A DNA stretch of 64,000 nt, from the IMG/VR virus record IMGVR_UViG_3300008113_000041, positions 1 through 64,000 of that record. One strand, given 5' to 3'. This document shows, one piece after another, positions 1 through 64,000 of the stretch. The translations under genes were made by a program, and so were the position numbers. Source of the stretch: a virus. The notes beneath the pieces are model-generated. The model was not told the origin of the DNA. It did no database searches and was given only the letters and a program-made list of their open reading frames with translations. The first letter of the stretch is position 1; every line of letters begins with the position of its first letter.

Positions 1-7
1 TATTCAT

Positions 8-184
8 ATGTGTGATATGCGTTCGGAAAAGATTCTTGAACTTACAAACGAGCGCGACGAGGCGCGACGCATGTGGTGTGAAGCCGAAGACATAGGTAAC
101 TGCCTATCCGTAGATGACATGAAGCGACGCGCCCACGCTGAAGCCAAGCGTCGAGGGTGGGATTGTTTTGGAGAAAGGAAATGA
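8..184 (+). CDS. Small hypothetical protein, possibly cut by the window edge
   Basis: A 58-residue frame rich in Arg, Glu and Ala (for example NERDEARRMW and KRRAHAEAKRRG), predicted mostly helical. The frame is still open upstream to base 2, so the true start may lie outside the window; the ATG at 8 is only the first one visible and its ribosome site cannot be seen. Its stop overlaps the next start (ATGA). Base composition is clearly more GC-rich than the genes after it and resembles the small-gene block near 42 kb. No family recognised. Confidence 0.5.
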   Translation: MCDMRSEKILELTNERDEARRMWCEAEDIGNCLSVDDMKRRAHAEAKRRGWDCFGERK

Positions 185-267
185 TAATTATGTTTTATGG
201 TTGCTTTGTATTACTAATACTAGCGTTACTGATTGGAGCGGGGGTAATTTCAATTGACGATGATTAA
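181..267 (+). CDS. Tiny single-pass membrane peptide
   Basis: A 28-residue peptide, mostly one hydrophobic segment (residues 5-24, CFVLLILALLIGAGVIS) ending in DDD. GAGAAAGGAA lies directly before the ATG at 181, a second in-frame ATG is at 190, and the start overlaps the upstream stop. It overlaps the start of the exonuclease gene. Function unknown. The hydrophobic run and the tight packing support translation, but the gene is very short. Confidence 0.4.
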   Translation: MIIMFYGCFVLLILALLIGAGVISIDDD

Positions 268-1000
268 ACCTAAAGTTGCTGTATTAGATGGAGATATCAT
301 AGCTTATCGTGCTGCATTTTGGGCAGACCAAGAAGGAGCCGATTGGCTAGAAGATAGAATTAAAGACGATATCCGTAAATGGACACCACCAGAAGTAACA
401 AAAGTTGTTGTTGCTTTTTCTTGTCCTAGAGCAGAAAACTTTAGGAGAACTTGGTGGCCTAGTTATAAAGCACATAGAGATGTTGCTAGACAGACACCAG
501 AAAATCTATCTTATGCTGAATCATATATCAAAGACTCATTTGATTGTCAGTATAAAGACGGTCTAGAAGCAGACGATCTTATGGGCATTCAAATGTCTAT
601 GGGAAAAGCAATAGCAGTAACCATCGACAAAGATATCTATTCTGTATATGGTTGGTCTTGGAAACCACCAATGAAAGATACAGAAGAAAACCCCGTACTT
701 TTTACAAGTAAGGAAGAAGCTGATTATAACTTTCATAAGCAATGGATCATGGGAGATGTAACAGATAATATTCCTGGTGTATGGAAGATGGGACAAGCTA
801 AAGCTAAAAAGTTATTGGACTTAACAAAACCAATAAACCATACCGCATTGGTTCTTAGTCTGTACGAACAGATGCCAAATAAAGAAGGCGGTAAATATAC
901 TTTTGAAGACGCTATTGCTCAAGCAAGATGCGTTAGAATTCTTAGAAATGAAGATTGGGATAACCAAATTATACCTTGGTATCCAAAGGAGTTAAAATGA
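260..1000 (+). CDS. 5'-3' exonuclease, FEN/T7 gp6-like
   Basis: Structure-specific 5'-3' nuclease of the PIN/FEN fold, expected to remove RNA primers and process recombination intermediates, and in T7-like phages to degrade host DNA. Metal-binding acidic motifs occur in family order: VLDGDIIAYRAA at the N-terminus, GLEADDLMG in the middle, TIDKDIYSV, and GDVTDNIPGVWKMG, the helix-hairpin-helix entry with its DxTDNIPG signature. The length of 246 residues is normal for phage members. ATG at 260 is preferred; an in-frame TTG at 254 has a better-placed GGGGG and cannot be excluded. The stop overlaps the next ATG. The rest of the replication genes are at the far end of the window, so this may be the tail of the same block in a circular map. 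Confidence 0.88.
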   Translation: MIKPKVAVLDGDIIAYRAAFWADQEGADWLEDRIKDDIRKWTPPEVTKVVVAFSCPRAENFRRTWWPSYKAHRDVARQTPENLSYAESYIKDSFDCQYKDGLEADDLMGIQMSMGKAIAVTIDKDIYSVYGWSWKPPMKDTEENPVLFTSKEEADYNFHKQWIMGDVTDNIPGVWKMGQAKAKKLLDLTKPINHTALVLSLYEQMPNKEGGKYTFEDAIAQARCVRILRNEDWDNQIIPWYPKELK

Positions 1001-1458
1001 TTAGACCATATGCACCAAGTGGAATGCCTATGTCAGACTTAGGATTTGCTTTACCAGATAACACAACTTATATAAGATCCCCCTTATCAGATTATGGCAC
1101 TGCTTATGGTGGAAATCTTACTTTAAGTAGAGCCAATAATTTTATACCAGTTTCTTTTATGACAAATATTAAAAACTTTGGAGATGGACCAGCAATTTTT
1201 ACAGGTATTCGTTGGGATACAATAGCTATTCCTTCTGGTGGCTCTTTAAGTTGGTTTATAAGAAGTGGAACTATACCAATAAACTCGACAACACCTATTG
1301 TTATTGCACCAAAAGAAACAATTGATTTTGCTTATACCTATAGTGGTCCTGACGGTATTATTAGAGGGGATTTATTCTTTTTAGGAGGTAGAGGTATGAA
1401 TACTAGAGAACCTTTTTCTGTTGTAAATATTAGAACTAGTGTAGTAACATCAGTATAA
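997..1458 (+). CDS. Hypothetical beta-rich protein
   Basis: A 153-residue protein with many Ser, Thr, Gly and Pro and alternating hydrophobic residues, as in small beta-sandwich proteins; few charges and no catalytic motif. It starts at the ATG overlapping the exonuclease stop, with AAGGAG 7 bases upstream, which is much better than the in-frame ATG 21 bases earlier. A phage promoter copy begins immediately after the stop. The composition would suit a minor virion or surface protein, but that is a guess. Confidence 0.7.
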   Translation: MIRPYAPSGMPMSDLGFALPDNTTYIRSPLSDYGTAYGGNLTLSRANNFIPVSFMTNIKNFGDGPAIFTGIRWDTIAIPSGGSLSWFIRSGTIPINSTTPIVIAPKETIDFAYTYSGPDGIIRGDLFFLGGRGMNTREPFSVVNIRTSVVTSV

Positions 1459-1476
1459 TTGGGGCTATAGAGATAT
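1459..1476 (+). promoter_or_regulatory. Candidate phage RNA polymerase promoter, copy 1
   Basis: TTGGGGCTATAGAGATAT, one of six copies of TTGGGGCTATAGA in the window. The CTATAG core matches the initiation part of T7-type promoters, where transcription starts at the final G (about 1470). It lies between two genes, 12 bases before the dUTPase ATG, so the transcript leader would be very short (GAGATATATAAC). It should drive dUTPase, ribonucleotide reductase and genes beyond. Confidence 0.75.
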
Positions 1477-1481
1477 ATAAC

Positions 1482-2000
1482 ATGGATAATACATATTACT
1501 ACAATGGACATTCTTTTGATAATCCTAAGTCGTTTGAGGTTTCTTCCTTTACTTATATTCCTGAAACAACAGTTAAGATATCTTCTGTTCGGTTTCCTGT
1601 TCCAACTAAAGGAACTGATGGAGCAGCAGCCTATGATATCCAAGCCAACCTTTTACATGAAGGCAAGGTAGAAATTCTTCCACAAGAAACAAAAGTTATA
1701 GGAACTGGTATTACTTTGGAGTTACCAAGTCATCTTATGGCTTTACTGTTGCCTCGTTCGGGTCTTGCTACAAAGCATGGTATAACACTAGCTAACTCTG
1801 TCGGTTTAATTGATCCCGATTACAGAGGTGAAATTAAAGTTGCTATAAAAAACACAGGAACTAAAACTTTTGTAATTAATGATGCTGATCGAATTGCTCA
1901 GATGTTAATTATGGGTTTTGTTTCTCCCGAATTTATTAGTGTAAAACAAGTATTTAATACTACCAGAGGCTCTGGTGGTTTTGGTTCAACAGGAGTATAA
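1482..2000 (+). CDS. dut: dUTPase (dUTP pyrophosphatase)
   Basis: Hydrolyses dUTP to dUMP and pyrophosphate, keeping uracil out of DNA and supplying dUMP to ThyX, also present here. The trimeric dUTPase motifs are visible in order after an extra N-terminal stretch of about 35 residues: GTDGAAAYD (motif 1), PRSGLATKHG (motif 2), GLIDPDYRGEI (motif 3, with the uracil-binding hairpin), RIAQMLI (motif 4), and the C-terminal glycine-rich RGSGGFGSTG (motif 5). Length is 172 residues. It is the first gene after the promoter at 1459 and has no good Shine-Dalgarno sequence, which fits a start very near the transcript end. Confidence 0.95.
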   Translation: MDNTYYYNGHSFDNPKSFEVSSFTYIPETTVKISSVRFPVPTKGTDGAAAYDIQANLLHEGKVEILPQETKVIGTGITLELPSHLMALLLPRSGLATKHGITLANSVGLIDPDYRGEIKVAIKNTGTKTFVINDADRIAQMLIMGFVSPEFISVKQVFNTTRGSGGFGSTGV

Positions 2001-2001
2001 T

Positions 2002-3891
2002 ATGGATACATTTCAAAAGTTTATTGCTATTAGTCGATATGCTAGATGGATTGAAGAAGAAGGTCGTAGAGAAAACTGGGAAGAAACTGTAGATAGATGG
2101 TGGAATTACTTTACAAGTAAAGAACCATCTATGTTAGAACGACCAGACATTAAGAAAGCAATTCTTAATAGAGAAGTTCTTCCTAGTATGCGTGGTCTTA
2201 TGGTTGCAGGTCCAGCTTTGGATCGTGACCATACCGCTTTATATAATTGCGCTTATTCTGAAATTGATTCGCCCGAATCTTTTTCAGAACTAATGTATGT
2301 TCTTATGTGTGGTACTGGTATGGGTTTCTCTGTTGAGCGTAGATGCACAGAAAAGCTACCTACAGTACCAAAGATTGACAAAGATTGGAATATCATTATT
2401 AATGTTGAAGACTCAAGAGAAGGTTGGTGCAACGCATTAAAGAGTCTAATCAACTTCTTATACAATGGTATTCATCCTAAGTGGTCTACAACTAAAGTAA
2501 GACCAGCTGGGGCAAGACTAAAGACATTTGGTGGGCGGGCTAGTGGTCCTGCTCCTTTAGAAGAAGTCTTTAGGTTTATTGTACAGATTTTCTATAAGGC
2601 ACAAGATAGAAAACTAACACCACTAGAGTGTCACGATATCTGTTGTAAGATTGCTCAGTCTGTAATTGTTGGTGGAGTAAGACGCTCCGCTATGATTTCA
2701 CTAAGTGATCTTTCCGATAGAGAGATGGCGTTGTGTAAGAGCGGGGCTTGGTGGGAGGGATCGGGTCATCGTTCCCTAGCTAACAACTCAGCCGTATACA
2801 CAAGCAAGCCAAGCTTAGGACAATTCCTAGAAGAGTGGACCGATCTGTATAACTCACACTCAGGAGAGCGTGGTATGTTAAACAGACAAGCACTAGCAAG
2901 TGTAGCAGAAAGAGCAGGAAGAGAAACACAAAACATTTATTTTGGAACAAATCCCTGTAGTGAAATTATTCTTAGACCAAATCAATTCTGTAATCTTTCT
3001 ACCGTTGTTGTAAAAGATTATGACACAGAAGAAACACTGTTGGCTAAGATTGAAGTAGCTACTATTATAGGTACTATTCAAAGTAAGTTTACTTATTTTC
3101 CCTACTTAAGTGAAAAGTGGAAAAAGAACTGTGAAGACGAAAGACTTCTTGGTGTAAGCATGACTGGTATTTTTGATAACCCACTTACATCAGGCAAAGT
3201 AAGCCCAACAAAATTAATCAGCCTTCTACAAAAGCTAAAAGCACACACAGAAGTCATTAATAAAGAGTGGTCTGAAAAGATTGGAATTAATCCATCTAAG
3301 TCTATTACCTGTGTTAAGCCAGAAGGAACAACAAGTTGTCTAGCTGGTTGTGCCAGTGGTCTTCATCCACAGTATGCGCCTTACTTTATTCGTAGAGTTC
3401 GTATTGATAAGAAAGATCCTGTGTATAATCTTATGAAAGATCAGGGTGTTCCTTGTGAAGACTGTGTTATCAATCCCGACAACCAAGCAGTATTCTCGTT
3501 TCCCATGAAGTCTTCTAATATGACAATGACATCTAGAAATCTGGATGCTATTACACACATGATTCTTTGGAAGATCTATCAAGATTACTACTGCCACCAC
3601 AAACCAAGTGTTACTGTAAACTATAATGATAATGAGTTTTTGCTTTTAGGTCAGTGGGTATATGAATACTTTGACGGTATTTCTGGTGTATCCTTCTTAC
3701 CAAAGACAGAACATACCTATCAACAAGCACCATTTGAAGAAATTTCAGAAGAAGTATATAATACATTCCCATATGTAGATGTAGATTTCTCTGTATTACC
3801 AAGTTATGAAAAGTCTGATACAACCACAAGCAGTCATAGTTTTGCTTGTACAGCTAATGGTTGTGAACTAACAGACATTACAACAGGATAA
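2002..3891 (+). CDS. nrdJ: Adenosylcobalamin-dependent (class II) ribonucleotide reductase
   Basis: Reduces ribonucleotides to deoxyribonucleotides using a thiyl radical made with coenzyme B12. The 629 residues match the monomeric RTPR type: YNCAYSEID carries the first redox cysteine; GVRRSAMISL is the conserved specificity region; FGTNPCSEI has the N-x-C-x-E radical/active-site signature; QFCNLST has the partner cysteine; VKPEGTTSCLAG is the phosphate-binding part; the C-terminal tail has the cysteine pair CTANGC that would re-reduce the site. It is somewhat shorter than the Lactobacillus enzyme. The chosen ATG has AGGAG 7 bases upstream; a longer start inside dut is less likely. T7 itself has no reductase. 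Cobalamin must come from the host. Confidence 0.95.
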   Translation: MDTFQKFIAISRYARWIEEEGRRENWEETVDRWWNYFTSKEPSMLERPDIKKAILNREVLPSMRGLMVAGPALDRDHTALYNCAYSEIDSPESFSELMYVLMCGTGMGFSVERRCTEKLPTVPKIDKDWNIIINVEDSREGWCNALKSLINFLYNGIHPKWSTTKVRPAGARLKTFGGRASGPAPLEEVFRFIVQIFYKAQDRKLTPLECHDICCKIAQSVIVGGVRRSAMISLSDLSDREMALCKSGAWWEGSGHRSLANNSAVYTSKPSLGQFLEEWTDLYNSHSGERGMLNRQALASVAERAGRETQNIYFGTNPCSEIILRPNQFCNLSTVVVKDYDTEETLLAKIEVATIIGTIQSKFTYFPYLSEKWKKNCEDERLLGVSMTGIFDNPLTSGKVSPTKLISLLQKLKAHTEVINKEWSEKIGINPSKSITCVKPEGTTSCLAGCASGLHPQYAPYFIRRVRIDKKDPVYNLMKDQGVPCEDCVINPDNQAVFSFPMKSSNMTMTSRNLDAITHMILWKIYQDYYCHHKPSVTVNYNDNEFLLLGQWVYEYFDGISGVSFLPKTEHTYQQAPFEEISEEVYNTFPYVDVDFSVLPSYEKSDTTTSSHSFACTANGCELTDITTG

Positions 3892-3893
3892 TT

Positions 3894-4109
3894 ATGATTA
3901 GTATTGAACAAATTGCATTACGATTAAACTCAGGTGTAGCTTTAACATCAGCAGAAAGTTCTTTATTTTTAAGAACATTACATCAAGAACTTACAAAATT
4001 AAAGGAAGAAGTTAATGAACTCAAAGTATCCGTATCTAAATCCAGAGTGGATTCCGCTACTAAGACAGTTGTACCAGCCTCTACAATACGACGAAAGGAT
4101 GACAGCTGA
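3894..4109 (+). CDS. Small coiled-coil hypothetical protein
   Basis: A 71-residue protein starting two bases after the reductase stop, with GGA just ahead. The middle (about residues 25-47, LRTLHQELTKLKEEVNELKV) has heptad-like Leu/Val spacing typical of a coiled coil, followed by a basic, Ser/Thr-rich tail. It overlaps the next gene by 95 bases in another frame. No family recognised. Confidence 0.5.
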   Translation: MISIEQIALRLNSGVALTSAESSLFLRTLHQELTKLKEEVNELKVSVSKSRVDSATKTVVPASTIRRKDDS

Positions 4110-4209
4110 TGAGTTTATTAGGCTTGCGGCTTTTACTGCTGGTCAAATCTCACTAATAGATAAATTAGAATCTATTATTAAACTACAACAAAAGGAAAAT
4201 CTTAAATGA
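4015..4209 (+). CDS. Small hypothetical protein
   Basis: A 64-residue frame whose ATG is preceded by AAGGAAGAAG. The sequence looks like a folded domain: NPEWIPLLRQLY, then a helical half with DEFIRLAAFTAGQISLIDKLE. It overlaps the preceding small gene by 95 bases, which is unusual, but its stop overlaps the next start (ATGA), arguing for real translation. An alternative start is the ATG at 4099, which would remove nearly all the overlap. Function unknown. Confidence 0.55.
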   Translation: MNSKYPYLNPEWIPLLRQLYQPLQYDERMTADEFIRLAAFTAGQISLIDKLESIIKLQQKENLK

Positions 4210-5087
4210 GTTCCTTTCAAGATTTGCTTTCTAGTGTCTCAAATATGTTTAGTCAACAACAAAAAGAAAGACAAGTTAGACAAACCAATTTAGAACTAGG
4301 AAAACCAACTGGCCGTCTTTCTAAAGCACAAAGACAAATAGCAAAGAAAAAAGAAATCGCACAACTAAAAAGTAAGATAGGTGAACTTCAAAGATCAGAT
4401 CTTGGTGTGCGCGTTTCTGATATAGAAACTAATTTCTACAAACAAGCCTTACAAGGTTTCGAGTCAAAAGTAGCAGAAACCTATCAAAAAAAATTTGAAG
4501 CAAGAACAAAACTAGAACAAGTAAATCAAGCATTTCAAGACGCTTTACAACAACAGCAACAAAGCACAACTTCGTTTTCGCTTTGGCGAACTGATCCAAA
4601 TCTTCGTTTATCAGAAGCAGAAAAAACAGCAATGTCAAGTCCAAAAGCAATTGTCGATTTGTTTAATCAAAAAAACGAAATGCAAAAAAAAGGCTATCGT
4701 TCTGCTGCTAGATGGATGAAAAGAAACTGGAATAATGAAGACTCTTATCTCTATAAAGCTTATGTACAAGCTAATGAAATACTAAAGCAACAAGAAATGG
4801 GTACTTCTTATAACCAACAAATAGAAAATACACAAAGAAGTTTAGACTTAGCTACACAAACAGCTATTGAACAGGCACAAATTACAGCAGCTCCTTTAGA
4901 TGTTATTCGTAATCAAACTATAGATACTCTTGGAAGAGAAATTAAAGAAAGAGAAACAACACCAAGCACTTCTATTCTTACTGAGGCAAAAGAAGGACCA
5001 GCCAAAACAGAAACAACCACCCCTAAAGTTAAACAAAAACTTAAGCGGGTTCAACAACCTTCTTATTATGAAGGTAGACCACAGTAA
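4206..5087 (+). CDS. Gln/Lys-rich coiled-coil protein, possible virion component
   Basis: A 293-residue protein with very high Gln, Lys and Glu and long helical stretches: a basic region RLSKAQRQIAKKKEIAQLK near residue 40, then a heptad-like segment to about residue 120, a compact part with SLWRTDPNLRLSEAEKTA near 125-145, and a second helical half ending in a Pro/Lys-rich tail. No enzymatic motif. It lies two genes upstream of the portal in the structural block and could be a scaffold-like or internal protein; this rests on position and composition only. Confidence 0.65.
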   Translation: MSSFQDLLSSVSNMFSQQQKERQVRQTNLELGKPTGRLSKAQRQIAKKKEIAQLKSKIGELQRSDLGVRVSDIETNFYKQALQGFESKVAETYQKKFEARTKLEQVNQAFQDALQQQQQSTTSFSLWRTDPNLRLSEAEKTAMSSPKAIVDLFNQKNEMQKKGYRSAARWMKRNWNNEDSYLYKAYVQANEILKQQEMGTSYNQQIENTQRSLDLATQTAIEQAQITAAPLDVIRNQTIDTLGREIKERETTPSTSILTEAKEGPAKTETTTPKVKQKLKRVQQPSYYEGRPQ

Positions 5088-5098
5088 AGGAGGTACTT

Positions 5099-5452
5099 AT
5101 GGGCGGCGCACCTACAATTGAAGGTGGTATGACTAAAGCAGAGCAAGAAGAACTGCTTGCAGACGAACGAAGATATCAAGAAGAACAAGAAAACATTAGA
5201 CGCGAAAGAGCTAAATCCGAAGAAAAAGAAAGAGAAGAAGCAGCAAAAGCAGAAAGAGAAAGAATTAAAGCAGAAGAAGCAGCTAGGATTACCGAAGCTA
5301 ACATGGCTGAAGAAGAAGCAATTTCTGCGGCAACATCTATGGAGGAAGAAGAAGAAGGAAAAGACAAACTAACCGTAGACTTTTATGGCTCTCTATATAA
5401 CGGAGTCGGATCAAGACCAACAACCAGAACTAATACAACAAGGCCAGCATGA
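5099..5452 (+). CDS. Highly charged helical protein upstream of portal
   Basis: A 117-residue protein with a textbook ribosome site (AAAGGAGG, 5 bases before ATG). Residues 10-85 are almost entirely Glu, Lys, Arg and Ala in a single predicted helix; the C-terminal 30 residues change to a Tyr/Gly/Thr-rich tail (VDFYGSLYNGVGSRP). The stop overlaps the portal start (ATGA), so the two are translationally coupled. Function unknown; possibly an assembly factor. Confidence 0.65.
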   Translation: MGGAPTIEGGMTKAEQEELLADERRYQEEQENIRRERAKSEEKEREEAAKAERERIKAEEAARITEANMAEEEAISAATSMEEEEEGKDKLTVDFYGSLYNGVGSRPTTRTNTTRPA

Positions 5453-7071
5453 ACCCAAAGACTTTAGCCGAACGCTTTAGAATTCTGGATTCAGCCCGAA
5501 CAAGTAAAGTTGATAGAGCTAGATTGTGTTCATCATTAACAATCCCATCTATTCTACCCCCAGAAAATTGGACAGAAGAAATGGCATTACCACAACCATA
5601 TAGCTCTGTTGCTTCCAGAGGTGTTACGGCTTTAGCATCTAGGATTCTTAGTGCATTGATGCCTTTAAACGATACGCCTTTCTTTAAGTTTAAAATAAAA
5701 AGTGGTGTTGAACCACCAACAGAAATTTCGGGATATTTAGAAACTCTAAGCTTTCAAGTATATAATAAACTTATTTCAAAAAACTTAAGAGAGTCTGTAT
5801 ATATCGCTCTCCAACACTTAATTGTTACGGGAGATGTTTTATTTTGTATGGAAGATAACTATAGTTTTAGAAACTATAGATTAGATCAGTTTGTTGCTCA
5901 ACGAGATGTAATGGGTGAAGTAAAAGAAATTATTCATTTAGAATATCTTGCTGTAGATCCTGAAAACGAACTTTATTATTTTGGTTCTGAATCGGGGATT
6001 GAATACAGACGAGGATATAAAACTATCTATTGTCAGTATTTAAAGCAAGAAGATGGAACATGGTATTCTAGAAAAGAAACAGAAAATGGAGAACTACTGG
6101 ATGAGGGTTATTATGAAATCCTTCCATTAGTTCACTTAAGATGGTATTCTATTGCGGGTGAAAACTACGGTAGATCTCATTGTGAAGATATACTTGGTGA
6201 TTTAACTGCACTAGAAAACTATACTCAAGGTATGTTAGAAGGAATGTCCGCTGCTTCTGCTTTCTGGATGGGCGTTGATCCTACTGGTATTACAGAAGTA
6301 GATGATATTGCTTCAGCAAGAAACGGAAGTTTTATTGCAGCAAGACCTAATGATGTCTTTACTATTTCTCCAGCACAAACGATTAATCCACAAATATCAT
6401 CTACCAGTACAGCAGTAGAAAACATGAGAAGAGAAGTTGGACAGGCTTTCTTAATGTCCTCTTCCGCTATCCCAACAGGGGATCGTGTTACTGCTACTGC
6501 AGTTAGAATGATTGGTTCTGAACTTGAGACTATTCTTGGTGGTGCTTTCTCTAGTATTTCTAGAACATTAATGGAACCACTTGTAAAACGAACTTTAGCT
6601 TTAATGTTAAAGGATGAAGAAATAGATCCAAGACTACAAGATCAATTCTTTGATAAAGACGGAACACTTGCGGTAGAAATTATCACTGGTCTTCAAGCTT
6701 TATCAAGAGATACTGATCTTCAAAAACTTATTCAGATGGGTGAAATGGTTAGAAATTTACCAGAGCAAGCCGTAGCTACCTTTAAATGGGATAGTTATGC
6801 TAAAGCCTTAATTACTTCTCTTGGGTTTGATTCGCGTATGTGGGTCAAGTCAGAAGAAGAAGTACAAAATGAAATGATGGAAATGCAGAATAAACAAATG
6901 CAAATGCAAATGAGACAACAAGCGGGTAACGCTATGACTCAAGGTGCTATTAATACAGCAACCGCTGCTGCTACTTCCGATCTACAACAAACAGGTGGGC
7001 AGAATATTCAAGCCATGTTAGAACAGGCTGGAGTAAACCCACAGCAACTATTAGGAGGTTTGGGTGGCTAA
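5449..7071 (+). CDS. Portal protein (T7 gp8-like head-tail connector)
   Basis: Forms the dodecameric portal through which DNA is packaged and ejected. The 540 residues are close to T7 gp8 in length. The N-terminal half matches the podoviral connector type (LPQPYSSVASRGVTALASRILSALMP around residue 50, with a Phe-rich PFFKFKI after it), the middle has the LEYLAVDP and LRWYSIAGENYGRSHCED segments, and the C-terminal part has the long helical MRREVGQAFLMSS region, ending in a Met/Gln-rich tail. It is followed, as in T7, by scaffold, capsid and tail tube genes, with two tiny basic genes inserted. Confidence 0.92.
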   Translation: MNPKTLAERFRILDSARTSKVDRARLCSSLTIPSILPPENWTEEMALPQPYSSVASRGVTALASRILSALMPLNDTPFFKFKIKSGVEPPTEISGYLETLSFQVYNKLISKNLRESVYIALQHLIVTGDVLFCMEDNYSFRNYRLDQFVAQRDVMGEVKEIIHLEYLAVDPENELYYFGSESGIEYRRGYKTIYCQYLKQEDGTWYSRKETENGELLDEGYYEILPLVHLRWYSIAGENYGRSHCEDILGDLTALENYTQGMLEGMSAASAFWMGVDPTGITEVDDIASARNGSFIAARPNDVFTISPAQTINPQISSTSTAVENMRREVGQAFLMSSSAIPTGDRVTATAVRMIGSELETILGGAFSSISRTLMEPLVKRTLALMLKDEEIDPRLQDQFFDKDGTLAVEIITGLQALSRDTDLQKLIQMGEMVRNLPEQAVATFKWDSYAKALITSLGFDSRMWVKSEEEVQNEMMEMQNKQMQMQMRQQAGNAMTQGAINTATAAATSDLQQTGGQNIQAMLEQAGVNPQQLLGGLGG

Positions 7072-7369
7072 ACCAAAATTAAATAAAGCAAGTATGCCTT
7101 GCAATAAACCACGAAAGTCTCCAAATCCAGCTAAAAAAAGAGTAGTTAAAGCTTGTGCAAATGGTAAGGAGAAGATCATTCATTATGGTGCTTCGGGTTA
7201 TGGACACAACTATAGTCCTGAAGCGCGTAAATCTTTTAGAGCAAGACATAAATGTGATTCGGCTAAAGATAAACTATCAGCCCAATATTGGGCCTGTAAA
7301 GATTTATGGGCTGGACCAGGAGGTTCTAAAAAGTCTTGCCCTAAAGGAAGAAAGTGTAAAGGTAAATAA
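7064..7369 (+). CDS. Small basic Cys-containing protein
   Basis: A 101-residue protein with a GTG start, placed 5 bases after TTAGGAGG and inside the end of the portal gene. Very rich in Lys/Arg with seven cysteines. The central part GASGYGHNYSPEARKSFRARHKC followed by SAKDKLSAQYWACKDLW looks like a compact domain flanked by basic tails. I recall similar short proteins in other aquatic phages but cannot name a family. Possible roles are nucleic-acid binding or DNA condensation in the head; inferred from charge and position only. Confidence 0.75.
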   Translation: MAKPKLNKASMPCNKPRKSPNPAKKRVVKACANGKEKIIHYGASGYGHNYSPEARKSFRARHKCDSAKDKLSAQYWACKDLWAGPGGSKKSCPKGRKCKGK

Positions 7370-7500
7370 TGCCTTTTAAATCAAAAGCACAAAGACGCTT
7401 TATGTATGCAACTCATCCTAAGATTGCCGCTAGGTGGTCTAAGGAAACACCAAAGAAAACTAAATTACCAAATAAAGTTTCTAAAAAAAAGAAACGATAA
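7369..7500 (+). CDS. Tiny basic protein
   Basis: A 43-residue protein whose ATG shares a base with the previous stop (TAATG). It opens with MPFKSKAQRRFMYATHP, a pattern seen in many short phage proteins (SKAQRRFM), then IAARWSKETPKK and a Lys-rich tail. More than a third of the residues are Lys or Arg. It sits between portal and scaffold. Function unknown, but the conserved opening argues against chance. Confidence 0.7.
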   Translation: MPFKSKAQRRFMYATHPKIAARWSKETPKKTKLPNKVSKKKKR

Positions 7501-7510
7501 AGGATAACAA

Positions 7511-8422
7511 ATGGAACAAAACGATACCATGACTCCACAGGATACTCCTGTTGAACAATCACAGGTTTCGACTGAGACTACTCAATATCAGTCTGAACTA
7601 AAAGCTTTTAATACTTATGTTGAAGCCAACCAAGTACAAGTACCAAGCAATTTTAAATCATCTGGTGATTGGTTTAAGTCTCTAAAGAATGCACAATCAG
7701 AGTATACAAAAGCTAGACAAGAACTAGCACAATTAAAGAAACAACCAGTGGCTCCTGTTGTTGAAGAAACTGTGGAAGACGCAGCTCTTGAACAAACTGA
7801 AGTAGAACCCGTACCTCAGATTCAAGAAGAACTAAGAATTCCAAAGAAAGAACCACCAAAGGAACAACCACCACAGACAGCACAAACGGATCTAACACAA
7901 GAAGAATGGAAGAAGTATTCTGTTGAAGTCGCTACGACTGGAGAGTTATCTCAAGAGTCAAGGCTTGCTATTAAGCAGAAAACTAAATTACCAGATTTTG
8001 TGATTGATGAGTTTATGCAGGGTCAAAAAGCCCGTCTGAATGCTGCCTATACAGAAGCAGCAAAAGTTATTGGAGGTAAGGATAATCTTGCTAGAGTCTT
8101 TAACTGGGCTAGTAAGAACCTTTCTCAAGAGCAACAAGCAGAAATTAATGCAACACTAGCTTCTCCATCGTGGGAAGTTGCGTTGCTTGGTTTAAAAGCT
8201 AAGTACGATTCTGCCACAGCTAATAAACCAACATCAAAAGAACCAGTTACTAAAGTAGGAGAAAAGGTTTCAGTAGCTAAAGCTCAGGCTGCTACTGGTC
8301 CTTATCTATCTAAGGCAGAGTTTTACAAAGATCGGTCTAATCCCTTATTCAAAACCGATTCAAGATTCAGACAAACAGTTGAAGCCCGTATGATGAAAAC
8401 GGATTTTAACAAACTAACTTAA
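7511..8422 (+). CDS. Capsid scaffolding protein (T7 gp9-like)
   Basis: Expected to guide procapsid assembly and then leave. The 303 residues are close to T7 gp9 and it has the same place between portal and capsid genes. The sequence is acidic and low-complexity for the first half (Gln, Glu, Pro, Thr rich, with VEPVPQIQEEL), then helical, with a basic C-terminal end (SRFRQTVEARMMKTDF) as expected for the capsid-binding part of scaffolds. The sequence alone is not diagnostic; position carries most of the weight. Confidence 0.8.
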   Translation: MEQNDTMTPQDTPVEQSQVSTETTQYQSELKAFNTYVEANQVQVPSNFKSSGDWFKSLKNAQSEYTKARQELAQLKKQPVAPVVEETVEDAALEQTEVEPVPQIQEELRIPKKEPPKEQPPQTAQTDLTQEEWKKYSVEVATTGELSQESRLAIKQKTKLPDFVIDEFMQGQKARLNAAYTEAAKVIGGKDNLARVFNWASKNLSQEQQAEINATLASPSWEVALLGLKAKYDSATANKPTSKEPVTKVGEKVSVAKAQAATGPYLSKAEFYKDRSNPLFKTDSRFRQTVEARMMKTDFNKLT

Positions 8423-8436
8423 AAGGATAAAACAAA

Positions 8437-9858
8437 ATGGCTATCACTAGCGATTTAGGAGCAGGCGACCTAGTAATGCGTACCAGCGTTTCTGCTGGTA
8501 TTTCAGGACCATTAACAGGCGCAAACAAACTTTGGCTCCCAATTTGGAGCGGCGAGGTTATTCACGCTTATGATGAATATAATGTATTTGAGTCTCTTGT
8601 TGACTCAAAGACTATTGCAAGTGGTGTTGCAATGGAATTCCCAATTACTGGTACAGTAGCTCTTAGATCATCTTGGGCTGCTGGTGAAGAGCTTGGTGGT
8701 GGAGATGCGTCTTCAACAACCATTGCTATCAAGCTTGATAAACGACCAATGGCAGCACACTTTGAAATTGACAACATTGATCTTATGCAAACCCAATGGG
8801 AGTTTAGATCAGAACTTGCTCGTCAGGCTGGTATGACTCTTGCTAATGCAAGAGATAAGCAAATTGCTGCTTATATTGCAAGAGCTGCTACTGAAGATCT
8901 TTGCTTCAATACAGCCTACGATGGTGACGGTACTCCACCAGCAATGGATTTAACACTAGATCCAAGAGCTGTTAATACTGGTCCTGTTTATATTAACACT
9001 AAATTCTTTAATCTTGGTAATACCGCAGCAACCGCTGCAGAAAGAAATAGTGCAGCACTTGCAGCACTACAAACAATTGAAGAATTCTTTGTTTATTTAC
9101 AAACCATTAACGCACCCACTGAAGGTGTCGTTCTTGCTGTAACCCCAAGAGTATTCCAAGATATTCGTTCTCTTGGTGTTGCTAGAGACAACGCTGGTTT
9201 ATTTGGTAGCAATGCTTCAAGTGGTCCTCTCTTTGGTGGCGTAGCTGAAGCTGGTGGTCTAGGCGCACAACTCACTATGGGTATGCACAGTCTTTCTGAT
9301 GCTCTTGAGTATCAGGGTGCAATGATTATTAAGAGCAACCACCTCCCAGTAGCAAACTACGGTGCTGGTGCTATTGGTGAAGCTAGATATAATCTTAACT
9401 TTGGTGATGCTGGTATTTGCGGTCTTCTCTTCCAAAAGAGTTGTGTTGCTTCGCTTAAGCTTCAAGGTCTTAAAGTAGACACTGTTGATGATGTTCGTCG
9501 CAATACTGTATTTACCGTTGCTAGTATGCTAAACGGTACAGGTGTTCTTCGTCCAGAATGCGCTGCTGTACTTATTAAACCAAATGCAGGTAATACACTT
9601 GTTTCTTCAGCATCAGATCCTGGTCAAACCGCAGCATCAACTGTTGAAATCTTTAGAACTACAGCTGCATCTTTTGCTCTAACTACAGCTCAAGCAGATG
9701 CTGGTACTACAGTTCTACTATTAGCCCACCTTGTTGGTGCTGGTGAAGGCGGATTGGTTTCTTCTATTGCTAGATATTCTCTTCGTACTATCTTAGGTAT
9801 GACTAGAGAGTACCTACCAACTGCTGGTGGTTCTTCACCTAGCTTCCCTTATAACTGA
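8437..9858 (+). CDS. Major capsid protein (T7 gp10-like)
   Basis: HK97-fold shell protein. The N-terminal part AITSDLGAGDLVMRTSVSAG leads into KLWLPIWSGEVIHAYDEYNVFESLV, the usual beginning of T7-group capsids, followed by the central MAAHFEIDNIDLMQTQWEFRSE, a long helix, and PTEGVVLAVTPRVFQDI. At 473 residues it is longer than T7 10A (345), with a loop near residues 165-195 and extra sequence near the C-terminus (Ala/Thr-rich, about residues 390-440). Good ribosome site (AAAAGGATAAAACAAA). A strong terminator follows 100 bases downstream. Codon use here includes more CGT and CTT than neighbouring genes, as expected for very high expression. Confidence 0.93.
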   Translation: MAITSDLGAGDLVMRTSVSAGISGPLTGANKLWLPIWSGEVIHAYDEYNVFESLVDSKTIASGVAMEFPITGTVALRSSWAAGEELGGGDASSTTIAIKLDKRPMAAHFEIDNIDLMQTQWEFRSELARQAGMTLANARDKQIAAYIARAATEDLCFNTAYDGDGTPPAMDLTLDPRAVNTGPVYINTKFFNLGNTAATAAERNSAALAALQTIEEFFVYLQTINAPTEGVVLAVTPRVFQDIRSLGVARDNAGLFGSNASSGPLFGGVAEAGGLGAQLTMGMHSLSDALEYQGAMIIKSNHLPVANYGAGAIGEARYNLNFGDAGICGLLFQKSCVASLKLQGLKVDTVDDVRRNTVFTVASMLNGTGVLRPECAAVLIKPNAGNTLVSSASDPGQTAASTVEIFRTTAASFALTTAQADAGTTVLLLAHLVGAGEGGLVSSIARYSLRTILGMTREYLPTAGGSSPSFPYN

Positions 9859-9958
9859 TAGTTATTTGGGATAATTAGTTTTTGGTATTTTCCCCGTTTT
9901 ATAGGAAAGGAGGTATATTGTTTACTCTATCCTAGAAAGGGGGTGATCTTAAATCTAG

Positions 9959-9996
9959 CCTTGGTGGGTCGAAAGGCCCACCAAGGTTTTTCTTTC
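9959..9996 (+). terminator. Strong intrinsic terminator after capsid gene
   Basis: CCTTGGTGGGTC, loop GAAA, GGCCCACCAAGG, then TTTTTCTTTC. Twelve paired positions including one G-U pair and a GAAA tetraloop. It lies between the capsid and tail tubular A genes, the position of T-phi in T7, and would raise capsid mRNA relative to the tail genes. The 100 bases upstream (9859-9958) hold an extra AAAGGAGGTAT like the one before the next gene but no convincing open frame. Confidence 0.9.
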
Positions 9997-10012
9997 TTTA
10001 AAGGAGGTATCT

Positions 10013-10681
10013 ATGGGCTACATTAGTAAACTTGATGCAGTTAATAATATGATGTTGGCAGCGGGTGAAAGCCTAGTTGCCGATCTTGAAGAAGCATCAG
10101 GCATTGACACAGGTATTGCTGTGTTTATTTTAGAGCAAACAAGTCTAGACTATCAATTAAGAGGTCTAGCAAACAATAAGATTGTAAAGAAACTAACACC
10201 AGATTCAGATGGTTATATTTACCTTCCTATGGGGGACGGTGATGAAGATGGTTTAATTTCTGCAAACTTATTGTCAAGTCATTATAATGACGATTCTGTT
10301 CAGTTGGTTGCTAGAATCCTAGAATCTATTCCACCCAAGTTATGGAACATTACCGATGATACAGATAAATGGGATACTAGTGAAGAGTATTATGTAGAGA
10401 TTATTAAAAAACTTAAATGGGAAAATATTGATACAACCACACAAAGATCCATTATGACTAGTGCTATGAGAAACTATCAAATAGCCACACAAGGCGATGG
10501 AGATGCGGATGCGTTCTTTGCTGGTCAAGAAGCCATCTATGGAGCAAAAGCAAAAGCTTCTGATATTAACAGCAAGCGTAGAAATATATTCCTTAGTGGA
10601 GATCCTGTTGTACGAAACTCGGTTAATAGAGTTCCGTTTAGCAATGACCCAGCAAGATTTAGATTCTGGAGAACTAGTTAA
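10013..10681 (+). CDS. Tail tubular protein A (T7 gp11-like gatekeeper)
   Basis: Joins portal and tail nozzle. The start SKLDAVNNMMLAAGESLVADLEEASGIDTGIAVFILEQTS is the characteristic podoviral gp11 opening (NxMLxxxGE). The length of 222 residues is slightly above T7 gp11. It has a strong ribosome site (AAAGGAGG) directly after the terminator, and its stop overlaps the start of the tail tubular B gene (TAATG). Confidence 0.9.
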   Translation: MGYISKLDAVNNMMLAAGESLVADLEEASGIDTGIAVFILEQTSLDYQLRGLANNKIVKKLTPDSDGYIYLPMGDGDEDGLISANLLSSHYNDDSVQLVARILESIPPKLWNITDDTDKWDTSEEYYVEIIKKLKWENIDTTTQRSIMTSAMRNYQIATQGDGDADAFFAGQEAIYGAKAKASDINSKRRNIFLSGDPVVRNSVNRVPFSNDPARFRFWRTS

Positions 10682-13434
10682 TGCCTCCAGTTAGACGATT
10701 AAGTACAAAAAAGGGAGCCACTATTCCAACTAGACTTCCTATTCCATCCCTTAGCGGTGGTGTAGGAAGACAGGCGGCTTCTAAACGAACACCATTTGAA
10801 GCAGAAAATATTGATAATTGTTTTGTAACAATTGAAAGATCTATCGAAAAAAGATCTGGTTTTGAAGTTCTTTCTAAAAGTGATTTAAATAACTATGTTC
10901 TTCAAGATGTTACAACAGATACCATAAGTAATTATTTTTACTATTGGTTAAATATAGACAAGTCTAATAGATTTGTAATTATTATAAACTACAAAGCTAG
11001 ACTAGCAACAGATCGTTTATTTTCTGTTTATAGAATCTTAGAAAATACATGGGAAGATGTAACACCACCATATCAGTGGGATAGTACAGATACTGCATTA
11101 AGTTGGAATGGTACGGATACAATTGAACAGGTAGATGTACGATATCCAGTATATGCCGCTGCTTTTACAACTGCTGGTGGAACGCCAACATTAGCTCAAT
11201 ATAATACTATGTTAGCTAATGGTGTTGTAAAAAGAGAATCAAGACAGTATATTACTTTTGGTTCTATAGTTGAAGATACGGGTGAAAAAGTATATACACC
11301 AAAAGAAGCTTTAAGAATTGTGTCATTAGGAACAAATACACTTATTCTAAATACTTTAGTTTATGCTGGTTTTTCTTCTAGTGAAGATGGTTATGAGTTT
11401 GATTTAAATGGGTATACTACAAATACTGTAGATTTAAAAGGAAGAAAAGTAACTTATTATACAGCAGCTCAAATTGTTAAAACAAACCTAGGTAGACTAT
11501 GGCCTACTGGAACTACTTTACCAAGTGGAGAAACAGCTCTTGCAACTTGGACTACAAAATTTATTCCAGTTGAAGATTTTATCTATGCTGAAATAGATCG
11601 TCCTTGGCTTGGTCAATCCGTTGCTGACTTTTCAGAAATTAGATTTCCACCAGATGAAAATGATTGGTATGCAAATAATGCAGATACTGCTCAATCACCA
11701 AGTGATAATAAAGCACAACTTATGTTACAGGCTTTATATGATAAAGACCACCCATACTTAACAGGTAACTATCCTGTAGGTGGTCGTGGTAAAATATACT
11801 ATTGTGCTGGTCCTTACTTAAGTCAACCATCTGGTTATTATCGTATTATTAGTTTTCCAGAAACAGAAACATATGATCCAAATACAGGGGATGCTATTGC
11901 TGGTGTTACTGGTAAAGGTAGACCATATACACAAAGAATTAGAACACCAGACGCATTCTCTTACCTAGATCCAAATAGAATGCCACAGAATCTTTTATTT
12001 GATTCTGATACTGGTTGGAGACTTCAAACTATTGACTGGACTCCAAGAACAACAGGAAATAGATATACTAATCCTGGTCCTAGTCCTTTCCTTAGTGAAG
12101 ATAAGAAAACAGCTCAACCAGCAAGAATTAACTCTATTGCTGTATTTAGAGATAGACTTTTCTTTTCTGTTGGTGATGTTGTGTTTTCTTCTCAATTAGG
12201 AAACTTTCAGGATCTGTGGATTAATGATCCAACTTCTGTAACAACAGCAGACCCTATAGATTTAAGAGCGTCTTTAAATCAATACGCTGAAATTATATCT
12301 ATGACCCCCTTTGATGAATTCCTTTTTATCAACACAAAAGGAAATGTTCAGTTTGAATTAAAGGGTTCACAGAATGTTATTAGTCCTCTTACTGCAGAAA
12401 TATCACCAACAACCTTTTATGCTACAGCTCCTCTTGTTGATCCTGTACTAATTGGTTCTCAGGTATATTTCTTTGATGCAAAGCGTTTGTATATTTATTA
12501 CTCACAAAAGGTAAGAGGGTTGAATACAGCTGTTGAGTTAAGTTCAACTTGCCCAGACTATTTACCAAAAGAGTTTGATTCCGTTTGTACTGCTGTAGCA
12601 CAAGATACAATTCTTTGTACAGATGCAAACGCAAAGAACAACATCTATCTGTATACAAATAGGTACAGTGGAGAAAGAATTTTACAAAGTGCTTTCTTTA
12701 GATTTGTTTTAAATGAACAAGATCTAGTAGAATCAATGCAAAGTTATGATAACTATTTATATTGTTTAATCTATAGAGAAACAGGCTCACTTTACTTAAC
12801 TCGTTGTTTACTAAGAAGTGACGAGTTATCTGTACCTAAATTAGATTTTTATAGAAAGTTTACAATAAACACAGGTTTAGATGCGTCTTTAACTCAATCA
12901 ATAACCGTTCCTTATGATCTTCCTTATGATAATGTTTACCTTGTATTAGGCGAAGACTTTGAAAATCTTTCTGGAACTATGTATAAAGCACAAACAAATG
13001 TTTTAGGAAACGCCACAGAAGTAACAATTACAGGAATAGATCTATCTAAACATGTTGGTAAAACTTATTACATTGGTGGTTCGTTCTTAATGAATGTTGA
13101 ACTATCAGAACAGTTTTTAAGAGATGATGGAAATAACTCTGTTAATGGTGTTTTAAATCTAAGAACATTGGTTACAAGACACAATAACACAGGACACTAT
13201 AAGGTTATTGTTGAACGACGAGGTAGACCAGAAAACCTAGAGTCTGAATTTAGCTACACTAAATTAGATATCGTAAATGGAACTTACGAAAAAGACGGAG
13301 AGTTTGTGAGTAAAGTCTTTGGTTATTCAGACAACACAAAAATATTTATTCAAAGTGATTTACCTTCTCCTTGTAATATAGTACAGATGGAATTAAAAGG
13401 TAAGTTTAAACAAACATATACATCCTTGAGGTAA
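10681..13434 (+). CDS. Tail tubular protein B (T7 gp12-like nozzle)
   Basis: The nozzle of the short tail, to which fibres attach. It opens with a basic segment and PSLSGGVGRQAASKRTPFEAENIDNC, matching the gp12 start in which the protein announces its samples of genome-end-binding beta-propeller. Characteristic later segments include ARINSIAVFRDRLFFSVGDVVFSSQ and NTKGNVQFELKG. At 917 residues it is longer than T7 gp12 (794). Coupled to gp11 by TAATG; the fibre gene follows after two bases. Confidence 0.9.
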   Translation: MPPVRRLSTKKGATIPTRLPIPSLSGGVGRQAASKRTPFEAENIDNCFVTIERSIEKRSGFEVLSKSDLNNYVLQDVTTDTISNYFYYWLNIDKSNRFVIIINYKARLATDRLFSVYRILENTWEDVTPPYQWDSTDTALSWNGTDTIEQVDVRYPVYAAAFTTAGGTPTLAQYNTMLANGVVKRESRQYITFGSIVEDTGEKVYTPKEALRIVSLGTNTLILNTLVYAGFSSSEDGYEFDLNGYTTNTVDLKGRKVTYYTAAQIVKTNLGRLWPTGTTLPSGETALATWTTKFIPVEDFIYAEIDRPWLGQSVADFSEIRFPPDENDWYANNADTAQSPSDNKAQLMLQALYDKDHPYLTGNYPVGGRGKIYYCAGPYLSQPSGYYRIISFPETETYDPNTGDAIAGVTGKGRPYTQRIRTPDAFSYLDPNRMPQNLLFDSDTGWRLQTIDWTPRTTGNRYTNPGPSPFLSEDKKTAQPARINSIAVFRDRLFFSVGDVVFSSQLGNFQDLWINDPTSVTTADPIDLRASLNQYAEIISMTPFDEFLFINTKGNVQFELKGSQNVISPLTAEISPTTFYATAPLVDPVLIGSQVYFFDAKRLYIYYSQKVRGLNTAVELSSTCPDYLPKEFDSVCTAVAQDTILCTDANAKNNIYLYTNRYSGERILQSAFFRFVLNEQDLVESMQSYDNYLYCLIYRETGSLYLTRCLLRSDELSVPKLDFYRKFTINTGLDASLTQSITVPYDLPYDNVYLVLGEDFENLSGTMYKAQTNVLGNATEVTITGIDLSKHVGKTYYIGGSFLMNVELSEQFLRDDGNNSVNGVLNLRTLVTRHNNTGHYKVIVERRGRPENLESEFSYTKLDIVNGTYEKDGEFVSKVFGYSDNTKIFIQSDLPSPCNIVQMELKGKFKQTYTSLR

Positions 13435-13436
13435 AC

Positions 13437-15368
13437 ATGCCAACAAATTACGATAGAGCTTCTTTAGAGATAACAGGAACTTTTACTGTTCCTATCTCTT
13501 ATTCGACTTTATCTTTGTTTGATTCTATTGCACATAAAGATCAAATTGAAATCTATAGAACAAACATAGAAACATTATATGAAACAGAATTTGCTACTAC
13601 AATAACTTTAACAAGAGATGAAAAGAATGACTTTGGTATTATTAAACCAGAGTGGATTACTTATGATGAAGTAAATAAAACAATTACGGCTATTGCAATT
13701 CCAACAAGCCAACCATTTACTTTAGAGAACTCAACGACAATTAATTACCCAGCTATGGTTGTTGGAGAACCACTAGTTATTCGTAGACGAGTAGTAAACT
13801 CAGATACTTTAGTTGAGTGGATTACTGGATCACGAATTACAGCAGAGCAACTAAACTTACTATCTTCTCAACTTATTGGTATAGGACAAGAAAATAGATT
13901 TGAGCTAGAAGAAAAAGTTGTTAAACTAGAAGATGCTGGTATTGAATATGCTACACCAGCTTATGTTGATGCTACTTTTGATACACTGGCAGATCTTATT
14001 ACACTACCTTCTGGTATTGAAAACGCAAACAATAGAGATAAGTGTTTGGTTGTTTTATCTAGAATTGGATCAGAAAATATTCCACAGGCTGCGGCTTCTT
14101 TAAAATGGGACACAGTTACTAGTCAATTAGAATTAATTGGTTTGGCTTCCCAAACTCAAAATAGATTAGAGTTTTTAGCCAGTGATGGAACAACACTAAT
14201 AAATTACTTTAATCCTAGAGGTGTTTTAAATAACGCTGGTCGTGTATATTATGGTTCTACAACCCCAACAGCACCAAATGCCGCAGATACAGGTCTTTTA
14301 TGGTGGGATACTTCAGCTGGAAACCAAGTATTAAAAGCATGGAATGGTTCAAGTTGGGATTCTTTAACTGTGGGTGCTGGTTCTTATGTAACTATAGATA
14401 CCACACAAACTATCTCGGGAGCTAAAACCTTTTCTGCTGCTACGACTTTTACAAATTCTGTAACTGTAAATAGTACAGGTAATATCTTACTAGGAGCAAC
14501 AGCTGATATTAGAGGTAGCGGCGCAAGTAAATCAATTTTACTACGACCAACATCAAGCGGTTCAGTAGTAACTACTGTTCTTACTGCAACAGACTCACAA
14601 GTTTCCGTTGCAACAGGTAAAGCTTTAGATTATGATACATTAAGCGCAACAGCAAAAACAATTACTTGTACCTTAGCAGACAACCAGACAATAACTGGTG
14701 TTAAAACAATCAACACACATCTTGTACTTGGACCAAGCACTACTTATGGAAACCAAAGTAACATCTTAACTACAACAAGTGCAGCATCAAGTGATGGATC
14801 TAACTTAGTAATGAGAATTAATGGTTCTGCAACAACAAGATATGTAAAGATTAATAAAGAAACAGAAACAACTACTGGTATTGAGTTAAGACCAAAAAAT
14901 CAAGCAGGAAATGGTTCTACTTATCTTCAAGGACCAACTATTCAAAACGACGGTGACTTTACTTTAGGAGCTACGAGTAGAATTAGGAACTTAAAAAACT
15001 GTAGAATTCCTGGGTCGGCTATTATATTTGGAAGAAACGCAGCTAACTTTACAAGTCCTTTAGGAAATATAGGTGGTTTACCTTCTATTCCAGAAGCAAC
15101 CATAACTTGTACACAAACAGGAGCTGGAGTAGTTAGTGTTGCTATAACAAATACAGGAACAACAGAACAACAATATAGAATTACATGGGAACAAATTCAC
15201 CCAGCTACAGTAACAACTGGAACAGTTTCTCACTTTATTGTTCCTGTTGGAGCAGATACGATTACATTAGCTGGAGGAGCAAATACAACATGGACAATAA
15301 CAACATCACACTCTGGTACTTATAATGCTAACTATCATACTAAGATTTATGTAACGGTTATCTACTAA
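13437..15368 (+). CDS. Tail fibre protein with T7 gp17-type N-terminus
   Basis: Receptor-binding fibre of 643 residues. The N-terminal 150 residues resemble the gp17 tail-attachment domain: repeated fibre-typical segments YRTNIETLYETEFATTI and WITGSRITAEQLNLLSSQL with a following helical stretch ENRFELEEKVVKLED. The middle is a Thr/Ser/Ala-rich beta-repeat shaft with AANAADTGLLWWDTSAGN-like short motifs, and the C-terminus is a beta-rich tip after residue 530. Follows tail tubular B directly, as expected for an attachment partner. Confidence 0.88.
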   Translation: MPTNYDRASLEITGTFTVPISYSTLSLFDSIAHKDQIEIYRTNIETLYETEFATTITLTRDEKNDFGIIKPEWITYDEVNKTITAIAIPTSQPFTLENSTTINYPAMVVGEPLVIRRRVVNSDTLVEWITGSRITAEQLNLLSSQLIGIGQENRFELEEKVVKLEDAGIEYATPAYVDATFDTLADLITLPSGIENANNRDKCLVVLSRIGSENIPQAAASLKWDTVTSQLELIGLASQTQNRLEFLASDGTTLINYFNPRGVLNNAGRVYYGSTTPTAPNAADTGLLWWDTSAGNQVLKAWNGSSWDSLTVGAGSYVTIDTTQTISGAKTFSAATTFTNSVTVNSTGNILLGATADIRGSGASKSILLRPTSSGSVVTTVLTATDSQVSVATGKALDYDTLSATAKTITCTLADNQTITGVKTINTHLVLGPSTTYGNQSNILTTTSAASSDGSNLVMRINGSATTRYVKINKETETTTGIELRPKNQAGNGSTYLQGPTIQNDGDFTLGATSRIRNLKNCRIPGSAIIFGRNAANFTSPLGNIGGLPSIPEATITCTQTGAGVVSVAITNTGTTEQQYRITWEQIHPATVTTGTVSHFIVPVGADTITLAGGANTTWTITTSHSGTYNANYHTKIYVTVIY

Positions 15369-15664
15369 TGAGTCCAGAATTAAATACACTAACAGTCGAA
15401 GAACTTCTAAAGATATTGGGAGTTCTTGTAATTCCAGTTATTGGTGCTGTTGTTTGGACTACAACTGTTATGTTTAGTATGAAAGCTGATATCAAAGCTT
15501 TAGAAACTATGGTAAAAGCTTTGAAAGATAATGAAAGTCAGCGTATTGATAGATTAGAAAAGAATCTAAATGAGATTCGCAGTTTAGTCACAGCTTTATT
15601 AGTTAACTTTGCCAAACAAAATGTTAAGATAGACACTTTTGACGAAAGGAATAAACATGATTAA
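15368..15664 (+). CDS. Holin-like small membrane protein
   Basis: A 98-residue protein with one clear hydrophobic segment at about residues 14-36 (LKILGVLVIPVIGAVVWTTTVMF) followed by a coiled-coil region of regularly spaced Leu/Ile (IKALETMVKALKDNESQRIDRLEKNLNEI). The next gene encodes a lipoprotein. One membrane segment plus coiled coil, between fibre and terminase genes, fits a T7 gp17.5-like holin or a spanin partner, but no sequence signature decides this. Start overlaps the fibre stop (TAATG). Confidence 0.6.
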   Translation: MSPELNTLTVEELLKILGVLVIPVIGAVVWTTTVMFSMKADIKALETMVKALKDNESQRIDRLEKNLNEIRSLVTALLVNFAKQNVKIDTFDERNKHD

Positions 15665-16226
15665 ACATTTAGTTTTATCCACAGTTATTCTTTTTGGTTG
15701 TTCTAGTGTAAAAGAAATCTCTTCAAGCAATCAAAATATCCAAGACAAAGCTATTCAGTCAAAGGAAAAATTTGAATTCATCCACGAAGAAACCAGAGGC
15801 CCAGAAGTCCCAGATTTTATTAAAATCCACGAAGTCTCCGCACAAGGGATTCTTGAACAGACCCATATCATTGAGGAAACCAAGGACATTGTACAAGCTA
15901 CCACGGGCGTAAAAGACATTACTCCTTGGTGGTCTGAAATGATTGTCTATGTTATGGTTTGTTTATCAATCCTTGGGGTTATCTTTGGTCTTTGGTATCT
16001 TGGCGTTGGTCATCTAACTAAAGCTTTGTTTATGAGAATTGGTTTTATTTCTGCAGCTAAGAAAGACGAAGCAAAATTATTTTTAGATGCATTAGACACA
16101 AGTAACAAAACAACAATCGAAGAAGCAATTGCTGCTTTAAGAGCAAGAGATACAGAACTGGATCTTGCTTTTAAAAAAGAAAAGAAGGTGAGAAATGCCA
16201 GGAAACAGAGTAACACAACCAGTTAA
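15657..16226 (+). CDS. Lipoprotein with an additional membrane segment
   Basis: A 189-residue protein. The first 14 residues are a lipoprotein signal with lipobox LFG|C (Cys15), so a lipid-anchored mature N-terminus is predicted. Residues 20-90 are polar, and a second strong membrane segment spans about 95-120 (VYVMVCLSILGVIFGLWYLGVG), followed by a charged helical tail. ATG 15657 has AAGGAATAAAC before it and is preferred over an earlier in-frame ATG at 15639. A lipid anchor plus an inner-membrane span would make it a possible one-piece spanin linking both membranes; this is inference. It overlaps the next gene by 32 bases. Confidence 0.65.
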   Translation: MIKHLVLSTVILFGCSSVKEISSSNQNIQDKAIQSKEKFEFIHEETRGPEVPDFIKIHEVSAQGILEQTHIIEETKDIVQATTGVKDITPWWSEMIVYVMVCLSILGVIFGLWYLGVGHLTKALFMRIGFISAAKKDEAKLFLDALDTSNKTTIEEAIAALRARDTELDLAFKKEKKVRNARKQSNTTS

Positions 16227-18669
16227 AGGACAAAAAGGAGAGCAAGGCTTTAGTATTAAGTCGGCTTCCCTTGTTGGCGACAACCTAGTATTACAGTCAA
16301 CCAGCGGCTCCTCCTACGATGTGGGTAATGTGAAGGGAGCTACTGGTCCTGCTGGTGCTAGTGGTTCGGATATTAGCGATCCTAATGAACCAGATATTGT
16401 AGTGGATAACTTTGTTAGTTTAGGCGATGGTAATACAAGTGGTGATAATGTTATTATTTATTCTTTTGATGGAGAAGGATTACTATATACAAACACTAAA
16501 ACACTATCATCAAATGGCGCAATAAAAGTATATGAAGCTGACTCAGAAACAGATCATATTGGTGTTGTTCAATTAAGATGTGAAAATGATTTGGGTGCTG
16601 GTAGTGAAGTTGGCTTATTAACGCTAGGTAGAGATACTAGTAATATAGTAGATTTTGCACAGTTAAATACACTAACATTTGTTATTAAAACACCAGCAAA
16701 CAGTGCAGATCCAACAGGAGGAGTTAGCCCAACATCTACAAACTACGATCTTTATTTTGGATTATTTGATGATGCTAATAACCCACCAACAAATGGAATT
16801 TATTTTAGAAGATTAAATGGTGCCGCTTGGACTCCAGTTTGTAAAAACGGCGGTTCAACGACTACAGGCACAACAACAGCGTATTCTAGCAATACTTGGT
16901 ATACATTAAAGATTAGAAAAGTTTCTGCTACTGAGGTTGGTTTTACAGTAAACACAGGAACAGAAGTAGTTATTTCTACTAATATTCCTACTGGTTATAT
17001 GAATTGTGGTATTATAATTGTAAATAATACAGCAGGTTCTAGTGTTCGTTATCTTAAACTAGATTTCTTTAGTTTAAAAATAGGAACTTCAAACGCAACA
17101 ACAACAAATACAATTGTTGGTACAGCAAACGAAGTAGAAGTAACTGGTCCTGTTAGTAATGTGATTACCGTAGGTTTACCTAATACAGTTATTGTAGATC
17201 AAGTTACAGTAGACCAACTAAACTTAGATACCACACTAACTCCAGTAAATCCATTGGGAGATGGTGTTATTGCTTATGATCCAGAATATCAGTCTCCGAT
17301 TATGGGCTTGGATGGTGGTCTAACAAACACAAATATTACCGCTCCTTTGGGTTCTGCTCTTGTTAAATTAGTTCGTAATAATACAGGCGCAACGATCACA
17401 AAAGGTCAAGTAGTTTATATTACTGGATCTCACGCATCAACTCATATTTTAGTGAGCCTTGCTGATGCCTCTAGTGAAGCAACAGCTAAAGATACAATTG
17501 GTGTTGCTGCTCACGATATTGCTAACAATACCGAAGGCTGGATCATAACTCAAGGATATCTTAAAGGATTTACCACAAACACAACTACAGGTACAGGTGG
17601 AGAAGGTTCCACACTATGGTTATCTACTACAGCAGGAGCTTTTACTTATGATAGACCAACAGCACCAGATCATGGTGTAGTTGTTGGATTCATGGTAAAG
17701 TCTGCAGGATCTGGGGCTGGGTCTATCTATGTTAAAGTTTCTAATGGTCAAGAACTAGAAGAACTACACGATGTTTATATTAACAGCATAGCAAATAACG
17801 ATGTATTACAGTGGGATAACACAGATCTCCGTTGGGAAAACAGATCTTTATCTGCGGCTGGTATAGCTTCATCTGGTCATACACATACATTAAACGACCT
17901 ATCTGATGTTACAATTACTTCAGTAGCTAGTAATAATCTCATTCAATATAACGGTACAGATTGGATTAATAGATCTATAACTGCTGCTGGTATAATGCCA
18001 GATCCAACAAGCGCAACAAATCCTGTTTACTTTGTTGAAGACTTTTTGCAAGCTGGTACAGAAACAGGCGAAGTTGGCCTTTACAACTGGAACTTAGCAA
18101 ACGGTCAAGTTACTGCTGTTAACTCAGAACTTAATCACCCTGGTATTTGTCGCTATCGTTGTAGTGGTACGGCTAATACCGTTAGTTGGTTATCTACTTC
18201 CAATACTAACAACAACACAACAGCTCAATTTCATATTGATGATGTACAAGAATTTACTATTGTTTTTAAAGATGTTCAAACAGATTTAGATACATATAGA
18301 ACATATGGTTTACTTGCAGACGCTACAAATACAGCAGGACAACCAAACGGAATTTATTTACAAAAAGATATATTAGGTGTCGGCTCTGGAAATTGGAATT
18401 TTGTTTGTCAAAGAAATACAGTAACACGAACTTCTGTTCTTTGGCAAGCACAAAACACTAACTGGCACAAAATAAGGGTTGTTATTACAGCATCTCAAGT
18501 AGACTTCTATGCTGATGGAGCAACCAGTCCAACAGCAAGCATTACAACAAACATCCCAACAAGCACAACACTTGCTCCGTTTATTATTTTGACTCCAACA
18601 GGAACAAGTCTTGTTCGGACTGTAGATTTTGATTTCTTCTCTTATAAACTAAGAGGAATAACTAGATAA
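16195..18669 (+). CDS. Second fibre/appendage protein with duplicated lectin-like domain
   Basis: An 824-residue protein. The N-terminus holds short collagen-like repeats (GQKGEQG, KGATGPAGASGSD). Two similar jelly-roll-like domains follow, one at about residues 65-300 and one at the C-terminus (about 610-824). Both contain a DxxNxxxxxNGIYxxx line and end alike (TTNIPTG...LDFFSLK and TTNIPTS...FDFFSYK), so they look like an internal duplication of a sugar-binding concanavalin/LamG-type fold. Between them is a shaft-like part with two LSDVTITSVAxNNxLQYN-type repeats. Likely a receptor-binding or side fibre protein. Ribosome site AAGAAGGTGAGAA. Confidence 0.8.
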   Translation: MPGNRVTQPVKGQKGEQGFSIKSASLVGDNLVLQSTSGSSYDVGNVKGATGPAGASGSDISDPNEPDIVVDNFVSLGDGNTSGDNVIIYSFDGEGLLYTNTKTLSSNGAIKVYEADSETDHIGVVQLRCENDLGAGSEVGLLTLGRDTSNIVDFAQLNTLTFVIKTPANSADPTGGVSPTSTNYDLYFGLFDDANNPPTNGIYFRRLNGAAWTPVCKNGGSTTTGTTTAYSSNTWYTLKIRKVSATEVGFTVNTGTEVVISTNIPTGYMNCGIIIVNNTAGSSVRYLKLDFFSLKIGTSNATTTNTIVGTANEVEVTGPVSNVITVGLPNTVIVDQVTVDQLNLDTTLTPVNPLGDGVIAYDPEYQSPIMGLDGGLTNTNITAPLGSALVKLVRNNTGATITKGQVVYITGSHASTHILVSLADASSEATAKDTIGVAAHDIANNTEGWIITQGYLKGFTTNTTTGTGGEGSTLWLSTTAGAFTYDRPTAPDHGVVVGFMVKSAGSGAGSIYVKVSNGQELEELHDVYINSIANNDVLQWDNTDLRWENRSLSAAGIASSGHTHTLNDLSDVTITSVASNNLIQYNGTDWINRSITAAGIMPDPTSATNPVYFVEDFLQAGTETGEVGLYNWNLANGQVTAVNSELNHPGICRYRCSGTANTVSWLSTSNTNNNTTAQFHIDDVQEFTIVFKDVQTDLDTYRTYGLLADATNTAGQPNGIYLQKDILGVGSGNWNFVCQRNTVTRTSVLWQAQNTNWHKIRVVITASQVDFYADGATSPTASITTNIPTSTTLAPFIILTPTGTSLVRTVDFDFFSYKLRGITR

Positions 18670-18679
18670 AGGAATTAAC

Positions 18680-18778
18680 ATGGCAAAAAAATTAAAACCA
18701 CTAACTAAAAAAACCACAAAAAAATCAGAAACAAAAAGCAAAAATAAAAAGTCTTGCAACTGTGGTTGCAAACACTAA
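18680..18778 (+). CDS. Tiny Lys-rich protein with CxCxC tail
   Basis: A 32-residue peptide, nearly half Lys, ending in SCNCGCKH. AAAGGAATTAAC precedes the ATG. The cysteine/histidine tail could bind a metal ion; the rest would bind nucleic acid. First of three small basic genes in a row before the terminase genes. Function unknown. Confidence 0.5.
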   Translation: MAKKLKPLTKKTTKKSETKSKNKKSCNCGCKH

Positions 18779-18787
18779 GGATTATAA

Positions 18788-18931
18788 ATGCCTAAAGACG
18801 CTTGCTACAAAAAAGTAATGAAGGCTTACAAAGGAAAGAACAGTGCGTATGCATCTGGAGCTATGGTTAAGTGTAGAAAAGTAGGTGTAGCTAAGTGGGG
18901 AAATAAAACAAAAAAAGCAGGTAAGAAATAA
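18788..18931 (+). CDS. Small basic protein
   Basis: A 47-residue protein, PKDACYKKVMKAYKGKNSAYASG followed by AMVKCRKVGVAKWGN and a Lys-rich tail. The Tyr/Lys/Ser/Ala pattern with two cysteines resembles short proteins I recall from other aquatic phages. It begins ten bases after the preceding tiny gene and its stop shares a base with the next ATG (TAATG). Function unknown; possibly a head or DNA-binding minor component. Confidence 0.65.
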   Translation: MPKDACYKKVMKAYKGKNSAYASGAMVKCRKVGVAKWGNKTKKAGKK

Positions 18932-19167
18932 TGGCAGACTTTTCATTAGAAAAGAAGTATGGTTTACACGGTTGGTTTAAAAGGAATAAAGGTAAAGGCT
19001 GGGTAAACTGTAAAACAGGCGGTCCATGCGGTCGTAAATCAGCTTCATCTGGTGGTTCTTATCCTGCTTGTAGACCAACTATGGCACAGTGTACAACTAA
19101 AGGTGTTAAAGCTAAAAAAAGTTCTAAGCCTGTTTCTTGGACTTCTTCTAAAAAGAAGAAAAAATAA
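18931..19167 (+). CDS. Small basic Cys-containing protein
   Basis: A 78-residue protein beginning MADFSLEKKYGLHGWFKRNKGKGW, then VNCKTGGPCGRK and YPACRPTMAQC, with a Lys-rich tail. The GLHGWFxRNxGKGW...CKTGGPCGR...YPxCRPTxxQC pattern is distinctive and I recall it in other phages and large DNA viruses, always short and basic and without a proven role. Four conserved cysteines might bind zinc. Together with the genes at 7064, 7369, 18680 and 18788 it forms a set of tiny cationic proteins in the virion gene block. Confidence 0.75.
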   Translation: MADFSLEKKYGLHGWFKRNKGKGWVNCKTGGPCGRKSASSGGSYPACRPTMAQCTTKGVKAKKSSKPVSWTSSKKKKK

Positions 19168-19240
19168 AACACTTACGGATCTACCAAAATACTTATAAAT
19201 TCATTGTTAGGTTTTAAAACACTTACAGAAAGGACAGTTT

Positions 19241-19354
19241 ATGCTATTAGCTAGTATTGAGTCATTCTTGGGTTCACTTTGGTTTGCTGCTCTTCTTGGC
19301 GTGGTCGGCTATGTTGCTGGTCACATCTTTCCTATTTCAAAGTTCAAGAAGTAA
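19241..19354 (+). CDS. Very small single-pass membrane protein
   Basis: A 37-residue protein with AGAAAGGACAGTTT before the ATG. Residues 9-30 (FLGSLWFAALLGVVGYVAGHIF) form one membrane segment, with basic residues at the end (SKFKK). Its place directly before the small terminase gene is where T7 has its holin (17.5), so it is a second holin candidate beside the gene at 15368. The 73 bases before it hold no recognised signal. Confidence 0.55.
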   Translation: MLLASIESFLGSLWFAALLGVVGYVAGHIFPISKFKK

Positions 19355-19357
19355 GCA

Positions 19358-19564
19358 ATGAACAAGGTCGAACTCCTTAATCAACTACTTATCTCAAAGT
19401 TAATTGAGGATCTTAACGACCCTAATAAATGTACCCCTGGTTTATATCAAGCAGCTCGGGGCATTGTTAACGATAATAGAGATAAGTTGGATGAGATTCC
19501 TACAGATTCGCTTGATAGTTTAGAATCAAGACTGATTTCTAAAGCACCTTTTAAGTTAAAGTAA
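19358..19564 (+). CDS. Small terminase subunit (T7 gp18-like maturase A)
   Basis: A 68-residue protein. The segment LIEDLNDPNKCTPGLYQAARGIVNDNRDKL parallels the T7 gp18 line with DL-x-D-x5-P-x-LY-x-A, and the acidic C-terminal helix is similar. It would recognise phage DNA and present it to the large subunit. Shorter than T7 gp18 (89). It is separated from the large terminase gene by a 250-base GC-rich structured stretch. Confidence 0.72.
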   Translation: MNKVELLNQLLISKLIEDLNDPNKCTPGLYQAARGIVNDNRDKLDEIPTDSLDSLESRLISKAPFKLK

Positions 19565-19572
19565 CCTTATTG

Positions 19573-19785
19573 CCCTATACCTACATAGTCACTGGGTATA
19601 GGTACGCTGGCCGCTCATGCCTTAACGGGCATGGGGTGGGTAACTCCCACAGGCCGCCTCATTACTGGGCATTCATGCGCCAGTATTTCGCTACACCCGT
19701 TCAGAGCGAAGGCTCTGGGCGGGCTTTACAGCCCATTACAGCCGTTTCTCCACCTTGCCCCACCATCCGTAGGGGTCGGAAACGG
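19573..19785 (+). ncRNA. Candidate structured RNA upstream of large terminase
   Basis: A clearly GC-rich island in AT-rich DNA with a chain of stable, non-overlapping hairpins. Seen directly: CCTATACC (19574) with GGTATAGG (19595); GGCC (19609) with GGCC (19652) closing a three-way junction that contains CTCATGCC/GGCATGGG (19614/19628) and GTGGG/CCCAC (19636/19646); TACTGGGCA with TGCgCCAGTA (19663/19676); a 12-pair CCCGTTCAGAGC-GAAG-GCTCTGGGCGGG (19696-19723), competing with GGGCT/AGCCC (19721/19730); and CCGTTTC/GAAACGG (19742/19779) enclosing CCCC/GGGG. No poly-T run follows any stem, so these are not ordinary terminators. An 83-codon frame across it has only a TTG start and no ribosome site. 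The TerL ribosome site (TAGGAGG) comes after it. Could be a packaging RNA, a TerL mRNA leader, or a processed RNA; no known class recognised. Confidence 0.6.
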
Positions 19786-19817
19786 AACGCCTCTAATGGG
19801 ATTCTAGGAGGATTTTT

Positions 19818-21500
19818 ATGAAAGTTCCAAATGAGATGTTAGATGATTTTAGAAACCATGTATGGGCTAGTTTTAAGTATCTTGGATTAGGAGAACCATC
19901 TTTAATCCAGTATGCTATTGCAGATAAGATGCAAAATGGTCCATTAGACTTTCAATTACAAGCAGGAAGAGGAAAGGGAAAGTCTACAATCGCTGCTGTT
20001 TATGCCAGTTGGCTATTACTAAAAGATCCAGATACTACGATCATGGTTCTTTCTGCGACTGCAGATAAAGCAATTAAGTTTATTGCTCAAGTAAGGCAGA
20101 TTGTGGAATTGGTTCCGTATATGCAACATCTAAAACCAAAGGAGTTTGATAAAGATAATGCTTTTGGTTTTAAGGTTGGTTGTAGAACAAGAGAAGGACA
20201 GGATCTTTCTTGCTATGCCAAGGGTATCTCTGGTCAGATAACTGGTAGCCACGCTGACCATATAATTGCAGACGATGTTGAAATCGAAGAAAACTCAGAT
20301 ACACCATACGCAAGAGAAAAACTACTAGAAAAACTAGCAGAACTAGAGCAAATTAGAAACCCCATTAAAGATGGGACTATAAGAATACTTGGTACATTCC
20401 AATCTACTGATAGTATATACCTAAAGTTACCTTATCCTATCATTAAGTTTCCTGCGGTTAAACCAGACTTAAATAACCCTACAGAAACTATAGATGTAGA
20501 TCCATATGTATTAAACTTAGATATAGACGAAGGAGAAACCACAGAACCAGAACGATTTAGCAATGAAGTCTTAGAACAAAGAAAAGCAAAGATTGGTCCT
20601 AAGTTATTTTCATTACACTATAAACTAGATCCTACTTTGTCAGATAGAGGAAAGTATCCTTTAAAGTTAGAGGATCTTGTTGTTATGGATGTATCTCCAG
20701 ATATCTTTCCAGAAAAGGTTGTTTGGGGTAAAGCATACCCAAGTAAAGAAATAGCAAGCTTTGGTATTACTGGAGATCTAATTTATAACCCACAATGGGT
20801 ATCTGATAAGTATACAGAGTATGTAAATACCGTTATGTTTGTAGACCCCAGTGGTCGAGGAACAGACGAAACAGCAATATGTATTGCATCCTTCGTAAAT
20901 GGTTATGTTGTTATTCACGAACTTCTTGGTATTGAGGGTGGTTATGATAACCTAGCCTTGAAGAAAATCGCACAACTCGCTTATAAGTATTCTCTTACAG
21001 AGATACAAGTTGAGTCCAACTTCGGAGATGCAATGTATGCAAACTTACTTAGACCTGTGGTTTCAGAGATGTGTGGTCAAGTCGCTATTGAAGACTTCAG
21101 AGTTAAGGGAGCAAAAGAAGAAAGAATCATTAGAACCCTTGAGCCAATTATGTCTCAGCACAGACTTGTGTTTGACAAAAAAGCTATTAAAGATGAAACA
21201 AATCAAAGACAAATTACAAGAATCACAGAAAAAAGAGGATCGCTAAAACACGATGACCGCGTAGATATTCTTGCTAGTGCAGTTCACCATTGGGAATCAG
21301 CTCTAGCTATATCGCCAGATCAACAAATTATTAAGAACCAACAAAAAGAAACAAAAGAAACAATCAAAGATTGGTTAAGTAATAAAAGAGTTCTTGGTTT
21401 ACTTGGTGACAAAGTATCTGGAGCGGTTTTGGTTAACGACCAACCACTAAAAAAACCACATATAAATTTAAAAGATAGATTTAAACGGAGACTTAGATAA
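19818..21500 (+). CDS. Large terminase subunit (T7 gp19-like packaging ATPase/nuclease)
   Basis: Pumps DNA into the head and cuts concatemers. The 560 residues have an N-terminal ATPase with Walker A QAGRGKGKSTIAA (about 48-60) and Walker B HADHIIADDVEIEE (about 150), and a C-terminal RNase H-like nuclease with acidic residues in MFVDPSGRGTDET (about 342), EIQVESNFGD, and KHDDRVDILA (about 478). Length is close to T7 gp19 (586). Ribosome site TAGGAGGATTTTT. It follows a structured GC-rich stretch and precedes the internal virion genes, whereas in T7 it is near the right end after the fibre, so the virion block is reordered. Confidence 0.95.
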   Translation: MKVPNEMLDDFRNHVWASFKYLGLGEPSLIQYAIADKMQNGPLDFQLQAGRGKGKSTIAAVYASWLLLKDPDTTIMVLSATADKAIKFIAQVRQIVELVPYMQHLKPKEFDKDNAFGFKVGCRTREGQDLSCYAKGISGQITGSHADHIIADDVEIEENSDTPYAREKLLEKLAELEQIRNPIKDGTIRILGTFQSTDSIYLKLPYPIIKFPAVKPDLNNPTETIDVDPYVLNLDIDEGETTEPERFSNEVLEQRKAKIGPKLFSLHYKLDPTLSDRGKYPLKLEDLVVMDVSPDIFPEKVVWGKAYPSKEIASFGITGDLIYNPQWVSDKYTEYVNTVMFVDPSGRGTDETAICIASFVNGYVVIHELLGIEGGYDNLALKKIAQLAYKYSLTEIQVESNFGDAMYANLLRPVVSEMCGQVAIEDFRVKGAKEERIIRTLEPIMSQHRLVFDKKAIKDETNQRQITRITEKRGSLKHDDRVDILASAVHHWESALAISPDQQIIKNQQKETKETIKDWLSNKRVLGLLGDKVSGAVLVNDQPLKKPHINLKDRFKRRLR

Positions 21501-22174
21501 TGGCAGCATTAGTTCTCGGCGGTCTTGCGTTAGCACAAGGTATTTTCTCTGGTATTATGGGATCAAGCCAAGCAGAAGCCCAAGCTATTGCACAACAACT
21601 ACAAGCACAAAACGCAAACTTCCAAAATAAATGGAAGAGCGACGCAGAAAATAGAAACATGCTTCGACAATTAGAAGCACAAGAAAGAGCTAACATTCAA
21701 ATTGAAAAGTTAGCAACACAAGAAAGAGCATCAAGTGAGTTTGCCGCAAGACAAAGTTATTTAAACAGTCGTTCTGTTTTATCAAAACAAACGCAACAAA
21801 CAAATGATATGTTTCTTAGTGGTGTCTCTTCTAGGAATATTTCTTCTGATTCGGCAAGCGTAAAAGCCTTGCTAAGACAAAACACACAAACAGCACAGAA
21901 CAATATGAGCATGATTAGAACAAACTATGGTTCAGCCATGCAAGACATTGAAGCAAATTACAAGAATAGATTAGCCCAAAGAAACAATGGTTTTGTTTCA
22001 CAAAGAGCTTTTATTCCTCAAGCAGAAATGTCAGTAGATTCTTCATCATCAGCTTTAATGAGTGGTATTGCTAGTGGTATATTTGGTGCAGCACAGGCTG
22101 GTATTGCCGCCCGATTGGAGTATGGAAATAAATCTATTGGGCAGATTTTTAGTTCCTCCTACACAGGACAATAA
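21500..22174 (+). CDS. Internal virion protein (T7 gp14-like)
   Basis: A 224-residue protein. It starts with a hydrophobic Gly/Ala segment (LVLGGLALAQGIFSGIMGSSQA), then a long Gln/Ala/Asn-rich helix (residues 25-105) and ends with another Gly/Ala hydrophobic run (ALMSGIASGIFGAAQAGIAA). This is the layout of gp14-type core proteins that are ejected into the outer membrane. First of four genes in the T7 gp14-gp16 order. Start overlaps the TerL stop. Confidence 0.8.
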   Translation: MAALVLGGLALAQGIFSGIMGSSQAEAQAIAQQLQAQNANFQNKWKSDAENRNMLRQLEAQERANIQIEKLATQERASSEFAARQSYLNSRSVLSKQTQQTNDMFLSGVSSRNISSDSASVKALLRQNTQTAQNNMSMIRTNYGSAMQDIEANYKNRLAQRNNGFVSQRAFIPQAEMSVDSSSSALMSGIASGIFGAAQAGIAARLEYGNKSIGQIFSSSYTGQ

Positions 22175-22180
22175 CTAACT

Positions 22181-23233
22181 ATGAATAAACTAGAACAACT
22201 ATATCAAATCGCCACAAATAACAATAAACAACAAACCACCATACACAATCAATTACTAGAAAGAAACTCCAAAGAAAATTTAGCTAAAGCACAAAAAGAA
22301 ATTGGATTAGCTAAGATGTCAAGTAAAGATCCATATGAAGTTTTTACTAAGTGGTTTGATTCAACTCAAAAATATGTAGACGATATGAATAGAAACCAAT
22401 ATTGGTCTACTGCTATGGGTTTATTTCCTGGTTCTCAAGAACAAGCAAAGTCTTTTTTAAAAGCACATATTGATTCTCAAACAAAAGGTGATTCATATCA
22501 AGAAGAAGTTGCTTTAAGAAACCTTAGTACAAAGATTCCTGATTGGGCTGTTGCCGAAGTAAAACCAAGAATAGATTTCTTACAGTCTCAGAATGCAAAT
22601 CAAAACCTAATGAAAGCTGTTAATCTATACAAAAAAAACTTGACACAAAGATTACAGGTATTAACACAGAATCCTTTAGATCTAGATGTTCCAGAAGAAG
22701 AGCATGTTAAAGACTTCTTAAAGTTAGAAGGATTAAACCTACTAGATGTAGCAAGAGTTGAAAACGGTAGATTAATTACAGCAAATGATAAAGGAACTAT
22801 TATTCCCGCGTTTCAACTAGAAGATAGAAAACAAGTTCTAAAAAAAGATACAAATGGTACACCCATTCCATCTGAAATGGATCTTATTTATAGAGTAGCT
22901 CCAGATTTAATCAAAGAAGCAGTAAAGAATAATATACAAAAGAACAAAGAAATTGTAAATCTGGGTAATAAAGCAGCTTCTGCTGCCGCAATGAAAATGT
23001 TAGAATCTGGGGATTTATCTTTACCAGACTGGGGCGAAGCCTTTTCTATTACAAGTGGACTTGAACCAGATATGGTTATGGGTGCAGCAATTAAAGGTTC
23101 CGCGAAAAAGAATCCATATAAGTCTGTTTCTGATATTGTTGCCGAAACAATGCAGATAGATAGAACATACCCAGATTTAATGTCTGAAATAAACTTAAGG
23201 AGAAATAATGTCTCAGTTTCCAAACCAAAATGA
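22181..23233 (+). CDS. Probable internal virion protein
   Basis: A 350-residue, mostly helical protein with high Asn, Lys, Gln and Leu and no enzyme motif. The N-terminal 50 residues are Asn/Gln-rich; DPYEVFTKWFDSTQKYV near residue 50 and a long helical body follow. It lies between the gp14-like gene and the two giant genes and overlaps the second by 26 bases, so membership in the ejected core is likely from context. No strong ribosome site (AGGA about 20 bases up). Confidence 0.6.
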   Translation: MNKLEQLYQIATNNNKQQTTIHNQLLERNSKENLAKAQKEIGLAKMSSKDPYEVFTKWFDSTQKYVDDMNRNQYWSTAMGLFPGSQEQAKSFLKAHIDSQTKGDSYQEEVALRNLSTKIPDWAVAEVKPRIDFLQSQNANQNLMKAVNLYKKNLTQRLQVLTQNPLDLDVPEEEHVKDFLKLEGLNLLDVARVENGRLITANDKGTIIPAFQLEDRKQVLKKDTNGTPIPSEMDLIYRVAPDLIKEAVKNNIQKNKEIVNLGNKAASAAAMKMLESGDLSLPDWGEAFSITSGLEPDMVMGAAIKGSAKKNPYKSVSDIVAETMQIDRTYPDLMSEINLRRNNVSVSKPK

Positions 23234-26200
23234 ACTGATTGAATACAGAGGCAGACAACAGTTTGAACAGCCACTACAGCCAGCTGTTTATCAAGAACAG
23301 ATGCCTATTCTTCCTACACCCAGTTTTAGAATTGGCTATAGTGGAATTAATTTAGCAGAAATTGGAATGATGGCTGCAAAGGCTGGCTCTAGTATTGCAG
23401 AAAATCTATATGCTTATGATGTAAAAAAGAAACAACAAGCCTTAGAAAGTATCTTTTCAGAAACAAACGATACATTAGAAAATCAATATAGACAAGGAGC
23501 AAGCAAAGAAGAAGTAGAAGCAACAAGAACACAAGCAAACGCTAAGATTAAAACAGCTTTAGGATTTGATCCTGAAGATCAAAATTTAAAAGAAAATGAT
23601 TTTGGTGTGCAGTATGGAAATCTTTTAGTTGCTTCTAGAAAAGGTTTATCTTCATTGGGTGCTAAGAATGCACAATACACAGAAAACAAAAGAGCAAGCG
23701 ATTATGTTAACAATGCTGTTGTTGCTGCGTTGCAAGTAGACGAAACTTTTGCACAAAACCCTAATGCACCAATTGAAACATATGATGTTGGTATTGAATC
23801 TATTAGAAGAATGCTTGGTTCTATTTTAGGACCAAACGCAGAAGTAAACAGTTCTTCTATTCTAGCAATTCAAAATGTAGCCGACAAAGAATCTGCATTA
23901 AAGGCTTATGGTATTCTAGTTAAACTACAAGAAGCAAAAGCAAAAGCACTAGTAGACCAAGAAAAAGCAAAAGCAGAGTTTGGAAAAGACCAATTTGAAT
24001 TAGAACAAGAAAATAGAAAAACACAAAACGAAAGATTAAGAGACACACTTACATCCTATAGCGCAAAAGCAAAAGGTTTAAAAGAACAAATTGCTTTCTT
24101 TACAAACATCCCTATAGATGAAAGAACAGATGAGCAAAGCGCACAACTTAGCGGACTTATTACACAGTATTTACAGCTACAAGAAGATGTACAAAACGAA
24201 ACCGCAGCTTTTGCTTATTCAAGATACAGCGATGAATCTACATATCCAGTCAATCTTTCTGATATTCTACGAGAAAGAAGCGGTGGTCAAGAAGTTCCAC
24301 TAGCTGTTGATACAGAAAGTCCATATAGAGGTTCTTATAGTTATGATAGTGAGTTCTTTGATCGCATTGTAATTGGAGATGCTGCTGTAGATACTCCACC
24401 TGTTCGCACAGCTTATGGTACTTTCTTAGATGAAATGCGTGGAGTTGAAGAAAGCATTGGTCGTGTAAGATTAGATATGGTTAAAAAAGCAAAGGAAGAA
24501 GCAAAGAAAGCCATATCTGATAGATGGAAGGGTATCTCTGGTGAGCTAGATGTTAGAATAGCAGAATCAGATACCAATGGAACTTTAGATAGAGATAGAT
24601 CTGAGTTTTTAACTCGACTTAATAATTTTAATTCAGCAACAATAGATACATTAATGGGTTATCTTGGTTCAAATCGAATTCAAGAAATCTATAATACTCA
24701 GTTTAAAATAGGTACAAAACTTACATTAGCTGATGGAACAGAACATACTGTTGGTACTTATGAAGAAGAATCTAAAAAAGGTTTTCCTTCTTTAAAGATG
24801 CTATTAGATCTTAATACACCACCAGAACAAGAAGCAGTTATAAGCGAATTGTTTCAAGGAAATAGCGCGGCTTATGATTCTTGGAAAGATGCTAGTTTAG
24901 AGTTTAAAAGAATTCAAGCTAAGATCTTTAAAGCTGATAGTCCAGAAGCTGGTCGAAGTGCAGCAAGAAAAAAACAACAAGAAATATCAGAAGCTGTTTC
25001 GGTATTGCTTGGAACAAGATCAAATACAAACATAACACCAGCAACATATACAGAAGCCAGTGATTACATGTTGTCTCAACAGCTTGGACCGTCAGTTGAC
25101 TTCGGTAACTTTGATTCAGTAAAGCAAGCTAGTCTACAAGCAAGCACTACAAACAATGAAGTTGGTGTACCTGTGGATGTTATGTTACCTTCTAGAATGT
25201 TTAGTACAGTATACCAAGGGGCTTCTACAGCAGAAGAACTTATATCAACTATTGGAAGATTCCTACCAAAAGATAAAGACGGTAAACCTTTAGTTTATCG
25301 CCCAAGTCCTTGGTCTTCAACTGTATCAAGTTCTTCTTTTGCTGCTATAGAGACAATAAAAACAGATCTTCAAACAAAAGATAGAGATAGTGCTGAATAC
25401 AGAAAAGCTCTTGCTGCTTTTGCTTTACTACCAAAAGCTTGGCGAATTCAAGTTATAAATTCAACAACTGAAGATATTCAACTTAGAGAAGTAGACTCTG
25501 CACTAACAGACAACCCAAGCGCAAATTTAACTACAGTTTTATCTATTGCTTCTAGAAATGGTTATAGTAATGAAGCTATTGAAAGTGCAAACACAACAGC
25601 CCAAAGAGTTGTGTCATCCGCTTTATTTAGTAAAGATGACTTCACAGCACCAAGACCAAACGAAACAGATGCACAAGTAGAAGAAAGAAAAGTTGTTGTA
25701 AACGCTTTAATAGAAGAACTAAAGAAAGGTGCAGCAGCTTCTACTGGTTTTGTGTTTAAAGATAATCTTGAGTTATATAAAAGAGCCGAAAATAAAACAA
25801 GAGATTCTTTTAAATACATGTTAGAGCGAGCTGTTAAATACTACGAATTATACAGAAACGATAGACCAGAAGCTGCTTTAAATTTAGCCATACAAGATGC
25901 TATTAAAGACTTTACTTCTTATAAAGTTGTTACTCCTAGGGGTATTGTATCTAGGGGTAATGTTAAAGCTGATTATGTTGGGGCTATAGATAGTTCTCGT
26001 ATAGTTCCAGATGGTTTAATTAGTGGCGCAAGAATGTACTCTGGTCAACCAAATAACTCAGCTGTATTAGATCAAGATATTGTACAGTTTGTTACAGATA
26101 GAACTAATGCACCAGTCTATATTAATGGTGCTGTTATTCCTACAGGTAAAAAAGATTCCTTTTTACCTACCTTTGGTGTGAGCGATAATGTTATTTTAGC

Positions 26201-28655
26201 AAATAACAAAAGTAATAAAGACCAAGTATTTGCAGATATGGTTATTACTTCTCAAAACAGAAACAGTGGAATCAGTCTAAGCACAAGAAGACAACTGATG
26301 AGAATGCGTTTTGAGGAAAAAGATTTTAATGAAGCAAATGAAAAAGCTTTATATTCTGAATTAATAAACGCAACAAAAGTAGGAAGTACAACAACAAGAC
26401 GAGATGTTCTGGTTTCTGCGGCTGTTCTAAAAGAAATAGAACTAGCTATGCAAACGCCCTCAGAAGCATTAGATACTTTTGAAGAAGTTCTTGCTTTTGC
26501 TCAAACAAAAGCAGATCAAATTAGAGTTGCTTTAAAAGATTCCAAAGATTCTCCAACAGCAGATTCTCCTTATACAGTTCAATTTACCTCTGGTGGTTTA
26601 ACTAAAAAAGAAAATGGAGAACTAGAACAAACCTATAGTTTAGAGTTACTGAAAAAAGAACCAGATGGTAGCTATAGACGAATGTCTAACCTACAAGAAG
26701 GTTTGGAATCAGCGTCATTTCCTAACTATACAATGCGTGGTAACTCAACTAATATTGAGGTTTTAAGTTCAGTTGGAGATGTAAATCTATATACAAAGCC
26801 AACTCAAAATCTAGAAAGAGACATTCAAGCTCTTTACGATAAAGGTTTATTAGTTGGTAATTTTAAATATAGAATTTTAAAACCATATGGAGATAGTTCT
26901 CCTGCTGACACAACCAGAGCTAAAGATTTTGAAACTAGTAGTTTTTTAAATATTGTTCCAATAATTGAAGTTAAACAAGACCCACAAACTAAAAAAGTAA
27001 CAATAACAAGAAAGTTTGAAGAACAACCAACGGGTATTTCTCGTAATTATGGTGCAACTAAAGGTATGGGACCAGACATTAAAGCGGTTCTTGAAAACAC
27101 CCCACAGTTTACAGAAGAAGAAAGTTTACTTAAAGAAGAAAAAGTAACACCATCAGTAACATTACCAGTAACACCAACAGTAACACCAGTAAATCAAGAA
27201 AAACTATCTGAAAAAACACTGGCTTGGAATCGTAGTGTTAGTAATCTAGCAAGAGGAGTGGATTATCAAAGACCTTGGCAAACTGCATTTAGATCTCCAA
27301 GAGAGGGAAAGCTAACTGTTCTAGATCCTAATACATCTATTGAAAGCGGATTACCATTTCCTGATCTTCCTATTAGTGATAATAATAAACCAAATTATTA
27401 CATTTCTTATGATAAGAAACAAGAACTTTACTTTGTTATTCCAGACCCATATAAGATCGAACCAAAGTATAATGAAAAGTCAAAACATATAGGAGCATTT
27501 GTAAATAGAGAAGACGCACAGTTTTATTTAAGAAAACTTCAAACCTTTATGGAATCTCCTAATAACACAAATCAGGTTTTAAAATCTGCGGTTCAAAAAC
27601 CACAAACTTCACCGCTTGGAGTAACTAGATCTGAAGTTCCATTTATGCTTTATGATGTAAAGTCAGCAAGAGATTATTATGAAAGTATTTATGGTCCTGA
27701 AGTAACAAATGAGCTTTTTAGACAAGCTTCAGAACAACAAGCAGTAAACCAAGATAGGTTTATTAATGGTATTCCAATTAGAAGTAGGTTCCCAGATTTT
27801 AATTCTTGGTATACAGCTAAAGAAGAAACCGCTGATAAAAGACTTTTTGAAAAATATAATATAGTAAAACCAGAATATCCTACTAGTACGAGCAAGGATT
27901 ATGAAAATCCAGAAAGTATACAAGCTCATAGAGAAAGAGTAAAAAGATATGATTCTGATTTTGATAAATATTATTCAGCTCGTAGTGCAGAGTTTGCTCT
28001 TATGTCAGAAGAAGAAAAACAAATAACACTTCCTACCGATGTTTCTAACATACCAAATTACAACACCGCAGATATGACAGCTCAGATATGGGAATCGGAG
28101 TATAAGGGAGATAGTGTAAAAGCTGATCCAATATATTATCAAGATAGTGCCTTAGCATTACAAACACAAAACGAAGAAACAGGAAAACCAGAAGTTTACT
28201 TTTCTAATGAATTATTAAAAGACAAAACTAAAACTAAAGTAACTGGTTTACATGAGCTTATCCATGTAATGCAAAGATATTCTGGTCCAACAGCGTTTCC
28301 TATAGCAAACAGTATTTTTAAAACAGATAAAGAATTAAATTCAGATGAATTCTATGTTTTAAATCCGTTTGAGATACCAGCTTGGTTAGGTCAACTAAAA
28401 GCTGAATATTATTTAGAAACAAATACTGTTCTATATCCAAAATCAAACGAAGAAGAATATTCTAAATTCTTTGCTTGGATAAAAGAAAAAGATACAAATA
28501 GCGAAACACAACAAAAATATAAAGTAGAGAGTTTCTATGGTATATTACATAGAATGTTAACAAACCCAGACCAAAAAATTAAAGATGTAATGGGTGATAT
28601 ATTACGGCAAGTTGCTTTTGATTCATCTATAGATGGGGCTACAGCAATAATTTAA
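23208..28655 (+). CDS. Large internal virion protein with C-terminal HELIH metallopeptidase motif
   Basis: An 1815-residue protein in the place of T7 gp15. The first 1300 residues are mainly helical and Gln/Glu/Lys-rich, with coiled-coil stretches near 230-320. A Pro/Thr/Val-rich linker (TPSVTLPVTPTVTPV, about 1310) separates a C-terminal part that holds a gluzincin-like site, GLHELIHVMQR with HELIH at 1682-1686, and NPFEIPAWLGQLKAEYY about 50 residues later, whose Glu could be the third zinc ligand. The DNA for this C-terminal part (about 27.2-28.65 kb) looks more AT-rich than the rest of the gene, suggesting an added domain. A phage promoter copy lies inside the gene at 25978. Ribosome site TTAAGGAG. 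Confidence 0.75.
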   Translation: MSQFPNQNELIEYRGRQQFEQPLQPAVYQEQMPILPTPSFRIGYSGINLAEIGMMAAKAGSSIAENLYAYDVKKKQQALESIFSETNDTLENQYRQGASKEEVEATRTQANAKIKTALGFDPEDQNLKENDFGVQYGNLLVASRKGLSSLGAKNAQYTENKRASDYVNNAVVAALQVDETFAQNPNAPIETYDVGIESIRRMLGSILGPNAEVNSSSILAIQNVADKESALKAYGILVKLQEAKAKALVDQEKAKAEFGKDQFELEQENRKTQNERLRDTLTSYSAKAKGLKEQIAFFTNIPIDERTDEQSAQLSGLITQYLQLQEDVQNETAAFAYSRYSDESTYPVNLSDILRERSGGQEVPLAVDTESPYRGSYSYDSEFFDRIVIGDAAVDTPPVRTAYGTFLDEMRGVEESIGRVRLDMVKKAKEEAKKAISDRWKGISGELDVRIAESDTNGTLDRDRSEFLTRLNNFNSATIDTLMGYLGSNRIQEIYNTQFKIGTKLTLADGTEHTVGTYEEESKKGFPSLKMLLDLNTPPEQEAVISELFQGNSAAYDSWKDASLEFKRIQAKIFKADSPEAGRSAARKKQQEISEAVSVLLGTRSNTNITPATYTEASDYMLSQQLGPSVDFGNFDSVKQASLQASTTNNEVGVPVDVMLPSRMFSTVYQGASTAEELISTIGRFLPKDKDGKPLVYRPSPWSSTVSSSSFAAIETIKTDLQTKDRDSAEYRKALAAFALLPKAWRIQVINSTTEDIQLREVDSALTDNPSANLTTVLSIASRNGYSNEAIESANTTAQRVVSSALFSKDDFTAPRPNETDAQVEERKVVVNALIEELKKGAAASTGFVFKDNLELYKRAENKTRDSFKYMLERAVKYYELYRNDRPEAALNLAIQDAIKDFTSYKVVTPRGIVSRGNVKADYVGAIDSSRIVPDGLISGARMYSGQPNNSAVLDQDIVQFVTDRTNAPVYINGAVIPTGKKDSFLPTFGVSDNVILANNKSNKDQVFADMVITSQNRNSGISLSTRRQLMRMRFEEKDFNEANEKALYSELINATKVGSTTTRRDVLVSAAVLKEIELAMQTPSEALDTFEEVLAFAQTKADQIRVALKDSKDSPTADSPYTVQFTSGGLTKKENGELEQTYSLELLKKEPDGSYRRMSNLQEGLESASFPNYTMRGNSTNIEVLSSVGDVNLYTKPTQNLERDIQALYDKGLLVGNFKYRILKPYGDSSPADTTRAKDFETSSFLNIVPIIEVKQDPQTKKVTITRKFEEQPTGISRNYGATKGMGPDIKAVLENTPQFTEEESLLKEEKVTPSVTLPVTPTVTPVNQEKLSEKTLAWNRSVSNLARGVDYQRPWQTAFRSPREGKLTVLDPNTSIESGLPFPDLPISDNNKPNYYISYDKKQELYFVIPDPYKIEPKYNEKSKHIGAFVNREDAQFYLRKLQTFMESPNNTNQVLKSAVQKPQTSPLGVTRSEVPFMLYDVKSARDYYESIYGPEVTNELFRQASEQQAVNQDRFINGIPIRSRFPDFNSWYTAKEETADKRLFEKYNIVKPEYPTSTSKDYENPESIQAHRERVKRYDSDFDKYYSARSAEFALMSEEEKQITLPTDVSNIPNYNTADMTAQIWESEYKGDSVKADPIYYQDSALALQTQNEETGKPEVYFSNELLKDKTKTKVTGLHELIHVMQRYSGPTAFPIANSIFKTDKELNSDEFYVLNPFEIPAWLGQLKAEYYLETNTVLYPKSNEEEYSKFFAWIKEKDTNSETQQKYKVESFYGILHRMLTNPDQKIKDVMGDILRQVAFDSSIDGATAII
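25978..25995 (+). promoter_or_regulatory. Candidate phage promoter inside the 1815-residue gene, copy 2
   Basis: TTGGGGCTATAGATAGTT matches all 13 core bases of the other copies, within the reading frame that codes VGAIDSS. Transcripts would begin near 25989 and carry the last half of this gene and the giant gene after it, if the terminator at 28661 is leaky. Chance cannot be excluded for one site, but an exact 13-base match is unlikely to be accidental. Confidence 0.6.
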
Positions 28656-28660
28656 TCACA

Positions 28661-28694
28661 AAGGGGGGAGTGAAATACCTCCCCCTTATTTTTT
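28661..28694 (+). terminator. Intrinsic terminator between the two giant genes
   Basis: AAGGGGGG, an 11-base loop, then CCCCCCTT-like partner (TCCCCCTT) followed by ATTTTTT. Eight pairs including one G-U. It lies six bases after the stop of the 1815-residue gene and ends just before the ribosome site of the 4148-residue gene, so it would lower expression of the latter. Confidence 0.8.
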
Positions 28695-28707
28695 ATAAGG
28701 AATTTAA

Positions 28708-31700
28708 ATGAGTCAATTTACTCCAAGTTCCCTCGGACAACCAATCCCTTCGGGAACTGAGCCTGATTTCTCATACAATTTATTCGGTGGTTTACAACCA
28801 GTAGAAGTAAACAACCAACAACAAGTATTACGATACTCACTACCAGATGAGTTTGCAAAGACAGACGAACTAAAAAGAAAGCAAGAAGAAATTTCTAGCT
28901 TGCGTTTGTTTGGTGCTGTTGATAAAGATGATCCTAACTTTAAATCTATTGTTCAAGTTGGACAATACGAAATTCCAACTTATATTGGAATGCGCCAAGG
29001 AACAGGATTAAGCACAAGCTTAGATGCAGAAACAGTTGGCGAACAAGAAGTGAATAGACAAACAACAGCTGGGTCTGGTAGAAGAGGAATCTTTGCCGAA
29101 ACCAATAGAGAGTTTAATAGACTAATGGTAAAGACGGCTAACTCAGAAGCTGATATGTTTCCGTTTGATGCTAATGAATCATACGACTGGGCTACACAAA
29201 ATCTAGCTGGTAGCTTTGGTTCTTGGCTAAAATCTGTCGGAGATCTTATTGGTTGGACAAATACAGAACAACAAGATAACGCTGCTTTTAATGTTGAGTT
29301 AGCTTTAAGCCATGAAGATAGAAACTGGAACGGTGCATTAGCAGCAGAAGCAACAAATAAGTTTCTAACAGATAAACCAGAAGTTGCTCAATACTTTGAA
29401 CTTACTGGTGTTGATCCTCATCAATTTACAAGACTTAGTAAGAATCCTTTAGGTTGGACTTTCCAATTAAACCAAGCCGTTATTCAAGCACAAGCAAATC
29501 TAAGAATGCAAATATACGAAGAAGAAACTGGTTGGATTGGAAAGCAAGCAGATAAGTTATACTATGGTGTTAAAGATCCTACAATGATTCGGGATCTTAT
29601 AGTGACAACATTGGCATCTTATGGTTTAGCTACAACAGAAACCGCACTAGCTGGTTTAGCTAGAACAGGTATCGCTAGATCAGCTGGTGCTGCAGGACTT
29701 ATAGATAAAACCAGTCTTGCTGTAGGACGATATGGCGTTCGTGGTCTTTCTGGTGGTCCTCTTACTGGTCCTATTGAAAACTTTATTTTCCAAACATCTA
29801 AAGTACTCGTTCCAACAGTCGGAGAAAAAGGATTCCAAACAGCAGTTGCTCGTAGCGTAGCTATTATGGGAGAAGCTGCTGCGTGGTCTGGTATCTCTGC
29901 AGCCCAAATGCAAAAAGAAGATTATAGATTTAAACATCTAGTTTTAAACTTTGGAGAATATGCTCCTGAGTTTAAATACGATCTGTCCTCTATCTATCAA
30001 GCTGCCTATGAAGGTGGTTTATTAGGTCTTGGTATGTTTGGATCTATGCGTGTTGTTATGGGCGGTTTAGGAGATATCTCAGCAGTCCGTAGTGCAAAAC
30101 CAGGTGAAAAGATTTCTACTCTTTCTAGACAGATTGCAAACTCATTAGATAGTTTTGCAACAACAGTGGAAGGTAGAACAGTCTTTGGAAATAGACTAGG
30201 ACAAAATAGAGGCATTGCTTTCGGTAACTGGTTAGATAAGAACATGAAAGGTTTGGATAATAGAAACACCGCAAGCATTGTTGTTAATGGAAAAAACCTG
30301 TACCACTTTGATGGGTTCAGTCCAGAAGTAATTTCAAAGGCAAACTTTAATGAAGCAAAGTCTAGAGAAATTGTATCTCTTTGGGCTAAAGCCACAAACA
30401 CAGTAGAGACTCCAGAATCTTTATTTGATCCTGAAGTATTATCTACTAAAGGTTTAACATACGATCAGGTTATTGATACTCTTAAGACATTTAATAAAGC
30501 AATTGAGATTGGTGTAGAAGCTAGAAAGTCAATGCCAAGAGGTATGTTTGAAGCCATTAAACCATATGATGAGTTTAATGAAAGCTTTATAAATAAGGTT
30601 GCTCAGGATACTGAAGACCAAGCAACAAGAACTATTATGCGTGGCATCGTGGATGAGTGGCGAAGTCTTAATGAACAAAGAACCGCTAAGATAAACGCAG
30701 AACAAAACAAAGATCTTACTGAACTTTCTGATTTAGAATTTGAAGAAAGACGAACTGAACTAACAACTAGATTATCCGAATTAGAAGAAAAGAAAAAGTC
30801 ATTTGGATCTAATTCAAGTAAACTAGATAAAGAAATTTCAGATATTCAAGGACAACTTAAGCAAGTTAATTCTGAGATAGCTAAACTTAATAGCAAAGGA
30901 AAGTATCCTAATGCTTTAAAGAATATCTCAGACGCACTACGAATTACAGTAAAGAAACTAAATGATCTTACTCAAAAGCAGCAAGACGATAAACAAAAGA
31001 GACTTGCTGACATTGACAAGAAAGCAGAAAAAATTGAACGAAAGAGACAAATCTATTTAGCTTTACCTGATGAAACACCTGATCAGATTACTTATAAGAA
31101 TAGACTATTAAACGATTTGATTGGTGAAGAAGAAAAACTAAACGCAAAAAGAAATAAGATTGAATCTGAAAAGGGAGCCACAAGAAAAGAACAACGAGAA
31201 CTAGTTAACCTAGAAAAAGAAAAGAGTGAACTAGAACAACTAGAGTCTCAGTGGTTGTTGAAAGATAAACAAGAAACAGATCTGCAAACCAAGCAAAAAG
31301 AACTAGACGATCTTAAAGCAGAATACGAAGTTAAAGATGCAGATGGAAGTACAAATGAACAACGGATTGTCAGTACAAAAAATAGTATAGATGAGCTGGA
31401 TCGTGTTAAAAAAGAAACAGCAGAATACGATGCTAAGGTTAAGGACATTAAGCAACGATTCAATGCGTCTAGAGAAAAGTTAAATCAAGGAAAAGATAAT
31501 ATTGTATTCCTGGGTTTAACCGACAAACTAAAGAGACTGAATGATCTAAAACTACAAAGACAAATTATTAAAGACCCAAAGAGATTAAAGAGAATAGATA
31601 GAATTATTAAGCAGTTAGAAGCTTACTTTGAAACGGAACAAGGAGTCAAAGAAGCAGTAAGAGCAAAGATTATCGAAGATACCATTGATAATAATCGTGG

Positions 31701-34700
31701 TTTTGGTACAGCAAACACTGTAGCAAATATTCTTCTTGCTCTTAATATTCAAGCGGCTTTTGGTAAAGCAGAAAAGAATAAGATCTCCATTAAGACTATT
31801 ACTTCTAAGTTTAAGGAAGTAACAGGTAAAGATGTAGATTACGGTAATATCAAAGATCTATTTAACTTACAAACAGTTACAAACAATCTTATTGGTATTA
31901 CCCATATTAATTCTGCAGATTCCTTTATAGGAAAACTCTTAGACTTAGAAACAACTACAACAGTTTCTACTAATGGTGGTATTGTTAAGGGTTCCGCTAT
32001 CGTTGGTTTATTTAGAAACATACTTACAAGACTAGATAAGCGAGAAGGAAAAACTACTACAACAGTATTTATTTCAGATAGAGATTTTACTTTAACAAAC
32101 CAAGCTAAGGCTGGTCTTAATAATATTATAAAGATAACCATCAAAGAAGATGGAACATTTGCAACAGAAATGCAATTTGGAAAATTAGAAATGGATGAAG
32201 CTGGTAATGTCAAATCTACCAAGCCTGAACTATTCAATGATCCAGATCTTTCTGATCAAAATGTAATTGATTGGAATACATTTGCAGCAATGGTAAAAGA
32301 ATGGAAAGATGCGGCAGATGTTATTATTAAACAAGAAGATGAGAAAGCTGTAAAACTTCTTAGCACTACATTAGATGAAATGCAAGAAGATATGAAAGCA
32401 ATTCTTATTAATGCCCAACTCTTCTCCGAAGAGATCACTGGTGTTTTTAAAGATTTGCTTAGTTCCCTAGAAGATGGTGATGTATCTAATGTAATACTTC
32501 AAATGAAAAAAACATTTGACGATCAAATTAAAGAAGCAATAGAAGCTACATCTAAAGAACAATACCGAAGAGTGTATACTGGAATTATTGCTAATATGTT
32601 TGCATTAGAACAAATCAAACCACTGTTAAAGCAAAGAGTTGACGCTCTTAGTAATGCCGAACTAAAAGCAAAAGCAACTAAAGAACTTGCCGAACTTGAT
32701 AATAGCAAGTATACCGTAACACAAGCAATTCAAGATTACCATACAAGACCTAAAACAAATAAAGTAGAAACAAAGTCAGATAAGAAAAAAGCAAAGACAC
32801 AACCACTAGATTTAACTGGTGTTACTTTTATAGAAGAAACAACAGCCCCAGTTAAAGCAGATACAGAAACTCCTGCACTTGTTCCTACTATAGATAATCT
32901 AAAGTTAGTCTTTGGCTTAACAGATAAAGAAGCTCGCGTTGGTTCTATAATCATGCAAGCTTTGGGATCTAAAGTCGTAGATGGATTAACAAGTAATGTT
33001 GGTCTTGCTAAGGGTGGAGAAGAAAACGAACTTGCTCGTATCTTCCTAAAGCGTGTTGATGGTGGAGTAAAAGCACTTATAAAAGCAAATGAAGGCGCAG
33101 ATCTATTCTCTATTTCACACGAAATGGGTCACTACGCTAGGTTCTTCTTCTTAGATCCTAGAGCATCTGTAGCAGAAAGAGCAGCTGTTGGTATTACTGA
33201 TAGCATGTACGATAAAGTTATGTCTTGGTTAGGCGTAGCAAAAGACGCTGACGGTAACTACGAAAAACTAACAGACGCACAAGAAGAAAAATTTGCTAAT
33301 GGTTTTGCTTTGTATCTTATGAAGCTTCTACAAGGTGATGGCAAGGCAACCAATACTGGTATTCAATTTGCATTTAATAAACTTGGAGAACACTTAGGAG
33401 ACTTAGGTAATAAGTTTAAATCACTAAAGAAAACCAAAGATATTGAAGCAGCCAAGTTAACCCCAGAAGCAGAAGAAGTCTATGCTGCTCTTTTATCAAA
33501 GACTTCAGAAGATAATATCACAACCATCTTTATGGATGGATTCAAAGATATTATTTCAGATCTTACCGAAGAGCAAAAGACTTTACTGGGTCAAAGAATT
33601 CTTGGATCTATGCGTTGGGAAAAATATAAAGCTGGAATAGAACTAGAAAGAGAAGCTGCCGCAAAAGCAACTTCTGCTGTTAGTGAAACTATTGCTGAAG
33701 CAAATACAATTCCTGTAGAGCGTGTAGATACTGTTGCCGATTCTGTAGAAACCCCAAAGGTAGATATTGAAAAAGCCACAACACCAGCGGCTAAGGTTGA
33801 AGCGGCTGCAGAAGCAGCTGCTGTAGATGTCGCTATAACAAGACTAGAAGTAAAAGCAGATATTGATAAGGAAGTTGCAACATCACTTGCAACTACTGTA
33901 GATGCAATTATTACTAGAACAGAACCTGAAGTAGAACCTGTACCCACACTAACCACAACGCCAAAGATTACAACTGAACGCGAGTTAACGCTGAATGAAA
34001 TATCTAATCTTAAAGAAGGCGATGTAATAAAGTATACAAGTAGTAAGAGCCGTACAGACTATACTGGTGTTGTCAGAGGAACTTCCGATCAACTTAGTAC
34101 TAGATGGGTAGTTGTAAAAGTTACTGATACAGAAGGTCGCTCTAAAACAATTAATAAGAATATTAATTGGTGGTTAAAAAATAAAGTAACAGGTATTGTA
34201 GAAGCTGAAACACCCACTTCTGTAGAAACAAAACCAACAGATGTTACTGCTGAAGTTAAACCAGAAGAAACAGTAACAACGGCTATTGTTACAAATATTA
34301 GGAGAGAAAGAAAGCCACGAACAAAGAAAACAGTACAAGAAACTCAACAACAAAATAATCAAGCTAATACTACAGTTCAAGAAGCAGCTGTAAAAATTGA
34401 TGAAGTTTCTCAACAAGAACAAACAGTGGCTGCTACTATTATTGAAGAAGTAAGAGCAATAGAACCAACGGCAGTTCCTGTTGTTACTAAACAACTTGAA
34501 GAAAGAGTAAAACCTGATTTGAGTTTCTTAGGAGATAGAAGATCTGAAACACTAGATAAAGCTGTTGAAGACTTTGAAAAGCTTAATATTAAACTCAGTT
34601 TCCTTAGTTCTATTATTGGACTTTCTGAAGCAGAAGATATTGTAAAGTTTAGAGCTTTACAAGAAAACCCAATATATAAACAAAAGCAAGAAAGAGGAGA

Positions 34701-37700
34701 ACTAAATAATGAGTTTAGTATTGAAGGAACACTACAATATATTTCTGGTTTATTAAAACAAGAGTTAAGTTTAGAAAATGGAACCGTAGATTATTTAGGT
34801 TTAAGAATAAATAACAAACCTTTATTACTTACATCAGAACTAGTTGGTGTTATTAAAGCAGCAGCAACTAAGTTAGGTTTCAAAGAAGAAACTTTCTCCA
34901 TGATGGTAAGAGCAACCTTTGCGGTTGAAAAAGCAAAGACAGACCATTTAATGTCTATCTTGGGAAAGAAACTAAAAGCAATAGAAACAAAGATTGCTGA
35001 AGGTAAGAAACTACAAACAGCAGATAGAGAAGCTATAGCACAAGTGAAAACAATTGCTGATATAGAAGAAGCAGCTAAACAACCAACTATTGAAAAAGTT
35101 TCACCAGAAAGACAGGAACTAGCAAAGGTTATATTTGAGGCTTATGATTCCTTGTTTAGAGCGCGTAGATTAGATGAAGATTCTATAAACAATCTTTATG
35201 TTAACTTTGTTACAAAAGAAGGCTTAGTTAATCTCCTTAAAACTAGACTTGGTGATGATTACTTAGATCCTAACTTTATTAGGAATAAACTAAAAGCAGA
35301 ACCAGCTAGAGTTGGAGATCCTATTTACAACCTTCTTGTGGGTTCTATTAAGAATCTAGAGTTGTCTGAAAGAAGATCTAAGATAGGACAGATAACAACA
35401 AAGATAAAAGAAGTTAATGAAAAGGGAGAAGTTGTTGAAGAAACAATAATTCAAAAGTTTAAAAAAGAAGGAAGTCAAAGAATTGGTAAGGGTGAAAACG
35501 AAGTAGATATAATTGGTAGAGAAACTTCAAGACGAACATTACAAGAGCCAGAATTAGAGATGAACATTGAACATGCCAAAGCAGCAATTAATAGTGGACA
35601 TGTGTTTGGTTCCTTGTTCAAGTTTATTCAAGCTCAAGGTGATACTGATGTCTTAAACTTCTTCGTAGCCAAGATGCAAGCTATTCAAGAAGGCCACGCA
35701 ACTAACTATAAGTCTTATATTGCTAAACTATTTGATGTTCATAATATTAAGAGAAACGGAACATTTGCATATACTTCAGAAACCTTAAAAACTCTTGAAG
35801 AAAAAGCAGAAGCATATATAGATGAATGGTTGACTGCTGTATCTGAAGTAGAGCCAGATATTGCTAAAGGTATTAGAGAAGTTATCCCTGGTGTCAAAAA
35901 AAGAAAACCAAGGGAAGTTACTATTAAAGACGAAGCTTCATTTGCACAGTCTTTAAAACAACTAGAGTATTTTACAAAGTCTACAGGAACAAAACTTTTA
36001 GAAGGATTTGATTGGTCTAAAGCTCAAACAACGGAACAAGAAATTTTACAAACTTTTAAAAGTAATTTCCCTAACCAACCAACTTTAAGAAATTTACTAA
36101 ATGTAATAGAAGAAAAAATACCATTAGATTCTCCAATAGCCTCATCTTATAAAGATATTGTAGCTTTGTTTAAACAAGCTCCAAAAGATATTATAGATGA
36201 AACAAAAGTAGAAATTAAAGACGCTAGAGCTAGGGTTACTCTTGTTGGTAATATAATTAGTGTTTCAGAAAAAAATAATATTAATACAATATTCCATGAA
36301 ATAGCACATGGTGTTACTGTTCAATATATTAATAGATACATTTCTAAAGCGTCTAAATTAGATTCAGAAACTCTGTATAAACAAAGTGCAAAACAAATGA
36401 TAGATACACTAATTTCAATTCAAGATAATAAAGTATTACCAAAAGAAGTATCAAATATGATAAAAGCGTATCTTACTTATCTTACTAATAGATTTGGTTC
36501 TTTAGAGGTTGTAAAAGGAGAGAAAAAAATTGAGTTAAAAAACTTAGTAATGATGCAAAATTTTGAAGATTTAGAATCTATTGTTATGGATAAAACCTAT
36601 GCTTTTGCTAGAGAACAAGAAGATAATTATAAATATGGATATCCATTAATATCAAAAGATGCTGCTACTACTCAAAGAATAAAAACAGCTTGGACTAAAT
36701 TTAAAAATAAAATGTCTACGGTTGAAAATGGAGTGTATTCAATTTCATTAGCTCCAAAAATAATTCAAACTATTTCTAGACTTGATTATACTTTTATTGA
36801 TGATTCTTTTGCTTCTTCTAAAAAAAACATTGAGCTAGAAAATATTTTCCTTATTAGAGATATAATAACAAGTATAGAAAATAAAAGAGGATTTATTGAA
36901 GGTAAAGATTATTTCATTCTTGAGGAAGGTTGGGGCGAAAAACGAAGAGTATACATTATATATACTAAACCTTTAGTAGAAAACCTTAAACAAAAAGGAT
37001 TAGTTGAACCAGAGTTTGAAAATAACTCAGCAAATAATTACAGGCTTACTGATTTAGATTATGATAATGATTTGCTATTAGCTAATAAAGATTTACTTTT
37101 ACCTAAATTAATAGGATTTAAAAAAAGTTTACCAGATGTATTTAAAACAAATGGTTTACCATATGCGGCTGGTAGTATCTATGAATTTATTTCTGAAATA
37201 TTTACAAGAGAACAACACGCAAGATTTTTAGATAATATAAAACTAAATAATGAAAATAGTTTAAAATCAGTATTAGTAGACGCTATAAGAGCGTTGTGGG
37301 GAATAGAAGGAAACGCAAACAAACAAACATTACTAACGAAAGTTCTGAGTAATGTAGAAATTATTTCAAAAAACGAAAGAAACTTTATTGCAGTTAAATC
37401 AATAACAGATCAATCTAAAGTTTTAAGTTTTGCTCAATCAAAGAAAATAAAAACAAAAGAAAGCCGTGGTATAAAAAAAGCAGAAAAATTTAGGCAAGAT
37501 TTAAATACAAGTAAGGGTAGATGGTTAGTTCTTGCTACAAAACTAAAGCAACTAATCAATCAAGATATTCCAAACGAAACAGAAATTGCCAAAGTAAAAG
37601 AAGAATTAAACAGTGTACTTGCTACTATTTCTGTAAAGAGAAAGGGATTAAAGGCTTTAGGTTTATCTGAAAACTTTAGTGATAAAGATATCGCAATAGT

Positions 37701-40700
37701 AAATAGATTGCTAGAAGGACTAGATCCAGTTGATGATCTATCAACTAGACTTGGTGTTGAGAATGCAAATAGAATTATTACTGCTGATATTTTAGAACTA
37801 AAAGATCCAGAACAAAAGATGGAATTTGTTAAGGCTTTCCGTGGTATGATTAAATCCAAACCACAACTAAGATCCTTCTTACGGGAATTAGAAAAAGTAA
37901 AAACAGATCCAAGCTTTATCTCTAAGGTTGCTGATGAATTAGCTATTACAAGAGAAGACGATGAAGCAGTAGATACTAAAGGTTTACGAGACATGAGTAC
38001 AGAACAGCGAAGAGACTTTTTAATTAATGAGTTTATTCCGAAGATTAGCGAAACACTAGGTGAACGGGCTGGTCCTCAGAATATTCTTAGTAAGTTCTTT
38101 GAAGCCGTTCCTGGTGGCTCTGCTATTGCTAGACAATTCCAAAGAAGAGTTGGTGGTAGCGTATCTTATGCGGATACTGTAAACTCTCCATACCTTACTT
38201 TGGCTTTCCTAGCAAAGATACTAGATCCTAATATTGATGTTAGAAACGGAGAACTATCTGGTAACTTCAGATTGTTCTCAATGGAAGAAGCAGAAGCAGA
38301 AGCAAAACTTATTCTAACAAGTTCTGGTATTCCTGATATCTTGTCTGAGATTCAAGCAAAGAAACTAAATGAAGAACAGCTTAAGGCACTAAATAACATT
38401 GCTTGGAGATACCTTACAAAGCCCGAAGAACTACCAACAGATACTCCAAATAAAGAATTAATACTTGGTTTAATAAAAGCACGAAACAAGTTTAATGCTT
38501 TAGTATCGGATTATCTAAAGCAGTACGGTGGGTTGGGTGCTAAACTAGAAGATCCAGATATGTATGGAACTTCTCATAGACCTAGCCTATATGCTATAAA
38601 CAATCCAGATGAGTTTGTGAAAGCACTTACTAAACACGAAACAGAAAAGTTCTTAAACAGTAATGAACTTAACGGTGCTACTTTACACGCTATGGGTTGG
38701 ATTGAAATCACAAGAGCTAATGATGACGGTCATGTTGATATGGTTGTCATTAGAGAAGATTCTCCAATTGCTGGTTTGTTTGAAGACAAACAAATAACAA
38801 AGAAAGACGCAAAGAAAACTAAAAAGATAACATGGGGTAAGGCTAAGAAACAACTACAAATAAAAGATGAAGAAGGTAATCTTAGACTTCCACAAGAAAC
38901 CCTAGATAGATACTACGATGCATTGAAGGATGTAACAGATGATTATCTTCCTGCTTGGACTGAATACTACAAGAACTTTGCAAATCCAACAGCAATCTTT
39001 GTATCAATGCGTACTGCTAAGGATCGTATTCTACGGGTTCCTGAAGGAGAAAGTGATAACAAATCTCTATCTCCAAAGACATACTATGCAAACAAAGCAA
39101 GTGATTATACAGAAGAAAGATTATTTACACACGACGAGTTAGTTGGTAATGAAGAACTAGCCAAGTTCTTTAATGACAATATTCTTGGTTTGACTATTGA
39201 AGAAGCAAATGTTAGACTCTTCCAACATGTAGTTACTAAGAAACTAACTGAAGTCTTTGGTGTACGAATGTCATTCGATGATCTTCTTCAGTTTGCAAAA
39301 CTAGCAGAACTTAACTATGTCAGAGATATAGATAAAGTATCTGTAAAAGAAAGAGAGAGTTTCTTTAGGGGTTGGGAAAAGATTCGTAGATCTTGGTTAC
39401 AGAAAACAAATAGACTATCAACTGAATCTTCGGATTATGATCCTAGCTTTAAATGGTTAATGGAAAGTTCTCCAGGAATTATAATGGCTCTTGGTGGATT
39501 ATCTGCTGGTACTAAGACTGTTGTATCTGAGTTGCCTAGAGCATTGCTGGCTTCAGATAGAAATAGATCCTTTGTTACTCAGTTTATTCCCAATCTATTT
39601 ACCATGTTAAAGTATACCTTTGGATTAAATGCAGCTCAAAAGAGACTAGAGTTGTTAAAGCAAGCTTCTGCTATTCACTGGACTAGAGCTGTCCTAGAAG
39701 ACACCTTCTCCGCTAACTACGAACACTCAGCTTCAAGACACGATTATGCTGGTCCTGTTCTTGGTAGACAAGGTTGGTGGAGAAACCTATCAGGTAGATG
39801 GAACTCTCTAGTCGAAGCAAATAGAATGGAAAAGACCGCTAGTGATAAAGCTAGCAATATAGTAGCTAGTATTGGTTGGCTTGGTGGTAGTTTACTACGC
39901 TGGTCAAACGAAATGGTAAATGTCATTTCAATGCAAAATGCAATGCATAACATCCAATCCAATATAACTAACTTTAGAAATCTTGCTATTATGTTAGATA
40001 AGTATGGTACTGAACTATCTGGAAAAAGCCCAAGACGAGCTGAGTTTAATAAACTAGCTAGATCCTGTGGTATCTCTCCAGAAGAAGCATTAGATCTATC
40101 AAGATCTGGTTTGCTGGATTTAGAAACCATAAATATTATGCACAAAGCATTGACTAAAGATTATAAGTTAGTTACTACTGAAGGTCTTCCAGATTCTTCC
40201 AAGTTACTCAAGTGGGCAGAAACCCTATCAGCAGAAGATCAAGTAAAAGCAAAGAATGCTGTTTATAAACTAGCAGGATACATTAAGACTCTGGCAAGAA
40301 ACACAAACACCGAACCAACTTTATTGGATACTAGAGTTACCGTTGATCCTGTAGCAAGAGCCTTAAGATTGTATACTCAGTTCGGTACTAGTAACTCTGT
40401 CCAAGCAATTGGTAGAGTTAGACGATCTGGTAATGCAGCCTTGGCTAGATTCGTAGCTGGTCAGTTCCTAATGCAAGTAGCTGGTGGTGTTCTAATCTCC
40501 TATCTCCTAAATGCTGGAGATGAAGATGAAGCAACAAATGAAATCACCAGTTCACCTGTAGCCTTCATGTTAACCAATGCTGCTAGAATGCCCGTATACG
40601 GAAACTATAGCTGGCTCTTTAAGTTATTGGTTACTGGTGCCTATCAGACCTATGCCCATGTTGCACAGGAAGATGTACCAAAGAGCATGGAAAGACTAGA

Positions 40701-41154
40701 CCTACCTAATGTTATTGACTCACCATTCCAGTATAGATTTGATGCCATGACTAAGGACTTTGAGAAGATGCCAGGTATCATAACCAGATATATGGAAGGT
40801 AAGCCACTAACTAGAAAGCAAAGAGAACAAGCTATACAAGCTATACCATTCTTAGATAATATGTTATTATCAGGACTAATAAAGAATGCTCTTGAAGAAG
40901 AGTACACCCCACCCACCGTAGGTAGGGTATATAATCCTGGTATTATTGAATCTAAGAAGCCAGCTCCAAAGGCCGTAGAATCGCCTATGGAGCCTAGGGT
41001 ACAACAACCTATGGTAGAGCCTACTCCAGAGGTAGGAATGCCTAGGGAGCCTATGCCCGTGGCTAGAACGACTCAGCCATTGAATATACCCAGTAGACCT
41101 GTAAAACTACAGGGAGTATCTACTGAGTTGGCTGATCTGTTAGAAAGATTCTAA
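28708..41154 (+). CDS. Giant multi-domain virion protein with two HExxH metallopeptidase motifs
   Basis: A 4148-residue protein, about three times T7 gp16, in the gp16 position. Seen: N-terminal part with hydrophobic Gly/Ala segments near 290-330 and 430-455; a long Lys/Glu coiled coil at about 660-1010; a first gluzincin-type site ISHEMGHYARFFF (HEMGH 1471-1475) with a later EEKFANGFALYL as candidate third ligand; Ala/Val/Glu and Pro/Thr linkers around 1640-1750 and 1830-1900 flanking a small beta-barrel-like domain (LKEGDVIKYTSSKSRTDYTG, about 1765); a second site IFHEIAHGVTVQ (HEIAH 2530-2534) with EFISEIF about 300 residues on; a long C-terminal helical half with a hydrophobic segment near 3920 (FLMQVAGGVLISYLL) and a Pro-rich tail. 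Composition is notably AT-rich at about 36.0-37.45 kb around the second site. This layout resembles phage polyvalent proteins injected with DNA. No RNA polymerase motifs of the N4 virion type were seen. Confidence 0.8.
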   Translation: MSQFTPSSLGQPIPSGTEPDFSYNLFGGLQPVEVNNQQQVLRYSLPDEFAKTDELKRKQEEISSLRLFGAVDKDDPNFKSIVQVGQYEIPTYIGMRQGTGLSTSLDAETVGEQEVNRQTTAGSGRRGIFAETNREFNRLMVKTANSEADMFPFDANESYDWATQNLAGSFGSWLKSVGDLIGWTNTEQQDNAAFNVELALSHEDRNWNGALAAEATNKFLTDKPEVAQYFELTGVDPHQFTRLSKNPLGWTFQLNQAVIQAQANLRMQIYEEETGWIGKQADKLYYGVKDPTMIRDLIVTTLASYGLATTETALAGLARTGIARSAGAAGLIDKTSLAVGRYGVRGLSGGPLTGPIENFIFQTSKVLVPTVGEKGFQTAVARSVAIMGEAAAWSGISAAQMQKEDYRFKHLVLNFGEYAPEFKYDLSSIYQAAYEGGLLGLGMFGSMRVVMGGLGDISAVRSAKPGEKISTLSRQIANSLDSFATTVEGRTVFGNRLGQNRGIAFGNWLDKNMKGLDNRNTASIVVNGKNLYHFDGFSPEVISKANFNEAKSREIVSLWAKATNTVETPESLFDPEVLSTKGLTYDQVIDTLKTFNKAIEIGVEARKSMPRGMFEAIKPYDEFNESFINKVAQDTEDQATRTIMRGIVDEWRSLNEQRTAKINAEQNKDLTELSDLEFEERRTELTTRLSELEEKKKSFGSNSSKLDKEISDIQGQLKQVNSEIAKLNSKGKYPNALKNISDALRITVKKLNDLTQKQQDDKQKRLADIDKKAEKIERKRQIYLALPDETPDQITYKNRLLNDLIGEEEKLNAKRNKIESEKGATRKEQRELVNLEKEKSELEQLESQWLLKDKQETDLQTKQKELDDLKAEYEVKDADGSTNEQRIVSTKNSIDELDRVKKETAEYDAKVKDIKQRFNASREKLNQGKDNIVFLGLTDKLKRLNDLKLQRQIIKDPKRLKRIDRIIKQLEAYFETEQGVKEAVRAKIIEDTIDNNRGFGTANTVANILLALNIQAAFGKAEKNKISIKTITSKFKEVTGKDVDYGNIKDLFNLQTVTNNLIGITHINSADSFIGKLLDLETTTTVSTNGGIVKGSAIVGLFRNILTRLDKREGKTTTTVFISDRDFTLTNQAKAGLNNIIKITIKEDGTFATEMQFGKLEMDEAGNVKSTKPELFNDPDLSDQNVIDWNTFAAMVKEWKDAADVIIKQEDEKAVKLLSTTLDEMQEDMKAILINAQLFSEEITGVFKDLLSSLEDGDVSNVILQMKKTFDDQIKEAIEATSKEQYRRVYTGIIANMFALEQIKPLLKQRVDALSNAELKAKATKELAELDNSKYTVTQAIQDYHTRPKTNKVETKSDKKKAKTQPLDLTGVTFIEETTAPVKADTETPALVPTIDNLKLVFGLTDKEARVGSIIMQALGSKVVDGLTSNVGLAKGGEENELARIFLKRVDGGVKALIKANEGADLFSISHEMGHYARFFFLDPRASVAERAAVGITDSMYDKVMSWLGVAKDADGNYEKLTDAQEEKFANGFALYLMKLLQGDGKATNTGIQFAFNKLGEHLGDLGNKFKSLKKTKDIEAAKLTPEAEEVYAALLSKTSEDNITTIFMDGFKDIISDLTEEQKTLLGQRILGSMRWEKYKAGIELEREAAAKATSAVSETIAEANTIPVERVDTVADSVETPKVDIEKATTPAAKVEAAAEAAAVDVAITRLEVKADIDKEVATSLATTVDAIITRTEPEVEPVPTLTTTPKITTERELTLNEISNLKEGDVIKYTSSKSRTDYTGVVRGTSDQLSTRWVVVKVTDTEGRSKTINKNINWWLKNKVTGIVEAETPTSVETKPTDVTAEVKPEETVTTAIVTNIRRERKPRTKKTVQETQQQNNQANTTVQEAAVKIDEVSQQEQTVAATIIEEVRAIEPTAVPVVTKQLEERVKPDLSFLGDRRSETLDKAVEDFEKLNIKLSFLSSIIGLSEAEDIVKFRALQENPIYKQKQERGELNNEFSIEGTLQYISGLLKQELSLENGTVDYLGLRINNKPLLLTSELVGVIKAAATKLGFKEETFSMMVRATFAVEKAKTDHLMSILGKKLKAIETKIAEGKKLQTADREAIAQVKTIADIEEAAKQPTIEKVSPERQELAKVIFEAYDSLFRARRLDEDSINNLYVNFVTKEGLVNLLKTRLGDDYLDPNFIRNKLKAEPARVGDPIYNLLVGSIKNLELSERRSKIGQITTKIKEVNEKGEVVEETIIQKFKKEGSQRIGKGENEVDIIGRETSRRTLQEPELEMNIEHAKAAINSGHVFGSLFKFIQAQGDTDVLNFFVAKMQAIQEGHATNYKSYIAKLFDVHNIKRNGTFAYTSETLKTLEEKAEAYIDEWLTAVSEVEPDIAKGIREVIPGVKKRKPREVTIKDEASFAQSLKQLEYFTKSTGTKLLEGFDWSKAQTTEQEILQTFKSNFPNQPTLRNLLNVIEEKIPLDSPIASSYKDIVALFKQAPKDIIDETKVEIKDARARVTLVGNIISVSEKNNINTIFHEIAHGVTVQYINRYISKASKLDSETLYKQSAKQMIDTLISIQDNKVLPKEVSNMIKAYLTYLTNRFGSLEVVKGEKKIELKNLVMMQNFEDLESIVMDKTYAFAREQEDNYKYGYPLISKDAATTQRIKTAWTKFKNKMSTVENGVYSISLAPKIIQTISRLDYTFIDDSFASSKKNIELENIFLIRDIITSIENKRGFIEGKDYFILEEGWGEKRRVYIIYTKPLVENLKQKGLVEPEFENNSANNYRLTDLDYDNDLLLANKDLLLPKLIGFKKSLPDVFKTNGLPYAAGSIYEFISEIFTREQHARFLDNIKLNNENSLKSVLVDAIRALWGIEGNANKQTLLTKVLSNVEIISKNERNFIAVKSITDQSKVLSFAQSKKIKTKESRGIKKAEKFRQDLNTSKGRWLVLATKLKQLINQDIPNETEIAKVKEELNSVLATISVKRKGLKALGLSENFSDKDIAIVNRLLEGLDPVDDLSTRLGVENANRIITADILELKDPEQKMEFVKAFRGMIKSKPQLRSFLRELEKVKTDPSFISKVADELAITREDDEAVDTKGLRDMSTEQRRDFLINEFIPKISETLGERAGPQNILSKFFEAVPGGSAIARQFQRRVGGSVSYADTVNSPYLTLAFLAKILDPNIDVRNGELSGNFRLFSMEEAEAEAKLILTSSGIPDILSEIQAKKLNEEQLKALNNIAWRYLTKPEELPTDTPNKELILGLIKARNKFNALVSDYLKQYGGLGAKLEDPDMYGTSHRPSLYAINNPDEFVKALTKHETEKFLNSNELNGATLHAMGWIEITRANDDGHVDMVVIREDSPIAGLFEDKQITKKDAKKTKKITWGKAKKQLQIKDEEGNLRLPQETLDRYYDALKDVTDDYLPAWTEYYKNFANPTAIFVSMRTAKDRILRVPEGESDNKSLSPKTYYANKASDYTEERLFTHDELVGNEELAKFFNDNILGLTIEEANVRLFQHVVTKKLTEVFGVRMSFDDLLQFAKLAELNYVRDIDKVSVKERESFFRGWEKIRRSWLQKTNRLSTESSDYDPSFKWLMESSPGIIMALGGLSAGTKTVVSELPRALLASDRNRSFVTQFIPNLFTMLKYTFGLNAAQKRLELLKQASAIHWTRAVLEDTFSANYEHSASRHDYAGPVLGRQGWWRNLSGRWNSLVEANRMEKTASDKASNIVASIGWLGGSLLRWSNEMVNVISMQNAMHNIQSNITNFRNLAIMLDKYGTELSGKSPRRAEFNKLARSCGISPEEALDLSRSGLLDLETINIMHKALTKDYKLVTTEGLPDSSKLLKWAETLSAEDQVKAKNAVYKLAGYIKTLARNTNTEPTLLDTRVTVDPVARALRLYTQFGTSNSVQAIGRVRRSGNAALARFVAGQFLMQVAGGVLISYLLNAGDEDEATNEITSSPVAFMLTNAARMPVYGNYSWLFKLLVTGAYQTYAHVAQEDVPKSMERLDLPNVIDSPFQYRFDAMTKDFEKMPGIITRYMEGKPLTRKQREQAIQAIPFLDNMLLSGLIKNALEEEYTPPTVGRVYNPGIIESKKPAPKAVESPMEPRVQQPMVEPTPEVGMPREPMPVARTTQPLNIPSRPVKLQGVSTELADLLERF

Positions 41155-41162
41155 TTATTCTG

Positions 41163-41192
41163 GTCCTGTACCCTGAAATATGGGTACGGGAC
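41163..41192 (+). terminator. Strong hairpin ending the late gene block
   Basis: GTCCTGTACCC, loop TGAAATAT, GGGTACGGGAC: eleven pairs with one G-U. It begins eight bases after the stop of the giant gene. The following bases (TATTCGTT) are only weakly T-rich, so it could act as a terminator for the phage polymerase or as an RNA 3'-end stabiliser. A promoter copy follows 11 bases later, marking a transcription boundary. Confidence 0.7.
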
Positions 41193-41202
41193 TATTCGTT
41201 GG

Positions 41203-41220
41203 TTGGGGCTATAGATGATA
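41203..41220 (+). promoter_or_regulatory. Candidate phage promoter, copy 3
   Basis: TTGGGGCTATAGATGATA, in a non-coding gap between the end of the virion block and the small-gene block, directly after a strong hairpin. It shares TATAGATGAT with the copy at 56947. The intergenic setting makes it one of the clearest copies. Start of transcription is expected near 41214. Confidence 0.8.
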
Positions 41221-41248
41221 TATAATCATTATAAGGAATTTTCTTTTA

Positions 41249-41275
41249 CCTTGTAGGAATACAAGGGTTTTCTTT
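41249..41275 (+). terminator. Terminator-like hairpin in the leader downstream of promoter copy 3
   Basis: CCTTGT, loop AGGAAT, ACAAGG, then GTTTTCTTT. Only six pairs, but with a T-rich run. It lies about 35 bases after the expected transcription start, so it could act as an attenuator or as a 5' mRNA stabiliser. Confidence 0.55.
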
Positions 41276-41321
41276 AAGTTGATATTATTATAGGGTTAGC
41301 CCACAGGATCTCCTAAGTAAG

Positions 41322-41356
41322 CAAGGGACTCCGTGGTTTGCCTAACACGGAGCTTG
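41322..41356 (+). other. Leader hairpin before the acidic peptide gene
   Basis: CAAG-GGA-CTCCGTG, loop GTTTGCCTAA, CACGGAG-CTTG: eleven pairs with a three-base bulge. It has no T-run and lies 30 bases before the ATG at 41387. With the hairpin at 41249 it makes a structured 5' leader of about 170 bases. Confidence 0.6.
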
Positions 41357-41386
41357 GGTCTTTGCCGTCTACACGGGAGGTCAGCT

Positions 41387-41497
41387 ATGATATCTATTGA
41401 TGGGTTAGATGGTCCACTGGATTTTGAGGTGGATGATGATGACTTTGACATGGAAATTGACTTAGGGGTCAGAAATTTATTCTGGGTTCCTCCCTAA
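41387..41497 (+). CDS. Small very acidic protein
   Basis: A 36-residue peptide with GGGAGG seven bases before the ATG. Twelve of its first 26 residues are Asp or Glu (DFEVDDDDFDMEIDLG), with a hydrophobic tail ending in WVPP. It is the first gene after the promoter at 41203. Short acidic phage proteins made early sometimes mimic DNA to block host enzymes; nothing beyond charge and position supports that here. Confidence 0.5.
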   Translation: MISIDGLDGPLDFEVDDDDFDMEIDLGVRNLFWVPP

Positions 41498-41692
41498 ATC
41501 CCTCCGCTGATGGCCCCCCTTTAGCCCCTCGGTCGGCTCGGGTCATAACCTCGGAGGCTGATAACCGAATCGGGCATAGCCTACCCTGCCTTTCTTTCGC
41601 GGCATACCCTAGGATACAATCCTGCAGCGTATACCATCGAAGGGAAAGCATCGTAGCCTACCCTATCCGTTCCAAGTTAAGGAGTCTGAATC
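41498..41692 (+). repeat. GC-rich non-coding leader with 11-base direct repeats
   Basis: No credible gene. TAGCCTACCCT occurs at 41577-41587 and again at 41654-41664, with a partial third copy (CATACCCT) at 41603. A hairpin AGGAT-ACA-ATCCT lies between them (41611-41623), and CCTCCG (41501) can pair with CGGAGG (41552). The repeats could be protein-binding sites or parts of an RNA leader for the gene at 41693, whose ribosome site (AAGTTAAGGAG) closes the stretch. Confidence 0.5.
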
Positions 41693-42067
41693 ATGTCGAT
41701 CCTCGCTATCATCGCCAAGTCTTCTCTGCTCGTCAAGTTCGACGCGGCTATCGTCAAGGGTGATATCGTCAACCCCGCTACGCGCAAGGTGGACATGCGC
41801 TCGGTCAAGTCCCTCGCGGTCAAGGATGCCACGGTCAAGGGTTCGGACGGTAAGGACTACCCTTTGATGGCGGTCTGCGTCAAGATGCTCGGGGGTAACC
41901 CCGTGACGGAAGACCTCCGCACCTCTGACTTCGCGGTCAAGGCGGGTGAGGTCATGCGCGAGTACCTCATGGCGGAACGCCCTGACGCGGGCTGGGTTAA
42001 CGCCAACACGGCTAACAAGGCGAACCCGAAGGCTGCGCTCGCTAACCTCGACGCGGTTACCTTCTGA
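41693..42067 (+). CDS. Hypothetical protein of the GC-rich small-gene block
   Basis: A 124-residue protein preceded by TTAAGGAGTCTGAATC. Codons are strongly GC-ending (GTC, CTC, GCG, AAC), in sharp contrast with the virion genes ending 500 bases upstream. Many Val-Lys pairs (SVKSLAVKDATVKG). A plausible small alpha/beta domain with LMAVCVKMLGG in the middle and a polar Ala/Asn tail. No family recognised. A terminator follows, so it is a single-gene unit with its own leader, suggesting high early expression. Confidence 0.75.
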   Translation: MSILAIIAKSSLLVKFDAAIVKGDIVNPATRKVDMRSVKSLAVKDATVKGSDGKDYPLMAVCVKMLGGNPVTEDLRTSDFAVKAGEVMREYLMAERPDAGWVNANTANKANPKAALANLDAVTF

Positions 42068-42100
42068 TTCCATCGGGGGGAGGTTACTAACCCCCAACAT

Positions 42101-42131
42101 AACCCTTCGCCCTAACGGGTGAGGGGTTATT
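42101..42131 (+). terminator. Terminator-like hairpin after the 41693 gene
   Basis: AACCCTTCGCCC, loop TAAC, GGGTGAGGGGTT, then ATTT: twelve pairs with two G-U. A smaller GGGGG/CCCCC hairpin precedes it (42075-42095). The T-run is short, so termination may be partial. Confidence 0.7.
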
Positions 42132-42173
42132 TCCGTTTGGTCATTCGCCTCAAAGTTAAGAGGAGTCGTGGTT

Positions 42174-42500
42174 ATGGTTACCATGTTTAGCGTGTGCGAA
42201 GTTAAGGACGGGGCAGTTAAGGAACTCAACTATCTGCGTTCGCTTAATGAGGCGAAGGCTTATGCCTCGGGTCGTTATGATGGAACCGTTAAGTTCCTTC
42301 CATTGTCCGCTGTGGTTATGTCCGTCACGGGTGACGATCCACGCTTTATGCGGGAGGATGTTTACATTGTCGAGGTTAAGATGACGCAGGATGAGTTGGA
42401 CGAGCCTATGGGCGGCAAGGCTGTTCCCGATAGGTTGTACTGGGAGATTGTCGAGTCGTGGGATAAGTTTGAAGCCTCTAACGGAATGGGGGTTAAGTAA
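42174..42500 (+). CDS. Hypothetical small protein
   Basis: A 108-residue protein; ATG 42174 has AAGAGGAG nine bases upstream and is better spaced than an in-frame GTG at 42168. Mixed alpha/beta sequence with NYLRSLNEAKAYASGRYDG and a C-terminal acidic part ending EIVESWDKFEASNG. Val is mostly GTT and Lys AAG, giving many GTTAAG words. No family recognised; two bases separate it from the next gene. Confidence 0.7.
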   Translation: MVTMFSVCEVKDGAVKELNYLRSLNEAKAYASGRYDGTVKFLPLSAVVMSVTGDDPRFMREDVYIVEVKMTQDELDEPMGGKAVPDRLYWEIVESWDKFEASNGMGVK

Positions 42501-42502
42501 TC

Positions 42503-42865
42503 ATGGGTAAGATCAATCCAGTCATGCTCACCTGCATTAACCAAGCCATCGCTAACGCGAAGGCAACTAGGTCGCGTGAGGCTATTCACGCCGCAGTTAT
42601 CAGCCTCGCCCGTAATGCTGGAATCAGTTATGGGGTTGCGGCTAACATCCTGCGGGTTAAGTCGGGCTTGGATACGCCCGATGCGGATGAGGCTCGCGCA
42701 CTTAATGAGCGCGGGGCTTATCTCGGGCAGTATATCACGCCCGTTAAGGATTACAAGCCTATCACGACAGACCCTAACCCGCAGCCAGTTAAGGCGAAGG
42801 CGGTTAAGCCGAAGGTTGTTACCACCGTTACGGTTATCCCGTCTGACCCTAACTTCTTTCTCTGA
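42503..42865 (+). CDS. Hypothetical helical protein with Pro/Val/Lys tail
   Basis: A 120-residue protein. Residues 1-60 are helical and Ala-rich (INQAIANAKATRSREAIHAAV, then GISYGVAANILRVKSG, which has helix-turn-helix-like spacing), followed by a Pro/Val/Lys-rich disordered tail (VKAKAVKPKVVTTV). A small DNA-binding regulator is possible from the helix-turn-helix look, but the pattern is weak. Confidence 0.65.
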   Translation: MGKINPVMLTCINQAIANAKATRSREAIHAAVISLARNAGISYGVAANILRVKSGLDTPDADEARALNERGAYLGQYITPVKDYKPITTDPNPQPVKAKAVKPKVVTTVTVIPSDPNFFL

Positions 42866-42881
42866 TAAGGAGTCATCAGTT

Positions 42882-43076
42882 ATGAGCGAAGAACTTAAGT
42901 CCCTCATCCTTGAGAGTCAGACAGATATGATTCTGTCGGGTAGCCTTGAGCCTATCAAGGAAGAGGTTAAGGTGAAGCGGGTTAAGACTGACTACGATCC
43001 GCACCGCGCACCTAACTGGTTCCGCGTTGTGTGGGACGAGGTTATGGCTGACACGGTTGAAGGTCAACTTGGTTAA
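42882..43076 (+). CDS. Small hypothetical protein
   Basis: A 64-residue protein. The ATG at 42882 has AAGGAG ten bases upstream; the same frame is open further upstream inside the previous gene, but that part is a shadow. Sequence: SEELKSLILESQTDMIL, a basic stretch KEEVKVKRVKTDYDPHRAP, then NWFRVVWDEVMAD. No family recognised. Confidence 0.65.
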   Translation: MSEELKSLILESQTDMILSGSLEPIKEEVKVKRVKTDYDPHRAPNWFRVVWDEVMADTVEGQLG

Positions 43077-43088
43077 GAAAGGAACACC

Positions 43089-43400
43089 ATGATTAACAAT
43101 CTTGACGAGTACAATAAGTGGCAGGCTATGCAGGTTGCTCCTATTGTGAGCCAACTTAATGAGATCACGGGTGTCTTTGATGCGCTTATGCGCGAAGAAG
43201 ATATGCCTGCACAGCGTATGATGTTCTTGGTTAGCGCGGCTTGGAAACAGTACGACAAGGTTATCAATGCTGATGGTTATGCCATGTGGTGTAATCATTC
43301 AGAGGTTATTGCCGCGAGGGAAAACCTCTACAATACGCACTTGTCGCTTATGTCTCTCGTTTGTTGCGACGATTATAAGAACAAGCAAGTTTGGGCATAG
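43089..43400 (+). CDS. Hypothetical helical protein
   Basis: A 103-residue, mostly helical protein (NNLDEYNKWQAMQVAPIV near the start and ARENLYNTHLSLMSLVCC near the end), ribosome site AAAGGAACACC. No family recognised. A 108-base gap with two hairpins follows. Confidence 0.65.
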   Translation: MINNLDEYNKWQAMQVAPIVSQLNEITGVFDALMREEDMPAQRMMFLVSAAWKQYDKVINADGYAMWCNHSEVIAARENLYNTHLSLMSLVCCDDYKNKQVWA

Positions 43401-43410
43401 TCTATATAAC

Positions 43411-43471
43411 AGACTTGTCGAAACACAAGTTATGAGTTATGACTTGTGTCGTATAGGATTGGTTATCCTAT
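43411..43471 (+). promoter_or_regulatory. Mutually exclusive hairpins before the 43509 gene
   Basis: ACTTGT (43413) can pair with ACAAGT (43425), or the overlapping ACACAAG (43423) can pair with CTTGTGT (43443); both cannot form together. A third stem ATAGGAT-TGGTT-ATCCTAT (43453-43471) follows. The next ribosome site (TTAAGGAG) is 22 bases downstream. The arrangement is that of a leader with two states, or of an attenuator lacking a T-run. Confidence 0.5.
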
Positions 43472-43508
43472 GCCTGATGAGACAAACCAAGTTAAGGAGA
43501 TTTCAAGT

Positions 43509-43667
43509 ATGAAACTGTTCTTTGTTCGGTACGGGTCTTTCTCTGTCCATGTTATCGCTGCAAATAAGGATGCTGCGGCTATCCTTGCGGTGGATTTGTT
43601 TGTGGATACAGGACTACCGTTTAACGCCGATGTAGTTGTTGTTACGCTTGTTAAGGACTACAACTAA
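43509..43667 (+). CDS. Small hypothetical protein
   Basis: A 52-residue protein, KLFFVRYGSFSVHVIAANKDAAAIL..., looking like a short beta-alpha-beta unit with LPFNADVVVVTLVK at the end. AAGGAGATTTCAAGT precedes the ATG; an upstream in-frame ATG at 43446 lies in the hairpin region and is disfavoured. No family recognised. Confidence 0.65.
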   Translation: MKLFFVRYGSFSVHVIAANKDAAAILAVDLFVDTGLPFNADVVVVTLVKDYN

Positions 43668-43681
43668 AGGAGATTTCAGTT

Positions 43682-43828
43682 ATGCTCGACGGAACAATCG
43701 GCCCAAAGTGGTTGGTTCTAGTTGTCATCAACAACAAGGTTAAGATGGAGTTGTTTAACTCTTTGGTTGAAGTCAACAACTACATGAACACCGTTAAGGG
43801 CTATGAAATCAAGGTCTTCCGCGTCTAA
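43682..43828 (+). CDS. Small hypothetical protein
   Basis: A 48-residue protein with the repeated ribosome cassette AAAGGAGATTTCAGTT. Sequence KWLVLVVINNKVKMELFNSLVEVNNYMNTVKGYEI suggests the same size and beta-alpha-beta pattern as the gene before it, so the two may be distant relatives. Function unknown. Confidence 0.65.
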   Translation: MLDGTIGPKWLVLVVINNKVKMELFNSLVEVNNYMNTVKGYEIKVFRV

Positions 43829-43841
43829 AGGAGATTCAACT

Positions 43842-44222
43842 ATGAGCGAAGCGCGTATCTACGATGCACTTAACAACACGATTAACCTCATTCGTAAGAA
43901 GATGGAAGGTTATCGTGACGATATTGCAGAGTTGCGTAAGGAGAACTACGCTTTGCGTCAGCAAGTTAACACAACAAGCGGTAAGTTTGTTGTTGTTGAA
44001 AGACATGACAATATGTGTATGTCGATTCCCCTTCATCGGGCATCGGAAAACGGTTATGGGATTGCTACTTTCCCTACCGTTAATGATGGTATCAAGTTTG
44101 TGAACAATCTTCTTGGTACGGAAGGTATCGTTTGGGAGTTTAAGAGTTCCCAATATGATTCCTTTAAGGCGGTCGGTGTTACCAACGATGGTCGTAAGTT
44201 TGCGGTTGTGTTCTGCAACTAA
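43842..44222 (+). CDS. Hypothetical coiled-coil protein
   Basis: A 126-residue protein. Residues 1-42 form a coiled coil (INLIRKKMEGYRDDIAELRKENYALRQQV), followed by a compact C-terminal domain with FVVVERHDNMCMSIPL and ESGIVWEFKSS-like beta segments. ATG 43842 with AAAGGAGATTCAACT is preferred over the in-frame ATG at 43803 in the preceding gene. No family recognised. Confidence 0.7.
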   Translation: MSEARIYDALNNTINLIRKKMEGYRDDIAELRKENYALRQQVNTTSGKFVVVERHDNMCMSIPLHRASENGYGIATFPTVNDGIKFVNNLLGTEGIVWEFKSSQYDSFKAVGVTNDGRKFAVVFCN

Positions 44223-44234
44223 GGAGTAATGACT

Positions 44235-44495
44235 ATGCGTGATCGTGCATGGCGGCGAGAGCAAGCTCGGAAGCATAAGCGGCGCAATCTTAAGGCTTGT
44301 CGGGATATCTTCCCGAAGGCTGTGGGTTCGCTCAATGATGTTTCAGAGTATCTTCGTAACGATACGGGATTCTCTGGTAACTTTGCGGCGGGTATGGAAT
44401 CGCCGTTTGGCAAGGAACGGTTGAGCGAGAAGGAACCATACCTTCGATATAAGAAGGCGCGAGAAATCCCGATGGAGGATAACACCAATGGGTAA
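44235..44495 (+). CDS. Basic hypothetical protein
   Basis: An 86-residue protein with a strongly basic N-terminus (RDRAWRREQARKHKRRNLK), then a neutral middle and a polar tail. AAGGAG lies eight bases before ATG 44235, while the in-frame ATG at 44229 is too close to it. Overlaps the next small gene by eight bases. Possibly nucleic-acid binding; not recognised. Confidence 0.6.
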   Translation: MRDRAWRREQARKHKRRNLKACRDIFPKAVGSLNDVSEYLRNDTGFSGNFAAGMESPFGKERLSEKEPYLRYKKAREIPMEDNTNG

Positions 44496-44604
44496 GAACA
44501 CCAAGTTTGGTAGTCGTGGTCTGGACGCATGGTATTATGCCATGTGGGTTGTGTTCATCATTGTTGTCGTGGTCACCATTAAGGAGGGAATGTATGCTGC
44601 GTGA
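44488..44604 (+). CDS. Tiny single-pass membrane protein
   Basis: A 38-residue peptide; residues 15-31 (WYYAMWVVFIIVVVVTI) form one membrane segment. GGAGGATAACACC precedes the ATG, inside the end of the preceding gene. It overlaps the next gene by 11 bases. Function unknown. Confidence 0.5.
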   Translation: MGKNTKFGSRGLDAWYYAMWVVFIIVVVVTIKEGMYAA

Positions 44605-44830
44605 GCATTCGAGTCGCCTTATTGTTGTAAGGTCTGATCGTTACCGTCCTGGTTGTGAGCCTACCCGTAATGGGTTTAAGGCTTATGCCAAGCGTATGAC
44701 GGACGAGCGTAATCACCGTTTGGCTGTGGTTCATGCCGTTATCAATGGCTTGCCTATTCCTACGAATAATACGGCAAAGTCTAAGGGTTCTTCGATTAAG
44801 GTGGATATCTCTAACGAGGTGACATTCTAA
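44594..44830 (+). CDS. Small basic hypothetical protein
   Basis: A 78-residue protein with AAGGAGGGAATGT before the ATG. The N-terminal half is rich in Arg and His (REHSSRLIVVRSDRYRPGC and KRMTDERNHRL), the C-terminal half polar. Stop and next start share a base (TAATG). No family recognised. Confidence 0.6.
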   Translation: MLREHSSRLIVVRSDRYRPGCEPTRNGFKAYAKRMTDERNHRLAVVHAVINGLPIPTNNTAKSKGSSIKVDISNEVTF

Positions 44831-45156
44831 TGAGCAAGGTTGAAACTGTGTTTCTTGTTAAGAACTGCTGCGGTATGATTCTTTCCGTTAATACGGAACG
44901 AGTAAGCATTCAAAAGCATTACTGTGAGACTTGTGGTGATAGGTCTTATCGCCAATATAAGTGTCACTTGGTTAGAGCAGATGTTGATAAGCCTGTTTCG
45001 GCTTATGGTGCTAACCTTCTTGGTCTTGGCGTTGACTTCTCTACCATTAGAGAGATTGATGCTATTGGAGCAGAGGGTGTTTATCTTGTGCCTCATGTGT
45101 TTGGTTTTAGACTTGACACTTGTCAGGGTGATATTTGGGGAAGGGAGGTTGCCTAA
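44830..45156 (+). CDS. Hypothetical protein with Cys motifs
   Basis: A 108-residue protein containing KNCCGMI and HYCETCGDRSYRQYKCH, which could form a zinc site (CxxC plus later Cys/His). The rest is beta-rich with GANLLGLGVDFSTIREIDAIG. Coupled to neighbours on both sides by TAATG. First of three cysteine-motif genes within 1.2 kb. Function unknown. Confidence 0.65.
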   Translation: MSKVETVFLVKNCCGMILSVNTERVSIQKHYCETCGDRSYRQYKCHLVRADVDKPVSAYGANLLGLGVDFSTIREIDAIGAEGVYLVPHVFGFRLDTCQGDIWGREVA

Positions 45157-45359
45157 TGTATCTTAAGGGTTCTTTGATTGATCCACCTTCGGGATGGAAG
45201 TACGGTTTTCCAAAGGAACTTGACCGCGATCTGGTTACAGGTCGTGAACTACGGGAATGGGTCATTGCTAATGGATATCCATACGAAGTTATGGTTTCCT
45301 TTCGTAATAACTTTCCGATTAGGATTATTGCTAATGTTAAGGAAAACAACAATGGATGA
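45156..45359 (+). CDS. Small hypothetical protein
   Basis: A 67-residue protein; GGGAGG lies seven bases before the ATG, within the preceding gene's end. Sequence: YLKGSLIDPPSGWKYGFPKEL, then ELREWVIANGYPYEVMVSFRNNFPIRII, as in a small alpha/beta fold. No family recognised. Confidence 0.65.
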   Translation: MYLKGSLIDPPSGWKYGFPKELDRDLVTGRELREWVIANGYPYEVMVSFRNNFPIRIIANVKENNNG

Positions 45360-45486
45360 AAAAGAAAAGTGTACCTGTTGTCATTGTGATCGGGTGTATT
45401 ATAACACACCTGATAACTATTCGTGGAATATGTGCCACGATTGTTGTGATATTTGGTTTGCTTTTGGTTGTCCGATTGAAGGTTAA
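45352..45486 (+). CDS. Small zinc-ribbon-like protein
   Basis: A 44-residue protein with eight cysteines. Two CxxC pairs (Cys9/Cys12 and Cys28/Cys31) with about 15 residues between them give a zinc-ribbon pattern (CCHC ... CHDC). AAGGAAAAC precedes the ATG, which overlaps the end of the gene before. Possibly a small regulator of host transcription or translation; inferred from the motif only. Confidence 0.6.
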   Translation: MDEKEKCTCCHCDRVYYNTPDNYSWNMCHDCCDIWFAFGCPIEG

Positions 45487-45513
45487 TCCCTAACTTTTTT
45501 CAAGGAGATTGTT

Positions 45514-45702
45514 ATGTCCATCACCGAAAAGCTTGCCTTCACTTATATCTTTGCCGTTGGTCTTGCTCTGATTGTGTTTACTCGGGTTAACTGGGAGTGG
45601 GAGAACGCCGCACTAGTTGTCTTTGGTGTGGTTAACATTCTGTTTGTTGTCTACTTTGCGTTTGGTCTTGATCGTATTAAGGTTTCCATTACTAAGGAGT
45701 AA
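45514..45702 (+). CDS. Small protein with two membrane segments
   Basis: A 62-residue protein with hydrophobic segments at about residues 6-24 (KLAFTYIFAVGLALIVF) and 32-52 (AALVVFGVVNILFVVYFAFGL), and a short cytoplasmic tail. Ribosome site AAGGAGATTGTT. The layout is that of small inner-membrane proteins; a holin or superinfection role is possible but unsupported. Confidence 0.65.
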   Translation: MSITEKLAFTYIFAVGLALIVFTRVNWEWENAALVVFGVVNILFVVYFAFGLDRIKVSITKE

Positions 45703-45703
45703 T

Positions 45704-45793
45704 ATGTTTAAGAAGCACAAGCCAGCGCGTTGGGTTTATGTTTCTTTTGTTAACTGGGATTATGATGACGAGGAGGACTATGAGATGTTCTGA
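45704..45793 (+). CDS. Tiny acidic-tailed peptide
   Basis: A 29-residue peptide, FKKHKPARWVYVSFVNWDYDDEEDYEMF: basic start, aromatic middle, acidic end. AAGGAGTAAT precedes the ATG, and its stop region overlaps the next gene by 14 bases. The well-placed ribosome site is the main support. Confidence 0.4.
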   Translation: MFKKHKPARWVYVSFVNWDYDDEEDYEMF

Positions 45794-45989
45794 TTGTGGT
45801 AATAATATACCACAAGAAAGACTTGACTTTTTTCCTGACATAACTTATTGTGTTGGTTGTGCTGACAAGCATGAACCAATCAAGATATGCAGGATTATCT
45901 ATCCCCATAAGACAGGCGGGGAACTCTTTGTGGCTGAAGGTAAGCAGAACATTGATAGGCTTAACGCCGAATATAGGAGATCACGCTGA
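45780..45989 (+). CDS. DksA/TraR-like zinc-finger protein
   Basis: A 69-residue protein starting MRCSDCGNNIPQERLDFFPDITYCVGC. The four cysteines (3, 6, 24, 27) with the CxDCG-x2-IP-x2-RL spacing match the C-terminal zinc finger of the DksA/TraR family, which binds RNA polymerase through its secondary channel. The coiled-coil part is missing, so it is a minimal version; TraR itself is about this size. GAGGAGGACT precedes the ATG. Likely acts on host RNA polymerase, an inference from family. Confidence 0.6.
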   Translation: MRCSDCGNNIPQERLDFFPDITYCVGCADKHEPIKICRIIYPHKTGGELFVAEGKQNIDRLNAEYRRSR

Positions 45990-46336
45990 TGCTTGTTGAG
46001 ATTGTTCGTTTTGTTTCTGACATTGAAGACTATGGTGCTAAGGATTGGAGCATTAGGTTTACCGTGGAACACGAATGCAAGTATCAGCTTCTTCGTAATA
46101 AGATTAACGATAGGCTCGAAAGAGACTATGGTATGTCTGTTTTCCGTTTGTCTTGGCGTGAGGAAGATATCTCTGGTCAAGGTATGGGTTGTAAGCAATC
46201 ACCTGTACTGCATATAACTTTCTCTAGTTACATGGAGATTAAGGAATTCTTTGATGCTCATGGCAGTTTTCCTGCTTGGGTTTATGAACTTCGTAATCGT
46301 ATTGAAGGTGTAGAAAAGGAGAATGGACATGGTTGA
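45989..46336 (+). CDS. Hypothetical protein
   Basis: A 115-residue protein with an alpha/beta look (LVEIVRFVSDIEDYGAKDW, LRNKINDRLERDYGMSVFRL, FSSYMEIKEFFDAHG). Start overlaps the preceding stop (TGATG) and the end overlaps the next gene by eight bases. No family recognised. Confidence 0.65.
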   Translation: MLVEIVRFVSDIEDYGAKDWSIRFTVEHECKYQLLRNKINDRLERDYGMSVFRLSWREEDISGQGMGCKQSPVLHITFSSYMEIKEFFDAHGSFPAWVYELRNRIEGVEKENGHG

Positions 46337-46544
46337 AGGATATGAGATGGACTTTTTGCCTGATGGTGAATGTGGTATCTCTGATTGTATCCATGCTATT
46401 AAGCATGGGTTTTATCGCAATCTAGATGTTGCTGTGATGACAGCAAGCAACTGCATATGCTCTGGTCTTTATCTTTCGGATGATGAAGAAGAGTTTCTTA
46501 TTCGTTTTCTTTTTAACGCAACAGGAGTACGCTATGGGTCTTGA
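46329..46544 (+). CDS. Small hypothetical protein
   Basis: A 71-residue acidic protein (EMDFLPDGECGISDCIHAI, then YLSDDEEEFLIRFLF). AAAAGGAG is seven bases before ATG 46329; the in-frame ATG at 46323 is too close. Four cysteines without clear spacing. Overlaps the next gene by 11 bases. Not recognised. Confidence 0.6.
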   Translation: MVEGYEMDFLPDGECGISDCIHAIKHGFYRNLDVAVMTASNCICSGLYLSDDEEEFLIRFLFNATGVRYGS

Positions 46545-46905
46545 TACTTATGCAATGTTTCCTAAGCAACACGAATCTTATGTGGAGGGTGGTATTAATA
46601 CACTTCCAGATGATTGGTTTAATCATACCTTGTGTGCGGGTATGTTAAGTGGAGATGGTTCATCGTTTCGTGGTAAGGTGTACAATGATTATGTACACTT
46701 TGTAACTGGTGAATCGTTGTATCAGGAAGAGATTCCCGTTGAGCGGGTTAAGCGTATGGCAGAGATGCTAGCAAAGCCTGACGCATTTGATAAGTATCAA
46801 CGGGCTAGGCATGATCCTTATATCACAGAAGACCAAGCGGTGATGTTAGCCGAATGGTTTAAGGTTGTAGCAGATAACGATTCTGTGGTTGTTGGTTGGT
46901 GGTAA
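46534..46905 (+). CDS. Hypothetical phage protein of the MGLDTYA type
   Basis: A 123-residue protein starting MGLDTYAMFP, an opening I recall from many small phage proteins of unknown role. Later segments: FRGKVYNDYVHFVTGESLY and a helical EERVKRMAEMLAK-like stretch, and a C-terminal MLAEWFKVVADND. Ribosome site ACAGGAGTACGCT; an upstream in-frame ATG at 46480 lies in the previous gene and is disfavoured. Confidence 0.7.
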   Translation: MGLDTYAMFPKQHESYVEGGINTLPDDWFNHTLCAGMLSGDGSSFRGKVYNDYVHFVTGESLYQEEIPVERVKRMAEMLAKPDAFDKYQRARHDPYITEDQAVMLAEWFKVVADNDSVVVGWW

Positions 46906-46925
46906 TTAAACAAGGAGATACGACA

Positions 46926-47246
46926 ATGAGTGATACCGATAACAGTGTTGATGGTTCTGATTTTGTTAGCGAGGATAAGGCTGCGTTTGCTAAGTTTGCT
47001 GCTTTTATTCCTGCCTCGTATTACCCTATGGAGGGTTTCCGTATTGGTTATCGTGCGCGTATGGCAGGTAAGCCTATGGTGCATGAGCCGTACTATATGA
47101 CGGAAGCGGATATTAGTACCCTTCCTGAGTATTGGGGTGTTTGGTACGATGATTATCGTCGTGGTTATGAGTCTGCTGATAATCTTCTTCAGGAAAGTGA
47201 AGCACTTATTGTTAAGAATGGAACCCTTTACAATGCATGGATTTAA
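46926..47246 (+). CDS. Hypothetical protein
   Basis: A 106-residue protein, ribosome site CAAGGAGATACGACA. Polar acidic N-terminus (SDTDNSVDGSDFVSED), then a compact part with YYPMEGFRIGYRARMAGKPM and an aromatic-rich EYWGVWYDDYRRGYESA. Overlaps the next gene by 14 bases. Not recognised. Confidence 0.65.
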   Translation: MSDTDNSVDGSDFVSEDKAAFAKFAAFIPASYYPMEGFRIGYRARMAGKPMVHEPYYMTEADISTLPEYWGVWYDDYRRGYESADNLLQESEALIVKNGTLYNAWI

Positions 47247-47406
47247 TAAAGGTTTGATTGTACAAGAAGACATCTTTAATGATGGTCTTTGGTTTAGTGT
47301 TTATGATGGCGACTCTCTTATTGAATCCTTTCGCTTTAGAGATGATGCCGAAGCCTATCTATCCTTTCTTGAAAGGGCTGATCACTTTGAGGATCACTAC
47401 CTGTAA
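47233..47406 (+). CDS. Small hypothetical protein
   Basis: A 57-residue acidic protein: LIVQEDIFNDGLWFSVYDGDSLIESF, then a helix RDDAEAYLSFLERADHF. The start is the in-frame ATG at 47233 inside the end of the preceding gene; the ribosome site is weak. A phage promoter copy starts two bases after the stop. Confidence 0.55.
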   Translation: MHGFNKGLIVQEDIFNDGLWFSVYDGDSLIESFRFRDDAEAYLSFLERADHFEDHYL

Positions 47407-47407
47407 G

Positions 47408-47425
47408 TTGGGGCTATAGATAATC
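47408..47425 (+). promoter_or_regulatory. Candidate phage promoter, copy 4
   Basis: TTGGGGCTATAGATAATC, between two genes and immediately before the first tRNA unit. Transcripts from about 47419 would carry tRNA-Ile and the following tRNA-containing genes, placing tRNA supply under the phage polymerase. Confidence 0.75.
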
Positions 47426-47436
47426 GCTCTGGAGGG

Positions 47437-47461
47437 ATGCGTATTCCATACAATAACGCAT
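47437..47461 (+). other. Hairpin just upstream of tRNA-Ile
   Basis: ATGCGT (47437) pairs with ACGCAT (47456). It ends five bases before the tRNA 5' end and has no T-run. Same arrangement as before tRNA-Leu and tRNA-Lys, so probably a processing or insulating element. Confidence 0.5.
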
Positions 47462-47466
47462 ACTAT

Positions 47467-47544
47467 GGTAGGGTGCCTGATAGATTTGGTAAAAGGTCGT
47501 GACTTATAATCGCGCTCATGTGGGTTCGACTCCCACCCCTACTA
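47467..47544 (+). tRNA. tRNA-Ile (anticodon UAU, codon AUA)
   Basis: Acceptor GGTAGGG/CCCTACT with a G-U first pair, discriminator A, no encoded CCA. Anticodon arm CGTGA-CTTATAA-TCGCG, variable loop CTCAT, T arm GTGGG-TTCGACT-CCCAC. The D arm is the weakest part: a three-pair stem CCT/AGG with a long loop containing GG. Reads AUA, common in the AT-rich genes. Confidence 0.8.
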
Positions 47545-47547
47545 CTT

Positions 47548-47727
47548 ATGACTAATGAAGAAAAACTGAAACAATTTATTGAGAGTTGGTATATCTTTAT
47601 GGTAGACTATGATGGTTACTATGATAAGGAGACTAAAAAGATAGATAAAGAAGGTATTATCAGTCTTATTGATGAGTTCGTTGATGGCGCAAAGAATATC
47701 CTAAAGGAGACAAACAATGAGCAATAA
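47548..47727 (+). CDS. Small acidic hypothetical protein
   Basis: A 59-residue helical protein, TNEEKLKQFIESWYIFMVDYDGYY and KIDKEGIISLIDEFVDGAKNIL. The ATG at 47548 is three bases after the tRNA discriminator and has no ribosome site; an earlier in-frame ATG at 47518 lies inside the tRNA and is rejected. Overlaps the next gene by 11 bases. Confidence 0.5.
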   Translation: MTNEEKLKQFIESWYIFMVDYDGYYDKETKKIDKEGIISLIDEFVDGAKNILKETNNEQ

Positions 47728-48064
47728 GGTTACTGTTGATTCTTTTAATGCGTTTATGTCTATGCTTCCGAAGCGAAGCAGTATGGATATCCGTCCCATG
47801 ATTAAGTTTGGTTCTAATGATAATAGCTTGAAGCTTAGTATTCAAGCATCTGAGTTTCACTATAGTAGTCCTAGGCTTAATAACTTGAATAACTACACTC
47901 ATTATGAGGTTGGTTTTCCATCTAGTGTAGAGCCTATGCTTATGCCTTACATAGAGGTTGAGGGAGACAATCCAACAGAAACTGTTTATCCTTATGTTCC
48001 TGTGGAAGTTATTGTTGATATCGCAAATAAGTATGGTGGAACAATGGAGGTGTGGGATGCGTAA
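47717..48064 (+). CDS. Hypothetical protein
   Basis: A 115-residue protein with ribosome site AAAGGAGACAAACA. Beta-rich centre (MIKFGSNDNSLKLSIQASEFHYSS) and a C-terminal PYVPVEVIVDIANKYGGTMEVW. Overlaps the next gene by eight bases. Not recognised. Confidence 0.65.
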   Translation: MSNKVTVDSFNAFMSMLPKRSSMDIRPMIKFGSNDNSLKLSIQASEFHYSSPRLNNLNNYTHYEVGFPSSVEPMLMPYIEVEGDNPTETVYPYVPVEVIVDIANKYGGTMEVWDA

Positions 48065-48362
48065 GATTGAACAAGAAATGATTCATGCTTTTATTAATCG
48101 TGGTACTAAGAAGAATAAGAACGACCATGTAGTTACTAGTTGGGGAACTACAGCGTGGTATTATAGAGGCAATCTTATTGCTGTACTTAAGGGTGATTCT
48201 TATTGTCAGATTAATGATGCTACTTGGCGATCAAAGACTACAAAGAGTAGATTGAATGCTATTCTTTATACACTTAAGCCAGACACACGCATCTCTCAAA
48301 AGGATTATACTTGGTACATTAACGATAAGGTTTGGCAAGGTAGTCTTGGCTTTTATTACTAG
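48057..48362 (+). CDS. Hypothetical protein
   Basis: A 101-residue basic protein: KIEQEMIHAFINRGTKKNKNDH, then beta-rich TTAWYYRGNLIAVLKGD and a conserved-looking TRISQKDYTWYINDKVW. ATG 48057 has GGAGG eight bases upstream inside the preceding gene. The pattern resembles small phage proteins that adapt a host RNA- or DNA-binding fold, but no family is claimed. Confidence 0.65.
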   Translation: MRKIEQEMIHAFINRGTKKNKNDHVVTSWGTTAWYYRGNLIAVLKGDSYCQINDATWRSKTTKSRLNAILYTLKPDTRISQKDYTWYINDKVWQGSLGFYY

Positions 48363-48370
48363 GAGAATAT

Positions 48371-48595
48371 ATGGAAGACGAACGGTTTGATGTGTTTACT
48401 CCTGCTACTATAAACTATGAAGTGCTTGCTTGGCAACGAGAGTTTGTTTATGAAGCACTTAAGGAAGTAGATAGAGATAAGCAACACATAAAGTATCGTA
48501 CTTTATCTGGGCTTGTTGCTATGCTTGATGGTATTCAGGATCGTCGTTTGATTGTTTACTATTGTGGTCCCGCTGAGAATAGTTGTTACTACTAA
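48371..48595 (+). CDS. Small hypothetical protein
   Basis: A 74-residue protein, mostly helical (NYEVLAWQREFVYEALKEVDRDK, then YRTLSGLVAMLDGIQDRR), ending YYCGPAENSCYY. Ribosome site AGGAGAATAT. Not recognised. Confidence 0.65.
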   Translation: MEDERFDVFTPATINYEVLAWQREFVYEALKEVDRDKQHIKYRTLSGLVAMLDGIQDRRLIVYYCGPAENSCYY

Positions 48596-48608
48596 AAGGA
48601 GAATGTTT

Positions 48609-49043
48609 ATGGATTATATTTTTGCTGCTGGTATTGCCTGTATTACTGCTACCGTATCGTGGGCTGTAACTGATTACTTTTATAATCGTAAGATTGAAGA
48701 CTTTAAGAAGCGTCTAGATAATATTGATCGTATTATTGATACTCATGTTGATTCTAGTAATCGTTTCTTTGCAACAAAGGCACAACTTAATTGTCTTGAA
48801 GAGCGTATTAGTCTTGTTGCTCGACATGAAAAGGATAGTTTTGAGTGTGTTGCTAACCTTAGTCGAAAGATTAATGAGGTTACTCAACGCTGCAATGCTA
48901 TGCAGGATACTCTTAATCTCATCAAACCTTTGACTTCTTTTATTCGTGCAAAGGATGCAACCGAAAAGACAGGAAATAGCCATAAGCTTAATGTTGCTAG
49001 GACTAAGGAACTTAAGAAGGCTGCCGCTGATCTGATTGGTTAA
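48609..49043 (+). CDS. Membrane-anchored coiled-coil protein
   Basis: A 144-residue protein. An N-terminal membrane segment (residues 2-21, DYIFAAGIACITATVSWAV) is followed by a long coiled coil with regularly spaced hydrophobics (KRLDNIDRIIDTHVDSSNRF, LEERISLVARHE, NEVTQRCNAMQDTL). AAAAGGAG sits seven bases before ATG 48609; the in-frame ATG at 48603 is too close. Could be a membrane tether; function unknown. Confidence 0.65.
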   Translation: MDYIFAAGIACITATVSWAVTDYFYNRKIEDFKKRLDNIDRIIDTHVDSSNRFFATKAQLNCLEERISLVARHEKDSFECVANLSRKINEVTQRCNAMQDTLNLIKPLTSFIRAKDATEKTGNSHKLNVARTKELKKAAADLIG

Positions 49044-49051
49044 TACATATA

Positions 49052-49071
49052 GGCTACTGTAATAGGTAGCC
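49052..49071 (+). other. Hairpin just upstream of tRNA-Leu
   Basis: GGCTAC (49052) pairs with GTAGCC (49066), with a possible further T-G pair. It ends four bases before the tRNA 5' end. No T-run. Confidence 0.5.
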
Positions 49072-49075
49072 AACT

Positions 49076-49159
49076 GGTTTCATGGCGGAACAGGCAGACG
49101 CAACAGACTTAAAATCTGTCGATCTTATGATCGTGAGGGTTCGATTCCCTCTGAAACCA
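49076..49159 (+). tRNA. tRNA-Leu (anticodon UAA, codon UUA)
   Basis: Class II tRNA. Acceptor GGTTTCA/TGAAACC (seven pairs), D loop with GG, anticodon arm ACAGA-CTTAAAA-TCTGT, long variable arm CGATC-TTAT-GATCG, T arm GAGGG-TTCGATT-CCCTC, discriminator A, no encoded CCA. Reads UUA, the commonest Leu codon of the virion genes. Confidence 0.93.
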
Positions 49160-49180
49160 CTAACAGAAAGGAGATAGAGT

Positions 49181-49393
49181 ATGAAGGAAATCACTGTGTT
49201 TACTGTGTGTAAGACGGTTCGTGGTGAAACTTGGTCTATTAAAGCGGAGGATGATATTCATGTAAAAGAAATCCTTGTGGAACTTATAAACGATCCTGAT
49301 AATATGTTTAAGCAAAACTACCAACTCATTGATTCCGAAGACTTTGATACCGAAGAGTTTAAGATTGAAAGGATTGATATTAACAATGCCTAA
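49181..49393 (+). CDS. Small acidic hypothetical protein
   Basis: A 70-residue acidic protein: KEITVFTVCKTVRGETWSI (beta), DDIHVKEILVELINDPDNM (helix), then acidic SEDFDTEEFKIERIDINN. Ribosome site AAAGGAGATAGAGT. Overlaps the next gene by eight bases. Not recognised. Confidence 0.65.
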   Translation: MKEITVFTVCKTVRGETWSIKAEDDIHVKEILVELINDPDNMFKQNYQLIDSEDFDTEEFKIERIDINNA

Positions 49394-49889
49394 CTGGTGC
49401 ATGAACGAACTAACTATTAGTGGTCCTCGTAAGGCAGTAGCAGAATTTCTTAATGATGCTGGATATAATGAAGGTTGCTTTTCTTTTGGTCGCCTTCGTC
49501 CTATTCCTCAAGACTTGCTTGATATTCATTATGGTTCTGTCTTTGTAGGTGAAGTTCAGTATACTTGGTGGCGTGAAAAGGATGGTGTTGTTACTCCACT
49601 TAGTAATGAAGAGATTGATGAACTCACTAAAAAGTATGGAACTTGTGATGCTTATCATTGGTGTATTTCTAACTGGGGAACCAAGTGGGATTGTTGTAAT
49701 CTAGACTATCTTTCTGATGGTTTTAGGGATGGTGATGACTATCCTTATGTTGAGCTTATGTTTGAAACTGCTTGGGGTCCACCAGATGTTCTTTATGATT
49801 ATCTGATTCAACAGTATCCTGAAGTTTGTCTTGATTGGTTTTATAAGGAACCAGGTTGTCGTATGGCGGGTTGGTTAGGAGATGAGTAA
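49386..49889 (+). CDS. Api92-like ferredoxin-fold protein
   Basis: A 167-residue protein starting MPNWCMNELTISGP, the typical opening (MPNWCxNxLxIxG) of the Api92/YubB-type family, with a ferredoxin-like fold and unknown role in phages and plasmids. The usual later landmarks are present: a Phe/Gly-rich FSFGRLRPIPQD and WCISNWGTKWDCCNLDY, and a C-terminal FETAWGPPDVLYD. The ATG at 49386 fits this opening; a longer in-frame start at 49329 is rejected. Family assignment is from the motif pattern. Confidence 0.75.
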   Translation: MPNWCMNELTISGPRKAVAEFLNDAGYNEGCFSFGRLRPIPQDLLDIHYGSVFVGEVQYTWWREKDGVVTPLSNEEIDELTKKYGTCDAYHWCISNWGTKWDCCNLDYLSDGFRDGDDYPYVELMFETAWGPPDVLYDYLIQQYPEVCLDWFYKEPGCRMAGWLGDE

Positions 49890-49930
49890 TGGATTTGGAA
49901 GACGATACACATCTAACAAAGGAGAGTAAA

Positions 49931-50191
49931 ATGACAGCGCAAGAAGTTATTAATGTTCCCATTATGGTTTCGCCAGAGATCTATAATCAGGTTGCTGATC
50001 TGGTTATTTCTAAGATTGAAACGAATCCTGCATTTATTAATATGATTGATGCCAAGATTGATTCTTGGATGGATCGTAATTTTGATATCAATGATTATGA
50101 TGTCGATGGTATTCGGGATGATATCCTTGACGCGGTTCGGTATGATCTTCGTAATAGCATTCGTGCTGAAGTTGAAATTTTTGTTGACTAA
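49931..50191 (+). CDS. Small acidic hypothetical protein
   Basis: An 86-residue protein with many Asp and Ile: VSPEIYNQVADLVISKIETNP and SWMDRNFDINDYDVDGIRDDI. ATG 49931 has AAAGGAGAG nine bases upstream. The frame is also open from an ATG at 49889 that shares a base with the preceding stop, adding 14 acidic residues; both starts may be used. Not recognised. Confidence 0.65.
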   Translation: MTAQEVINVPIMVSPEIYNQVADLVISKIETNPAFINMIDAKIDSWMDRNFDINDYDVDGIRDDILDAVRYDLRNSIRAEVEIFVD

Positions 50192-50208
50192 CTAAAGGAG
50201 ATATAACA

Positions 50209-50655
50209 ATGAAGGAAAATATTGCAAAGATGTGGGTTAAGGCTCTTCGTAGTGGTGAGTACAAGCAAGTTAAGAACACCCTTTGTGGTGTTCGTAAGGA
50301 TGGTGATGTTGGCTTCTGTTGTCTTGGTGTTCTTACCGATCTTTATATGAAGGATCGTAAGGCTAAGAAGAAGGGTTGTGAATTTGATCTTGTTAGACTT
50401 GAACCTTGTTATGATAGCCTTACTGAATCTACTCCTCTTTGGGAAGCCGATGGTTGTAATGGTCAACTTCCTCTTGCTGTTGCTAAGTGGGCTGGGTTTA
50501 ATGTGGATAAGCATAATTGGGAAACTGGAGATTATGGAGATGATAACGATATTGATCTTGCATCTCTAAATGATGGATGTAAAACTAAGAAGGTGAATCC
50601 TCGTAATTTTAAGCAGATTGCTAGCACGATTGAGAAGAACTGGGAAAACATTTAA
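50209..50655 (+). CDS. Hypothetical protein, paralogue A of a pair
   Basis: A 148-residue protein starting KENIAKMWVKALRSGEYKQVK, with FCCLGVLTDLY in the first half, PLAVAKWAGFN and LASLNDGC in the second, and a final helix FKQIASTIEKNW. All these landmarks recur in the gene at 50779, so the two are paralogues flanking tRNA-Lys. The ALRSGEYxQ ... FCCLGVLxxLY pattern is one I recall in other phages, function unknown. Ribosome site AAAGGAGATATAACA. Confidence 0.75.
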   Translation: MKENIAKMWVKALRSGEYKQVKNTLCGVRKDGDVGFCCLGVLTDLYMKDRKAKKKGCEFDLVRLEPCYDSLTESTPLWEADGCNGQLPLAVAKWAGFNVDKHNWETGDYGDDNDIDLASLNDGCKTKKVNPRNFKQIASTIEKNWENI

Positions 50656-50662
50656 CTAAGTA

Positions 50663-50683
50663 CCCTAGTCTACAAGACTAGGG
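50663..50683 (+). other. Hairpin just upstream of tRNA-Lys
   Basis: CCCTAGTCT, loop ACA, AGACTAGGG: nine perfect pairs. It ends four bases before the tRNA 5' end and is followed by GAAT, not a T-run. Confidence 0.6.
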
Positions 50684-50687
50684 GAAT

Positions 50688-50760
50688 GGTCTTCTAGCTC
50701 AATTGGTAGAGCAGCGGACTTTTAATCCGCTGGTTGTGGGTTCAAGTCCCACGGGGACCA
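50688..50760 (+). tRNA. tRNA-Lys (anticodon UUU, codon AAA)
   Basis: Acceptor GGTCTTC/GGGGACC with two G-U pairs, D arm GCTC-AATTGGTA-GAGC, anticodon arm GCGGA-CTTTTAA-TCCGC, variable TGGTT, T arm GTGGG-TTCAAGT-CCCAC, discriminator A, no encoded CCA. A fully canonical cloverleaf. Confidence 0.96.
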
Positions 50761-50778
50761 CTTAATAAAGGAGATTAT

Positions 50779-51216
50779 ATGAAAAAGAATATCATGGAAA
50801 AGTGGGTAAAGGCTCTGCGTTCTGGTGACTATAAGCAAGGTAAGGGTTATTTGAATCGGTGTAATGATACTTTTTGTTGTCTTGGTGTTCTTTGTGAACT
50901 CTATAATAACCATCTTATCTGGAGTGATCAAGAAGGAATTAAGCGTAGACATGCATGGGATCATTGGTATAAGTATGATGAACAAGATGGTAGTCTTCCT
51001 AAGTGCGTAATGGAATGGGCTGGTATTTCAAGTTCTTATGGTGACTTTAACAACAATCAATATCTATTTGAAGATATGAATAAAGAAGAGCATCTGTCTT
51101 CATTGGCTCAACTTAATGATGGTGCTGATCCACACAATGTTTTTGTAACTACGGGAAAGCCAAAAACATTTAATGAAATTGCTGATATTATTGAGTCTAA
51201 TTATAGTAGACTCTAG
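50779..51216 (+). CDS. Hypothetical protein, paralogue B of a pair
   Basis: A 145-residue protein starting KKNIMEKWVKALRSGDYKQGK, with FCCLGVLCELY, VMEWAGIS, LAQLNDGAD and a final helix FNEIADIIESNY, all matching the gene at 50209 in order. The second copy is more AT-rich and has a different centre. Ribosome site AAAGGAGATTAT, 18 bases after tRNA-Lys; an earlier in-frame ATG inside the tRNA is rejected. Confidence 0.75.
   Translation: MKKNIMEKWVKALRSGDYKQGKGYLNRCNDTFCCLGVLCELYNNHLIWSDQEGIKRRHAWDHWYKYDEQDGSLPKCVMEWAGISSSYGDFNNNQYLFEDMNKEEHLSSLAQLNDGADPHNVFVTTGKPKTFNEIADIIESNYSRL
51193..51213 (+). other. Hairpin upstream of the tRNA-like element
   Basis: GAGTCTA, loop ATTATAG, TAGACTC: seven pairs, spanning the last codons of the preceding gene. 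It ends ten bases before the tRNA-like acceptor stem, a looser spacing than the other three. Confidence 0.45.
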
Positions 51217-51223
51217 TTAATAG

Positions 51224-51309
51224 GGGATACAGCCATGTAGGAAATGGCAGATACGACAAGTTTCGTACTAGCGTAAAAGCTAGAAACTCAGTGCAAATCT
51301 GAGTATCCC
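51224..51309 (+). tRNA. Non-canonical class II tRNA-like cloverleaf
   Basis: Acceptor GGGATA/TATCCC (six pairs; C51230 and G51303 can add a seventh at the cost of the T stem), D-like arm GCCAT-GTAGGAA-ATGGC, anticodon-like arm TACGA-CAAGTT-TCGTA with a six-base loop, long variable arm CTAGC-GTAAAA-GCTAG, T arm CTCAG-TGCAAAT-CTGAG. All arms pair without mismatch, and the TGC T-loop matches that of the neighbouring tRNA-Gln. A normal tRNA has a seven-base anticodon loop with T at position 33, which is missing here, so the identity is unclear. It may be degenerate, a non-decoding tRNA mimic, or an unusual tRNA (the loop contains CAA, as in Leu). Confidence 0.5.
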
Positions 51310-51321
51310 GCTTATATTTAT

Positions 51322-51395
51322 ATCCCTGTAGCTCAGTTGGATAGAGCAACAGCCTTCTAAGCTGTGGGTCAATGGTTCAAATCCATTCAGGGATG
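51322..51395 (+). tRNA. tRNA-Arg (anticodon UCU, codon AGA)
   Basis: Acceptor ATCCCTG/CAGGGAT, D arm GCTC-AGTTGGATA-GAGC, anticodon arm ACAGC-CTTCTAA-GCTGT, variable GGGTC, T arm AATGG-TTCAAAT-CCATT, discriminator G, no encoded CCA. Reads AGA, by far the commonest Arg codon of the virion genes. Confidence 0.96.
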
Positions 51396-51400
51396 TTCAT

Positions 51401-51471
51401 TCTTTGGTGATGTAATAGTAGCATGGTAGGCTTTGAACCTACTCGTTTTGGTGCGAATCCAAACCAAAGAG
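51401..51471 (+). tRNA. tRNA-Gln (anticodon UUG, codon CAA)
   Basis: Acceptor TCTTTGG/CCAAAGA, D arm ATGT-AATAGTA-GCAT, anticodon arm GTAGG-CTTTGAA-CCTAC, short variable TCGT, T arm TTTGG-TGCGAAT-CCAAA, discriminator G, no encoded CCA. Starts five bases after tRNA-Arg. Reads CAA, the dominant Gln codon in the virion genes. Confidence 0.92.
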
Positions 51472-51488
51472 TTAGAAAGGAGAGTGCT

Positions 51489-51815
51489 ATGTCTATTGAA
51501 TTTGATTTTGAGTTTGAATCGGAAGACTTTGAAGGCGGTTGTTACTTTGGTTGCGCTACTGTAGAAGGAGATGTTAATCGTGATTATCTTGTTGATGATC
51601 GTGGTAGTTATGGTTTTTTAGACGCAACACTCAGTGATTTTGTTATTGTTGAGGCTTTTGATGTTGATGAGTTTGGAGAAGAAAAGCAGGTTGTAGATAA
51701 GGATCTTCTGCATAGACTTGCAGAACATCTTTATTACAAGTATGAAACCCGCCTTTCGGAAACTCTCATGGAAGAATATGATAATAGAGCAGATGATTAT
51801 TACGAGGAGGATTAA
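51489..51815 (+). CDS. Acidic hypothetical protein
   Basis: A 108-residue, very acidic protein (FDFEFESEDFEGGCYFGCATVEG near the start, EEYDNRADDYYEED at the end). AAAGGAGAGTGCT precedes ATG 51489; the frame extends upstream through tRNA-Gln, which is rejected as coding. Stop shares a base with the next start (TAATG). Not recognised. Confidence 0.65.
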   Translation: MSIEFDFEFESEDFEGGCYFGCATVEGDVNRDYLVDDRGSYGFLDATLSDFVIVEAFDVDEFGEEKQVVDKDLLHRLAEHLYYKYETRLSETLMEEYDNRADDYYEED

Positions 51816-51994
51816 TGGAACTTATTTTTAGTTTTGTTTTAGGTGTAGTCTTTACAATCTTTTTAAATACTTATTACCTTAAGTATTTTATTTACCTTAA
51901 TCGAAAGGAGACTAAGTGCTGTGAACGACGAAAGGAATATGGAGTCATCGGATACGGAGCGGGATCAAACGAATCCCAAAGAGAAGCCTTATAA
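51815..51994 (+). CDS. Small membrane protein
   Basis: A 59-residue protein with GAGGAGG before the ATG. Residues 2-28 (LIFSFVLGVVFTIFLNTYYLKYFIYL) form one membrane segment followed by a basic, Cys-containing cytoplasmic part. The last 74 bases overlap a second credible frame (51921), so the C-terminal half is less certain. Confidence 0.5.
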   Translation: MELIFSFVLGVVFTIFLNTYYLKYFIYLNRKETKCCERRKEYGVIGYGAGSNESQREAL

Positions 51995-52088
51995 GAATAA
52001 GCCAAAGAAGTCTAGGCTCCAAGAATGGAATAGATCAAGAGTAAAGCATAACGATAGAAATGGTCGTTGGGATTCAGAAGAAGATTAA
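51921..52088 (+). CDS. Small basic hydrophilic protein
   Basis: A 55-residue protein with a GTG start, AAAGGAG ten bases upstream. Almost no hydrophobic residues: NDERNMESSDTERDQTNPKEK, then KNKPKKSRLQEWNRSRVKH. Probably disordered. It overlaps the preceding membrane protein gene by 74 bases in another frame. Low certainty. Confidence 0.4.
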   Translation: MNDERNMESSDTERDQTNPKEKPYKNKPKKSRLQEWNRSRVKHNDRNGRWDSEED

Positions 52089-52103
52089 CAAAGGAGATTA
52101 ACT

Positions 52104-53102
52104 ATGGCAGCAGAGATTTATGAAGATGATGGTGCTGTGTTTGCTCAGTCTACTTGGCATGGTCTTGGTAAGTATGTTGGTGATGCGCTTGAACCTAATG
52201 AGGCTATGCGTATTGCTGGTCTTGATTGGACTGTAGCAAAGGTTCCTGTGTATGCTTCTTACAATAACAATAGTATCTATGATGCTGACTATGCCGCTAT
52301 TGTACGAGAAGATAACCAGAAGATTCTTAGTATTCAGTCTTCTGATTATCAGCTTGTACAGAATAGTGAGGTGTTTGATCTTGCTTATGCTCTTAGTGAT
52401 ACGGTAAAGGTTGAGTCGGCTTTTAGTATGAACAATGGGCGAAAGCTTGTCGTTCTTCTTAAGGCTGGTTCCTTTATCTCTGCTCAGGGTAGTGATGATC
52501 AGATTGATGAATATATGTGTATGTGTAGTTCTCACGATGGTACTATTGCACTTGGTGGTTTTGGTACCAGCATTCGTGTTGTTTGTTCTAATACTTTGAG
52601 CATGGCTTTTGCTGATAGAGCAAAGAAGAAGAAGCAAATGTATCGTGTTACCCATACTGGTAACATGGAAGATAAGCTTGACTCTATGCGTAAGGCTTTG
52701 GCTCAGTATGCAAAGACGGCTAAGTTCTTTGAGGAGTCTGTTCAGACTCTGAGTTCTAGAACCATGACTCAGGATGATATCCAGCGGTTCTGGCTTGATG
52801 TTTGGGGTATTATGGAAGAGCCTGTTGTTTCTAATCCACAGACTGATGATGAGAGTCGTAACTATCGTGAGGCTGTTGCTGCTATCTCAACTTGGTCTGA
52901 AACCTTTGATCAGGAGCGTAAGGATCTGAACCTTACGCCAAATCTGTGGGTTGCTGCTAATGCAGCGACTAAGTGGTTGCAGCATAAGAATCCTGCGCGT
53001 GGTCGTAAGCCTAGTGCGGAAAGTCGAGCATATAATAATATCCTTGGTAAGCAACAGGATACAACCCTTGCTATCATGGGTTATGCATTAGAGCTTGTTT
53101 GA
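52104..53102 (+). CDS. DUF932 family protein
   Basis: A 332-residue protein of the phage/plasmid DUF932 type. Landmarks: STWHGLGKYVGDAL near residue 15, EDNQKILSIQSSDYQLVQN (the typical line asking for the current state), KLVVLLKAGSF, then MCSSHDGTIALGGFGTSIRVVCSNTL, a hallmark of the family, followed by a helical C-terminal half. Function is not established; often found near other accessory genes in plasmids and phages. Ribosome site AAAGGAGATTAACT. Codons here are CGT, CTT and AAG-rich. The stop overlaps the upstream extension of the RNA polymerase frame. Confidence 0.85.
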   Translation: MAAEIYEDDGAVFAQSTWHGLGKYVGDALEPNEAMRIAGLDWTVAKVPVYASYNNNSIYDADYAAIVREDNQKILSIQSSDYQLVQNSEVFDLAYALSDTVKVESAFSMNNGRKLVVLLKAGSFISAQGSDDQIDEYMCMCSSHDGTIALGGFGTSIRVVCSNTLSMAFADRAKKKKQMYRVTHTGNMEDKLDSMRKALAQYAKTAKFFEESVQTLSSRTMTQDDIQRFWLDVWGIMEEPVVSNPQTDDESRNYREAVAAISTWSETFDQERKDLNLTPNLWVAANAATKWLQHKNPARGRKPSAESRAYNNILGKQQDTTLAIMGYALELV

Positions 53103-53136
53103 AAGAAAGATTAACTTAGTTCATTGGAGGTCTATC

Positions 53137-55602
53137 TTGTTAATCAACTGGAATAATTTATCTAAAGAGGAACAAGAAAGACGAAAGAATCTTCAAGTAA
53201 CTCTTGAAGAAGATATGCTTGTTGCTAGTGAACAAAAGTATTGGGATGTCTATGATGTTCACCCTGATGAGGGGATTCCAGAACAGGAACTACTTAATAA
53301 GTGTGTCTTGTATCTGGAACCCTCTTATCAGGAGTGGATTGATACAGTATCTAAATCCAAGAGAACACCAGATTGGGCTTATCCTTTGTTTGCTTTAGGC
53401 GCAAAGAAGATGGCTGATGTTACTCTGCGTGTCATTATGATTGAGTGGTTTGGATCTAATGTTTGGACTAGAGATCTTGATTTAAAAGAGTTGCCATTAC
53501 CTTCTGCACAACACATTGCTTTAGAGATAGCCAATATGACTATTGATATTATTGGTTATAATAAAGCAAGGATTGATTTTAAAAAGGACTGGCTAACTCA
53601 ATCTCAGTATCTAAAAGCATGGACACCTAAACGATGTACTGCGTTTGCTAAGAAGATGGGATGTTTAGATAGATCAAAGTTTTCTAGAAAACAAAAGGAA
53701 GACTTTGGTCATCATATGTTGCGTATTGCAGAAACAAGCGGTGTTATTGAACTTCGTAATATTCGTACATATAATAACAAAGGGTGGCGTGAAAAAGTAT
53801 TAGTTGGTTTTAGTGATACTATCTTGCAAGAGCTTAATCAGGCTCACTCTGATATGATTACACAAGCCGCTATGATTTATAGACCAATGATTGTTCCTCC
53901 TATTAAGCATTCCGTTGATGCTTCTGGTGGACATCTTTTGTCTTATGTTAGAAAACCTGTTGTTCAACGCTTTAGGGATGTGTTTGAAGATGAAGAACAA
54001 ACAAAAAAACAAAAGGGTTCAGTCCCTAGTAATATTGTTGTTGACGGTCTTAATTCTCTTATGCACACAGAGTGGGCAATAAATCCACATGTGTATAATA
54101 TAATGGAGACTTTGTTTAAAAACAACACTAGAGAAGGTAACCTACCAGCTTATGATTTTAACGCTTTTGATTTCTCAGAACCATATCCAGAGAATGGAAC
54201 TAAAGAAGAAAAGATTTTCTGGAAGTCAAGAAAAGAAGAAGCATATGCAGCTTGGTATAAGGAAGAACATCTTAGATCTAGAATGCTTGTTCGTATGCGA
54301 CTAGCAAAAGACTTACTTAAGTACAAGTTCTTTTACCATGTGTATACTTGTGACTTTAGAGGTCGGGCTTATACGGCTTGTGAACTTTTAAGTCCACAAT
54401 CTTGTGACTTTGATAAGGCTTTGATTTATTTTGCAACGCCAATTAAACAAACAGATAGTGGAAGGTATTGGTTAAAGGTACACATTGCAAATCTTTTTGA
54501 TCAAGATAAGATTTCTTTTAAGGATCGTATTAAATGGGTAGATGATAATATGGAAATGTTACGGGCTATCTATGATAATCCTTATGATACAAGAAGATTC
54601 TGGTGTTCGGATAAGAAGAAAAAGAATACTACATTTCAGCGGATTGCTGCCATCTATGAGTTGTTTAGAACAGATGGCATGACTCAGTTACCTGTACAAA
54701 TGGATGGGTCTTGTAATGGTATTCAGCATTGGGCTGCTATTATGAAAGACGAAGCCATTGGTAAGATGGTTAATTTATTTGATTCAGGCGAACCCCAAGA
54801 TGTTTATTCTTTTGTAGCAGATCGTTGTACTAATATGATGAAAGAAGAAGCAAAAGAAAACCAATGGTGTAATATATTTCTTGACCATTGGGAGGGAGAG
54901 ATTGGACGATCTGTTGTTAAGCGTGCTGTAATGACTGATCCATATGGTGTTACTTTCTACGGGATTCGTAAGTATTGTCGTAGTGATGGACACTTAGATT
55001 GGGTAGCTAAAGAAAACCTTAGTGCTGCTGTAATGGAGTTGGCTACTTACATTGACCAGTCTTTGCGTGGTTGTTTAGAATCAGCAAATGAAGGAAAGAA
55101 ATGGTTAAAAGAAGTGGCTGATATTGCAAGCAATCTAGCAAAGAATCTTGAGTGGACTACTCCTTGTGGATTTAGGGTTGTTCATCAGTACCATGAAATA
55201 GAAACAAGAAGAAGCGTTGCCAAGTTATTTAACATGAAAGAACTACACTTTGGTAACGCAAATATTAAAACAATAGATTCAGAATCTGTAAATAATGCTG
55301 TTGCTCCTAACTATATTCATAGTTTAGACGCTTCTCATATGTGGTCTGTAATCTATTCTCTGATAAGTAAAAACATTTTAGAGTTATCTTTTGTACACGA
55401 TAGTTACGGAACATACGCTCCTTATGTAGAAACATTACGAGTAGTAACAACAGAAGAGTTTTTTAATATACACAAACACAATCAACTTGCCTTGTTAAAG
55501 GAAAGTCTTGAGTCTTTATTGTGTGTTGAACTACCGCAACTACCAAATACAGGAACTCTTGAAATAGAAAAAGTAAAGGAGTCTCCTTATTTCTTCCAAT
55601 GA
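53137..55602 (+). CDS. Single-subunit phage RNA polymerase (T7 type)
   Basis: Transcribes phage genes from dedicated promoters; 821 residues against 883 in T7. Palm motifs are intact: VQMDGSCNGIQHW with catalytic Asp523; SVVKRAVMTDPYG with Lys595 and Tyr603 at the T7 spacing of eight; and VHDSYGT with catalytic Asp755. Upstream, DFRGRAYTACELLSPQ is the conserved template-handling segment, and the C-terminus ends in an aromatic tail (SPYFFQ), comparable with FAFA in T7. The start is inferred: no ATG is suitable, and TTG 53137 has TTGGAGG six bases upstream. Its likely targets are the TTGGGGCTATAGA copies. Confidence 0.95.
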   Translation: MLINWNNLSKEEQERRKNLQVTLEEDMLVASEQKYWDVYDVHPDEGIPEQELLNKCVLYLEPSYQEWIDTVSKSKRTPDWAYPLFALGAKKMADVTLRVIMIEWFGSNVWTRDLDLKELPLPSAQHIALEIANMTIDIIGYNKARIDFKKDWLTQSQYLKAWTPKRCTAFAKKMGCLDRSKFSRKQKEDFGHHMLRIAETSGVIELRNIRTYNNKGWREKVLVGFSDTILQELNQAHSDMITQAAMIYRPMIVPPIKHSVDASGGHLLSYVRKPVVQRFRDVFEDEEQTKKQKGSVPSNIVVDGLNSLMHTEWAINPHVYNIMETLFKNNTREGNLPAYDFNAFDFSEPYPENGTKEEKIFWKSRKEEAYAAWYKEEHLRSRMLVRMRLAKDLLKYKFFYHVYTCDFRGRAYTACELLSPQSCDFDKALIYFATPIKQTDSGRYWLKVHIANLFDQDKISFKDRIKWVDDNMEMLRAIYDNPYDTRRFWCSDKKKKNTTFQRIAAIYELFRTDGMTQLPVQMDGSCNGIQHWAAIMKDEAIGKMVNLFDSGEPQDVYSFVADRCTNMMKEEAKENQWCNIFLDHWEGEIGRSVVKRAVMTDPYGVTFYGIRKYCRSDGHLDWVAKENLSAAVMELATYIDQSLRGCLESANEGKKWLKEVADIASNLAKNLEWTTPCGFRVVHQYHEIETRRSVAKLFNMKELHFGNANIKTIDSESVNNAVAPNYIHSLDASHMWSVIYSLISKNILELSFVHDSYGTYAPYVETLRVVTTEEFFNIHKHNQLALLKESLESLLCVELPQLPNTGTLEIEKVKESPYFFQ

Positions 55603-55630
55603 TATACTTTACATAAGTAACGAAGGACAA

Positions 55631-55858
55631 ATGGAAGAAGGTATTGAAATACTTATTAAACTTTTAAAATCGAAAAAGAAAAAGAAAGAACTAACTATTT
55701 TTGTACCTACCATAAAGTTTGCAAATCTCTTTGTTGAGAATGCAGAAAGAGAACTGGATCTACAAGACATAAAAACTTTTGATCCACGGGTTGATTTAAA
55801 TATTTTTGTAGGAGCTGATGATAATGACAAAGGTAAAGAGAAAAAAGATAGAACTTAA
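55631..55858 (+). CDS. Small hypothetical protein
   Basis: A 75-residue protein with GAAGGACAA before the ATG. Lys-rich near residue 15 (KLLKSKKKKKEL), then IFVPTIKFANLFVENAERELDLQDI and an acidic end. Overlaps the next gene by 35 bases. Not recognised. Confidence 0.6.
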   Translation: MEEGIEILIKLLKSKKKKKELTIFVPTIKFANLFVENAERELDLQDIKTFDPRVDLNIFVGADDNDKGKEKKDRT

Positions 55859-56051
55859 TGGGCGTTTTTATAGGGCTGCTGAAGACACAACTTTAAATAA
55901 GTATCAAGTCATGCATATGTCTGGATACTTTGATGTCAATGCGCCTATTCCACAAGAGGATGGAGGAGAACCATTGCCTCCGCTAAGTCAACAATGGAAA
56001 GAAGATATGCAAAGGAGATTTAATGTCAAGAACCGTTCTCGTAATCGGTGA
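55824..56051 (+). CDS. Small hypothetical protein
   Basis: A 75-residue protein; AGGAG lies nine bases before ATG 55824 and three before the in-frame ATG at 55818, so the former is preferred. Basic start (TKVKRKKIELNGRFYR), Pro-rich middle (APIPQEDGGEPLPPLSQQW), basic end. Overlaps the phosphoesterase gene by 29 bases. Not recognised. Confidence 0.6.
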   Translation: MTKVKRKKIELNGRFYRAAEDTTLNKYQVMHMSGYFDVNAPIPQEDGGEPLPPLSQQWKEDMQRRFNVKNRSRNR

Positions 56052-56685
56052 TACCCATTTTCCTGCGGTACACCCTGACTATTTAGAGTTTGTAAAAAAG
56101 ATACGCTTTAAGTATAAATGTGATGAGGTTGTACATATTGGTGATATTGTAGATCACCATTGTATTTCGTTTCATAAGAAGCACCCAGAACATCCTGCTG
56201 CTATGGATGAGTTTAAGGCAGCAACTAAATGTATTAAGAAGTGGTATGCAGCTTTTCCTCATATGCGTATTTGTATTGGTAATCACGATGAGCGTGTTGC
56301 TAGACTTGCTGCTGATGCTGGTATTCCTGATGTGTATTTGAAGAATTGGAATGAGTTGTACGACACACCTAATTGGTCGTGGGATTGGGGACACACCATT
56401 GATGATGTCTTTTATACACACGGTACTGGTTGCTCATCTTTATATCCTGCTTTTAATGCAGCAAAGATGAGAGCAATGTCTGTAGTTATGGGACACACTC
56501 ATAGTGTTGCTGGTATCAATTGGGTTGTTGGTCCTAATACTAGATTCTTTGGTATGAATGTAGGATCTGGTGTGGATAGAAACCATCTTGCTATGCGGTA
56601 TGGTTCTAACTATCTTAAGAAACCAATCCTTAGTTGTGGTGTTGTAAAAGATGGTCATCCTTATTTGGAGTTAATGAATCTATGA
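56023..56685 (+). CDS. Calcineurin-like metallophosphoesterase
   Basis: A 220-residue enzyme with all five metal-binding motifs in order: GDTHFP, HIGDIVDHH, IGNHDERV, YTHGTG and GHTHSVAG. Phosphomonoesterase or phosphodiesterase; substrate unknown. Phages of several groups carry such proteins among replication genes. AAAGGAGATTTA precedes the ATG. Stop overlaps the next ATG. Confidence 0.92.
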   Translation: MSRTVLVIGDTHFPAVHPDYLEFVKKIRFKYKCDEVVHIGDIVDHHCISFHKKHPEHPAAMDEFKAATKCIKKWYAAFPHMRICIGNHDERVARLAADAGIPDVYLKNWNELYDTPNWSWDWGHTIDDVFYTHGTGCSSLYPAFNAAKMRAMSVVMGHTHSVAGINWVVGPNTRFFGMNVGSGVDRNHLAMRYGSNYLKKPILSCGVVKDGHPYLELMNL

Positions 56686-56939
56686 TTCTAAAAGAACACA
56701 TTATTAAAACAACAACAGCTAACTTTGATATTCGCATTTGGCGCGAGTTTAGCGACACATATCAAACAAATGATGAACTATTAAACTTTGTTAAAACTTA
56801 TTGGAAGTGCGAAGATGGGGAAGAATTAGCCGAAGCAATTCTAAATCAGTCCCATGTTAATGCTGTCGAAGTTGTTCCAAATTGGTTTAAGCATAACGCA
56901 GTCGCTGTTGGCTGCGTCTTTTACAAAGATTGGCCGTAA
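56682..56939 (+). CDS. Small hypothetical protein
   Basis: An 85-residue protein: LKEHIIKTTTANFDIRIWREF, DELLNFVKTYWKCEDGEELAEAIL and a C-terminal AVAVGCVFYKDWP. Start overlaps the preceding stop (ATGA), with TTGGAG about 16 bases upstream. A phage promoter copy follows. Not recognised. Confidence 0.65.
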   Translation: MILKEHIIKTTTANFDIRIWREFSDTYQTNDELLNFVKTYWKCEDGEELAEAILNQSHVNAVEVVPNWFKHNAVAVGCVFYKDWP

Positions 56940-56946
56940 CCTAGAG

Positions 56947-56964
56947 TTGGGGCTATAGATGATT
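56947..56964 (+). promoter_or_regulatory. Candidate phage promoter, copy 5
   Basis: TTGGGGCTATAGATGATT, intergenic, seven bases after the preceding stop. Transcription would start near 56958, with a good ribosome site (AAAGGAG) in the leader. It would drive SSB, RusA and neighbouring genes until the terminator at 58288. Confidence 0.8.
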
Positions 56965-56989
56965 TCACATCAGAAAGGAGAAATTAAAC

Positions 56990-57169
56990 ATGACAGAAAC
57001 TAAAGGTACAATTATTGTTGAAGGTAATGAAGTAAAGAATTATATGATTAGAGTACGAGATTATATTCAGGCTCTAGTCGCAGATCTTGATAACAATATT
57101 AATGATCTTGATAAGAAGATCGAAGAAGCAAATAAGGAAGTTTCACAAGGAGATTCAAATAATGGCTGA
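56990..57169 (+). CDS. Small acidic helical protein
   Basis: A 59-residue protein: short beta start (TKGTIIVEGNEVKNYMI), then a coiled-coil helix (QALVADLDNNINDLDKKIEEAN). Ribosome site AAAGGAGAAATTAAAC. First gene after promoter copy 5, overlapping SSB by eight bases. Not recognised. Confidence 0.65.
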   Translation: MTETKGTIIVEGNEVKNYMIRVRDYIQALVADLDNNINDLDKKIEEANKEVSQGDSNNG

Positions 57170-57668
57170 TAAGATTCCAGGTTTTATTACTGAAGTTATT
57201 GATTGTCGTTGGTCAAATCTTTCTAAACCAGATATTGAGTTTGGTGAGGCATCGGCTAATCATAACATTACAGTGGTTGTTGATGCTTCTCTTGACAAGA
57301 AGCTTAAGGAAATCCTTAAGAAGTCTGGCGCAAAGAAGATCAACGGTCTTAAGGAAAAGGATGGTGTGGTCACTCTTAAGGCAAAGACCAAGAGCCATTT
57401 AGAGAAGGGTGCCTTTCCCTGTTTTGACTCACAAGCCAAGCCTAGCGAGGTGGTGGCTATGGGTGGGGACAAGGTTAAGCTGCGTCTACAGCCCGTTGTA
57501 CTGTCTAGGGACAAGTCCCTGAGCCTGTACCTTAACGGTGTACAGATCATCCAAAAGGGAGAGCGTAGCGGTTCTTCTAGTGGTGGGTTTACTTCAGTTG
57601 AAGGTGGTTTTGTATCACAACAAAGCAAACCAGAAGTACCTACTACGGATGAAGATCTTCCGTTTTGA
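57162..57668 (+). CDS. Single-stranded DNA-binding protein
   Basis: A 168-residue protein in the T7 gp2.5 position. It has a beta-rich OB-fold-type core (ITVVVDASLDKKLKEIL, DKVKLRLQPVVLS) and a Ser/Gly-rich linker ending in an acidic tip with a final aromatic, TTDEDLPF. That tail is the typical docking site for replication partners in SSBs. The start at 57162 has CAAGGAGATTCAAAT; an upstream in-frame ATG at 57087 is disfavoured. Overlaps RusA by four bases. Confidence 0.85.
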   Translation: MADKIPGFITEVIDCRWSNLSKPDIEFGEASANHNITVVVDASLDKKLKEILKKSGAKKINGLKEKDGVVTLKAKTKSHLEKGAFPCFDSQAKPSEVVAMGGDKVKLRLQPVVLSRDKSLSLYLNGVQIIQKGERSGSSSGGFTSVEGGFVSQQSKPEVPTTDEDLPF

Positions 57669-58045
57669 ATTGGAAGTTTGATATCCCGCCTGTTGCCGCA
57701 AGCAGACCGAGAGTAGGCAAATGGGGTGCTTATTATTCTGGTCCCTATAGGGATTTCAGAGAACAAGCAAGGGATAAAGTTATGGATATTCTAGGATCTG
57801 AATTCAAACCGCTACAAGGTCCACTTGCTGTTGTCATAGAGTTATATGTAACTCGACCAAAGACAACCAAACTAGATTATCCAAAGCCTGACATAGACAA
57901 CTATGCCAAGGCTGTGTTAGATGTGTTGAATGGGTTAATGTGGGAAGACGATTCCCAAATCATCTCTGTGTATGTCACTAAACAGTGGGCAGAGGAAGAA
58001 GAAGAAGGTTATTTTACAATTGAGGTTAACAATGAGCAACTATAA
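57665..58045 (+). CDS. RusA-like Holliday junction resolvase
   Basis: A 126-residue endonuclease that cuts four-way junctions; here it would replace T7 endonuclease I in resolving concatemers. RusA motifs: PPVAASRPRVGKWG near the start, the catalytic acidic line KPDIDNYAKAVLDVLNG, and WEDDSQIISV after it. No ATG fits; a TTG at 57665 overlapping the SSB stop is the best start (translational coupling), so the first residues are uncertain. Confidence 0.88.
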   Translation: MNWKFDIPPVAASRPRVGKWGAYYSGPYRDFREQARDKVMDILGSEFKPLQGPLAVVIELYVTRPKTTKLDYPKPDIDNYAKAVLDVLNGLMWEDDSQIISVYVTKQWAEEEEEGYFTIEVNNEQL

Positions 58046-58235
58046 GCCAGGTATGTATTATGTCATGGGTCGTAAGGATCGTTACAACGGCGTAGGTATG
58101 GATGGTAGTGTACCAGAACAACATGTTCCAGAGTATACTACTGGATATACTGATGCTGAAAATGAGATCGTATGGAATACTCGCGTGATGGAAAAGGTTC
58201 GTCCTTTCTACAAGACACCCAAGGATTCTAACTAA
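58032..58235 (+). CDS. Small hypothetical protein
   Basis: A 67-residue, Tyr/Gly/Pro-rich protein (SNYKPGMYYVMGRKDRYNGVG), with GAGG nine bases before the ATG inside the end of rusA. Polar and probably partly disordered. Followed by three hairpins. Not recognised. Confidence 0.6.
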   Translation: MSNYKPGMYYVMGRKDRYNGVGMDGSVPEQHVPEYTTGYTDAENEIVWNTRVMEKVRPFYKTPKDSN

Positions 58236-58239
58236 TTAC

Positions 58240-58283
58240 CCCTAAGATAGTATCTTAGGGTCTATCCTAGTATATCTAGGATA
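58240..58283 (+). other. Two adjacent hairpins ahead of the terminator
   Basis: CCCTAAGAT-AGT-ATCTTAGGG (58240-58260, nine pairs) and TATCCTAG-TATAT-CTAGGATA (58263-58283, eight pairs), both perfect and without T-runs. They sit directly upstream of the intrinsic terminator at 58288 and could protect the 3' end of the SSB/RusA mRNA. Confidence 0.65.
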
Positions 58284-58287
58284 TCTG

Positions 58288-58322
58288 CCACTCATAGTAG
58301 AAATGCTATGGGTGGTTTTTTT
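58288..58322 (+). terminator. Intrinsic terminator between RusA unit and ThyX
   Basis: CCACTCATAG, loop TAGAAATG, CTATGGGTGG, then TTTTTTT. Ten pairs with one T-G, and seven Ts. Separates the unit driven by promoter copy 5 from thyX and the replication genes. Confidence 0.9.
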
Positions 58323-58335
58323 CCAAGGAGGTTCT

Positions 58336-58998
58336 ATGTATTATTTTGGTAATGAAGAAACTTTAGTTCAGTATGTAGATCATATGGGTGATGATGATGC
58401 TGTTTGTGATGCAGCAAGAGTGAGCATGAATAAGTCCTCAGATCTTTTTACTGTTGGACAAAATGAAAAGCTTATTAACTACTTAGCAAAGCACAATCAC
58501 TGGAGTCCTTTTAGTCATTGTCAAATTAAGATGCGCTTTAAAGCACCTATCTTTGTGGCACGACAACTACAGAAACATCAAGTTGGTTTTGCTTGGAATG
58601 AAGTATCTCGTCGTTATGTAAATGTTTCTCCTGATTTTTGGCTTCCTTTTGAACTTCGTCAAAAAGCAGAGAACATTAAACAGGGATCATCTAATGTAAT
58701 CCATCCAGATACAGAATTGTTTAAACTAGAAATAGATGATCTTACTCATAGAGCTTCACTTCTCTATGAAGATATGATTAGACGCGGCATCTGTGCAGAA
58801 CAAGCACGAATGGTTTTACCACAAAATATGATGACTGAGTGGATTTGGACAGGTAGTCTCTATGCGTGGAATCGAATGTATAAACTTCGATCAGATCCTC
58901 ATGCTCAATTTGAGTGTCGTATCTATGCTGATCTTGTAAATAAAATTTGTTCTAGTCACTTCCCGATTAGTTGGAGAGCCTTGAATGAAGTTGGATAA
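58336..58998 (+). CDS. thyX: Flavin-dependent thymidylate synthase ThyX
   Basis: Converts dUMP to dTMP with methylene-tetrahydrofolate, FAD and NADPH. The 220-residue sequence has DAARVSMNKSS and HWSPFSHCQIKMRFKAPIFV near the start, and the ThyX signature region as RQLQKHQVGFAWNEVSRRYV, where the usual RHRxxSxNExSxRY shows K-H-Q-x-x-F-x-x-N-E-x-S-x-R-Y. QARMVLPQNMMTEW and the RSDPHAQFECR line near the C-terminus complete the family pattern. ATG 58336 follows AAGGAGG; an earlier in-frame start lies in the terminator. Overlaps the deaminase gene by 14 bases. Confidence 0.95.
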   Translation: MYYFGNEETLVQYVDHMGDDDAVCDAARVSMNKSSDLFTVGQNEKLINYLAKHNHWSPFSHCQIKMRFKAPIFVARQLQKHQVGFAWNEVSRRYVNVSPDFWLPFELRQKAENIKQGSSNVIHPDTELFKLEIDDLTHRASLLYEDMIRRGICAEQARMVLPQNMMTEWIWTGSLYAWNRMYKLRSDPHAQFECRIYADLVNKICSSHFPISWRALNEVG

Positions 58999-59353
58999 CC
59001 GTTGGATTAATATAGCCCAGAAGATTGCGACTAATGTTGTAAGAGAAAAAGCACATATCAGTCTTATTCTAAGAAAGAACGAACTATTGGCTATTGGTAA
59101 CAACGAATGGAAGACCCACCCAAAGGCAGTTGAATTGGGTTATAAGTATCCGTGGCTTCATTCAGAACTAGATGCTTATACAAAGCTGAAGAATAAGAAC
59201 TTAGATAAATTGATACTAGTAAATCTTAGGTTTTCTAAGACTGGTAAATTAGGTATGGCAAAGCCGTGTAAGTATTGTATGCCTTGGTGTGAACAAATCT
59301 TTAATACTATCATATACTCAAATGAAAACGGAACTATCGACATTTATAGGTAA
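58985..59353 (+). CDS. CMP/dCMP deaminase-like zinc protein
   Basis: A 122-residue protein with the zinc signature of the cytidine/deoxycytidylate deaminase fold: WLHSELDAY (HxE, with catalytic Glu) and KPCKYCMPW (PCxxC). Likely converts dCMP to dUMP, feeding ThyX next door; free base or nucleoside specificity cannot be read from the sequence. The C-terminal part is short compared with T4 dCD, so it is a minimal version. Overlaps the primase gene by 32 bases. Confidence 0.8.
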   Translation: MKLDNRWINIAQKIATNVVREKAHISLILRKNELLAIGNNEWKTHPKAVELGYKYPWLHSELDAYTKLKNKNLDKLILVNLRFSKTGKLGMAKPCKYCMPWCEQIFNTIIYSNENGTIDIYR

Positions 59354-61067
59354 ACGAAGTCGCTGTCCTAAATGTGCAAGTGTAGGGGCAGACAACTCAG
59401 GAAATAATCTTGCTGAATATACGGACCATTTCTATTGCTTTAGTTGTGGTTACAATAAACAAAAGAAAGGAAGTTCTATGGATCTTGTAAAGGAAGAAGA
59501 ACAAACAACCAACTTCAAACAATTACGAGGTAGTGTTGTTGGTCTTTCCCATCGTATGATTGATGAAAAAACATGTAGGCAGTTTGGATATGAGACAGTC
59601 AACTACAATGGAAAAGACATTGAGATTGCTAATTATTACAAGGGAGGAGAACTTGTAGGACAACATCTTCGTGGTCCTGATAAGGCTTTTGCTTGGCGTG
59701 GTTCTAGTAAGAATGTAGAACTATTTGGTCAGCATCTATGGAAGAGTACCAATGGTAAGCGACTAGTCATTACAGAGGGAGAGATTGACTGTATGACTGT
59801 GTGCCAGTTACTTGGTGGTACTTGGCCTGTTGTTTCTGTACCTAATGGGGCGCAGTCTGCACTAAAGGCAATCAAAGATAATCTTGAGTTTATCAATTCA
59901 TATCAAGAAGTTATTCTTTGTTTTGATAATGATGAAGCAGGACAAAGCGCGGTTCAACAAATTGCTGGTATACTACCGCCAGGAAAGTGTAAGATTGCAA
60001 AGCTTCCTTACAAGGATGCTAATGAATGCTTGATGAAGGCAGCAAGTAAAGCTGTTGTAACTGCTATTTGGGAAGCACAAGTATATTCTCCCGATGAGAT
60101 TCTACATATTTCTCAGGTTATTTCTAACACAGAAGCAGCAGCAAACATTAGAGTATACCCATTTCCATTCGATGGTCTATCTGAATTCCTTATTGGACAA
60201 CGGTCTGGTGAGATTAGTCTTTGGGCTTCAGGTACTGGTTCAGGTAAGTCTACTATTCTACGCGAACTAATGATGCACCATCTAGACGAAGGTCGTAGTG
60301 TGGGTGCTATCATGTTAGAAGAATCGCCAGAAGAAACAATGGATGATATGATTAGCTTGATGCTAAACAAACCAGTTCGTGCTTTACGAGCAACACGAAT
60401 GATGAACGAACTAAGAACACGAATGGGAAAGCCACCAATTAATGTTTCTTTTGTTGATGATCTATCTGATGAAGAATACGCCGAAGCAAGAAATAAACTA
60501 GCAGGAACACACTTCTACATCTACGACCATCTTGGTAATAATGCAATGGCTAATCTACTAGCCCGTATGGAATACATGGCTGTCTCTCTTAAGGTAGATG
60601 TCATTGTTCTAGACCATATTACAGCTGCGGCTGCTGGTCTTATGGGTGTACAAGATAAAGATATTGAGGGTGGTAGTTCAGAGCGCATCATTATTGATAC
60701 ACTAATGAAAGAACTACGATCTCTTGCTGTTCGTACTGGTGTTCATATTGATATTGTATCACAACTAAAGAAGACTGATAAGGCTTACGAAGAAGGAGAT
60801 AGAATTACACTACAAGATCTTCGTGGTTCTGGTGCGTTGGCTAGCGTTCCTAATACTGTTATTGCTTTGGAGCGAGATAGACAAAACGCAGATGAAAAGG
60901 TTGCAAACACAACACTTGTTCGTGTTCTAAAGAATAGACTAACAGGTAAGTCAGGTATTGCTGTTGCTCTATTCTATGATTGGAAGAGCGGAAGAATGTC
61001 TGAGATTGACTTTGGTATTGGTGATGATGGACAAGTAGTATTTGAACCCGTGGTGGACAATGGTTGA
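59322..61067 (+). CDS. Primase-helicase (T7 gp4-like)
   Basis: Makes RNA primers and unwinds the fork. The 581 residues contain: a zinc ribbon (C15PKC18 ... C39FSC42) for template recognition; a TOPRIM primase core with ITEGEIDCMTV and LCFDNDEAGQSA; and a RecA/DnaB-type helicase with Walker A ASGTGSGKSTI (about residue 306) and VIVLDHITAAAAG (Walker B region). ATG 59322 is chosen because the zinc ribbon follows directly; the in-frame ATG at 59289 lies in the deaminase gene. A second start with its own ribosome site at 59478 would give a helicase-only form. Confidence 0.95.
   Translation: MKTELSTFIGKRSRCPKCASVGADNSGNNLAEYTDHFYCFSCGYNKQKKGSSMDLVKEEEQTTNFKQLRGSVVGLSHRMIDEKTCRQFGYETVNYNGKDIEIANYYKGGELVGQHLRGPDKAFAWRGSSKNVELFGQHLWKSTNGKRLVITEGEIDCMTVCQLLGGTWPVVSVPNGAQSALKAIKDNLEFINSYQEVILCFDNDEAGQSAVQQIAGILPPGKCKIAKLPYKDANECLMKAASKAVVTAIWEAQVYSPDEILHISQVISNTEAAANIRVYPFPFDGLSEFLIGQRSGEISLWASGTGSGKSTILRELMMHHLDEGRSVGAIMLEESPEETMDDMISLMLNKPVRALRATRMMNELRTRMGKPPINVSFVDDLSDEEYAEARNKLAGTHFYIYDHLGNNAMANLLARMEYMAVSLKVDVIVLDHITAAAAGLMGVQDKDIEGGSSERIIIDTLMKELRSLAVRTGVHIDIVSQLKKTDKAYEEGDRITLQDLRGSGALASVPNTVIALERDRQNADEKVANTTLVRVLKNRLTGKSGIAVALFYDWKSGRMSEIDFGIGDDGQVVFEPVVDNG
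59466..59480 (+). promoter_or_regulatory. Internal ribosome site for a short helicase form
   Basis: AAAGGAAGTTCTATG places a strong ribosome site ahead of Met53, right after the zinc ribbon. T7 makes gp4B from an internal start at the same structural point (Met64). The short product would run 59478-61067 and lack primase template recognition. Confidence 0.6.
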
Positions 61068-61275
61068 ACAAGCAATACTAATGCGTATGGCTGCATGGGA
61101 TATGTATGCAGCTGGTGTTCTCAGTATGGCTATGCATCCTGGAACTACTAGAGATAAACAAAGACCAATGACCATAGAAGAAATAGCTCAACTTGCAGAT
61201 CAACTTTTAGAAGAAAGGGATAAACGGTTTACCAATCCATGCGACTTGTTATTGACATCGAAGCAAACGGACTAA
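61060..61275 (+). CDS. Small hypothetical protein between primase and polymerase
   Basis: A 71-residue protein: Met/Ala-rich helix (EQAILMRMAAWDMYAAGVLSM), then TTRDKQRPMTIEEIAQLADQLLEER. Starts inside the end of the primase-helicase gene and overlaps the DNA polymerase gene by 37 bases, with no clear ribosome site. Position between gp4 and gp5 homologues suggests a replication accessory role. Not recognised. Confidence 0.6.
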   Translation: MVEQAILMRMAAWDMYAAGVLSMAMHPGTTRDKQRPMTIEEIAQLADQLLEERDKRFTNPCDLLLTSKQTD

Positions 61276-62945
61276 ACGAAATCCTTTTAAACTCAAAAGG
61301 ACAAGCAGTAAAAGAAGGAGATAAAATCTGGTGTGTAGTAACACAAGATGTAGATACTGGTATTGTACGCTCGTATCCACATACAGATTTTGTTGGACTA
61401 AAGGAACAACTTGAAGCAGCCACACTAATCATTGGACATAACATACTGTCTTTTGATATTATTATGCTTCGTCGTATTCTTGGTGTGAACTTTACATGTC
61501 AATTTTGGGATACTCTTGTTGTTAGTAAGCTGATGTATCCAGATATCAATAATCACCCACTTGGTGATAATAGTCTAGAGTCTTGGGGTAAATACCTAAA
61601 TAACCCAAAGCAAGACTACACTGGTGGTTGGGAAAGTTACTCAACAGAAATGCTTGAGTATTGTATTCAAGATGTTCGTCTTTGCAAGGATATTTTTGAA
61701 AGACAATCTATTTGGGTTAAAGAAAACAACTACGAAAAAATTGTAAAGTTTGAACATATTGTATCACAAATCCTTATGGAACAAACAAACACAGGTTTTT
61801 GTTTTGATCTAGATAAAGCGTATGCTTTGCACAATGAATTGCTTATGGATAAAGTTGGTATTGAAGATGAAACAAGAAAGATCTTTCCTGATAAAATCCA
61901 TTATCGCAAGTCAGAGAAAACAGGAAAAGATCTAAAGCCAAAGATTGAAGTGTTTAATCCTGGATCTAGACAACAGATTGCACAAAGACTAGAAGAAAAG
62001 TATGGATGGAAAGCACCACTTACAGATAAAGGAAATCCAAAAGTAGACGAGTCTGTATTGGCTGAACTAGAATACCCAGAAGCAAAAGCTCTATTAAAAT
62101 ACTTTGCTTGTATTAAGTTAATTGGTCAGGTTGAAGACTGGATTAATAGAGCCTCTTCAAGTAGGGATGGTAAGATTCATGGATTTATTAATCCACAAGG
62201 TGCAGCAACGGGTAGGTGTACGCACTCCCAACCTAATGTTGCTCAGGTTAGTGGAGATCACAGAGCAAGAGAACTATGGATTCCTAACAAGAACGAAGTC
62301 TTACTTGGCTCAGATCTTAGCGGTCTTGAACTAAGAATGCTTGCTCACTACATGCATAAATATGACAAAGGTGCGTATGGAGATATTATTTTAAATGGAG
62401 ATATCCATGTACACAATCAAATGGCTGCTGGTTTACCTACTAGAAACAACGCAAAAACTTTTATTTACGGTTTTCTATATGGTGCAGGAGATGCTAAGAT
62501 CGGTAAAATCGTTAATGCTTCCTCCAAAGAGGGATCGAAATTAAAAGAAAAGTTTCTAAAAGAGATTCCTGCCTTGGCTAAGGTACAGCAGGAAGCCAAG
62601 TTTATGGCGGCTAAGTGGGGCGCGGTGTTGCTACCTGATGGTCGTAAAGTACCCGTCAGATCGGAACACGCTGCGTTAAACACATGGCTACAGGGATCTG
62701 GTGCCATCCTTTCCAAGTATTGGATGGTGCTTGCAAACAAAAAGCTAAAAGAAAAATTTGGAAATAAAGTAAAACAGGTCGCTTATATTCACGACGAACT
62801 TCAATTTACTTGTCCTCAAGAAATTGCAGATGAAGCTGGTAAGTTAATTATTGCAGCAGCAACAGAAGCAGGAGAACGACTGAAGATTAACATGCGTATT
62901 GATGCTGAATATAAAGTAGGTTCAAATTGGTCTAACACACACTAA
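61239..62945 (+). CDS. DNA polymerase, family A (T7 gp5-like)
   Basis: Replicative polymerase of 568 residues with proofreading. Exonuclease: VIDIEANGL (DxE), IIGHNILSFDI, and YCIQDVRLCKD. Polymerase: GAATGRCTHSQPNVAQV, motif A GSDLSGLELRMLAHY (about 355), motif B RNNAKTFIYGFLYGAG (K, Y, G), motif C YIHDELQF (about 515). T7 gp5 has 704 residues; much of the difference is before KIEVFNPGSRQQ, where T7 has its thioredoxin-binding loop, so that insert appears absent or very short. Overlaps the preceding gene by 37 bases. Confidence 0.96.
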   Translation: MRLVIDIEANGLNEILLNSKGQAVKEGDKIWCVVTQDVDTGIVRSYPHTDFVGLKEQLEAATLIIGHNILSFDIIMLRRILGVNFTCQFWDTLVVSKLMYPDINNHPLGDNSLESWGKYLNNPKQDYTGGWESYSTEMLEYCIQDVRLCKDIFERQSIWVKENNYEKIVKFEHIVSQILMEQTNTGFCFDLDKAYALHNELLMDKVGIEDETRKIFPDKIHYRKSEKTGKDLKPKIEVFNPGSRQQIAQRLEEKYGWKAPLTDKGNPKVDESVLAELEYPEAKALLKYFACIKLIGQVEDWINRASSSRDGKIHGFINPQGAATGRCTHSQPNVAQVSGDHRARELWIPNKNEVLLGSDLSGLELRMLAHYMHKYDKGAYGDIILNGDIHVHNQMAAGLPTRNNAKTFIYGFLYGAGDAKIGKIVNASSKEGSKLKEKFLKEIPALAKVQQEAKFMAAKWGAVLLPDGRKVPVRSEHAALNTWLQGSGAILSKYWMVLANKKLKEKFGNKVKQVAYIHDELQFTCPQEIADEAGKLIIAAATEAGERLKINMRIDAEYKVGSNWSNTH

Positions 62946-62954
62946 GGAGTTTTT

Positions 62955-63149
62955 ATGAAACCAGGTTATCAAACTACAGAATTTTGGTCTGCTCTTGTTC
63001 CTATTGTTGCGAGTCTAACGCTCAAAGAAGGAACAAACCAAGGAACTCTTATTATCTGTGGTACTTGTTTAATGGGTCTATATATTATTTCAAGAACATT
63101 TGTAAAGTGGAAAGTCAAGGAGGAAACAACAAATGAAGAATCAAAATGA
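62955..63149 (+). CDS. Small membrane protein of the KPGYxTTEFW type
   Basis: A 64-residue protein beginning MKPGYQTTEFWSALVP, an opening I recall in small phage membrane proteins often called holin-like. One or two membrane segments: about 10-24 (FWSALVPIVASLTL) and 31-48 (TLIICGTCLMGLYIISRTF), then a charged tail. AAGGAG lies ten bases before the ATG. Third membrane protein candidate for holin in the window. Confidence 0.7.
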   Translation: MKPGYQTTEFWSALVPIVASLTLKEGTNQGTLIICGTCLMGLYIISRTFVKWKVKEETTNEESK

Positions 63150-63381
63150 TATTTTAGTTCGCTTAACTAATCTATCTGAAGCTATGAGGAATGGGATTCC
63201 TTTTAACGATGGGGCTTTTTTGGAGATTGAAAGTGCTATCCAAGAGATTGAAAGTCTACGGGAACTAAACGAAGACTTGCACATTCAACTTAGCTTTTAT
63301 AAAGAAAAAGAAGAAGCTGATTGGAATAATAAATCTTGGCGTATGAGTGACGGAGAATCCTTTGATGGTAAACTAGAATGA
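63133..63381 (+). CDS. Small coiled-coil hypothetical protein
   Basis: An 82-residue acidic protein with a helical core (ESAIQEIESLRELNEDLHIQL). CAAGGAGG lies 8-10 bases before the ATG, within the preceding gene. It overlaps that gene by 17 bases and the next by four (ATGA). Not recognised. Confidence 0.65.
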   Translation: MKNQNDILVRLTNLSEAMRNGIPFNDGAFLEIESAIQEIESLRELNEDLHIQLSFYKEKEEADWNNKSWRMSDGESFDGKLE

Positions 63382-63887
63382 AACACGATTGCTATATTGG
63401 GTTTTACGATATATCAAAGTTACAAGGATTTTGGGGAACGATAATTAAAACAGTTTCCTTTTCTAAAGTTACCCATATAGCTCCGATAATTAAAACAAAA
63501 GACGATTATATTACAGTTGTTCTTTTGAATGGTGGTAAGATGAGGATTTCTAAAGTATCCAACTTCCAAAAACTGGAAGTTAAACTTCTAGATTGTTGCT
63601 ATGTTGGGGCTATAGACACTAGTGTGGAACAGATTCTAGAAGACTGTGAAAAGTATACGCAAGTTTCTACTTGGTCAGTCTTTTGGTGGTTCTTCTTTAC
63701 TCGTTACTTTACAAACAAGTATCCTAAAGTGTGTACTACTTATACTTGTGATTTATTCAAACTTAAATATACTGATACCCTAACAAGGGTAATACCAGCC
63801 AAGTTATATAGGAGACTAAAGAATGATTGTAATTATGTTAGGTGGGAAAGCCCGTGTTGGGAAGACAACAGCAGCAAACATACTTAA
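63378..63887 (+). CDS. Hypothetical protein, possible papain-like (NlpC/P60-type) fold
   Basis: A 169-residue protein. A His in FSKVTHIAPIIKTKDDY (His33) followed by beta strands, and a later Cys in PKVCTTYTCDLFKL (Cys119 or Cys124), resemble the circularly permuted papain-like peptidase/amidase arrangement, where His precedes Cys. Several cysteines and a Trp/Phe-rich SVFWWFFFTRYF segment lie between. If correct it could be a cell-wall hydrolase, and no other endolysin was found; the match is weak. A promoter copy lies inside the gene (63604). Confidence 0.5.
   Translation: MKHDCYIGFYDISKLQGFWGTIIKTVSFSKVTHIAPIIKTKDDYITVVLLNGGKMRISKVSNFQKLEVKLLDCCYVGAIDTSVEQILEDCEKYTQVSTWSVFWWFFFTRYFTNKYPKVCTTYTCDLFKLKYTDTLTRVIPAKLYRRLKNDCNYVRWESPCWEDNSSKHT
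63604..63621 (+). promoter_or_regulatory. Candidate phage promoter inside the 63378 gene, copy 6
   Basis: TTGGGGCTATAGACACTA, exact for the 13-base core, within the codons for VGAIDTS. The other intragenic copy (25978) also encodes VGAIDS, a consequence of the same frame. Transcription from about 63615 would reach the dNMP-kinase-like gene and, on a circular or concatemeric map, whatever follows the right edge. Confidence 0.65.
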
Positions 63888-64000
63888 AGTAATTGCTGAG
63901 AACATGGGAATGCGTCCTGTTATTGTTCCGTTTGCTAAGGCAATCAAAGATGAAGCAACAAAACTAGGACTTTCTAAAGATACAAAACCAGATTTATATC
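63823..64000 (+). CDS. P-loop deoxynucleotide kinase-like protein, partial
   Basis: The first 59 residues are visible before the window ends. MIVIMLGGKARVGKTTAANIL carries a Walker A motif (GGKARVGKT) at the very N-terminus, as in deoxynucleoside monophosphate kinases of phages, and the following IVPFAKAIKDEATKLGLSKDT fits the FAxxLKxxxxxL line of T4-type dNMP kinases. It would phosphorylate dNMPs, working with ThyX, the deaminase and dUTPase. ATAGGAGACTAAAGA precedes the ATG. Overlaps the preceding gene by 65 bases. Confidence 0.75.
   Translation, partial: MIVIMLGGKARVGKTTAANILKVIAENMGMRPVIVPFAKAIKDEATKLGLSKDTKPDLY

Follow-up and report, generated by a model that had tools for sequence, protein, structure and literature searches.

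A genuine structured RNA of the plus strand, roughly 225 bases long (positions 19574-19800, about 60% GC), separates the genes for the small (TerS) and large (TerL) terminase subunits in an uncultured T7-like phage and is kept by selection. The covariation of its helices in three lineages makes it a well-supported structured RNA in a T7-like packaging operon. The element is absent from Rfam and is a new candidate RNA family, a structured regulatory phage RNA with an unusual location, which may well act in cis on the messenger that carries it. The window analyzed here is a stretch of 64,000 of the 64,806 bases of the record IMGVR_UViG_3300008113_000041, and all positions refer to this window unless a contig is named.

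Genomic context and folding energy

The phage of the window encodes a T7-type RNA polymerase, a capsid protein, and a large terminase according to Pfam and PHROG. Immediately 5' of the element is a TerS-like gene of 68 amino acids (19358..19564, plus strand), which matches PF11123 (DNA_Packaging_2, E 3.6e-5, with a score of 24.2 bits just under the cut-off of 27.5) and PHROG 1351 (terminase small subunit). The T7-type TerL gene (19818..21500, plus strand, 560 amino acids) matches PF22530, an RNase H-like nuclease domain, with E 1.6e-32, as well as PHROG 38, and its Shine-Dalgarno sequence AGGAGG is found at 19806..19811 of the same strand. An earlier, sequence-only reading had placed the element between the small and large terminase genes, and Pfam and PHROG agree with it for both. 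The gap between the two genes spans 253 bases and is largely filled by the element at about 19574-19800; to our knowledge, phages this compact rarely retain 225 untranslated bases. The reading frame crossing the element (19570-19821) is open in the window and can be aligned to the related contig L003 for only 22 of 83 residues. It is not conserved as a protein, so that no conserved frame, which the same reading had named as an argument against an RNA, was found across the region.

The GC content reaches 0.595 at 19600-19799, compared with 0.32-0.42 in the surroundings and a mean of 0.373 for the window. The contrast previously noticed as a GC-rich island is real, but the genome also contains a second GC-rich stretch at about 41.4-42.6 kb. 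The latter lies at the start of a region (41693-52100) unlike the remainder of the genome, with many small overlapping ORFs and four tRNA genes (Leu, Lys, Arg, and Gln).

The 258-nt region folds with -108.8 kcal/mol, corresponding to z-scores against shuffled sequences of -5.6 for the plus strand and -3.1 for the minus strand, and the 150-nt core (19574-19723) has a z-score of -7.0. The element has the lowest free energy among the 639 tiles of 200 nt in the window, largely because of its high GC, and the GC-corrected residual is just -1.9 SD. Folding energy alone is weak proof, and the comparative evidence carries the case for a structured RNA. That the low energy compared with other tiles is mostly a matter of GC alone would suit a chance GC-rich island without any function, but compensatory changes and an invariant core in three lineages refute this explanation, to which we give practically no probability.

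Architecture of the RNA

The element comprises the helices P1-P7, all described here for the plus strand. P1 (19574..19602) is an 8-bp stem (19574-19581/19595-19602) with three compensatory pairs and a 13-nt loop, UACAUAGUCACUG, which is identical in three lineages. It is followed by the invariant single strand J1/2, UACGCU (19603..19608), and by a three-way junction (19609..19655) composed of P2 (19609-19612/19652-19655), P3 (19614-19622/19627-19635), and P4 (19636-19640/19646-19650). Within the junction, one pair of P4 is compensatory, and P2 and P3 carry one-sided substitutions that preserve the pairing. The apical loop of P3 is either UAAC or GAAA, both of which we take to be tetraloops with a GNRA-like fold. 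The P5 hairpin, ACUGG...CCAGU (19664..19684), is unchanged in the three lineages and is connected by J5/6, AUUUCGCUACA (19685..19695), to P6 (19696..19723), a 12-bp hairpin with a GAAG loop, whose fourth pair is G-C, A-U, and C-G in the three lineages. The core of J5/6, UUCGCUAC, is common to the elements of three other clades. P7 (19724..19800) is a long 3' hairpin with the outer stem CCCAUUA/UAAUGGG; it differs in size and sequence between lineages, with z-scores for the fold of -3.2 in the window, -1.4 in L003, and -8.0 in L026.

Our folds recovered both the three-way junction at 19609-19655 and the 12-pair hairpin with the GAAG loop at 19696-19723 that had been described from the sequence. 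The island had been delimited at 19573-19785, and its stems were found where they had been placed, but the structure runs on to about 19800 with the variable 3' hairpin.

Covariation in the clade of the window

By searching with TerL and TerS, we found the same element at the same position in six other contigs belonging to three lineages. This class I includes L001 and L002 (nearly identical), L003, L004, and L017 (TerL 89-91%), and L026, which is identical to L035 (TerL 78%). Over 43 helix pairs, L003 and L026 carry 17 and 19 substitutions at paired positions relative to the window, and not a single pair is broken; random placement of equal numbers of substitutions broke about 10-11 pairs, and none of the 100,000 simulations matched zero. 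In a separate count, all 38 in-register pairs (100%) were paired and six had changed on both sides, which none of 500 shuffles equaled, and slid partners were paired in 28-48%. P4 was put out of register by MAFFT, and its pairs were counted by hand. Compensatory changes in the stems, proposed earlier as a check on the structured RNA, are thus found across the class I lineages.

G-U pairs and GNRA-like tetraloops occur on the plus strand only, which also folds better, and the G-U pairs together with the P3 tetraloops indicate an RNA read in the same sense as the genes. The combination of covarying helices and a conserved unpaired core, a mark of cis-regulatory structured RNAs, is present in the element. 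Searching viral contigs with three different exact patterns of class I returned the same six contigs each time, indicating no wider distribution at that sensitivity.

Invariant single strands

Among the three lineages, none of the 54 unpaired positions of P1-P6 varies (not including the apical loops of P3 and P4), compared with 19 of the 76 paired positions (Fisher P 1.7e-5). The third codon positions of TerL are 67% (L003) and 53% (L026) identical to the window in the same comparisons. Fixed single strands on freely covarying stems are the look of aptamers, ribozymes, and protein-binding RNAs. The 54 invariant unpaired bases imply a specific partner, and the identity of this partner would show control of terminase production or packaging itself.

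Conserved single strands and covarying stems would also fit a ribozyme that cleaves or splices itself, or an intron remnant, and both ribozymes and group I introns are known in phages. However, Rfam, whose library includes the known self-cleaving ribozyme families and the group I and II intron families, gave no match at the gathering score for the whole window and none of relevance up to E 10 for 19350-19950, and both neighboring genes are intact without splicing. We regard this origin as very unlikely.

The 5' domain of L003 differs from that of L026/L035 at 1 of 126 nt, with TerL 73% and the flanking genes 73-75% identical. This near-identity conflicts with the TerL tree, where the window joins L003, and it brings the independent comparisons for P1-P4 nearer to two lineages than three. 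It may reflect extreme constraint, recombinational exchange of the domain as a cassette, or a partner in trans.

A shared core in related phages

The core motif, hairpin-UUCGCUAC-hairpin after TerS, is found in four clades, namely class I and three further groups of related phages. Class II (L048-L055; TerL about 59%) has an element of about 140 nt and class III (L005, L011, L014-L016, and L040-L043; TerL about 70%) one of about 60-100 nt. Class IV (L031, L117-L119, L133, and L143; TerS 38%, TerL about 55%) has weaker flanking structure, and its members except L031 were retrieved by a pattern containing the motif and are not independent support. In the loci fetched up to that search, the 8-mer TTCGCTAC was found only directly 3' of TerS. 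G006 and G014 also have matches of TTTCGCTAC, but these are distant from TerS and have no hairpin context, and we took them as chance. Outside class I, the elements share the core but differ otherwise in sequence and size, and a covariance model of the class I RNA matched class I alone and not classes II-IV. Judged from their sequences, the four classes are linked by position, the exact UUCGCUAC motif, and the hairpin-linker-hairpin layout, not by alignable structure. A pseudoknot or loop-loop pairing of the linker, seen by eye with the apex of P6 in class I and with the loop GGUAGC in class II, is not claimed here, as L052 breaks the class II version.

In class III, the first hairpin carries the TerS stop codon in its loop, and class I has an extra block of about 110 nt (P1-P4) between the TerS stop codon and the core. 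In the outgroup clade (L031 and L118 of class IV), the core is located 0.9-1.1 kb 5' of TerL. The core tracks TerS and not the start of TerL, which suggests an ancestral role at the 3' end of the TerS transcript. The TerL tree unites classes I, II, and III in one supported clade, and since the motif-less relatives L006, L010, L020, L045, and L046 are nested inside it, the core is probably ancestral in this clade and has been lost at least twice. The element is absent from L006, L010, L018, L020, and L045-L047, which are close relatives with the same T7-type TerL, and such losses in near relatives offer natural controls. In L045-L047, TerS overlaps TerL, leaving no room for the element. In L006 (4930-4996), as well as L010, L018, and L020, a single 13-bp hairpin, GGAACTATGACA...TGTTGTAGTTCC (z -5.5), is found between TerS and TerL instead.

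The exact motif of 8-9 bp kept directly 3' of TerS in four clades with differing flanks could also mark a DNA site, with TTCGCTACC and the flanking repeats serving in TerS recognition or as a packaging (pac) site beside TerS. In several headful phages, the pac site adjoins this gene. However, the helices change yet stay paired, including G-U pairs of the plus strand, which is not required of a double-stranded DNA site; moreover, the near-complete relatives L006, L010, and L018 with a similar terminase have no TTTCGCTAC at all, and the order of the genes would place the genome ends near 41.2-41.7 kb, not at the element. A DNA site seems unlikely to us.

Ribonuclease processing is a more serious alternative. 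The T7 late transcript has an RNA structure, the RNase III site R18.5, just after the TerS gene. A stable stem-loop between TerS and the next cistron, as expected of such a site, is present in the folds of the four clades and of L006. The element might chiefly be an elaborate counterpart of R18.5, cut in or close to the UUCGCUAC linker that joins two stable hairpins, and cleavage would leave a 3' hairpin on the TerS mRNA and a 5' hairpin on the TerL mRNA, protecting both. The constant order of hairpin, single-stranded linker, and hairpin in four clades, the agreement in position with R18.5, and the one strong hairpin kept by the motif-less relatives would all be accounted for. Yet a simple hairpin is enough for RNase III, and the T7 RNase III sites are single irregular hairpins, so that the 54 invariant unpaired bases and the three-way junction would be left unexplained. 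We consider processing as the chief function possible but rather improbable.

Transcription signals and a possible role in cis

The putative phage promoter GTTGGGGCTATAGA, also given as (G)TTGGGGCTATAGA, has six copies on the plus strand, at 1458 (one mismatch), 25977, 41202, 47407, 56946, and 63603. Judging from their sequence, the (G)TTGGGGCTATAGA copies are likely the promoters of the T7-type RNA polymerase of the phage; the copy at 25977 falls within a coding gene. Allowing up to three mismatches, GTTGGGGCTATAGA has no plus-strand match between 18.7 and 25.3 kb. Sequence searches for a promoter or terminator of the element itself detected no plus-strand sigma-70-like site nearby and no GC-rich stem with a U-run within it, in line with the earlier remark that its stems are not simple terminators. 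With neither signal detected, the element should be co-transcribed in a long late messenger.

Signals of other kinds were observed elsewhere in the genome. Right after the major capsid gene, at 9859-10012, the hairpin CCTTGGTGGG TCGAAAGG CCCACCAAGG followed by TTTTTC resembles a terminator and has the strongest fold residual of the window; the main terminator of T7 is at the corresponding position. A gap of 538 bases without a long ORF (41155-41692) contains a promoter copy, strong hairpins (such as CCTGTACCC...GGGTACGGG), and rising GC, and could mark the genome ends or be another structured RNA. It separates the region of small genes from a gene of 4148 amino acids (28708-41154), which comes after another ORF of 1815 amino acids; with a T7-like genome of about 65 kb, a single ORF of 4148 amino acids is unusually long.

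An RNA processed out of the late messenger could conceivably work in trans with the terminase or portal as a stable RNA that takes part in or senses packaging, including a packaging RNA working with the portal-terminase motor as in phi29. Its location between the terminase genes, its compact independent fold, and a 5' domain that is extremely conserved across lineages would suit such a role, and because of this conservation we retain a small probability for it. It is nonetheless quite unlikely: the element has disappeared from near relatives that share this TerL, no promoter or terminator of its own was found, its size is about 225, 140, or 60-100 nt depending on the clade and its stems vary, and TerL retains the nuclease domain with TerS present. 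The comparison with the phi29 packaging RNA (pRNA) drawn in the sequence-only reading is unsupported on these same points. If a trans role were true, it would reveal a packaging-associated RNA outside the phi29 group, in a T7-like phage.

In the predicted folds, the Shine-Dalgarno sequence of TerL has an unpaired probability of 0.18-0.64 across all clades, whether the element is present or not, and no consistent pattern of sequestration is predicted among the clades. Simple translational blocking is thus unsupported. The alternative suggestion of a leader controlling TerL came closer as an mRNA element near TerL, but the core tracks the 3' end of TerS, and the ribosome-binding sequence is not consistently sequestered.

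On balance, we lean toward the element being a structured RNA domain that acts in cis within the polycistronic late messenger, in the untranslated stretch between TerS and TerL, where it would tune both genes. This reading is favored by where the element lies, by a ribosome site that is not consistently hidden, by the differences in size, and by the loss in near relatives. The invariant loops and the linker might be bound by a factor. This could be a protein of the phage (for packaging or RNA binding) or of the host (an RNase or one that binds RNA), a small ligand being less likely. The hairpins around them could insulate the TerS and TerL cistrons and determine how stable and how well translated the TerS mRNA is on the 5' side and the TerL mRNA on the 3' side. 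The RNA would then act post-transcriptionally through factor binding, nuclease direction, or both, and the two terminase subunits might thereby be made in the right ratio and at the right time. Against a cis-acting domain, the core precedes TerL by as much as 0.9-1.1 kb in L031 and L118 and is not strictly a TerL leader, and the near-identity of the 5' domains of L003 and L026 exceeds what ordinary regulation usually needs.

Comparison with known systems

We found no published description of the element in the literature searched. A blastn search of the element against 50,697 phage records gave no match, and the bacterial and archaeal genome contigs contained neither a TerL relative nor the class I RNA pattern. 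The TerL of cultured relatives is only about 35-39% identical, and the motif is absent from the TerS-TerL regions of Limnohabitans phage YIMV22061, Roseobacter phage CRP-114, and Synechococcus phage S-CBP4.

The element occupies the same place after TerS as R18.5 of T7, whereas it consists of P1-P7 with a three-way junction and invariant unpaired bases, and its cleavage is putative. The pRNA of phi29 is encoded at the 5' end of the genome and has been described as unique to phi29-like phages (PMC11476376). With a full length of 174 nt and a function in packaging, it is likewise a phage-encoded structured RNA of similar size; the present element, in contrast, is not universal in its clade and accompanies a TerS and a T7-type TerL that has a nuclease domain (PF22530), unlike the phi29-type partner ATPase, whose nuclease domain is reduced. 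The pRNA family of Rfam gave no hit to the window either. The L17 downstream element (RF01708), also a structured RNA, lies in the potential 3' UTR of the gene before it (PMC2864571), as the core described here is 3' of TerS, but the genes, hosts, and structure differ, and Rfam gave no match. Conserved structured RNAs beside phage genes, mainly from aquatic metagenomes and phages, have been reported as manA (RF01745), wcaG (RF01761), and PhotoRC-II (RF01717), which occur with metabolic or photosynthesis genes, mostly in potential 5' UTRs, in cyanophages (PMC2864571). The element presented here is likewise a structured phage RNA, but one that no Rfam model fits and that lies between the terminase genes.
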